From a virus, in the IMG/VR virus record IMGVR_UViG_3300020147_000139, positions 1-29,341 of that record: 29,341 nucleotides of DNA. The stretch is one strand, 5' to 3'. The stretch's first letter is position 1. Each line of letters opens with the position of its first letter. Under the pieces are notes generated by a model. That model was not told where the DNA came from. It was given only the letters and a program-made list of their open reading frames with translations, and made no database searches. Made by a program: the position numbers and the translations under genes. Positions 1 to 29,341 of the stretch are shown in pieces.

Positions 1-1236
1 ATGAAACTGACGAAATCCGTAATCGACCGGCTACCCATTCCCGAGACCGACCCCACGTTCTACCGTGACGACGAGATCAGGGGTTTCGGCATGAAGGTTT
101 TCCCGTCTGGCGTGAAATCCTTCTTTCTCGAAAAGCGGATCAATCGGCGAGTCAAGCGGATCACGATAGGCCGATACGGAGAGATCACGCCGGAGCAAGC
201 CCGCAAGCAGGCGCTCAAGCTGGCCGGGGATATCGCAACCGGCGGCGATCCCGTAGCCAAGAAGCGGCGCGCCAAGCTGGAAGAAAAGACGCTGAACGAG
301 GCGTTCGCCGATTACTTGGAGACCCGGAAGGATTTAAAGGAGCGAACGCGGCGCGACATGCGTGCGTCCATGGACGAAATGTTTTCCGATTGGCTGGATA
401 AGCCAATAACCAGAATCACCCCGGCGATGGTCGCCAAGCGACATAAAGAATTCGGAGAGCAGCGCTCTGAGGCGCGCGCTAATCTCGGGTGCCGCTATCT
501 GCGAGCGATTCTTAATTTTGCTCGGGCCAAGTACAAAGACGACGAAGGCCGCCCGCTGATCGGCGAGAATCCGGTGAAAGCCTTGTCTGAAACTCGCGCA
601 TGGTTCCGCGTTGACCGGCGCTCGACGGTCATCAAGCCGCACGAGATCAAACCTTGGTTTGAGGCCGTTCTGAACCTGCCGAGCAAGGATATCGGCGACT
701 ATTTCCAGGTTCTGATTCTGACCGGACTGCGGCGGGAAGAAGCCTTGAGCCTCAAATGGTCCGAAATCGACCTGAAAGCCCGCACGCTTACCGTGTTGGA
801 CCCCAAGAACCGGCGGGATCATACCCTGCCTATGGGTGACTACCTGTCCGCGATCATGACCCGGCGCAAGGCTGCGGCTGATGCGAGGAAGGAAGAAGCC
901 GAATCCCCGTTTGTCTTTTCCGATTCCGCTGGCCGGCGTATCTCGAATTTCCGCTACGCCCTGGCCGCGATTGAGAAAGCATCCGGCGTTCGCTTTACCC
1001 CGCACGATCTACGGCGGACGTTCGCAACCATTGCCGATTCGCTGGACATTCCCGCCTATGCCTTGAAAGCCCTGATGAACCATAAGTCGGGGGCGGACGT
1101 GACGGCCGGCTATGTGATCGTCACGGCCGAGCGGCTGCGGGCGCCGATGCAGAAGATCGAGGACTTTGTTTTAAAGGCGGCTGGACTGAAACCCACGGCT
1201 GAGATTGTCGAACTGAAACGGGAGGTGACCGTATGA
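1..1236 (+). CDS. int: Tyrosine recombinase (phage/island integrase)
   Basis: This is a site-specific recombinase that would integrate and excise the outer element. It has 411 residues, the usual size for island integrases with an N-terminal DUF4102-like arm-binding domain (about residues 1-90), a SAM-like core-binding domain (about 95-190) and a C-terminal catalytic domain. Catalytic residues visible by motif are R244 (TGLRREE), H336 and R339 (PHDLRRT), H361 (LMNHKS) and the tyrosine nucleophile Y371 (TAGYV). All five are in place, so the enzyme looks active. The start is the first base of the window, so its promoter and any att site lie outside. Its stop overlaps the next ATG (ATGA), coupling it to the toxin-antitoxin genes. 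The family call is firm; the target site is unknown. Confidence 0.96.
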   Translation: MKLTKSVIDRLPIPETDPTFYRDDEIRGFGMKVFPSGVKSFFLEKRINRRVKRITIGRYGEITPEQARKQALKLAGDIATGGDPVAKKRRAKLEEKTLNEAFADYLETRKDLKERTRRDMRASMDEMFSDWLDKPITRITPAMVAKRHKEFGEQRSEARANLGCRYLRAILNFARAKYKDDEGRPLIGENPVKALSETRAWFRVDRRSTVIKPHEIKPWFEAVLNLPSKDIGDYFQVLILTGLRREEALSLKWSEIDLKARTLTVLDPKNRRDHTLPMGDYLSAIMTRRKAAADARKEEAESPFVFSDSAGRRISNFRYALAAIEKASGVRFTPHDLRRTFATIADSLDIPAYALKALMNHKSGADVTAGYVIVTAERLRAPMQKIEDFVLKAAGLKPTAEIVELKREVTV

Positions 1237-1451
1237 GCATCGCTGAAAAGATTTACGAAACCGTCAAGGCCCTGCCCGAGCAGCAAGCGGCCGAGGTCTT
1301 GAGCTTTGCGGAAAGCTTGAAAACCAAGCAAGAGATCGAAGACAAGGCGCGCCGGGAAAAAGCGCTGTCTACCCTGGCGAAATACCGCGGGCGATTCAAA
1401 GCGGAGAAATTTGACCGGGAAGCGTGCTATGACCGCCCGAGTCTTCGCTGA
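1233..1451 (+). CDS. Antitoxin of a PIN-domain toxin-antitoxin pair
   Basis: A 72-residue protein whose N-terminal half (AEKIYETVKALPEQQAAEVLSF) resembles DUF2281-type antitoxins. The second half is charged and probably becomes ordered only when bound to the toxin. The start overlaps the integrase stop by four bases (ATGA), and the end overlaps the toxin start by 23 bases, so integrase, antitoxin and toxin are likely made from one message. The role, neutralising the toxin and possibly binding the operon promoter, is inferred from position and family resemblance. No classical AbrB or RHH fold is evident. Confidence 0.8.
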   Translation: MSIAEKIYETVKALPEQQAAEVLSFAESLKTKQEIEDKARREKALSTLAKYRGRFKAEKFDREACYDRPSLR

Positions 1452-1830
1452 TACCAATCTGTTCATTTATGCGGAATCGGAGAACGGCGAGAAGACCACG
1501 CGGGCGATCTCGATCATCGAGGACCGTCCGGTAATCAGTGTCCAGGTGATCAACGAGACCGTCAGCGTCTTGACTCGAAAATATGGTTTCACCCTGGCGG
1601 AAGCTCATGACATCGCCGAAAGCCTGCTCGATCTATGTGAAGTGGTTCCGGTCGAAACGGCGACTTTACGGGAGGCGTTCCGATTGGTGAGGCGTTATCC
1701 GCTTTCCCATTGGGACAGTTTGATCGTGGCGGCGGCGCTATTGGCGAACTGCGATACCCTGTATTCAGAGGACTTGCAGCATGGGCAGGTATTCGACGGC
1801 CGTTTGACGGTCGTTAACCCTTTCTTGTGA
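1429..1830 (+). CDS. PIN-domain ribonuclease toxin (VapC-like)
   Basis: A predicted Mg-dependent RNase toxin of 133 residues, the normal PIN-domain size. The acidic active-site set is visible: D8 in FADTNLF, E43 in VINETVSV, D96 in SHWDSLIV and D115 in YSEDLQHG. The ATG at 1429 places the first aspartate where the family has it; an upstream TTG at 1411 would add only six residues. It lies inside the end of the antitoxin gene, the standard arrangement for such pairs. Linked to an integrase, the pair probably stabilises the island after integration. The cleavage target (tRNA, rRNA or mRNA) cannot be read from the sequence. Confidence 0.9.
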   Translation: MTARVFADTNLFIYAESENGEKTTRAISIIEDRPVISVQVINETVSVLTRKYGFTLAEAHDIAESLLDLCEVVPVETATLREAFRLVRRYPLSHWDSLIVAAALLANCDTLYSEDLQHGQVFDGRLTVVNPFL

Positions 1831-1874
1831 ATCCCTAACCGGCGAGAGGATCGCCGGGAGGTCGCGGACGATTT

Positions 1875-1982
1875 AGCGGGGCACCAGAGTGCGGGCACAC
1901 TCGGGCGCCCCTGACCACAACCACCTACCACGGAGGTGAATCATGGCTACTGTTCATCCTATCACCCTGGCCGGCTGGCGCG
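1875..1982 (+). repeat. Leader repeat, copy A
   Basis: The stretch from AGCGGG at 1875 through the first codons of a small ORF at 1943 closely matches 10830-10945. Shared blocks are CTGACCACAA, CCACCT, GAGGTGAA, TCATGGCT, CATC, CCGGC and TGGCGCG. The distance from AGCGGG to ATG is 68 bases here and 70 in copy B. A ribosome-binding site (GGAGGTGA) sits before ATG 1943. It looks like a duplicated leader plus gene start within the outer element. Confidence 0.7.
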
Positions 1983-2008
1983 GCAACCATCTTGAAGCAC
2001 TGCCGTGA
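1943..2008 (+). pseudogene. Truncated 21-codon copy of the gene at 10900
   Basis: A very short ORF with a good ribosome-binding site (GGAGGTGA). Its product begins MATVHPITLAGWRGNHLE, parallel to MAAEHLNILTGRFWRVETDE from the gene at 10900, but stops after 21 codons. The bases around its stop (TGAAGGGGGCAATCATGG) also resemble the junction after the intact copy (TGAGGGGGCAGTCATGG). The simplest reading is a copy that lost its interior while keeping both edges. It might still act as a leader peptide for the next gene; this cannot be decided from sequence. Confidence 0.5.
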
Positions 2009-2019
2009 AGGGGGCAATC

Positions 2020-2870
2020 ATGGATTTCCCAGCATGGGCCCCGAAAAGCCTGGTCAGAAGTTATCAGAATATGCTCCCCCGCATTTTCCCGCACCATCAG
2101 GAATGTAAAGACCTGCTGTTTCGGCTGATTACCTACCCGAAAATGGAACAGGCATGGGCAGTATTTACAAATACCGGCGTGATCTGTTCAACGGCAACGA
2201 ACCGCCCGATTATGTTGAATATTTAGCATCTACTTTGCATTATTGGATTGAGCACGCCTATTTGAAAAGTGAACCCGTTCCGAATGAAGAAGAAGCCAAA
2301 CGTCTTCGCAAAGCCAACCGTTTGAAGAAATATCGGGAAATCGCCAATGCGGCGCGCAAATTGTCGAGGGCAATCAAGGGATCGGCGCTTGATACGACCC
2401 CGTATCACTGGTGGCCGCGCTACATCGTCGATTTGCAGTATAAAACCCCTTTCAATTGCTCCGACCCGTCGGAGCGTGATCAAACATCGGTGCACGTAGT
2501 TATTGACCCAGAAGGAGAAAAACTTCTGAACTTTGGAGAAAGAGAGGAGTATTGGCAGACTGCGGAAGAGCAGAAAGAAATTGTTGATCGTTACGGACAT
2601 CAACCCATTTACCCGCCCATTTCGGCGCTTCTAAACGCCCTGGCGCGTGACGCCGAGAGCCTGGCCGCCAAGACGCGCTACACAGCGGCGAATCACAAAG
2701 ATTCACGTCGAGCAACCCGGTTTATTCAGGCGCTATATCCGAATTGGGAACGGATACTCCGAAAGCCGATCCATAATCAATTGGCCGCAGTTTGCAGCGT
2801 GGCCCTGGACGACAGCATAGACGTCGATACCGTGAAAGACGCCATTGGCTACCGAAAAAAATTTGGGTAA
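2020..2870 (+). pseudogene. Frameshifted gene of unknown function
   Basis: Two reading frames together look like one protein of about 283 residues. The first (from ATG 2020, with the GGGGG motif just upstream) reads sensibly to about KMEQAWAV near 2165, then becomes unlikely sequence and stops at 2226. The frame one base back (open from at least 2154 to 2870) carries plausible protein from YKYRRDLFNGNEPPDYVEYL onward, with charged helical segments and a C-terminal RATRFIQALYPNWERIL region. A one-base deletion around 2150-2175 would explain this. No recognised family. The stretch is more AT-rich than its neighbours, suggesting separate acquisition. Alternatives are a sequencing error or programmed shifting, but no slippery heptamer is visible. 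Confidence 0.6.
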
Positions 2871-2942
2871 AGACGCCCCAAAAATCGACTTTTACCACCC
2901 TGCTTTCGCCCCCACGACCCGATACATTAGCCATGTTTTTTG

Positions 2943-2965
2943 AAACAAACCTAACGAGGTTGTTT
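2943..2965 (+). promoter_or_regulatory. Hairpin covering the ribosome-binding site of the AlpA-like gene
   Basis: AAACAAACCT, a four-base loop AACG, then AGGTTGTTT: the two arms pair with one bulged A. The 3' arm contains the GAGGT ribosome-binding site of the gene starting at 2971. Folding would hide that site, so translation of the regulator could be controlled by RNA structure. Protein binding to the inverted repeat in DNA is an equal alternative. Confidence 0.4.
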
Positions 2966-2970
2966 AAGAC

Positions 2971-3249
2971 ATGGTGACTTCCAACGAAGATCCTGCAACC
3001 CGCAAACGGAAAAAAAGCCGCGTCGAACTCGCCCGCGAATTCATTGAAGCCCACGAAGAGGCGCTTCTAGGCACCCCCCCGGTTGCGGCGTGGTTGGACT
3101 GTTCCGAAGCGAAACTTGAGCGCGACCGCTGGGCCGGTGTAGGTATCCCGTATATCAAGCACGGGCGACACGTCAGATACGTGAAGCGTGTTGTATTGGA
3201 GCACGTGCTGCGGGAAAGCCGCGCTTCTACGTCCGCCGACCCGGCGTAA
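2971..3249 (+). CDS. AlpA/excisionase-like DNA-binding protein
   Basis: A 92-residue basic protein. Residues around 38-75 (PPVAAWLDCSEAKLERDRW, then GVGIPYIKHGRHVRY) follow the pattern of the small winged helix-turn-helix fold used by AlpA and excisionases: a helix, then a G-x-GIPY-x-K-x-GR-x-VRY wing. These proteins usually control integrase expression or excision direction in satellites and islands. The start at ATG 2971 is preceded by GAGGT within a hairpin. The gene precedes the replication genes, as in many phage satellites. The fold is fairly secure; the exact regulatory target is inferred. Confidence 0.75.
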   Translation: MVTSNEDPATRKRKKSRVELAREFIEAHEEALLGTPPVAAWLDCSEAKLERDRWAGVGIPYIKHGRHVRYVKRVVLEHVLRESRASTSADPA

Positions 3250-3263
3250 GGAGGTGGCATGGT

Positions 3264-3836
3264 ATGGACTTCGACAACCGCGACACGCGGTCGGGAGAGG
3301 TGCGCCCTGCGTTTCAAGGCGGCTCGGATGGGGCGCCCCCGAGCGCTCGGGATCATCACGAGCGGGTCACGCAGAGGGGAAGCGGCCGGGGGCGCTGCTT
3401 TTCGGAACCGGGACATTATACCGCCAACCGGCGTGTAGTTGTCCCCTTTCCAGTCGGGCTGAAGCTTCCACCTTCTTATGGCCGGCGCGTGGTTGCGCTC
3501 CGGCGAACCCGCGAAACTCTGCTCGAGGTTTTGACCGGATCGGCCGCGATGGACGAAGCGGCGCGGCGCTTCGAGCTAGAAGCCAAGTACGGCGACCCGC
3601 CGAGCTTGTTTGCTGCCTTGCCCTACCAGCGAAACGCGAGCGGCTACGATTGGTCATTTTGCTTGGAGTTGGACGTTGCCATCATCACCGTTGGACGACC
3701 GGAAACCGACATAAGCCTGTTGCATCTCGCCCAATTAGTGCTGGAGGCCGGAGCTGGGACCGTCGTCGTCCGACTCGCGCAGGGACTGGAAATTCTTAGG
3801 CGCGACGCCTTCGGGGTCACATGGAGAATGTACTGA
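3264..3836 (+). CDS. Hypothetical protein upstream of the RepA-like helicase
   Basis: A 190-residue ORF with a strong ribosome-binding site (GGAGGTGG) ahead of ATG 3264; another ATG at 3259 opens a different, shorter frame. The first 50 residues are low in hydrophobics and look disordered. From VVVPFPVGLKLPPSYG onward the sequence looks like folded protein, with alternating hydrophobic strands and a C-terminal helix (LLHLAQLVLEAGAGTVVVRLAQGLEIL). I do not recognise the family. It overlaps the start of the helicase gene by 16 bases, so the two are probably co-translated. Confidence 0.6.
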   Translation: MDFDNRDTRSGEVRPAFQGGSDGAPPSARDHHERVTQRGSGRGRCFSEPGHYTANRRVVVPFPVGLKLPPSYGRRVVALRRTRETLLEVLTGSAAMDEAARRFELEAKYGDPPSLFAALPYQRNASGYDWSFCLELDVAIITVGRPETDISLLHLAQLVLEAGAGTVVVRLAQGLEILRRDAFGVTWRMY

Positions 3837-5047
3837 TCCCACGAGGCGAACCGATCGCGTCGAACGACTTGCCACGGCTGGCCACAGACGGCAGCGGTCC
3901 GCCGAATTGGGGACCGGACACCGATCGCATTCCGCTTGAATGGCTGACGGTTCCGCCCAAAGAACCAAAGTTCATTTTCCCCGATCTTTTACCGGCCGAT
4001 ATTTGTGCATTCATCGGAACGGGCGGCATGGGCAAGTCCACGCTTTTGCTACAGCGAAACATCTGCATCATTCTGTCACGCTCATTCCTTGGCATTGAGC
4101 CGGCGCTAGATGGTCCTGTCCTGTATGTCACAAAGGAGGATGGCGCCGACCGTCTTCGTTATCGGCTGTTTAAGGTTTGCGACCAGATGGGATTGAACGA
4201 AAGCGCGCGCAAGTATGTGGCGGACAATTTCTACATTCGCGATTTCGTCGGCACGGATGCACGGCTAGCGCGGTTCGACGGGCGCGGCAATATCGAGATA
4301 ACCCCCTTGGCCGACCAGATAGTCGAGCGATACGCGGACGTGAATCCCGCGATCGTCACGTTCGACCCGCTGGTGAAATTCTCACCCGGCGAACGCGCGC
4401 CGAACGACGCAGAGGACGCCGTTATAAACGCCTCGATGCGGATTCGCGGACAACTCGGGTGCGCCGTTGAGTTGACGCACCACACCAGCAAAGCCGTATT
4501 TCGAGAGAACATCATCGACCATCATGCCGGGCGCAACGGCGCGGCGCTTGGCGATGGTGCGCGGGCTGTTTTCCAGCTTGTTACGCCTGAACCGAAGGCG
4601 GCGGCGGGCATTGCAACGCCGGAAGATATCGAGCAGGGAAACATTCTCTCGCTTCATGTAACCAAGCTGACCGACGCCCGGAAGCCGCGCGAACCGATAT
4701 GGATCAGGCGCAAAGGCTGGCTGTTCGAGCGAATCGAAATCCCGACCGAGGAAGAAGCGCGTGCGAATGCACGCCGGGAAAAAGAGCGACAGCTAGACGC
4801 CCGAATATCGGCACTCGTCACGTTCATCGAAGAAAAGCTTCGACAAACGCCGACCGAGCGGTTCACCCAAAACGATTTGGTTGACGCACGTAACCAAATC
4901 TTCGACGGAATAGGGCGCGACCCGATGCGCGACGTTATCAAAGCGGCTTTGCGGCGCGGCGTGCTGGTAGAAAAACCGTTGCCAGAGGGCGAAAAAAAGC
5001 GTGGCGGGAAGTATCACTTTCTCGCACCGTCGAGGTGGACGCTATGA
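3821..5047 (+). CDS. RepA-like AAA replicative helicase/ATPase
   Basis: A RecA-fold ATPase of the AAA_25/RepA type (408 residues), the class that unwinds origins for plasmids such as RSF1010 and serves as replication protein in satellites and islands. Walker A is GTGGMGKST (residues 66-74); a conserved acidic turn follows in YVTKEDGADRLRYR (about 102-115); Walker B is AIVTFDPL with D182; the sensor-like motif is ELTHHTSK (about 217-224). Residues from about 335 to the end look like a winged-helix domain (FTQNDLVDARNQIF ... ALRRGVLVEK ... GKYHFL). Downstream are a repeat cluster and an SSB gene, together forming a replication module. Autonomous replication of the excised element is inferred. 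Confidence 0.85.
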   Translation: MENVLIPRGEPIASNDLPRLATDGSGPPNWGPDTDRIPLEWLTVPPKEPKFIFPDLLPADICAFIGTGGMGKSTLLLQRNICIILSRSFLGIEPALDGPVLYVTKEDGADRLRYRLFKVCDQMGLNESARKYVADNFYIRDFVGTDARLARFDGRGNIEITPLADQIVERYADVNPAIVTFDPLVKFSPGERAPNDAEDAVINASMRIRGQLGCAVELTHHTSKAVFRENIIDHHAGRNGAALGDGARAVFQLVTPEPKAAAGIATPEDIEQGNILSLHVTKLTDARKPREPIWIRRKGWLFERIEIPTEEEARANARREKERQLDARISALVTFIEEKLRQTPTERFTQNDLVDARNQIFDGIGRDPMRDVIKAALRRGVLVEKPLPEGEKKRGGKYHFLAPSRWTL

Positions 5048-5286
5048 GCCGCGCAGTTTCGCGCAGCAACGCCAAAACTGCGCGCTTTGCTGTGCGCGGG
5101 TTTACTGCGCGGCCTTATAGAGAAAAGTGCAGTCGCGCACCAATGCGCGAACTGCCCTTCTCTTTTTCTGGCGAAGACTCGCGCAGCACCGCGCAGCAAT
5201 CGCGCAGTCGCACAGCAATCGCGCAATGGGCGATCTTCGACCCGTTTCGGCTTGGCGAGAATCCGATTCTGGAGGTAGCACGATGA
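5044..5286 (+). CDS. Small arginine/serine-rich ORF over the repeat cluster
   Basis: An 80-codon ORF whose ATG overlaps the helicase stop (ATGA) and whose stop overlaps the next gene's ATG (ATGA). This suggests a real, translationally coupled gene. The product is rich in Arg and Ser because it is written over GCGCAG repeats; only the C-terminal AQWAIFDPFRLGENPILEV looks like ordinary protein. No family recognised. It may equally be noncoding DNA kept open by chance within an origin region. Confidence 0.4.
   Translation: MSRAVSRSNAKTARFAVRGFTARPYREKCSRAPMRELPFSFSGEDSRSTAQQSRSRTAIAQWAIFDPFRLGENPILEVAR
5051..5228 (+). repeat. GCGCAG repeat cluster, candidate replication origin
   Basis: GCGCAG occurs at 5051, 5061, 5181, 5191 and 5202, with degenerate copies near 5212 (ACAGCAATC) and 5221 (GCGCAATGG). 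The right-hand group repeats every 10-11 bases (GCGCAGCACC, GCGCAGCAATC, GCGCAGTCG). Inverted copies (CTGCGC) lie at 5078 and 5105, so strand pairing is also possible. Helically phased short repeats next to a RepA-type helicase and upstream of an SSB gene fit an iteron-like origin. Origin function is inference. Confidence 0.45.
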
Positions 5287-5540
5287 ACGCCCCGACTGAA
5301 CAGACGGACGACGCCGGGCCGATCCGTTGCGCCGACTGCCGGCATCGGGTCACGACCGAGCACCCGGTTTTGACCGACTGCGCCAAGGGCATTCGAGCAC
5401 CCGGCGCGGGCGGGCTTTGGTGGAGCACGTGTGCGGAGAGTTTGAGCGGGCCGGAGCGGAAAAGGATTCTAAATCCTTTGTCCGTTGGCCCGAAACGCCC
5501 GAGCAACGGGGGCTTTGCCACGGACGGCGGCAGACGGTAG
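5283..5540 (+). CDS. Small cysteine-rich protein (possible zinc ribbon)
   Basis: An 85-residue product starting at ATG 5283, preceded by GGAGG. It contains CADCRHRV and, further on, TDCAKG and WWSTCAE, so four cysteines in its first half could bind zinc. Small phage proteins with an RCADCRH motif are common and mostly uncharacterised. The C-terminal part after about 5430 looks less natural than an alternative frame that reads CGEFERAGAEKDSKSFVRW, so a frameshift near there is possible. Function unknown. Confidence 0.5.
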   Translation: MNAPTEQTDDAGPIRCADCRHRVTTEHPVLTDCAKGIRAPGAGGLWWSTCAESLSGPERKRILNPLSVGPKRPSNGGFATDGGRR

Positions 5541-5544
5541 ACGG

Positions 5545-5775
5545 ATGGTAGACTTTGGACACGAAAAACCCCCGACGGAGCGGGGGCGACAGATGATTTT
5601 CGGCTACTACCTGCCGAGCAAAACGATAACACGAACCGACGGATCGGAGAACGACGAGGTGAGCCTGATACCGGACGACTTTGTTCGACAGATGAGAGGC
5701 TACCCCAATGATCGATGTTCTAATCGCGGGCCGACTGCTACGCGACCCGCAACGCCGAACCGGGCAATCCGGTAA
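5545..5775 (+). CDS. Small hypothetical ORF upstream of ssb
   Basis: A 76-codon ORF from ATG 5545, or 60 codons from ATG 5593. The central part (MIFGYYLPSKTITRTDGSENDEVSLIPDDFVRQM) looks protein-like, but the last 23 codons overlap ssb in another frame and look like ssb shadow. There is no clear ribosome-binding site. A hairpin with minus-strand terminator features lies within its 5' part. I report it as possible only. Confidence 0.3.
   Translation: MVDFGHEKPPTERGRQMIFGYYLPSKTITRTDGSENDEVSLIPDDFVRQMRGYPNDRCSNRGPTATRPATPNRAIR
5564..5586 (-). terminator. Rho-independent terminator read on the minus strand
   Basis: On the plus strand AAAAA precedes CCCCCG, a six-base loop and CGGGGG. Read on the minus strand this is a six-pair GC stem followed by TTTTT, the form of an intrinsic terminator. 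No minus-strand gene lies nearby, so it may stop antisense transcription, or it may simply be a hairpin in the plus-strand message. Confidence 0.4.
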
Positions 5776-6097
5776 AGCATTTACCACCGCGATGATTTCC
5801 GCAGCCGTCGAGGGCGCGGACGATCGGCAACTTGTTTCCGTCATCGCGTTCGGCGACCAGGCCGAGCGGTTGGGCCGGCTGAAAGCGGGGGATTCCGTTT
5901 TCGTTGCTGGGCCGGCGAAGCTCACGACGTGGGACCGCGACGGCGAGACGCGCCAGGGGCTGAACGTCACCGCAACGGGCATTCTGACCGCCTACGACGC
6001 ACGCAAACGGCGGGGCGACACGAACAAGCCGAAAGAGCATCAAAACGGCTCAACGCGGCAGGCCGTGCCCGAATTCGACGACGCCATTCCCTTCTGA
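5708..6097 (+). CDS. ssb: Single-stranded DNA-binding protein
   Basis: A 129-residue OB-fold protein with the SSB pattern: a first strand MIDVLIAGRLLRDPQ, a central VSVIAFGDQAERLGRLKAGDSVFVAGPAKL (the conserved F-G-x-A-E-x-L-x-L-x-G-x-V-x-V-x-G run) and a flexible linker ending in the acidic tip DDAIPF. That tip is the docking peptide for partner proteins in bacterial SSBs. It probably protects single-stranded DNA made during replication of the outer element by the upstream RepA-like helicase. GAGAGG ahead of ATG 5708 is a reasonable ribosome-binding site. Confidence 0.92.
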   Translation: MIDVLIAGRLLRDPQRRTGQSGKAFTTAMISAAVEGADDRQLVSVIAFGDQAERLGRLKAGDSVFVAGPAKLTTWDRDGETRQGLNVTATGILTAYDARKRRGDTNKPKEHQNGSTRQAVPEFDDAIPF

Positions 6098-6119
6098 TTT
6101 GACCCGCGAGGTAACCACC

Positions 6120-7097
6120 ATGCAGACCTTTGAATTCACGTCCAATTACGAGGAAACCGGCGCCGGCACCCTCGACTTCGCCGATGCCCCGTATCCGATC
6201 AGCCCCGAGTTGACGAAAGTCGCGCGGGAATACCGCAATGATCGGTTCATCGCCGACGAGGTTCTACCGCGGATTCCCGTCGCCAGCATGGAGTTCAAAT
6301 ATTTGACGGCGAACGCGGCCGAGTTGCTGGCGCGGCTGGAGACCCGCGTCGGGCGTAAGAGTAAGCCGAACGAAGTTTCGTTCACGGCCGGCGAAATCCT
6401 GGACGCGGTGCACGGCGCCGGGCTGGAGCACGTCCTTCCCTGGCATGACTTGGCGAACGCACCGGACCCGGACGAAATGAAGCGGAAAGCGACCAGGGAC
6501 ACGACGGATTTGATTTTGCTGGACCGGGAGCGGCGCGTTGCGAATCTGGTGTTCAGCAGTATCAGCTACCCGGCCGGCAACGTTCAGACGCTCGCCGGTT
6601 CAGCCCAATGGAACGACCCGGCAAGCGACCCGATTAAAGCCATCATGGACGCCCTGGACACTTGCATCATGCGGCCGAATATCGCCGTCCTCGGCCGGCG
6701 AACCTGGACCAAGCTCAAATTGCACCCGAAGATCGTCGAAGGCGTTTATTGGGTGGACGCCAATGCGGGAGTTGTAGGCCCCGACGACGTGGCGCAGGTT
6801 CTGGAAATCGACAAAATTTTCGTCGGCGATGCTTGGCACAACTCGGCGAAGAAGGGCCAAGCGGCGAGCTTGACCCGGTTATGGGGACCGCATGCGGCGT
6901 TTCTCTACATGGGCCAGCCCGGAAACCCGAACCGCTGGGGTGCAACGGCCGCATGGGGCGAGCGCTTCGCGTTCAGCTACGAGGACCCGAACCGAGGCGT
7001 CCGCGGCTCGCATGTGATTCGCGTCGGCGAGTACGTCGAGGAATTCCTCGTTTCCCCCGAACTCGGCTGTCTGATCCGCAACGCCGTCGCCGGCTGA
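6120..7097 (+). CDS. Major capsid protein-like (Gp13-like/HK97-fold candidate)
   Basis: A 325-residue protein with the features of phage major capsid proteins: an N-terminal segment ELTKVAREYRNDRFIADEVLPRIPV, a strand SMEFKYL, the block RVGRKSKPNEVSF, a spine-helix-like DTTDLILLDRERRVANLVF, and a C-terminal half with VLGRRTWTKLKLHPKIVEGV, LEIDKIFVGDAW and WGERFAFSYEDPN. The start is ATG 6120 with CGAGGT upstream; an in-frame TTG at 6099 is less likely. It directly follows ssb. No portal, protease or terminase is nearby, which is odd for a capsid gene. A capsid role is a strong family-level reading; assembly from this protein alone is unproven. Confidence 0.78.
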   Translation: MQTFEFTSNYEETGAGTLDFADAPYPISPELTKVAREYRNDRFIADEVLPRIPVASMEFKYLTANAAELLARLETRVGRKSKPNEVSFTAGEILDAVHGAGLEHVLPWHDLANAPDPDEMKRKATRDTTDLILLDRERRVANLVFSSISYPAGNVQTLAGSAQWNDPASDPIKAIMDALDTCIMRPNIAVLGRRTWTKLKLHPKIVEGVYWVDANAGVVGPDDVAQVLEIDKIFVGDAWHNSAKKGQAASLTRLWGPHAAFLYMGQPGNPNRWGATAAWGERFAFSYEDPNRGVRGSHVIRVGEYVEEFLVSPELGCLIRNAVAG

Positions 7098-7137
7098 TCC
7101 ACGATTCATTCACCAGACCCACGGAGAAACACGACCC

Positions 7138-8094
7138 ATGAACGCCGTCACCAATCGCGTATCAATCCGTCACGAAATCAGAACCAGGCTCGACGAGACC
7201 CGTCGCGCCTACGTTGAGGCCACGGACCGGGCCGAACAGCTACGCCGGGAGGAAATGGAACTCGGCCGCCGGCTGGACGCCCTGGAGCGGAAAATCCAGA
7301 ACCTTGAGAATGCCTGCGAATACCCGGACGACGAGCTCACCGCCGAACACGAGCGCATTAAAGCTGCGTTCCGGAAAGCGACCGAGGGCGCAGCCGAAGC
7401 CGAGGCTGCGGTTTCCCGCCTGAATTCGGAAATTCTCGCCATCGAGGGCGATATGAAAACGGTTCCGGACACGACCCTTGACGATATTTTGCGGGCTCAA
7501 CAGGCGCGCGACGAGGCGCAGGCCGAGCGGGATCGATTGGCCGCCCTGATCGGGCAGCAAGCCGGAATCGACCTGTCCGCCCGCGAATCGGAACTCGCCG
7601 CGCTCAAACGGCAGTACGGTGACATCCTGGCCGACGAGGCCGCAGGAACGCCGGTGGGCGCCGAGTATCTGACCGCTTTGGTCGAAAACATCGACCGGCT
7701 TGAGTCCGAAATCTCGGAGGCTCGAAAAACGGCCGAGCGGGACCGAATCCGGAACGAAGGGCTCGCCCGCAAGCTTGCGGCGGCCGACGACAAGCTTGCG
7801 GCAGCCGAGGCCGAATTCCGGGAAACCTTCCGCTGCTTCGTTACCCTACAGGAACAGCGCGCCCAACTCGATTACGTCAAGGCCGCGAACGACCTGATCG
7901 ACGCCTACGCACGATTCATGCAAATCAGCCGAATTCAGTCGCAGAACCGGCACCAGACGACCCCGATTTACGGATTCCTCAGCCTCCCAGGATTCAACGG
8001 CCGGCCGCTGATCGATAAGGCGACGCTGCTGAAGCTGCCGATCGACCCCGAACCGATGCTTGCCCAATGGCGCAAAAAGGGGCTCAAAGTCTGA
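7138..8094 (+). CDS. Coiled-coil protein following the capsid gene
   Basis: A 318-residue protein. Residues about 15-245 are almost continuous heptad-like helix rich in Ala, Glu, Arg and Leu. A C-terminal section of about 70 residues (DLIDAYARFMQISRIQ ... IYGFLSLPGFNGRPLI ... WRKKGLKV) looks folded. The start at ATG 7138 has ACGGAG upstream. Its position after a capsid protein suggests a scaffold, head-associated or DNA-organising role, but the family is not recognised. The protein at 21401 has the same length and layout (coiled coil, helix with LIRAYRRVIAFD, short tail ending GVKL), so the two are probably distant relatives. Confidence 0.75.
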   Translation: MNAVTNRVSIRHEIRTRLDETRRAYVEATDRAEQLRREEMELGRRLDALERKIQNLENACEYPDDELTAEHERIKAAFRKATEGAAEAEAAVSRLNSEILAIEGDMKTVPDTTLDDILRAQQARDEAQAERDRLAALIGQQAGIDLSARESELAALKRQYGDILADEAAGTPVGAEYLTALVENIDRLESEISEARKTAERDRIRNEGLARKLAAADDKLAAAEAEFRETFRCFVTLQEQRAQLDYVKAANDLIDAYARFMQISRIQSQNRHQTTPIYGFLSLPGFNGRPLIDKATLLKLPIDPEPMLAQWRKKGLKV

Positions 8095-8120
8095 CGTAAA
8101 GGCCGCCTAAACCGCGCGTT

Positions 8121-8402
8121 ATGAGCCAATCAACGCCGCCCGACGACCCGCGACAGGAGTATTTGCCGGCGAACCCTCCCCGTCTCCGGCAACGCCGGAT
8201 CAAATTGGCGACGCTGCGGGACGTTCAACGGGAAATGGCGCGGCTGTACCGGGATATGCGCAACGGGCGGCTCGATCCGAGCGACGGAGCGAAAATGACT
8301 TATACCCTGGCTACCCTCGGCAAGCTGATCGAGGTCGGCGACCTGGAGCGGCGCGTCGCGGAGCTGGAACTACAGCAGGAGAGGAACCGACGTGAATCTT
8401 AG
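8121..8402 (+). CDS. Small phage protein, terminase-adjacent type
   Basis: A 93-residue protein with proline-rich start and a helical core (LRDVQREMARLYRDMRNG, then DGAKMTYTLATLGKLIEV and DLERRVAELELQQ). Small proteins with this helix-GRLD-LGKLIEV-DLE pattern are often found next to phage packaging genes, although here no terminase follows. The start is ATG 8121. It overlaps the next gene by 11 bases. Function unknown. Confidence 0.65.
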   Translation: MSQSTPPDDPRQEYLPANPPRLRQRRIKLATLRDVQREMARLYRDMRNGRLDPSDGAKMTYTLATLGKLIEVGDLERRVAELELQQERNRRES

Positions 8403-8931
8403 AAAGCGCATTACCAAGTTGGAAGCCGAAGCCGGCCGGCGCCCCGAGGCGCGGCTGATCGTTCGGCGCATCGTCGGCCGGTTCGAGGATCGGCCGGAAT
8501 GCTACCGGATACACGGCCGGCTGATCGGGGCATCGAGGGCGTTGGAGCTGCATCGGGACGATGGCGAGCCCGAGGCGGCATTTCTGGAACGGGCGGCGCG
8601 GGAGTTGAAGCGTTACGAGGGCGACCCGGCCGGCTATGTCGCACCGATCGCCGTCAATCCACTGTTGCCCAGCGATTCAGAGCCCCTGATAAGCGACTCG
8701 GCGCAGCGCCTGGAGCTCGAAAGCTCCGATCCGGTGACGACGCCCGCTCCAATCGAGAACGCGCCCGAAAGCGTCCCGGAAGAGCCTGAACCCGCCCCGA
8801 AGCCAGCAGACGCCATGCCCTGGCGCAGCGGCGGACTACGTGGAACGCCAGCCGACTCCCGAAACGAAGGAAAGCGGACGAGCGCGACGATTATTCGCGA
8901 AATGGAGCAGTTGATTGAGCGATTACGGTGA
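8392..8931 (+). CDS. Hypothetical protein with proline-rich linker
   Basis: A 179-residue protein beginning at GTG 8392 with AGGAGAGG upstream. Residues 1-80 are basic and helical (RKRITKLEAEAGRR, RRIVGRFEDRPECYRIHGR). Residues about 105-145 are acidic and proline-rich (APIENAPESVPEEPEPAPKP), probably disordered, and the end is again helical (IIREMEQLIERLR). No known domain. It is the last plus-strand gene of the replication/capsid run and is co-translated with the upstream gene. Confidence 0.65.
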   Translation: MNLRKRITKLEAEAGRRPEARLIVRRIVGRFEDRPECYRIHGRLIGASRALELHRDDGEPEAAFLERAARELKRYEGDPAGYVAPIAVNPLLPSDSEPLISDSAQRLELESSDPVTTPAPIENAPESVPEEPEPAPKPADAMPWRSGGLRGTPADSRNEGKRTSATIIREMEQLIERLR

Positions 8932-9024
8932 GCAATTTATTGGCAAAGCCTTGTTTGGGGGGCAACAGCGTCGAATGTGCCTGACCCAAGTCGCCCATAC
9001 GGCGTGCTTACAAAGGAATGTTCA

Positions 9025-10146
9025 TTAGCCTGCATCAAGGTGGAGCTTCGGAATGAGGGACGCGCTGAAAGCTTGAAGGTCAATCTTTGCCCAAGGATGA
9101 TCTCCAGGATGAGCTGCGGCTAGCCAGTCAAATTGAAATGGATCGTGCAAGAGAAAGGCATCGATCCGTTTCAGACGTTCAACGTCGTAGGGGGCGAGAG
9201 TCGGCAGTCCTTCTTGTGCGGCGACCTTCTTAAACACCAGAGGAAAGAGCAAAGAGGCGAACGCCAAATGGATGTGAGCGGGCCAAACGAATCGTGCAGC
9301 CTTACGCGGCTTGCCGTGGGCTGAAGCGCCCCTAACATCACAGAATTCTCTTGCCCATGCCTCAAGCGGTCTGGCTGCCTTACTGCGAGCATTTTGCCAC
9401 TCCTGCTTTAAGGGACCTTCCAGGGACTCAATAGGCGGAATGTCATGTAGGCAGCGTGAAAGCGCTTCCACAAATTCGTTCGCTTTCTCACTGATTTGCA
9501 GTAACCATTCAAATGCGGACTTCATCATGACCACTTCGACGTGCTCAGGAACATCGGGTGAATCGGTATTTGCACAGTTGAATTCCGTCAATGCCTCAAA
9601 AAACCGTGATTCACGCTCTGGAAGGTCTAGAAGTGCTGCGAGAAGAGATTCATCAAAGTCCACCTTCCCTGTCGGTTCTACGTGGTTTGGTCGATGGAAA
9701 GCAAACTCATCCGATGACCATAGTTGATTAGTACCACCATCGCGGCGGCGAGTCGAGAAAGCAAAGGTGCCGGCGTACCCCGGCTGATAGCGTTGCACCA
9801 CCAAAGAATAACTGTCGTAATTGCAATAGCCAAAGTGGTGCTGAAACAATTGCCTGCGCGATAAGGCGGCGAAAGCGAGGGCATTTCTTGCGCGGAAGAG
9901 GTCCGACACAATTTCTTGTGCGTCCATCCCACTCTGCCAGTGCCCGAACTCAAGAATAGTCGCTCTTGTTATTATCTTTCTTGGGCGGTTGGCATAAGCA
10001 CTGAGTACGCTATCGATATCGGCTTGCGTCACATGGGGGAGTGCCCCTGGCTGCTTGCCACGATGATAAGGAAGCAATCTAAGCGGTCCAATGGTGATAG
10101 GTTCATCGACCGCTATCCACGGAAAAAACGCTATTGCAGATGGCAT
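9025..10146 (-). CDS. HEPN-domain protein, putative RNase (defence candidate)
   Basis: A 373-residue protein. The HEPN catalytic motif R-x4-H is visible as R272 and H277 in CDVRGASAHGKPRK, within helices (PLEAWAREFCDVRG ... HIHLAFASLLFPLV). The N-terminal half mixes strands and helices (PSAIAFFPWIAVDEPITIGPL, FRARNALAFAALSRRQLF) in a way reminiscent of ApeA-like two-domain proteins. HEPN proteins with this motif are usually metal-independent RNases in toxin-antitoxin or abortive-infection systems. I chose ATG 10146 because the open frame upstream overlaps another gene and reads as shadow; no strong ribosome-binding site is visible. Last gene of a three-gene minus-strand operon. Confidence 0.65.
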   Translation of the reverse strand: MPSAIAFFPWIAVDEPITIGPLRLLPYHRGKQPGALPHVTQADIDSVLSAYANRPRKIITRATILEFGHWQSGMDAQEIVSDLFRARNALAFAALSRRQLFQHHFGYCNYDSYSLVVQRYQPGYAGTFAFSTRRRDGGTNQLWSSDEFAFHRPNHVEPTGKVDFDESLLAALLDLPERESRFFEALTEFNCANTDSPDVPEHVEVVMMKSAFEWLLQISEKANEFVEALSRCLHDIPPIESLEGPLKQEWQNARSKAARPLEAWAREFCDVRGASAHGKPRKAARFVWPAHIHLAFASLLFPLVFKKVAAQEGLPTLAPYDVERLKRIDAFLLHDPFQFDWLAAAHPGDHPWAKIDLQAFSASLIPKLHLDAG

Positions 10147-10183
10147 TTCTGGCTCATTGGCTCGTGACTGGGAAACGGCAAAG

Positions 10184-10597
10184 TTAGAGAGTATCCCGGA
10201 AAAAGACTTCGCTAAGATACTTTGAAACTGAGCGCGTGGCCGACGGCGAGCAGCGGGACACCGGGAACGCCCGCGGGATGTTCGGGCAATGCCGCTCGAT
10301 CCACTGGAAGTCAATGCCGCAGATGACGGCGCGGCGATCCGGGCCGCGTCCGGGATCAATCGCGGCGGTCAGACGGTCGGAAGCCCGTTCGAGCACGTGC
10401 AGCCGTTTTTCGAAATCCTGAACCCCTTCGGCATAGAGCACGTTCCAGAACCGCACGTGCAACCGATCCGATCGACGCCCGACCCGGCGAACCGACCGCA
10501 CGAGAATTGGCGAGCAGTAGGGCCGCCCGTCATCCAGATAGCCCGGCGTCATCTGCCATCCGTACCAGCAACCCGGCCGGAGTTGAAATTCAGTCAC
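10184..10597 (-). CDS. Hypothetical protein in the HEPN operon
   Basis: A 137-residue protein starting at GTG 10597, which overlaps the stop of the RHH gene (GTGA), so the two are coupled. The sequence is strand-rich in its first half (WYGWQMTPGYLDDGRPYCSPILVRSVRRV, RLHVRFWNVLYAEGVQDFEKRLHVL), followed by a helix and an Arg-rich end with a lone Cys. It resembles no family I know. It ends 37 bases before the HEPN start. It could be a partner of the HEPN protein or an unrelated phage gene. Confidence 0.6.
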   Translation of the reverse strand: MTEFQLRPGCWYGWQMTPGYLDDGRPYCSPILVRSVRRVGRRSDRLHVRFWNVLYAEGVQDFEKRLHVLERASDRLTAAIDPGRGPDRRAVICGIDFQWIERHCPNIPRAFPVSRCSPSATRSVSKYLSEVFFRDTL

Positions 10598-10773
10598 GGG
10601 GCGCGCTTGGGCCGGATTCCCGCCTTTTCCGCTTCGCGCAGAATCAGCGACTCGACCCAGTTGGATAGAGTCCGATTTTCACGTTCCGCCAATTCCTCGG
10701 CGAGTCTTTTGATTTCCGGTTTCACCCGGACGTTGATGGATTCGGTTTTCAGTCGTTTTTCTTGTATTGCCAT
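10594..10773 (-). CDS. Ribbon-helix-helix DNA-binding protein
   Basis: A 59-residue protein beginning MAIQEKRLKTESINVRV. The layout is a short basic beta strand (SINVRVKPEI), helix A (KRLAEELAERENR), a turn (TLSNW) and helix B (VESLILREAEKA), the MetJ/Arc/CopG fold typical of antitoxins and autoregulators. It is the first gene of the minus-strand operon ending in the HEPN protein and is coupled to the next gene by GTGA. It probably represses its own promoter in the adjacent intergenic region. Whether it also acts as an antitoxin to the HEPN protein is conjecture. Confidence 0.75.
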   Translation of the reverse strand: MAIQEKRLKTESINVRVKPEIKRLAEELAERENRTLSNWVESLILREAEKAGIRPKRAP

Positions 10774-10829
10774 TAGCGTTACTCTTTGATACGGTAACTA
10801 ACGCCAATGGTAACACATTGCATGACAAG
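10774..10829. promoter_or_regulatory. Divergent promoter/operator region with GTTAC/GGTAAC repeats
   Basis: Between the minus-strand RHH operon and the plus-strand gene at 10900 lie GTTAC (10778) and GTAAC (10794) as an inverted pair, and GGTAAC repeated at 10793 and 10809, 16 bases apart. TTGATA at 10786 could be a plus-strand -35 box. Short repeats of this spacing beside an RHH gene fit its operator. The assignment is inferred. Confidence 0.4.
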
Positions 10830-10945
10830 AGCGGGCCGACATGGTGCAGCCACACCAAGCCGACCCTGACCACAACCCACCTGACAGAGAGGTGAAATCA
10901 TGGCTGCTGAGCATCTTAACATCCTGACCGGCCGATTCTGGCGCG
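10830..10945 (+). repeat. Leader repeat, copy B
   Basis: Counterpart of the leader at 1875-1982, with the same AGCGGG start, CTGACCACAA block, AGAGGTGAA ribosome-binding site and ATGGCT gene start. Here it leads into an intact ORF of 77 codons. Confidence 0.7.
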
Positions 10946-11133
10946 TTGAGACCGACGAGTTCACCCCATATATCAGGCGGGGCGACTGCGTGCGGCTCGA
11001 CGACGTTCCGCCCGACGAGGGCGACATCGTGGCCGTTCGCGCCGAAAACCCGCCCGGCTTCAAGCTGGCACCGTGGGCGCCTGGAATGGACCGTCTAGCG
11101 ACGGTCGTACAGATTTCGCGGCAATACAAGTGA
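10900..11133 (+). CDS. Small S24/LexA-fold-like protein
   Basis: A 77-residue protein. The central pattern FTPYIRRGDCVRLDDVPPDEGDIVAVRAENPPGF resembles the beta-domain of S24 (LexA/UmuD) peptidases, where I-x-x-GD-x-V-x-V-D and a later GDIVAVR recur. The N-terminal DNA-binding domain is missing and no Ser-Lys catalytic pair is evident, so autocleavage is unlikely. The ribosome-binding site is AGAGGTG. It heads a run of small genes of the outer element. A truncated copy of its start lies at 1943. Function unknown; the fold resemblance is suggestive only. Confidence 0.6.
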   Translation: MAAEHLNILTGRFWRVETDEFTPYIRRGDCVRLDDVPPDEGDIVAVRAENPPGFKLAPWAPGMDRLATVVQISRQYK

Positions 11134-11143
11134 GGGGGCAGTC

Positions 11144-11395
11144 ATGGCTATTCATGCACCAAACCGCGCGGCGTTCATGGACCGCGAACAGATGATTGAG
11201 GTGATCGGGATCAGCGAAATCGAATGCGGTCACCTGATGGCGCTGGCCCGCAGCATTCGCCGTTTGTCGGACGATCCGACGGTTCAGGGACTGGCCGATC
11301 AGGTTCTGTATTGGTCCGAGTCGATCGGGAACGACCTTGCGTGCGTTCGGGAAACGCTGGAACGTGGGCCGGTCTCTCCGGTCATCGGCGGGTAA
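11144..11395 (+). CDS. Small helical hypothetical protein
   Basis: An 83-residue mostly helical protein (DREQMIEVIGISEIECGHLMALARSIRR ... QGLADQVLYWSESIGNDLACVRETL). The ribosome-binding site GAGGGGGC precedes ATG 11144, ten bases after the previous stop. It is similar in size and helical character to other small genes here but not clearly homologous to them. No family recognised. Probably an accessory gene of the outer element. Confidence 0.6.
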   Translation: MAIHAPNRAAFMDREQMIEVIGISEIECGHLMALARSIRRLSDDPTVQGLADQVLYWSESIGNDLACVRETLERGPVSPVIGG

Positions 11396-11410
11396 GGGGG
11401 AGGTCAAGCC

Positions 11411-11626
11411 ATGTCAGAACGCGAGAACCTGACCGACGCCCGCGAACTGCTGGAGCAAGCCGGACATATCCTGGAAACTATTCAAGTCGCGCTCGGCTGT
11501 GAATCGACCGCCAAGGAACCCGGATCGACCGGGGCTTACCTGATCCTGAACGACGTGCGGCTGAGAGTTGAACGGGCCGGGCTTCTGATCGACCAATGCC
11601 GATTCGTGGCGAAACTATCGAAGTGA
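11411..11626 (+). CDS. Small helical hypothetical protein
   Basis: A 71-residue helical protein (LTDARELLEQAGHILETIQVAL ... LILNDVRLRVERAGLLIDQCRF) preceded by GGGGGAGG. It is the last complete outer-element gene before the Mu-like insertion. No family recognised. Its layout, two helices around a short loop, is shared by small genes at 19882 and 20163 inside the Mu-like element, but sequence similarity is weak. Confidence 0.6.
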   Translation: MSERENLTDARELLEQAGHILETIQVALGCESTAKEPGSTGAYLILNDVRLRVERAGLLIDQCRFVAKLSK

Positions 11627-11643
11627 AGTACAAAGGGGAAATC

Positions 11644-11700
11644 GTGGATTTAGACAATTCTCATGACGACGCTATGTGTGTGAAAACACGAAAACTTTAA
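11644..11700 (+). pseudogene. Gene start cut by the Mu-like insertion (possible)
   Basis: AAAGGGG followed by GTG 11644 opens a reading frame that runs six codons (VDLDNS) before entering the Mu-like left end at 11664, and stops after 18 codons. The good ribosome-binding site suggests the start of an outer-element gene interrupted by the insertion. Joining it to the right flank does not restore an obviously natural protein, so this is tentative. Confidence 0.3.
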
Positions 11701-11717
11701 CCCTCAGAACACGAAAA
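11664..11717 (+). repeat. Left end of the Mu-like element with two MuA-type sites
   Basis: It begins TGACGACGC. CACGAAAA occurs at 11687 and at 11710, 23 bases apart. The core 11683-11717 pairs with the reverse complement of 26735-26768, sharing CGAAAACTTT, TCAGAAC and CGAAAA with one indel. The pattern AARYRCGAAAR matches the inner half of the known phage Mu transposase-binding consensus, and the distance from TG to CGAAA (25 bases) is close to that in Mu (21). Confidence 0.75.
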
Positions 11718-11905
11718 GGGTGGGATTATCCGGCCACAGACGGGACTTCATGGGAATGAATTTGAATTGTCGCCTTCAAAATATGAAACGACATTTTGGG
11801 CTCTTACCCAGCCGGCGAGAGTCACTTAGTTTTCACCAATATTCACCCGTCAAGTCTTCCATTCCTTTTCATATGCTACGTTGGCGCTTCAGGGATGGAC
11901 GAGCT

Positions 11906-12271
11906 TCAAAAAGTGACATGAACTCGTTTGATGTCCGTATCAGTTCTGCAGGGATAGAACTTTCCCTGATTTTGATCCCATATCCCGCTATTGTTTCTTC
12001 GTGGTAGGGGGTGCTTTACGCCCGAGTCGCGAGCTAGGCGCCAGATGGCGTGTCCTCGGCTCTTGCCGAGCTGGCACGGCCGTTCGAGCCGGAGATATCC
12101 GGCCCGGTGGAGCGCCTTGATGTACTTTCTTAAATTGTCGTGGCCGATCCCGGACGTCGCGACAATATTCGCCGTCGTGAACCGCTTATAAATTCGCATC
12201 GAAGTCCATGCCAAGTCGCGCATGTTGACCCGCTTCCGCTTGGTACCATCGCTTTGATGGGGTCGTGTCAT
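11906..12271 (-). CDS. Winged helix-turn-helix regulator, Mu-like early region
   Basis: A 121-residue protein from ATG 12271 (an upstream ATG at 12307 would add 12 residues). The sequence RVNMRDLAWTSMRIYKRFTTANIVATSGIGHDNLRKYIKAL followed by HRAGYLRL forms a winged helix: recognition helix near DNLRKYIKAL, then a wing ending in AIWRLARDSG. Short proteins of this type are found near the lysogeny control region of Mu-like phages. It is the last of three minus-strand genes running away from the lytic promoter. Probably a DNA-binding regulator; its target is unknown. Confidence 0.7.
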   Translation of the reverse strand: MTRPHQSDGTKRKRVNMRDLAWTSMRIYKRFTTANIVATSGIGHDNLRKYIKALHRAGYLRLERPCQLGKSRGHAIWRLARDSGVKHPLPRRNNSGIWDQNQGKFYPCRTDTDIKRVHVTF

Positions 12272-12334
12272 CCCCTTTGTCGGAAGTTGAACGGCAGGCT
12301 GTATCACGTCTTGTTCCTTTGGTAATCGAAAGGG

Positions 12335-12799
12335 TTATCGTACAAAAGCCAGTTCCGGAACTGGCTTAAATTGGCCATCCATGCCGCAGACGGCCTGACA
12401 GGCCGACTTGCCGACATCGATTCCAGGCTTTTGACCGCCGCCCAGCGCGAAATAGCAGGTGTGTCCTCCTGGATAGTCACCGCCGGCCTTCGTCTTGAGT
12501 ATTTGCGGCGCCGCGACGATCTTCGCTTCGACCTCGATCATTCGGTCCCAGCCATATTCTCGTTGCCAAGTAACTTCCCCGCTTCGGAAGCGAGCGCTGG
12601 CGCTTTCGATATCGGGGCCGGCTATGCGAACTCCTTTGCAATGCTGCACCAATATTGCCAAAGCCGAATGCATCGTCTCCTCGTCGGCCTGACTACTGGT
12701 TTGTGCGACGATTCGAACAGAATTTTCCGGGTTCGATGTTTCGCAGGCTGAGAAGGCGACGAGCAGTAAACACAATAAGCGCCTCATGTTTTTATCCAT
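12335..12799 (-). CDS. Small lipoprotein in the lysogeny module
   Basis: A 154-residue protein starting MDKNMRRLLCLLLVAFSAC: a basic end, a hydrophobic stretch and a cysteine at position 19 in a lipobox-like VAFSAC, so it is probably a lipoprotein exported by Sec and anchored in a membrane. The mature part has four further cysteines that could form disulphides. Lying beside the repressor and expressed from the prophage, it is a good candidate for a cell-surface lysogenic conversion or superinfection-exclusion protein. That role is inferred from position and type only. Confidence 0.65.
   Translation of the reverse strand: MDKNMRRLLCLLLVAFSACETSNPENSVRIVAQTSSQADEETMHSALAILVQHCKGVRIAGPDIESASARFRSGEVTWQREYGWDRMIEVEAKIVAAPQILKTKAGGDYPGGHTCYFALGGGQKPGIDVGKSACQAVCGMDGQFKPVPELAFVR
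12346..12367 (-). terminator. Perfect palindrome at the end of the lipoprotein gene
   Basis: The 11-base arm AAGCCAGTTCC is followed directly by its exact complement. On the minus strand the palindrome is followed by TTTTG, giving a terminator-like stem that ends just before the lipoprotein stop codon. It could end the repressor-lipoprotein transcript or be a protein-binding site. Confidence 0.4.
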
Positions 12800-12814
12800 G
12801 TTGTTTGGCGTTCA

Positions 12815-13516
12815 TTAAAGACCCAAAGGTTCATCATCCTTCGGCTTGTTCGACTTTTCCGCATGGTCTAAGGCTGACTGTGCTTTAAGGTACTTCAACA
12901 AGATCGCAGCCCCCTCTTTTGTCAAGCCATGCCCAAACATTACAGTATCGAGCGCCAGCTTTATCAGGTGCGGCGGCTCATACCCAACGGCATCTATAAC
13001 TTCTTGACAATCCCTTCTGGCCGCCTCTACCCGTTCGCGGATATCTGCAAAGTGGCCTTCAAATCGATCATAAGCAGCCTTATCCCCAAAGACATATTGG
13101 AGGATCAAATTTGCTGTGCTCCTTTGGCGTTGGGTGCTGACCGGGCTGATAGCGATACGCTCAAGGGTGCGCTTCATAAGCAGCAAGCGAGGATCTGACT
13201 CAACTAAATCGTGAGCGATTCGCCCTGGCATTTGATCAAGAATCTCTCCTATTGCGTTTAACTCGGCATCAACAGCCGGATTTTCGTCCGGCTCGAGTGT
13301 TGTCGATCCTTTCCCCAATAGCAGCCAATTTAGAGAAATATTCTTCTCGCTGGATACCTCGCAAAGCTTCTCATAAGGCACCGTACCTCGCTTTCTCCAG
13401 GTGGATAGGACTTGCCTGCTTACCCCTATCGCATCGGCAAGCTCAACGTCCTTATCGGTTCCGAGAGCCGTTGCCAATCTCTCCAGTATTTGGTCGATTC
13501 CGTTTGCTTCAATCAT
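12815..13516 (-). CDS. CI-type phage repressor
   Basis: A 233-residue protein. Residues about 20-72 (DKDVELADAIGVSRQVLSTWRKRG ... SLNWLLLGKG) match the helix-turn-helix domain of the bacteriophage CI repressor family, including the characteristic SLNWLL-x-GKG ending. The C-terminal part is helical and charged and is not an S24 peptidase domain, so SOS-type self-cleavage is unlikely. It is transcribed away from the early lytic genes, with a palindromic operator between. It should maintain lysogeny of the Mu-like element by blocking the promoter at 13535, as the c repressor does in Mu. Confidence 0.82.
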   Translation of the reverse strand: MIEANGIDQILERLATALGTDKDVELADAIGVSRQVLSTWRKRGTVPYEKLCEVSSEKNISLNWLLLGKGSTTLEPDENPAVDAELNAIGEILDQMPGRIAHDLVESDPRLLLMKRTLERIAISPVSTQRQRSTANLILQYVFGDKAAYDRFEGHFADIRERVEAARRDCQEVIDAVGYEPPHLIKLALDTVMFGHGLTKEGAAILLKYLKAQSALDHAEKSNKPKDDEPLGL

Positions 13517-13530
13517 TGATTAATAGAATT

Positions 13531-13564
13531 CATGTTGACATGAAGTAATCATGATGATTACATT
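13531..13564 (+). promoter_or_regulatory. Early lytic promoter with palindromic operators
   Basis: TTGACA (13535-13540, a perfect -35) and TACATT (13559-13564, -10) are 18 bases apart. Between them lies GTAATCATGATGATTAC (13545-13561), with seven-base arms GTAATCA and TGATTAC around TGA. A second palindrome, CATGTTGACATG (13531-13542), covers the -35. A repressor bound to either would block RNA polymerase. The arrangement fits control by the divergent CI-type repressor and the Ner-like protein downstream. Confidence 0.65.
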
Positions 13565-13619
13565 TAGTCGTCGTTATTACTTTGTATCTTGAAAAAATGT
13601 TAACAAGGAGAATGCTCCC

Positions 13620-13847
13620 ATGAATAGCTATCAACCGCAACCAGGCCCTGACCTTTACAACAAGGTTCGCGGAAGCTTCGTTTCTAATGGCACCTCGCTT
13701 GGTAAATGGTGTCGCGAAAACGGGTCCTCGATACAGGCTGCCAAATCCTGTTTAACCGGCACCTGGAACGGCCCCAAAGGCCGCGAGCTGCGGCAGCGCC
13801 TGATTGAAGCGTCTGGCGTGGCCGATTCTGTTCGCAGTGCTGCTTGA
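13620..13847 (+). CDS. Ner/Cro-like early regulator
   Basis: A 75-residue protein, first gene of the lytic operon. AAGGAG (13604-13609) precedes ATG 13620. The motif GTSLGKWCRENGSSIQAAKSCL is a helix-turn-helix and is followed by TWNGPKGRELRQRLIEASG, a pattern found in small DNA-binding proteins at the start of Mu-like early regions. By analogy with Mu Ner and lambda Cro it would lower repressor and early transcription during lytic growth. The DNA-binding reading is fairly secure; the exact role is inferred from position. Confidence 0.7.
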   Translation: MNSYQPQPGPDLYNKVRGSFVSNGTSLGKWCRENGSSIQAAKSCLTGTWNGPKGRELRQRLIEASGVADSVRSAA

Positions 13848-13875
13848 TCTCTGTACATGACGTGAGGTTACCCAC

Positions 13876-13956
13876 ATGGAGAGAGAAAACACAGAAGCAC
13901 GCGGACGGAATTTTTGGCCGTCCGAATTTGAAGGAGTCGCGGGAGGTGTCCAATGA
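13876..13956 (+). CDS. Micro-ORF, 26 codons
   Basis: ATG 13876 follows GAGGT at a good distance, and the stop overlaps the next start (ATGA at 13953). The product begins MERENTEARGRNFWPSEFEG. The coupling suggests it is translated, perhaps only to deliver ribosomes to the next gene. No function can be given. Confidence 0.35.
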   Translation: MERENTEARGRNFWPSEFEGVAGGVQ

Positions 13957-14441
13957 CAGCTATCCATTGGAAACGCCAACAGCCGCGATCGCTACGGCAT
14001 GGCATGGAGCTTTGCCTGGAGCATGCTCGGGTCAAGGCAAACGCGAGCGTGGATCGAATCGCTGATTTGATGGGGCTGGCCAATAAATGGGTTCTTTACA
14101 AATGGATGGAATCCGGGCGCCTGCCGGCCGTGTTGATTCGCCCGTTCGAAACGGCGTGCGGTATCGATTACGTCACGCGGTATCTCAGCCACTCCGCCCG
14201 CAAGCTGCTGGTCGACATTCCCACCGGTCGCAAGGCCACGGGGCGTGACATTAACAGCCTTCAAGCCTCATTCGCCGAAGCCGTATCGGTACTGCTGCGG
14301 CACTACGAAGGGAAGACGCCAGTGGATGAAACCGTTGCAGCGCTGACCGGCGTGCTAGAGGAGCTGGCGTGGCACCGGGCGGAAGTCGAGCGGCGCGCCG
14401 CGCCCCAAATGGATGTCTTCGAGGAGGCCACCGATGAGTAA
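13953..14441 (+). CDS. Early-region DNA-binding protein (CII-like layout)
   Basis: A 162-residue protein. A helix-turn-helix is visible at about residues 30-60 (ANASVDRIADLMGLANKWVLYKWMESGRLP), then PFETACGIDYVTRYLS and a helical C-terminal half (ASFAEAVSVLLRHYEG ... ALTGVLEELAWHRAEVERRA) likely to oligomerise. The order HTH then oligomerising helices resembles phage CII-type regulators. It is preceded by GGGAGG and overlaps the next gene by eight bases. It likely modulates early or transposition gene expression. A family name cannot be given with certainty. Confidence 0.65.
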   Translation: MTAIHWKRQQPRSLRHGMELCLEHARVKANASVDRIADLMGLANKWVLYKWMESGRLPAVLIRPFETACGIDYVTRYLSHSARKLLVDIPTGRKATGRDINSLQASFAEAVSVLLRHYEGKTPVDETVAALTGVLEELAWHRAEVERRAAPQMDVFEEATDE

Positions 14442-14805
14442 CGGAACGGGATTGGCCGACCGGATTGCGGCGCAACTGGCGGCCTTGTCAACCCAACAGG
14501 CGCTCCAGGTACTGACGGAGGTGCAGCAGCGCATATTAAAGGCTTCCGTCACACGGGATGATGAGGGTTTGAGTCGGCCCTGGGCGCCGTGTCCGGTCGC
14601 GATTCGCAGTCCTGTAGGAGGGGTAAGCAAAATCGAGAGTGATCCTGAGATTCTCGCGTTTATCACCGGGCTCACGGAATACCAGAGCCTGAAGAAAATC
14701 GTGGATTTATGCATCCGGAAGTTCGGGCTAGAGCGATCGCCTAGCAAGAGTTCGGTGCATCGCTACCTGCAAAAAATTTCCAAGTTACAAGAGGAGAAAT
14801 CTTAA
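14434..14805 (+). CDS. Small early DNA-binding protein
   Basis: A 123-residue protein starting at ATG 14434, inside the end of the previous gene with GAGGAGG upstream. The N-terminal part is helical (LADRIAAQLAALSTQQALQVLTEVQQRILKA). The C-terminal part, DPEILAFITGLTEYQSLKKIVDLCIRKFG followed by SPSKSSVHRYLQKIS, looks like a helix-turn-helix in which the last helix reads DNA. Proteins with this C-terminal pattern occur in several phage early and packaging regions. Function unknown beyond probable DNA binding. Confidence 0.65.
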   Translation: MSNGTGLADRIAAQLAALSTQQALQVLTEVQQRILKASVTRDDEGLSRPWAPCPVAIRSPVGGVSKIESDPEILAFITGLTEYQSLKKIVDLCIRKFGLERSPSKSSVHRYLQKISKLQEEKS

Positions 14806-15132
14806 ATGTCCGAAGCCTGCAACAAGACCGTTATCCGATCGGGAAAGGTCCTGGAATGCCTGTTTGAAGACGACTTTAAGGGCAAGACCGAGCTGCAAAT
14901 CGTAGAAATGACGCAGATCCCCCTCCCCACGATTTACCGGATCTTGCAGACCTGGAAGACGTTGGGCTGGGTTGTCGACGTGCCCATCCCCGGACGCAAG
15001 GCGGTGCAATGGCGGATTAGCAGCGAAAAGCTGCTGCGGATCGCTCATAGCCACAAGCGGCACATGTTGCGGCAGGTGCACAGCCTGGAGAAAGAGTACC
15101 TGGACATCGCCGGAGAGGAATTGCGCGCATGA
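14806..15132 (+). CDS. Winged-helix protein, IclR/MarR-type N-terminal domain
   Basis: A 108-residue protein with GAGGAG upstream of ATG 14806, which follows the previous stop directly. Residues about 9-70 (SGKVLECLFEDDFKGKTELQIVEMTQIPLPTIYRILQTWKTLGWV, then PGRKAVQWRIS) form a winged helix of the kind heading IclR regulators; the helix PTIYRILQTW would contact DNA. The IclR ligand domain is absent and a short helical tail follows. It probably regulates early or transposition genes. The fold is well supported; the target is unknown. Confidence 0.7.
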   Translation: MSEACNKTVIRSGKVLECLFEDDFKGKTELQIVEMTQIPLPTIYRILQTWKTLGWVVDVPIPGRKAVQWRISSEKLLRIAHSHKRHMLRQVHSLEKEYLDIAGEELRA

Positions 15133-15166
15133 GCACGTTCAACTCGCTCAACGATTCGAGCGTGAT

Positions 15167-15199
15167 CCCAAAAATTCTCGATTTGTCGGAGATTTTGGG
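15167..15199 (+). terminator. Candidate terminator after the early regulator genes
   Basis: CCCAAAAATTCTC pairs, with a bulge, to GGAGATTTTGGG, followed by TTTAGAGTTTTT. The stem is AT-rich and the tail is T-rich but interrupted. A second hairpin, GTCGGA/TCCGAC (15252-15270), lies in the same gap. The 205-base gap (15133-15337) holds no other gene and may separate early regulators from the transposition genes. Confidence 0.35.
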
Positions 15200-15337
15200 T
15201 TTAGAGTTTTTCAAATATGCCTAAAAATCAATTGCTTAGCATGTCATGCCGGTCGGAAAAATTATCCGACGTCTTAGATTTTGGGGCGCTGCCTATTTTG
15301 GTCCGCGAACGCATTAGGTACGCGAGGAGTTAATCGA

Positions 15338-16363
15338 ATGACAGAACAAGAATCACTAATTGAGAGCGTGGCCGCCGATATGAATGCCCGTCGGCAAAGG
15401 CTCGAAACAGCAAAGAGCGAGACAACGATGGCTCAGGAGTTAAGTCTAGCGACCGCCCAGCAGGATTTCGACCGGGCCGGGTATATCGAGGATAGGGACG
15501 ATCTGAACCAACTGGTCGGCCGCGTTCAAATGGCGAACGTGCATCGAAAATTCTCCGATTATGCAGTCTTTACGCTGCTCGAAAGCATCCATGAATCCAA
15601 GCAATATCGATTACTTAAGGGGAAGACGTTTACTGGGTTCGACGGGGCAGTCTTCGACGCCGGGACTTGGGAGGGGTTCTGCCGTCTGTGTGGGACATCG
15701 GCGAGCACGTTCGACGAATGGGCGAAGAACAAACAGGCTATTGGCGAGGATGCGCATAGGACTTTACAGCAGATTGGCTTGACTACGCGGGACTTTCGCC
15801 AGATTCGAAAACTTCCCGACGATGACAGGAAAGCCATCGCTGAAGCGGTCGAAGCGCACGCAGTCGATAAGGACGCGATCCTCGACCTGATCGACCAATT
15901 ATCCACCAAGCACGCCAAGGAGAAGGAATCCTTGGAGAAGACCGTCCAGAGGCAAAAGCACCAGCTGGAGGAGAAGGCGGAGGACATTTCGAAGAAAGAC
16001 GCGAAGCTCGCCGAACTGAGAGCAACGCTCGAAGACCTCAAGCGCACCGAATTGCCGCCCGACGAGGCCGAACTCGCCGCCTTGCGTCGCATCCAGGAAC
16101 TGGAGAGGGATTACAAAGCCATTGTCGGCGCCGTGGAGCTTGTCCGGCTGGATCAGGCCAGTGTAACGGTCCGGGTCAAGATGGTGCACTTGGTCGAGTA
16201 TTTCGAGGTTTATGCCCGAAAGCTGCGCACGGACCTAATGCATAAGTATCCAGACTTGTGGGATGGCGCTGTTGGCGACAGCGATGTCATGGAAGTTCGT
16301 GCCGAATTGGACAAGGTGACCGAGCGCCTGGAGCGGGATCTTCCCGTCAGAGCGCTGAGCTGA
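15338..16363 (+). CDS. Coiled-coil protein upstream of the transposase
   Basis: A 341-residue protein. I chose ATG 15338 because GAGGAG lies eight bases upstream; the open frame extends further back without a good start. Residues about 75-160 look folded (FSDYAVFTLLESIHESKQYRLLKG, FCRLCGTSASTFDEWAKNK, LTTRDFRQIRKLPDDDRKAIAEAV). Residues about 190-270 form a strong coiled coil rich in Lys and Glu, and a helical end follows. Proteins of this size and layout are common just before MuA-type transposases in Mu-like phages with no known function. It may assist transposition or early DNA metabolism; this is inference from position. Confidence 0.7.
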   Translation: MTEQESLIESVAADMNARRQRLETAKSETTMAQELSLATAQQDFDRAGYIEDRDDLNQLVGRVQMANVHRKFSDYAVFTLLESIHESKQYRLLKGKTFTGFDGAVFDAGTWEGFCRLCGTSASTFDEWAKNKQAIGEDAHRTLQQIGLTTRDFRQIRKLPDDDRKAIAEAVEAHAVDKDAILDLIDQLSTKHAKEKESLEKTVQRQKHQLEEKAEDISKKDAKLAELRATLEDLKRTELPPDEAELAALRRIQELERDYKAIVGAVELVRLDQASVTVRVKMVHLVEYFEVYARKLRTDLMHKYPDLWDGAVGDSDVMEVRAELDKVTERLERDLPVRALS

Positions 16364-16371
16364 GGTGTGCC

Positions 16372-18093
16372 ATGCCGCGAACACACACTGATATTAAGCC
16401 CGAGGTAGGGCTAGAAATCGCCCACAAGCTAGCGCAGGGTGGAAACCAAAGGAAAGCCGTCATCGCGAAGTACACGGCGCCCCCTTGGGGGTGGTCAGCG
16501 AGCCGCGTCTATAAGGTGGCGCAGACTTACGGCTGGCGCTCCGGCCGCAAGACCCGAGCGGATAAGGGGCTGATTCGTATTCCGGGGATTGATGAGGAAA
16601 AGCTGGAATTCGCCGTTCGCGTGGTTATCGCCAGCACTCGGCCCAAGACCGGCAAGCGCCTGACGTGTACCGAAGACCTGATCGAGCAGCTAGTCCTTAA
16701 TGGCTACGAGGAGTTCCGCAATATGTGCCCGCAGACCTTGAATCGATTGCTCCGCGAGCGCGGTCTTAGTCACCACCTACTGATCGCCGATGGACCGGCC
16801 ATCGAAATGGCGTCATTACACCCGAACCACATCCATTTTGTGGATGCCTCGGTCTGCGTCCAGTGGGACTTGCGGGGCAGTAAAAAAATGGTGCCTCGGG
16901 ATATGCAAAAGGCGTTTTACAAGAACAAGCCCGGCTACTGGCGCGAGGTGCGGAAAGTCCTGATTCGCTGGCTGTTGGTGGACCATTGCAGCGGCATGTT
17001 CTACGTGGACTACACCTATGCCGCAGGCGAGAACACGGCCGATTTGCTGAACTTCCTGATCGACGCCTGGAGCGTCAAGCCCTACAGCGATCGCTACCCG
17101 TTCCACGGCGTTCCGAAAATGCTGGGGCTCGATCCGGGCGCGGCCAACACCAGCCACGAAGTCAAGGCGTTGACGGAAAAGCTCGGCGTCGAGCTGTACG
17201 TCCACGCCCCCGGCAACAGCCGGGCCAGCGGTGCGGTGGAAGTGATCCACGGCTATTGGGAGCGCCGTTTCGAGTGGGAATTGCTGCTCAAGTTGGCCGA
17301 TGATCTGGACGATCTGCGCGCCCGGGCGCACGACCGCATGATCAACCTCAACGCAACCAAGGAGCACGCCCGGCACGGCCGGACCCGTTGCGCCAAATGG
17401 ATGGAAATCACCCAAGCGCAGCTGCGCATCCTGCCCCCTCGGGAACACTGCCACACCCTGGCCACGTGCAGCCCCGGCACGCGGGTTCCGGACGAGCGCT
17501 TGCGTATCACGGTGGATGGCCGAGTGTTCCAGCTCTATGCGCCTGCCCTCAAGGGCCGCAAGGTCAATTATGACTATAACCCCTGGCAGGTGGATGAACT
17601 GAACGTCTGGACCGATGACGGCGAAATGGTCCCCTGCCGGCTGATCCGGAAGAATGAGCACGGCTTCGATTCCGATGCGCCGGTCTTCGGCGCTGACGAA
17701 TACAAGCGCCATGCCGACACCCCGGCCCAACGGGTTCGCAACACCCACGAGCGCGAAGACAAGGCAACCCGGCTGCGGGGCTTCGAACCCAAGCCGACCG
17801 GGCATCTAGTGCCGAAGCAACATTTCATCCCGAAGCGCGGCACGCCCATCGTGTCCACGGACGCCCCCAAGGTTCCGCCGATCCGCGCGGTTGAAGTGCC
17901 GAAACGGCTGCGGGAAAAGCTCGGTCTGGACCGTTTGACGCCCTTGCAGAATCAGCAGGTACTGAACTGGCTGGGCGGCAAGGAATCGGTAACAGCCGAG
18001 GAGTTTGACGTCATCCTGGAAAAGGCTAGATCCGCTTGGACGGGAAATCAGAGCGAGGGACGCGCAGTTCGTACGATTCAGCGGGCCGGCTAG
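16372..18093 (+). CDS. A: MuA-type DDE transposase
   Basis: The transposase joins the element ends to target DNA by strand transfer. It has 573 residues (Mu A has 663). The DDE catalytic triad is visible as D158 in HFVDAS, D254 in GLDPGAAN and E290 in SGAVEVIHGYWE, giving the D-D-35-E spacing of MuA and retroviral integrases. The N-terminal 130 residues are basic and helical and should bind the end repeats; after about 330 comes the beta-barrel and a basic Mu-type C-terminal region. ATG 16372 has GAGGTG upstream. It should act on the repeats at 11664 and 26784 with the MuB-like protein encoded next. All catalytic residues appear intact. Confidence 0.93.
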   Translation: MPRTHTDIKPEVGLEIAHKLAQGGNQRKAVIAKYTAPPWGWSASRVYKVAQTYGWRSGRKTRADKGLIRIPGIDEEKLEFAVRVVIASTRPKTGKRLTCTEDLIEQLVLNGYEEFRNMCPQTLNRLLRERGLSHHLLIADGPAIEMASLHPNHIHFVDASVCVQWDLRGSKKMVPRDMQKAFYKNKPGYWREVRKVLIRWLLVDHCSGMFYVDYTYAAGENTADLLNFLIDAWSVKPYSDRYPFHGVPKMLGLDPGAANTSHEVKALTEKLGVELYVHAPGNSRASGAVEVIHGYWERRFEWELLLKLADDLDDLRARAHDRMINLNATKEHARHGRTRCAKWMEITQAQLRILPPREHCHTLATCSPGTRVPDERLRITVDGRVFQLYAPALKGRKVNYDYNPWQVDELNVWTDDGEMVPCRLIRKNEHGFDSDAPVFGADEYKRHADTPAQRVRNTHEREDKATRLRGFEPKPTGHLVPKQHFIPKRGTPIVSTDAPKVPPIRAVEVPKRLREKLGLDRLTPLQNQQVLNWLGGKESVTAEEFDVILEKARSAWTGNQSEGRAVRTIQRAG

Positions 18094-18103
18094 GAGCGAG
18101 GCA

Positions 18104-19291
18104 ATGACCGATCAATCCCTTCGACTCAAGACCTACGTCCAGCAATTGGGCGGCCAAGTTCAATTCACGCGGTTGATGGCGGAGCAGGGTTACAGCTGCT
18201 CCAGGAGTCTGCTGAACCAGACCTGCAATCACGGTGTGCTGCCAAAGCGCAATGGGGATGCGTACAAACAGGCGATCAACCAGGTGTTAAGGACGGCTGG
18301 AATGGATGCCGAAAGCGCCTGGTTACCGCAATCGGAGAGTGGACCCGCCAACGCCCATCCGCCCAAGGTTGGCGCAAGCGGGTCCGTGCCGAGTATCAAT
18401 CAATTGCCGCGAACAACTCAGCGGGGAGATTCTACTGCCATGATGAATAAAACTAAAGCAACCTTGGAACCGGAACATCTCCGGCATTTCAGCCTGTCCG
18501 ACGATCCGTTTTTCGACCTGGCCGATCACCGGGAGATCTGGCTGAACAACCACTTGGAATACGTCAAGCACCTGATCCAGCGGACCGCAGAGAACCGGGG
18601 CATGATGGTGCTCACCGGCGACTACGGCGCGGGTAAATCGACGTTGCTGCGCCATGTGCTGGGCGAAATGATCGCCAGCGGCAAGGCAGAAATCATCATG
18701 CCCGACCGTCTGGACCGCCGGGCCATGCACGGCGACATGCTGACCCTGGCGATCGTCGATCAGCTCGGGGGCGGCATGCGCATCCCGCGATCGGTCCTCC
18801 AGCGCGACCGGTTGGCCAAGCGGCTATTGACCACGGCAATGGAGCGCGGCGAACACCCTCTCCTGGTGATCGATGAGGCGCACGATCTTCGTACCGAGTT
18901 GTTCGTTGCGCTTAAGCGCCTCTGGGATTCCGGCCTGATCTTCCGCGAGATCGGCATTCTGTTGGTGGGCACTGGCGGCAAGGATGCCGGCGGACGGTCC
19001 TGGGGGCTCCGTTGGGAGATCGAGGGGAACCCGGATATCCGGGAGTTCGCCGAGCGAGCCCACTTGGTAGATCTCGGACGACTAGCCGCGACCCTGCCGG
19101 AGTATCTCGCCTGGCGCTTCCGCAAGGTCGGCGCCGCCCTGGATGAGGTTTTCGCGCCCGGCGCGGTTGAGGTCTTAACCGAGCAGGCGCAGACGCCTCA
19201 ACTGGTCGGCATCTACGCCGTGGGCGCCATGCGCGAAGCCTATTTGGACGGCGCCTTGAAAGTGTCGGCCGACCACGTGCTGAGGGTTTAG
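18104..19291 (+). CDS. B: MuB-like AAA+ ATPase, transposition target selector
   Basis: A 395-residue AAA+ ATPase of the MuB/TnsC/ExeA group that picks target DNA and activates the transposase. Residues 1-70 are a helix-turn-helix region (YVQQLGGQVQFTRLMAEQGYSCSRSLLNQ), as in MuB; 75-125 form a linker; Walker A is TGDYGAGKST (171-180) and Walker B is LLVIDEAHD (253-261). Two consecutive ATG codons at residues 113-114, preceded by GGGGAGA, could allow a short form without the DNA-binding domain. ATG 18104 has GGAGCGAGG upstream. Mu's MuB has 312 residues, so this one is longer, mainly in the linker and N-terminal region. Confidence 0.9.
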   Translation: MTDQSLRLKTYVQQLGGQVQFTRLMAEQGYSCSRSLLNQTCNHGVLPKRNGDAYKQAINQVLRTAGMDAESAWLPQSESGPANAHPPKVGASGSVPSINQLPRTTQRGDSTAMMNKTKATLEPEHLRHFSLSDDPFFDLADHREIWLNNHLEYVKHLIQRTAENRGMMVLTGDYGAGKSTLLRHVLGEMIASGKAEIIMPDRLDRRAMHGDMLTLAIVDQLGGGMRIPRSVLQRDRLAKRLLTTAMERGEHPLLVIDEAHDLRTELFVALKRLWDSGLIFREIGILLVGTGGKDAGGRSWGLRWEIEGNPDIREFAERAHLVDLGRLAATLPEYLAWRFRKVGAALDEVFAPGAVEVLTEQAQTPQLVGIYAVGAMREAYLDGALKVSADHVLRV

Positions 19292-19462
19292 GCCATGCCA
19301 AGGCGCAATTGTGATCCTGGCCTCTACCCGGAAGGGCGGGTAAAACGGTTTATAACAGGTGTTACAGCCACGTTTTCGGGGAATTCGGACTCTGGCGAGG
19401 GCGACGGGCGTGGGCGCGGCTGTGTGGCGCTTGATGCCGATCAATCCATCGGAAAAAAAACG

Positions 19463-19873
19463 ATGCCGATCACCAAGAGGCAAATCGCCGTTCTCCACGT
19501 GCTCAAACAGCAAGCCGGCTTCGGTGAGGACGAATACCGGGACACCCTATTTCGAGTGGCTGGCGTGCGCTCTGCGAAGGATCTCGACCAGACAGGGTTT
19601 GAAAAGGTTCTGGAATGGTTCGAGGCGCTTGGGTATCGGACGCCGCGGAAACCGAACCGTGTCAACTTCGGTCAGCGCCCCGGCTACGCCACGCAAAAGC
19701 AGCTAGATTTCATTGGCGATCTGAGACCAAAGGCGTTTGACCACGACACCGACCAAGGTTTTTCGCACTGGCTAGAACGCTTCTTCCATGTATCGCACCC
19801 GCGCTTCCTGTCGGTCAAAGCGGCCGGCAGCGTCATCGAGGCGCTGAAAGCGATGGACCAACGAAAAAAGTAG
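19463..19873 (+). CDS. gemA: GemA-like regulator (DUF1018, Mu gp16)
   Basis: A 136-residue protein beginning MPITKRQIAVLHVLKQQAGF, the standard start of the DUF1018/GemA family. The conserved run EDEYRDTLFRVAGVRSAKDLDQTGFEKVLEWFEALGY and the later GYATQKQLDFIGDL and WLERFF follow. The open frame reaches back to 19295, but that extension reads as unlikely protein, so the family-typical start is preferred even though its ribosome-binding site is weak. In Mu, GemA changes host gene expression and DNA topology during development. The gap 19292-19462 contains no clear gene. Confidence 0.88.
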   Translation: MPITKRQIAVLHVLKQQAGFGEDEYRDTLFRVAGVRSAKDLDQTGFEKVLEWFEALGYRTPRKPNRVNFGQRPGYATQKQLDFIGDLRPKAFDHDTDQGFSHWLERFFHVSHPRFLSVKAAGSVIEALKAMDQRKK

Positions 19874-19881
19874 GCAGAATT

Positions 19882-20166
19882 ATGACTCACGATATCAATA
19901 AAGACTTGGGGACGGGGCTCACGGTACGCCGCCTGTGTGAACTCATCGACGAGGCGCAATTGGACCTCATGCAGATTCGCTCGCTCTCTTGGGCGGCCGG
20001 CGCGCTGATCCTTCATAACCAGGATAAAACCATCGAGGATCTGGAATTGAAGGATCGGATTGCCGACCTGGTAAACGTGACGCACGAAAAATCGGTCGCG
20101 CTTCTGGCGCGGCTGGACGAAGCGACCACCCGCTTGACCGAAGAGATCCGGAGGGCGGGACTATGA
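19882..20166 (+). CDS. Small helical hypothetical protein
   Basis: A 94-residue helical protein (GLTVRRLCELIDEAQLDLMQIRSLSW, DRIADLVNVTHEKSVALLARLDEATTRLTEEI), eight bases after gemA. Its stop overlaps the next ATG by four bases (ATGA). It resembles small unannotated proteins in the early-to-middle region of Mu-like phages. The two long helices suggest a four-helix dimer with the next gene's product, but this is speculation. No function known. Confidence 0.6.
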   Translation: MTHDINKDLGTGLTVRRLCELIDEAQLDLMQIRSLSWAAGALILHNQDKTIEDLELKDRIADLVNVTHEKSVALLARLDEATTRLTEEIRRAGL

Positions 20167-20414
20167 GCGAACAAATCAAGGCGTACTACAGCGACCTAAC
20201 AAGAGAAACGCGTTGGGAAGTGCAGAAGCTTCGAAGCTTGACAGCCGGCGCCTCGCGAGTCCTCGAAGACGCATTAGAACAATGTGGCGGGCCGTCCCCG
20301 ATGGCCGATCTACTGGAGTTCGTGGCTCACATGCTGGACATGATGGCGGAATTGGGCGGGGAGCTGGAAACCAAGCTTAATAACGCCAGAGCCCCGGCCG
20401 AGCATACTGAATAG
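20163..20414 (+). CDS. Small helical hypothetical protein
   Basis: An 83-residue helical protein (EVQKLRSLTAGASRVLEDALEQCGG, MADLLEFVAHMLDMMAELGGELETKL), coupled to the previous gene by ATGA with GGAGGGCGG upstream. Size and helix layout are like its neighbour, suggesting a pair that works together or an old duplication. No family recognised. Tandem hairpins follow about 25 bases after the stop. Confidence 0.6.
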   Translation: MSEQIKAYYSDLTRETRWEVQKLRSLTAGASRVLEDALEQCGGPSPMADLLEFVAHMLDMMAELGGELETKLNNARAPAEHTE

Positions 20415-20439
20415 GCCGAGGAGCGGAGAAACAAGCGAA

Positions 20440-20481
20440 ACCGGGGCCTAGCCCCGGTCGCCCAAGGGCGGCGCCTTGGGC
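20440..20481 (+). terminator. Two tandem GC-rich hairpins
   Basis: The first is ACCGGGGC-CTA-GCCCCGGT (20440-20458). The second has eight-base arms GCCCAAGG and CCTTGGGC around CGGCG-type loop bases (20460-20481). Both are perfect stems with no T-run afterwards. They may protect the 3' end of early mRNA, or cause partial termination before the middle genes. Confidence 0.5.
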
Positions 20482-20528
20482 CTGATGAGCAGCCGATTTA
20501 GACCTGTTTTCGAGTAAGGGGCGTTCCA

Positions 20529-20711
20529 ATGTATGCGGTCAGAATTACTCAACGTGATTTCGTCGCGGGGACGGAGACCACTAAAATAGGCAGGAAGCGC
20601 TTCAAGACCGAGGCCGGCGCCAGGAAGCAGGCGGCCTCATTGAGTTATTCTTGTATTCCGGACGGCAAGACCAAAGTCAGCGAAGTGGTCGCTGATGTCA
20701 TCCCGCTCTGA
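20529..20711 (+). CDS. Small basic hypothetical protein
   Basis: A 60-residue basic protein beginning MYAVRITQRDFVAGTETTKIGRKRF. It looks strand-rich at the start, with a central basic helix (KTEAGARKQAASL) and an ending strand (VSEVVADVIPL). AAGGGG lies eight bases before ATG 20529. The alternating pattern suggests a small alpha/beta domain of a kind seen in uncharacterised phage proteins. Function unknown. Confidence 0.55.
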   Translation: MYAVRITQRDFVAGTETTKIGRKRFKTEAGARKQAASLSYSCIPDGKTKVSEVVADVIPL

Positions 20712-20858
20712 GCCTATCGGGAGCTGCCATCCACGGCAAAACCGTATTCCGGCGGCCGACGAATCCCCCGCCCCCGAACCCCTTCTCCCTTCTCCCTTAA
20801 TCCGCCCACCTTTCAGGGGAACAATTTCATCCCGAAAGAGCCACGGCGGAGAACGCTT

Positions 20859-21404
20859 TTGTTTTGTCCCACCTGCTTTCAGAAAGTCGAAGTCGAGCTT
20901 CAGTCCGAAGTGGTGCTCGATGTTGAACAGCTGCCGCGCGTGCTTCAGGAAATCGCTTTCCTGGTCGGCCCCGAAAACGCCGTAAAGATCGCACGGGCGT
21001 ATGGCGGGGTCCGGCTCTATGTGCCCAAGCGCATGAAACCGGATCATCCTTTGGCCGAACTGGTAGGTTTCGAGAACGCCTGCGCCTTGTCCACCGGATT
21101 CGGCGGTCTGCCGCATTTCGATATTCCGCAGTTTGACAAGCTGATTCGGGAAGCCCGCAATCGGGCCGTCCTGAAAGACCGGGCTCAAGGAATGAGCGTT
21201 CGCGAGCTGGCGCTGAAGTATCGGCTCACCGAGAGAGCGATTAGCAAGATTCAAGTAGCCGCTCTCAAAGCGGATCTTAATGCCGCCCGTCTTCGCCAAG
21301 AATCCGATAACCCGGCCGCACTGGCTCACGACCACCAGAACCCGCCCGACCCAATCAAAAACTCCGACTTCTCAACTGCCACAAAAAAGGTAACCGACCC
21401 ATGA
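20859..21404 (+). CDS. mor: Mor-family middle transcription activator
   Basis: A 181-residue protein of the Mor/C activator family from Mu-like phages, which turns on middle or late genes. The dimerisation part is visible in LPRVLQEIAFLVGPENAVKIARAYGG, followed by the RLYVPKRM strand and, at about residues 107-130, the helix-turn-helix GMSVRELALKYRLTERAISKIQ. The start is taken as TTG 20859, because no ATG precedes the core; an N-terminal FCPTCFQ adds two cysteines not usual in Mu Mor. The position after gemA is as in Mu. The tail region is disordered. The gene probably activates the coiled-coil and tail genes downstream. Confidence 0.82.
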   Translation: MFCPTCFQKVEVELQSEVVLDVEQLPRVLQEIAFLVGPENAVKIARAYGGVRLYVPKRMKPDHPLAELVGFENACALSTGFGGLPHFDIPQFDKLIREARNRAVLKDRAQGMSVRELALKYRLTERAISKIQVAALKADLNAARLRQESDNPAALAHDHQNPPDPIKNSDFSTATKKVTDP

Positions 21405-22357
21405 CACGCGAAGAACTCCAAGACCGCATTGCCGCCCTTCAAGCCGAACATGATTCCCTGGTGGAACAGGAGGAGGCGTTCAAGCGGAAGGCAACCGAGA
21501 TCGACTTAAGGCTTCAGAGCCTGAAGGGTCTGCATAATGAAGAACAATTCGCCGGCCGAATAGCGGCGCTCGAAGAGGAACTCAAACAGGTGCTTAAGGC
21601 GACGGACGACGCCTATGCCCGCCGGACCCAAGCGAACGCCGAGCTCGGCCGGCTGCAAAATCTCGAAATCGAGCTAGCCAGGACGTACCACGGTACGACT
21701 CAGAAAGAGATCCAAAAGGCCAGGGCCGCCGTCGATACAGCGCAGCAGGAGGTCGACGCGCTCCAGGCGAAAATCGCCGAACTCTCGGCGCCCGACGGCG
21801 AACAAGCCACGGCGGACCTTAACGCACTCCGTGAGCGGCGCAAGACTGCGGCGGCCGGCGTGGTGCTGGGCGAAGCCGCCGATGAGGAGGTCCGGGCGTT
21901 GGACGATCAAATCGCGGCGCTCGAACCGGCCGCACAGCGAGAAGCCACCGAACGGGCCGATCGGGCCGCCGCCGTGGAGGTCTTGCGGCAACGGCTGCCA
22001 GCCGCCGAGGACCGGCTCAAGCAGGCGAAGACGGCGCTTCGCACCAAGGAGCTCGATTACCTCCGCGGCGCGGCGGAGGACGCCGCTAAAGCCTACCGGG
22101 ACGCGGGCGAGGGCTTGATTCGGGCGTACCGGCGGGTTATCGCCTTCGATTGGCTCCTTTCGGGCGCGGATCTGGCGTTGATGATGCCCTCCGCGCCTGA
22201 TCTGACGCTACCTTGCCTTCGTGCGAAGGCGTTCCCCGAAAAGCCGGACCGCTACGGCTACCGCTCGTTCTACAGCGCCCAAGCCGATCGCGACGGCTTT
22301 GCTCAGGCGCGTGTTGACGTCGAGGCCGAACTCCGGGCGGCCGGCGTCAAATTGTAA
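21401..22357 (+). CDS. Coiled-coil protein at the start of the late genes
   Basis: A 318-residue protein whose first 240 residues are nearly continuous coiled coil (DRIAALQAEHDSLVEQEEAF, RRTQANAELGRLQNLEIEL, VDALQAKIAELSA) and whose last 75 residues look folded (GLIRAYRRVIAFDWLLSGAD ... GYRSFYSAQADRDGFAQAR ... AAGVKL). ATG 21401 overlaps the Mor stop by four bases. Its length and layout match the protein at 7138 in the outer element, suggesting distant homology. Possible roles are scaffold, tail or head accessory protein. Unrecognised family. Confidence 0.7.
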   Translation: MTREELQDRIAALQAEHDSLVEQEEAFKRKATEIDLRLQSLKGLHNEEQFAGRIAALEEELKQVLKATDDAYARRTQANAELGRLQNLEIELARTYHGTTQKEIQKARAAVDTAQQEVDALQAKIAELSAPDGEQATADLNALRERRKTAAAGVVLGEAADEEVRALDDQIAALEPAAQREATERADRAAAVEVLRQRLPAAEDRLKQAKTALRTKELDYLRGAAEDAAKAYRDAGEGLIRAYRRVIAFDWLLSGADLALMMPSAPDLTLPCLRAKAFPEKPDRYGYRSFYSAQADRDGFAQARVDVEAELRAAGVKL

Positions 22358-22416
22358 CTGGGTCCCGTCCTTCCGCCGAGAGAGGCGAGCCATAGGGGAA
22401 GGGCTGAGGGACTAAT

Positions 22417-22503
22417 ATGGCCCGCCGGGAACCGATGACGGTCCCGCGCCATTTCGCAAGCCTTTTGGGTGTTCACCCGTCATCCATCATTCATCGAGCC
22501 TGA
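22417..22503 (+). CDS. Micro-ORF, 28 codons
   Basis: ATG 22417 with GAGGG upstream, stopping two bases before the next ATG. The product begins MARREPMTVPRHFASLLG. The tight spacing and ribosome-binding site make translation possible. Otherwise the 148-base gap 22358-22505 holds nothing obvious. Confidence 0.25.
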   Translation: MARREPMTVPRHFASLLGVHPSSIIHRA

Positions 22504-22505
22504 TT

Positions 22506-22775
22506 ATGAAGAACGAAACACTGAAGCTGATCCAATCCGCCCGGCGCCATACGGTGCTGTCCCCCGGCAGCCGCACCCTCCAGCGCTTGGCCGCCGAACC
22601 TACACCCATCGCGACGCGGGCGCTCATGGCGCACGCCGACCGATTGGCGGCCCGGATGCGATTGACGGCGGAGCAGCCGAACCTCTTGGCGATCTGCGAG
22701 CGGTTTGTCCAGGCGGTTCAACCCGAAGTCCGTCTACACGTAGAAATCACGGTAAACGACAGGAGACTTTCATGA
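22506..22775 (+). CDS. Small protein before the tail chaperone
   Basis: An 89-residue basic helical protein (ETLKLIQSARRHTVLSPGSRTLQRLA, ALMAHADRLAARMRLTAEQPNLLAICERFVQAV). Its stop overlaps the chaperone's ATG by four bases (ATGA). A gene in this position in long-tailed phages is often a small tail or head-tail protein, but the sequence does not identify it. No family recognised. Confidence 0.6.
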   Translation: MKNETLKLIQSARRHTVLSPGSRTLQRLAAEPTPIATRALMAHADRLAARMRLTAEQPNLLAICERFVQAVQPEVRLHVEITVNDRRLS

Positions 22776-23263
22776 CCGATCTTCTAACCCGCCTCAAGGC
22801 CGGCCGTTCGGCGATCCGCCGGGTCAATCTCGCGGACGACGTGGTCGTCGGGCTGAGGCTCTTGACCGATCAGGACTATCTCGAAGCCGGCGTCGCCGCC
22901 GAAGAAGCGATGAAAGCCCGGAAGATCGAGGTGTCGGTGTCGAGCGCCGAGCTTTTCGAGCACGAGCAAACCTCGCAGTTTCTGGCCCGCGCCGTGGTCG
23001 ATCCCGACACCGGCGAGCGGCTGTTCCAGACGGCCGAAGCTTTGCGGAAGGCTTTGACACGCTCCCAGAAAAGCGCCCTAGTCGCGGCCTACCTGGAGCA
23101 CGAAAAGACCTATGCGCCATCCGAGGGGAATCTCGGCGAGGCCGAATTCCAGAAACTCCTGGAGGCGGTAAAAAAAACGCCCGAGACAGCGACTTTGAAC
23201 GATTTAAGTTTCGACACGCTGAAAAGGCTTATTGTTACTTTGGCCGCCCCGCCGTCGAGCTGA
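22772..23263 (+). CDS. Tail assembly chaperone, short form (gpG-like)
   Basis: A 163-residue, largely helical and acidic protein directly upstream of the tape measure gene, the position of lambda gpG. Features are a strand-rich start (IRRVNLADDVVVGLRLLTDQDYLEA), a central SQFLARAVVDPDTGERLF with a helical RKALTRSQKSALVAAYLEHE. AGGAG (22761) precedes ATG 22772. An eight-A run late in the gene permits a -1 shift that makes a longer form. In lambda the two forms bind the tape measure and recruit tail tube subunits; the same job is expected here. Confidence 0.82.
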   Translation: MTDLLTRLKAGRSAIRRVNLADDVVVGLRLLTDQDYLEAGVAAEEAMKARKIEVSVSSAELFEHEQTSQFLARAVVDPDTGERLFQTAEALRKALTRSQKSALVAAYLEHEKTYAPSEGNLGEAEFQKLLEAVKKTPETATLNDLSFDTLKRLIVTLAAPPSS

Positions 23264-23394
23264 CCCGCGGCGAATGGCTCGCTTTCCTGGCCTTGGGGCT
23301 GGCCGAGCAGCCCGCCCCAAGGGCCGAAGGCGGGACGAAACGCTACGTAAGCATCCGGAAACGAAAAGGCATCCCGCATGAGAAGGGATCTTGA
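22772..23394 (+). CDS. Tail assembly chaperone, -1 frameshifted long form (gpGT-like)
   Basis: Slipping back one base at A-AAA-AAA (23170-23176) leads from codon 135 into a frame that stays open for 72 more codons to TGA 23392, giving 207 residues. The extension includes FERFKFRHAEKAYCYFGRPA and ELTRGEWLAFLALGLAEQ, which look like real protein rather than out-of-frame noise. The stop lies inside the first codons of the tape measure gene (ATG 23378). Fusion by -1 shifting is the rule for gpG-T pairs in long-tailed phages. Frame and open length are read directly; shifting efficiency is not known. Confidence 0.8.
23170..23177 (+). other. Programmed -1 ribosomal frameshift site
   Basis: Eight consecutive A bases in a GC-rich gene, in frame as GTA AAA AAA ACG. 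This makes the heptamer A-AAA-AAA, a perfect X-XXY-YYZ slippery sequence for -1 shifting. It sits 87 bases before the zero-frame stop. Confidence 0.8.
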
Positions 23395-25051
23395 AACCAA
23401 GCTAATCATCAAGTACCGCGACGACGCCAGCCGGGGGCTTAACCAGACCGCCGCCAGCGTGCGCCGGTTCGGCTCGGCCGGCGATCGGACGTTCGGCAAC
23501 ATGCGGGCGCAGATTCGCCGGCTGGGCGCCGAAACGAATCAGCTCAACTCGGGCTTTTCCACCCTGGCCAAGCTGGCGGCGACCATCGCCAGCTTGAGTG
23601 TGGTTCGCGAGACGTTCCGCACCAGCCTCGACTTCGAGCGGGGCATCCTGGAAATGAAGCAGAACGCCGGCATGACTGTACCGCAAGCGGCGGAAATGCG
23701 GCAAAAGGCATTGGAGGCGAGCCTGCCGAACTTGCAATTGCCGTCGGACATCCTCCAGGGCGAGAAAGCCTATGCCCGAGCCGGCATGAAGTTCGAGCAA
23801 ATCCGGGCCTCCATCGAGGAAGCGAGCCGCGCCGCCACGGTCATGAGGGCCACGGTGGAAGACATCGCCAACATGGATTTCGACATTCAGGACAAGTTCA
23901 AGGTCGCGCCGGAACGGATGTCCGCGGCGCACAACATGCTCTATTACCACGGCAACGCCGGCCGCTTCGAAGCGAAGTCCATGGCGGCCCTGGCGCCGGT
24001 CTATCTCAACGCCATGCAGGCGGTGGGCATTGGGGGCGAGCGGGGGCTCAACTTTGTTGGCGCCTTGACCCAGTCGATCATGAAGCAAGCCCCGGCCACC
24101 GAGCCGAGCCAAGTGGCCACGCTGATCCAGCAGGGGCTGTCCCACATTACCTCCGCGCACTACGTCAAAGGACTTAAGAAGTTCGGCATCGATGTCACGA
24201 AGTACGCGCCCAAGGGCCAGTTCTACGGCGAGGGCGGCGTTGAAGGGATGCTTGATTTGGCCCGCGCCATGAAAAAGAAAGGCTTGACCGATCCTTTCAA
24301 GCTGGCCAAGGCCGGCTTTGCCGATCAGGAAAGCGTCAAGTTCTGGCGCCAGCTGATGCAGGACGCGGATACGATCGGCGCCGAGATGAAAGCGGGCGAG
24401 GAGGCCGCCCGGAACGACGCGATCGGCCGCGATCTCGACGAAATGAAGCAAAGCAACTTCGGCAAGATCAAGGCGGCGCAAATCGCGGCGGAGAAAGCGG
24501 AGTTGAGCGAGCCCGCGCAGAAAGCCGTCACGAAGACCGCCGAGGGCGTCAGTAAAGCGACCGAGTTCGCCGAGCAGCACGGGGACAAGGCGGCGGCGGT
24601 GGCCGACACCGCCGTAGAGCATCCGGGGACGGCGGCGGCAATGCTCGCCGCCGGATTCTTTGGCGGCAAGTGGCTACTGAAGAAAGCCCTGCCCCAGTTG
24701 GGCCTAGCCGCACTGCGCTGGGGTTTGGGGCAAGCGCCCATGCTGGGGATGCTCGGCGGCCAATCCTTGTCCACTCTGCCGATGTTCGGTGCCGGAGCAC
24801 TGACAGCGACCACTGCCGCGGCTCTCACTTCGGCAGGGGCGGGCTTCGGCGCGGGCTACGGTCTCAATCGGGCGTTTCAAGACACGCCAATCATGGATTG
24901 GATCGATAGCGCAATCGCCAAGCCGATCTCGGATGCGCTGGACGCCGTTTTGAGCAAAGAGGTTAACGTCGCGGTGACCGTCGACGTCAAGGGCGGCAAC
25001 ATCGTGGCCGAGGTGAACAAGGTCAACAGCCGCGAAGCAAGGCGCTTTTGA
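23378..25051 (+). CDS. Tail tape measure protein
   Basis: A 557-residue protein that sets tail length. The start LIIKYRDDASRGLNQTAASVRRFG and the following basic helix are typical of tape measures, which begin with repeated A-x-x-G-L-x-x-helices. The middle (residues about 70-400) is helical, with a phage_min-tail-type region (EAMRQKALEASLPNLQL-like, QSIMKQAPATEPSQVATLIQQG). Two hydrophobic segments (about 410-445 and 465-495: AAMLAAGFFGGKWLL and GALTATTAAALTSAGAGFG) could insert into a membrane during DNA delivery. The end (VNVAVTVDVKGGNIVAEV) is a common tape-measure ending. At about 0.15 nm per residue a tail of roughly 80 nm would be expected. Confidence 0.88.
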   Translation: MRRDLETKLIIKYRDDASRGLNQTAASVRRFGSAGDRTFGNMRAQIRRLGAETNQLNSGFSTLAKLAATIASLSVVRETFRTSLDFERGILEMKQNAGMTVPQAAEMRQKALEASLPNLQLPSDILQGEKAYARAGMKFEQIRASIEEASRAATVMRATVEDIANMDFDIQDKFKVAPERMSAAHNMLYYHGNAGRFEAKSMAALAPVYLNAMQAVGIGGERGLNFVGALTQSIMKQAPATEPSQVATLIQQGLSHITSAHYVKGLKKFGIDVTKYAPKGQFYGEGGVEGMLDLARAMKKKGLTDPFKLAKAGFADQESVKFWRQLMQDADTIGAEMKAGEEAARNDAIGRDLDEMKQSNFGKIKAAQIAAEKAELSEPAQKAVTKTAEGVSKATEFAEQHGDKAAAVADTAVEHPGTAAAMLAAGFFGGKWLLKKALPQLGLAALRWGLGQAPMLGMLGGQSLSTLPMFGAGALTATTAAALTSAGAGFGAGYGLNRAFQDTPIMDWIDSAIAKPISDALDAVLSKEVNVAVTVDVKGGNIVAEVNKVNSREARRF

Positions 25052-25129
25052 AGATGGGGAAAGCCTTTCCGTGGTTTTCTGGTTCGACAAGGGTGTGTGA
25101 AATTCTTGGCTTTTAAAGAGGTGGGCGTT

Positions 25130-26458
25130 ATGGGCTTTTTTGATCGATTTTCCAGCCGGTCCTTCCCGGTGAATTTAGCCCAGGCGGACAGCGGCCCGCC
25201 CCTACTCGAAGAAATCGCCACGACTGAAGACGGGCGCGACATCGCCCGCGGCTACGTGGACAACCTGGACCTGTTGCCGAACAGCGATCCGGTGCTGATG
25301 GCGAAAGGCGGCGGGACTCTCGAACTCTACGAGCAACTCTATTCCGACGATCAGGTGAAACTCTGTTTCGATCAGCGCCAGCTCGGGCTGATTTCCAAGG
25401 AATGGTACGTCGAGCCGGGCGGCTCGTCGCGCGCGGACAAGAAAGCCGCGGCGCTGGTGGAGGACGTGCTCAACCATGTGGCCTGGGACAAAGCCACGCA
25501 GAAGATGCTGATGGGCGTCTTCTACGGCTACGGCGTCGCCGAATGCCTGTGGGCGACCGACGGTTCGACCATCATGCTGGACGCATTGAAGGTGAAAAAT
25601 CGGCGCCGGTTCGCCTTTGGGCCGGACGGATCGCTGAAGCTCTTAACCACGCGCCAGCCGCGTGGGGAACCGCTGCCGCCGCGGAAGTTCTGGGCGTTCG
25701 CCACCGGGGCGACGGACGACGACGAGCCCTATGGCCGCGGGCTCGCGCACTGGCTGTATTGGCCAGTGTGGTTTAAGCGTAACGTTACGAAATTTTGGCT
25801 GGTCTATCTGGAAAAGTTCGGCATGCCGACCGCGGTCGGGAAATACCCGTCGGGTGCCAATCCGGACGATAAGAAAAAGCTCTTGGCCGCGGTCCGCACC
25901 ATACACCAGGACAGCGGCATCACCATCCCCGAGGGCATGATGATCGAACTCCTGGAAGCGACCAGGACGTCCGGCGCCGACTATGTGGCCTTCTGGGACC
26001 GGATGAACGCGACCATCGCCAAGATCATCCTGGGCCAAAGTTTCAGTACCGAGGGCCACGGCGGGCAGTACAAGGGCGACAACCTGATGGACGTCCTGGA
26101 GGATCTGATCAAGGCCGACGCGGACCTCATCAATCAGTCCTTTTCCCAGACCGTCGCGACGTGGCTGACCGATTGGAATTACCCCGGCGCGGCCGTGCCG
26201 CGCGTGTGGCGCCGCGTCAATAACAAGCCGGATTTGAAGGCCCTCAGCGAGACGCATAAAAATGTGTTCGCCCTGGGTTACCGGCCCACGTTGGCCGAAG
26301 TGAAGGAGATTTACGGGGGCGAGTGGGAGGAGGTCAAGCCGGCGCCCAGCGCCGGGAGTCTCGCCGGCCGGTTGCGTGCCGGCGTCGAGCGGAACCGAAC
26401 CACGACGGATCTGGCCAAGGGCGACGAACTCGACACAATTGAAATTGCTGTCCCGTAA
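25130..26458 (+). CDS. Mu gp29-like portal protein (DUF935)
   Basis: A 442-residue protein of the DUF935 family, the Mu-type portal through which DNA enters the head. Conserved stretches are LYEQLYSDDQVKLCFDQRQ, MLMGVFYGYGVAECLW, the FWAFATGATDDDEPYGRGLAHWLYWPVWFKRN block, WLVYLEKFGMPTAVGKYPSGA and IAKIILGQSFSTEGHGGQ. ATG 25130 has AGAGGTGGG upstream. The C terminus ends soon after GYRPTLAEVKEIYGGEW, somewhat shorter than Mu gp29 (512 residues), so it may be trimmed. In Mu the portal gene precedes the head genes; here it follows the tape measure and no terminase or capsid gene is near, a sign of rearrangement. Confidence 0.9.
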   Translation: MGFFDRFSSRSFPVNLAQADSGPPLLEEIATTEDGRDIARGYVDNLDLLPNSDPVLMAKGGGTLELYEQLYSDDQVKLCFDQRQLGLISKEWYVEPGGSSRADKKAAALVEDVLNHVAWDKATQKMLMGVFYGYGVAECLWATDGSTIMLDALKVKNRRRFAFGPDGSLKLLTTRQPRGEPLPPRKFWAFATGATDDDEPYGRGLAHWLYWPVWFKRNVTKFWLVYLEKFGMPTAVGKYPSGANPDDKKKLLAAVRTIHQDSGITIPEGMMIELLEATRTSGADYVAFWDRMNATIAKIILGQSFSTEGHGGQYKGDNLMDVLEDLIKADADLINQSFSQTVATWLTDWNYPGAAVPRVWRRVNNKPDLKALSETHKNVFALGYRPTLAEVKEIYGGEWEEVKPAPSAGSLAGRLRAGVERNRTTTDLAKGDELDTIEIAVP

Positions 26459-26533
26459 CGTGAGAAGTCGGCGCTTTAGTTTTCTCGCGGCGGCCTAGCC
26501 AGCGACAAGTAACAGCTCTTAAGAGAGGACGGG

Positions 26534-26605
26534 AAACCGGTGTGCAGTGCGTAGGCTCGCACCGGTTTAAGCTTGGGCCAGGCACGCACCGTCTGGCCTT
26601 TTTTT
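26534..26605 (+). terminator. Double hairpin with strong intrinsic terminator
   Basis: The first hairpin has nine-base arms AAACCGGTG and CACCGGTTT (26534-26568). The second, GGCCAG/CTGGCC (26576-26598), is followed directly by seven T bases, the form of a strong rho-independent terminator. It ends transcription after the portal gene, or the pair may be the 3' part of a small RNA. The 325-base gap 26459-26783 also holds GTTACGGG repeats, two short hairpins (CTTCAC/GTGAAG at 26685 and TTCTCA/TGAGAA at 26704) and the element's right end, but no gene. Confidence 0.75.
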
Positions 26606-26734
26606 GGCGTGAACCAGTCTCAAATTAAGCGACGTTACGGGCCGTTACGGGGAGCGGTGAGGACGTTTTAGGGGAATTTAACGCTTCACCCTGTGAAGGC
26701 AACTTCTCAAGATATGAGAAAATCAAAAATGGAG

Positions 26735-26784
26735 TTTTCGCGTTCTGACCGCAAAGTTTTCGCGTTTCCATACAGAAAGCGTCA
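26735..26784 (-). repeat. Right end of the Mu-like element with two MuA-type sites
   Basis: On the minus strand it starts TGACGCTTTC at 26784 and carries CGCGAAAA twice, 22 bases apart, with CTTTGCGGTCAG between. The core is the inverted counterpart of 11683-11717. The TG-to-CGAAA distance is 22 bases, close to Mu. On the plus strand the two sites read TTTTCGCG at 26735 and 26757. Confidence 0.75.
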
Positions 26785-27032
26785 TGAACTGCAACTGCCT
26801 AACAGATATAGAGAAAAAGCTCAAAGAGAAATTCAGCGGCGAACTTCGCACCCCGGTCGACGTGCAGTGTCAAAACATCGGCTTCGTTTTCGGCAAGGCC
26901 TGCCGCCTCGTTCACCTCACCAAATTCAAAATCACCGCAGACGTTAAAGGCTACCGAAAAGGCCGCGAAACCACGGTTACCGCCAACTACTGCCCCTTCT
27001 GCGGAAAGTCGACGAAAGAGGAAGACGCATGA
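26784..27032 (+). CDS. Small cysteine-containing phage protein
   Basis: An 82-residue protein starting MNCNCLTDIEKKLKEKF and ending NYCPFCGKSTKEEDA, so CNC near the start and CPFCG near the end may bind a metal ion together. Similar small proteins with this layout are common in phage small-gene clusters. Its ATG shares its first base with the last base of the Mu-like right end and no ribosome-binding site lies upstream (only GAAAGC), so the insertion probably separated it from its leader. Its stop overlaps the next ATG. Confidence 0.65.
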   Translation: MNCNCLTDIEKKLKEKFSGELRTPVDVQCQNIGFVFGKACRLVHLTKFKITADVKGYRKGRETTVTANYCPFCGKSTKEEDA

Positions 27033-28075
27033 GCGACAAATCCAAAATCGAGTGGACCCAAGCGACATGGAATTGCGTAACCGGCTGTTCCAAGGTCTCC
27101 GAAGGCTGCCGGAATTGCTACGCGCTCAGGGATTGGGCGCGCCTGTCCGCCAACCCCAATACGGTCTACCACGGCCGCAAGTTTACGGACGTGCAATGCC
27201 ACCCCGAACGCCTCGATCAGCCGCTACGCTGGACCAAGCCGCGGCGGGTATTCGTGAACTCGATGAGCGACTTGTTTCATGAGTCGGTACCGGATGCGTT
27301 CATCGATCAGGTTTTCGCGGTCATGGCGCTGGCGAAGCAGCATGTTTTCCAAGTGCTCACGAAACGGCCGGATCGGATGCTGGATTACCTATCTGTCGCA
27401 GAGAGCGAGGACTCCGATTGGCTGGAGAGGATTTGTGACCATGCCGTTCGAATTTCTGGTTCGCCGTGCTCTGCCAGCTTCATAGAAGATATTGACTGGC
27501 CTATTCATAACATCTGGCTAGGCGTGAGCATCGAGGACCAACCTACGGCCGACGAACGCATCCCGCTCCTGCTCCAAACGCCGGCCGCGGTGCGGTGGGT
27601 GAGTGCGGAGCCGCTGCTTGGGCCAGTCGATTTGGGGCGATGGGTTTATGACCGAGACGAAAAGATTCGCGCTGCCATGAACAGCCCGGCCGCGTTTAAT
27701 CGTGAACAAGCAGAAGATGGGATACCTTACCCGCTTGATTGGCTCGTAGTCGGCGGCGAATCCGGGCCGAACGCGCGGCCGATGCACCCGGACTGGCCGC
27801 GTTCGCTGCGCGATCAGTGCCAGGCGGCAGGTGTGCCTTTTTTCTTCAAGCAATGGGGGGAGTGGATCGAAATCGATGGACCTCTTTGCAGAGCAATCAT
27901 CACCGATAAGCTCCCGTCTGATCAATACATTGACATCGATGGATCGCTTCACTCCTTTGCTAGCCGTAACGAGCACAAACGGACAGCTTGGAGCACCCCG
28001 ATCATGCGCAGAGTCGGCAAAAAAGCCGCCGGTCGGCTGCTTGATGGGCGGGCCTGGGATGAGTATCCGACATGA
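27029..28075 (+). CDS. Phage Gp37/Gp68-like protein (DUF5131)
   Basis: A 348-residue protein. The start KIEWTQATWNCVTGCSKVS and RNCYA is the hallmark of the Gp37/Gp68 (DUF5131) family, with cysteines at about 16, 20, 27 and 30; C20-x6-C27-x2-C30 is the family pattern and suggests an iron-sulfur or metal site. Later conserved blocks are FVNSMSDLFHE, FQVLTKRPDRM, WLGVSIEDQPTADERIPLL, WVSAEPLLGPVDL, DWLVVGGESGPNARPMHPDW and FFFKQWGEW. It begins within the previous gene's stop. The family is widespread in phages and mobile elements, but its activity is not established; a radical-SAM-like role has been considered. Intact here. Confidence 0.92.
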   Translation: MSDKSKIEWTQATWNCVTGCSKVSEGCRNCYALRDWARLSANPNTVYHGRKFTDVQCHPERLDQPLRWTKPRRVFVNSMSDLFHESVPDAFIDQVFAVMALAKQHVFQVLTKRPDRMLDYLSVAESEDSDWLERICDHAVRISGSPCSASFIEDIDWPIHNIWLGVSIEDQPTADERIPLLLQTPAAVRWVSAEPLLGPVDLGRWVYDRDEKIRAAMNSPAAFNREQAEDGIPYPLDWLVVGGESGPNARPMHPDWPRSLRDQCQAAGVPFFFKQWGEWIEIDGPLCRAIITDKLPSDQYIDIDGSLHSFASRNEHKRTAWSTPIMRRVGKKAAGRLLDGRAWDEYPT

Positions 28076-28371
28076 GTACCGCCGACCAACTCCGCATCCT
28101 CGCCGGCTGGCGCCCGGAAGACGCCTACCTGCTAAGGAAGGCGGCCGACGAGCTGGAAGAACTAAAAGCCGATGCCGAGCGCTACCGCGCCATGCGCCGC
28201 GAAGCGCTCATCGCCAAACAGGGTGGCCGTTTCCGCGTGGCGTGGTACGAACCTGAGGCTCAGCCTACCGACGCAGGCATCCCTTTTAAGGAAAACGTCG
28301 ATTTCGCTGTCGACAAATTGATAGCGTTTCACACCGAATGCGATGCAAGGGAACCTAGGAGCCGAGGGTGA
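28072..28371 (+). CDS. Small hypothetical protein
   Basis: A 99-residue protein with a helical first half (EDAYLLRKAADELEELKADAERYRAMRREALIA) and a second half (GRFRVAWYEPEAQPTDAGIPFKENVDFAVDKLI). The pattern of a coiled helix followed by a strand with AVDKLI is common in small phage proteins encoded near DUF5131 genes. ATG 28072 overlaps the DUF5131 stop (ATGA). Function unknown. Confidence 0.65.
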   Translation: MSTADQLRILAGWRPEDAYLLRKAADELEELKADAERYRAMRREALIAKQGGRFRVAWYEPEAQPTDAGIPFKENVDFAVDKLIAFHTECDAREPRSRG

Positions 28372-28375
28372 ACCG

Positions 28376-28549
28376 ATGAACGAACCAATCCCCGACTACG
28401 TTGGAACCATCTGTGAGTGGTCGCCCAGCCTCGTCTACACACGATATGGCGTGACCAGCAAAAACAGCCGATGGGGGCAGGAGCTGATAGCGATGCGCGA
28501 AAGCCGGAAGCCCAGCCAGCAGGATCTATTCGAGGAGTTGCCGCAGTGA
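28376..28549 (+). CDS. Small hypothetical protein
   Basis: A 57-residue protein beginning MNEPIPDYVGTICEW, starting at ATG 28376 with GAGGGTG upstream. An in-frame ATG at 28343 lies in the previous gene. The end, SQQDLFEELP, is a short acidic helix that resembles clamp-binding peptides (QxxLF type), so it may bind the DNA polymerase sliding clamp. That is an inference from a short motif. Its stop overlaps the next start (GTGA). Confidence 0.5.
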   Translation: MNEPIPDYVGTICEWSPSLVYTRYGVTSKNSRWGQELIAMRESRKPSQQDLFEELPQ

Positions 28550-28908
28550 GTCCCCAGCGCATCCAGCTAAAGCGCACCAAGGGCTGGAGGATGCCAGCCA
28601 ACACGGTAATAGTCGCGCGCCCGGGAAAGTACGGCAACCGCTACATCGTCAACGGTGCTCTGACATTGCACGTCGACGGTGAATTGCACGAAGTCCCTGA
28701 TCGGGCAACGGCCAAGCGCCTACATCGAGAAGAATTGGAGCACTGGCTCACGTTGCGTCCCGACCTGGTAACTCCGATGCTTGAAGCACTTCGCGGCAGA
28801 AATCTCGCGTGCTGGTGTCCGATCGGCGAACCGTGCCACGCGGACACCCTGCTCGAGTACGCAAACCGGCCTATGGCCACGGCACCGAACGCACCGGCCG
28901 CCCCGTAG
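28546..28908 (+). CDS. DUF4326-like phage protein
   Basis: A 120-residue protein starting at GTG 28546 with GAGGAG upstream. The sequence RIQLKRTKGWRMPANTVIVARPGKYGN and, at the end, LRGRNLACWCPIGEPCHADTLLEYAN are the two conserved blocks of the DUF4326 family. The CWCP-x-x-x-PCHAD motif (Cys, Cys, Cys, His) probably binds a metal. The family is common in phages and its function is not established. It is the last gene of the small-gene run and overlaps the 3' end of the minus-strand lipoprotein gene by 38 bases. Confidence 0.8.
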   Translation: MSPQRIQLKRTKGWRMPANTVIVARPGKYGNRYIVNGALTLHVDGELHEVPDRATAKRLHREELEHWLTLRPDLVTPMLEALRGRNLACWCPIGEPCHADTLLEYANRPMATAPNAPAAP

Positions 28909-29341
28909 CATCCATATGAACCCCCGGCCCATAAGCATTCGGTATGATCGGCCCCAAAGGCGCCCCGCCGCCGCCATCGCTCGGTACGAACTGACGCGGC
29001 CGACCATAAGCATCGATGAACGGCTGACCCGGCGCAACCGGCCCCAGCGCCGGCGGCCGAGATCCCGCCGACCGCTCCTCCAGAATCTCCCCGGTCGTCC
29101 GGTTCCCGAACTCCGGCCAGCGCACCCCGAACGCGCGATCGTAAACCGGATCTTCCCCCAAAGCCGACAACCGGCTATCCACGCACCGGGTAAAGTAATC
29201 CTTTGCCATGCCCGTCTCGACGTACCCCTTCGCCTCGTCCAGACACTGCTTCTGAACCGAATCAACCACCCGCTGCCGCGCCGCCGGATCGGCCGCGCAC
29301 CCGCCAATAACCCCAGCCAAAACCAAAATCACAAACCGCAT
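28871..29341 (-). CDS. Lipoprotein with proline/glycine-rich C terminus
   Basis: A 156-residue protein whose start MRFVILVLAGVIGGCAADPA is a short lipoprotein signal: Arg near the start, a hydrophobic core and cysteine 15 after IGG. The folded part (RQRVVDSVQKQCLDEAKGYVETGMAKDYFTRCVDSRL) has two cysteines that could pair. The end (GPVAPGQPFIDAYGRPRQFVPSDGGGG) is rich in Gly and Pro. It faces the small-gene operon. Its start is the last base of the window. It may be a phage- or chromosome-encoded envelope protein; no family recognised. Confidence 0.65.
   Translation of the reverse strand: MRFVILVLAGVIGGCAADPAARQRVVDSVQKQCLDEAKGYVETGMAKDYFTRCVDSRLSALGEDPVYDRAFGVRWPEFGNRTTGEILEERSAGSRPPALGPVAPGQPFIDAYGRPRQFVPSDGGGGAPLGPIIPNAYGPGVHMDATGRPVRSVPWP

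Follow-up and report, generated by a model that had tools for sequence, protein, structure and literature searches.

Capsid-forming PICIs (cfPICIs) encode an entire head and packaging module, comprising capsid, portal, protease and terminase genes. A more economical arrangement is found in the staphylococcal island SaPIbov5, in which the capsid homologue Ccm occupies the pentamers and is the sole satellite protein needed to convert helper heads to a smaller form (PMC8569155). P4-like satellites and the AH14b element (PMC4936722) offer further systems for comparison, as do the PICMIs, which reside at fis and have no capsid-remodelling gene; satellites generally are about one third of the size of the helper genome (PMC10803314). 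Here, we compared these systems with an element carried by a 29,341-bp IMG/VR record (the window, analyzed over its whole length), which comes without attached host genome. The initial annotation had placed an element at positions 3264-8931, in which an integrase, an AlpA-like regulator, a RepA helicase and an SSB preceded a major-capsid-like protein and a coiled-coil protein, and had likened it to capsid-encoding satellites. Our analysis supports the satellite reading, but the layout is not that of cfPICIs, as there is no whole head and packaging module.

The proposed interval did contain a real block of genes, but its borders were wrong. A tyrosine integrase is present at positions 1-1236, beyond that interval, and genes shared with relatives continue to about position 11677. 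There, an inserted transposable element (11677-29341, forward strand, its right end beyond the record) cuts the outer element within gene P145. Two uninterrupted relatives were found, in Methylocaldum sp. 14B (L008) and in genome G039, and judging from these the right end of the outer element (the rest of P145, P204 and the att site) lies outside the record. A 64-bp direct repeat (L008, positions 1982-2045 and 15050-15113) flanks the 14B island, and its second copy overlaps tRNA-Lys(CTT). The G039 island is at the same tRNA-Lys, with a 50-bp repeat and the same tRNA-Pro/Arg/His/Lys cluster alongside. Measured from repeat to repeat, the islands span 13,068 bp in 14B and 11,610 bp in G039, and these 11.6-13.1 kb correspond to 30-34% of the B3 genome (38.4 kb), which agrees with the ratio usual for satellites and helpers. 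The outer element is a mobile island of methane-eating bacteria that combines general satellite features, namely an integrase, att repeats at tRNA-Lys (in the two relatives) and the absence of a full virion gene set. From its identities to the 14B and G039 islands, the host of the window is probably Methylocaldum. At the DNA level, the 14B island is 99.7% identical to the window in the integrase region and 96.5% identical in the SSB-capsid-coiled-coil region, and its RepA gene is different. The replication module was exchanged between islands, while the SSB gene, the capsid gene and the coiled-coil gene (hereafter CC) were retained.

Unless stated otherwise, the genes of the outer element lie on the forward strand. 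The integrase (Phage_integrase E 2e-20, PHROG 1 E 1.6e-51) is followed by two small genes (1233-1830), antitoxin-like and PIN-type toxin-like from their translations read by eye and kept in both relatives, and by a gene for a 238-aa protein with no assigned function (2154-2870), in place of which a RovC-like regulator (P258) stands in 14B and G039. Next is a gene for an AlpA-like small DNA-binding protein (2971-3249), also kept in both relatives. Its annotation as AlpA-like agrees with matches to HTH_17 and to PHROG 2528 (E 9e-13, a family of unknown function), but the call is weak, the HTH_17 match (E 0.014) being below the cut-off. A 190-aa protein with no assigned function (3264-3836) is conserved among the three islands only. 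The RepA and SSB assignments were both upheld, the former as a RepA-type AAA_25 ATPase (3821-5047, Pfam E 8e-24) and the latter as a single-strand DNA-binding protein (5708-6097, Pfam SSB E 6e-10). The G039 RepA is 91% identical to that of the window, and 14B has another AAA_25 protein. Then come the capsid gene (6120-7097), CC (7138-8094), the small gene P93 (8121-8402) and P179 (8392-8931), the last conserved in the three islands. On the reverse strand, a 444-aa cargo gene (9025-10359), missing from both relatives and without Pfam or PADLOC match, is followed by a truncated homologue of the relatives' 234-aa protein (10184-10597) and by a gene for an RHH protein (10597-10773); PADLOC returned nothing for the cargo genes. 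Three small forward-strand genes, P77, P83 and P71 (10900-11626), are common to the window and its relatives. A 103-bp direct repeat with 76% identity (window 1875-1975 and 10830-10932), also present in the 14B and G039 islands, spans the leader and first codons of two small genes and is possibly a shared control region.

The product of 6120-7097, which had been called major-capsid-like, is a full-length major capsid protein. It matches PHROG 1005 'major head protein' over residues 22-324, nearly its whole length (E 1.7e-77), and is 48% identical, over 95% of its length, to the capsid proteins of B3-type transposable phages. The match to Pfam Phage_cap_E was just above the cut-off (E 2.5e-5), and the solved chain 3bjq_A was matched both by sequence (E 3e-15) and by profile (E 7e-24). 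An AlphaFold model built from three sequences, with no deep alignment, had a pLDDT of 30; a putative HK97 fold is supported by the sequence matches to PHROG, Pfam and the solved chain. In a phylogenetic tree, the two satellite capsid proteins grouped on a branch apart (support 100/99), close to the B3-type proteins, and both have 19 additional N-terminal residues that are absent from six other aligned homologues. Between the window and G039, dN/dS was 0.32 (capsid gene), 0.40 (CC) and 0.22 (RepA), with frames intact, and these three genes are therefore kept under selection. That the capsid gene is a decaying bit of a former B3-like prophage, caught in the island and now functionless, is in our view quite improbable. 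Such a remnant would account for the presence of one structural gene only, and other elements with CC (see below) have differing, incomplete structural sets, in some cases including truncated genes (a second copy in G028, and G609). Against this, capsid gene and CC are intact in the three islands, with dN/dS of 0.32-0.40, and occupy the same place between SSB and P93 in islands with precise att sites.

As the initial annotation had noted, the outer element has no detectable portal, protease or terminase: the capsid gene was the sole match when the element was scanned with B3 markers, and Pfam and PHROG scans of the remaining genes did not find any of the three. Likewise, no further structural gene was detectable in the 14B and G039 islands. 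Across Methylococcales, capsid relatives were encoded in 15 of 301 genomes, and the survey of gene neighbourhoods that had been proposed for the RepA-SSB-capsid run recovered the island layout in 14B and G039 only. At 11 of the 14 other capsid loci, at least one more B3-type structural gene adjoined, the remaining three being distant relatives that show no clear state. The lone-capsid layout therefore differs from the usual prophage context. The objection that the block might be a fragment of a normal prophage fails, because the relatives are att-bounded islands of 11.6-13.1 kb with no other detectable structural gene, and purifying selection acts on the capsid gene (dN/dS 0.32); we consequently ruled it out.

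The island resembles cos-type SaPIs such as SaPIbov5 in being integrated, in its size class and in having a single capsid homologue and no other shell gene. The two differ in host phylum, capsid family and replication genes, and the island pairs its capsid protein with a coiled coil and shows no small terminase. Like cfPICIs, it encodes its own major capsid protein, but it lacks their portal, protease and terminase by both B3 markers and family scans. With P4-like satellites and AH14b it shares an integrase, an AlpA-like regulator, a replication protein and the form of an 11-17 kb tRNA-type island. Unlike P4, it has a capsid protein, and no Sid-, Psu- or Delta-type genes were among its Pfam and PHROG matches. 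PICMIs are similarly compact, with an integrase, AlpA and a replication gene, but are located at fis with a DUF3987 primase, whereas the island is at tRNA-Lys with an AAA_25 RepA. By these features, as read from sequence, the island is not a cfPICI, a P4-like element or a PICMI.

A lone capsid gene, with no other head or packaging gene, suggests that the island travels by hijacking the particles of a helper phage. The dependence on outside packaging genes put forward initially is supported, as packaging genes are absent and the relatives are att-bounded mobile islands. With moderate confidence, we interpret the outer element as a site-specifically integrating island of the phage-satellite type whose capsid homologue would enter helper heads and probably shrink them, as does Ccm of SaPIbov5. 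Redirection of head size is plausible by analogy with Ccm and from the size of the element. When a B3/Mu-type helper infects or is induced, the island would excise and replicate using RepA and SSB. It would then produce its capsid protein and CC, the helper providing portal, terminase, protease and tail. The island capsid protein, with its N-terminal extension, would co-assemble with the helper shell protein or replace it, and CC might be a scaffold or redirecting factor, a role guessed from where its gene lies and from its helical form. The resulting smaller heads would fit 11-13 kb and shut out the helper genome of about 38 kb.

The same two genes could also serve interference, the capsid homologue acting with CC as a dominant-negative subunit that poisons head assembly of incoming B3-like phages and guards host and island without aiding island packaging. 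A lone capsid homologue beside a coiled coil would be enough for this, the island backbone bears variable cargo elsewhere, and neither a packaging site in the island nor a resident helper in 14B or G039 was recognized (no Mu-type portal in either genome). We nevertheless consider this unlikely: in other compact elements, CC homologues join portal, tape measure and protease genes as well as Mor, which fits a use in helper assembly better, and the known Ccm does both simultaneously. It is very improbable that the capsid protein and CC build their own closed particle or compartment, independently of the helper shell protein. Although the capsid protein is full-length and cfPICIs form their own heads, the island lacks the portal, protease, head scaffold and terminase of such elements, and it does not encode an obvious cargo enzyme. 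Capsid homologues encoded by satellites are well characterized in staphylococcal islands, and under the helper-hijacking reading a second, unrelated lineage would make copying of one structural gene a general hijack route.

The gene P93 is found in 58 of 311 Methylococcales genomes, in a large family of integrase/primase-type islands, and had no match among phage records. It was dropped as a terminase-like or satellite-specific marker and is considered a general island gene. We infer that the capsid gene and CC are a cassette placed in this backbone between SSB and P93. Genome G184 has primase, helicase, SSB, CC and P93 genes in the order of the window, with no capsid gene. Several of the P93 islands (L115-L129) have AlpA-like genes, as well as cargo that includes large helicase genes or restriction-like genes.

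The lone-capsid pattern is repeated independently, as capsid plus tape measure, in the 10-kb Vibrio plasmid pVPGX2015-1 (NZ_CP034307.1, L004), in which the only head gene encodes a capsid protein of this family and a tape measure gene is also present. Its tape measure shares 60% identity with the one of the 38.6-kb phage-plasmid pVPGX2 and is about 125 residues shorter in the aligned part, and the two plasmids have in common a 1.2-kb stretch with 96% identity. A further stretch of about 94 bp (80% identity) matches DNA just upstream of the small terminase gene of pVPGX2 and is possibly a packaging site. In the tree, the pVPGX2015-1 capsid protein has a long branch (1.02, versus 0.10 for its partner). 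The plasmid looks like a satellite of pVPGX2-type phage-plasmids and has not been described as one. It is similar to the island in being a small element with the same capsid family and no other head gene, but differs in being a circular plasmid with ParA, a serine recombinase and a tape measure, and in its kinship with pVPGX2.

The coiled-coil assignment of 7138-8094 was borne out, CC being predicted to form long helices (mean pLDDT 81). Homologues occurred in 9 of 311 Methylococcales genomes and, among 369 sampled genomes of the class, were confined to 14B and one more genome, G609. A hold-out profile built without window-type CCs recovered them (E 9e-28) from a set of 2225 ORFs, with zero unrelated matches, and on this basis we rejected chance coiled-coil resemblance among the homologues. 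The family had no match in 50,697 phage records or in plasmids, and IMG/VR scans gave a known relative only, or nothing. A PDB search with the CC profile and PADLOC both returned generic coiled coils only, and no viral structure was significantly similar to the CC model in a Foldseek search (best E 0.046).

CC homologues are carried by small Methylococcales elements, usually together with a Mor-type activator and varying, incomplete Mu/B3-type structural sets. Genome G258 has a complete 10.2-kb island (L064:425-10743) bounded by 97-bp repeats, with an integrase, CC, a lone Mu-type portal, DUF3987 and a Mor-type activator. The compact transposable element of G190 encodes MuA, MuB, CC, Mor, a portal extended by a protease-like part and one more large protein. 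In G609, MuA, MuB, GemA, Mor, CC and a tape measure are followed by host-like genes, and in G028 CC and Mor accompany a protease domain and a virion-morphogenesis protein. The integrase-bearing islands of G113 and G042 have CC with no structural gene adjoining it, and att repeats were not found for these two elements. Each of the two genomes holds a separate Mu-type prophage, which could be a helper. Mor could not be detected in the capsid-bearing islands, which sets them apart from the other CC elements. Compact transposable elements of this kind lie at L033:1050-12737 (MuA, MuB, CC, Mor and a portal whose C-terminal part is protease-like, with tRNA-Thr on the right flank) and L078:6252-19772 (MuA, MuB, GemA, Mor, CC, tape measure and additional CC-like pieces), the latter outside the capsid-bearing group.

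The transposable element nested in the window (11677-29341) encodes MuA, MuB, GemA, Mor, a tape measure and a portal, and has a second CC homologue at 21401-22357. Mor and CC are followed by a short tape measure (23378-25051) and then by a B3-like portal (25097-26458), which is not preceded by a terminase. It is unlike a plain Mu-like prophage and may itself be a transposable satellite. CC marks a wider, apparently undescribed group of such elements, which is the more novel part of our findings. A tentative proposal, somewhat short of probable, is that they form a new satellite group of Mu/B3-type phages, with integrase-borne and transposase-borne forms that have in common CC as a coiled-coil assembly factor and, in most cases, Mor as a late activator. 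Each would seize a different virion-assembly step by means of a capsid protein, portal, protease or tape measure of its own. The window would then hold two of them, one nested in the other. Among the titles and abstracts retrieved in a literature search, none concerned satellites of Mu-like or transposable phages. The CC elements would provide natural single-step variants (capsid, portal, tape measure) for learning which virion part sets head size, packaging and tail length. In a Mu-like prophage of another genome, G124 (L034), the head operon seems to begin with the protease gene, neither a terminase nor a portal being located immediately ahead of it, and a Mu-type portal is located elsewhere on the same contig, at 33048-34079.
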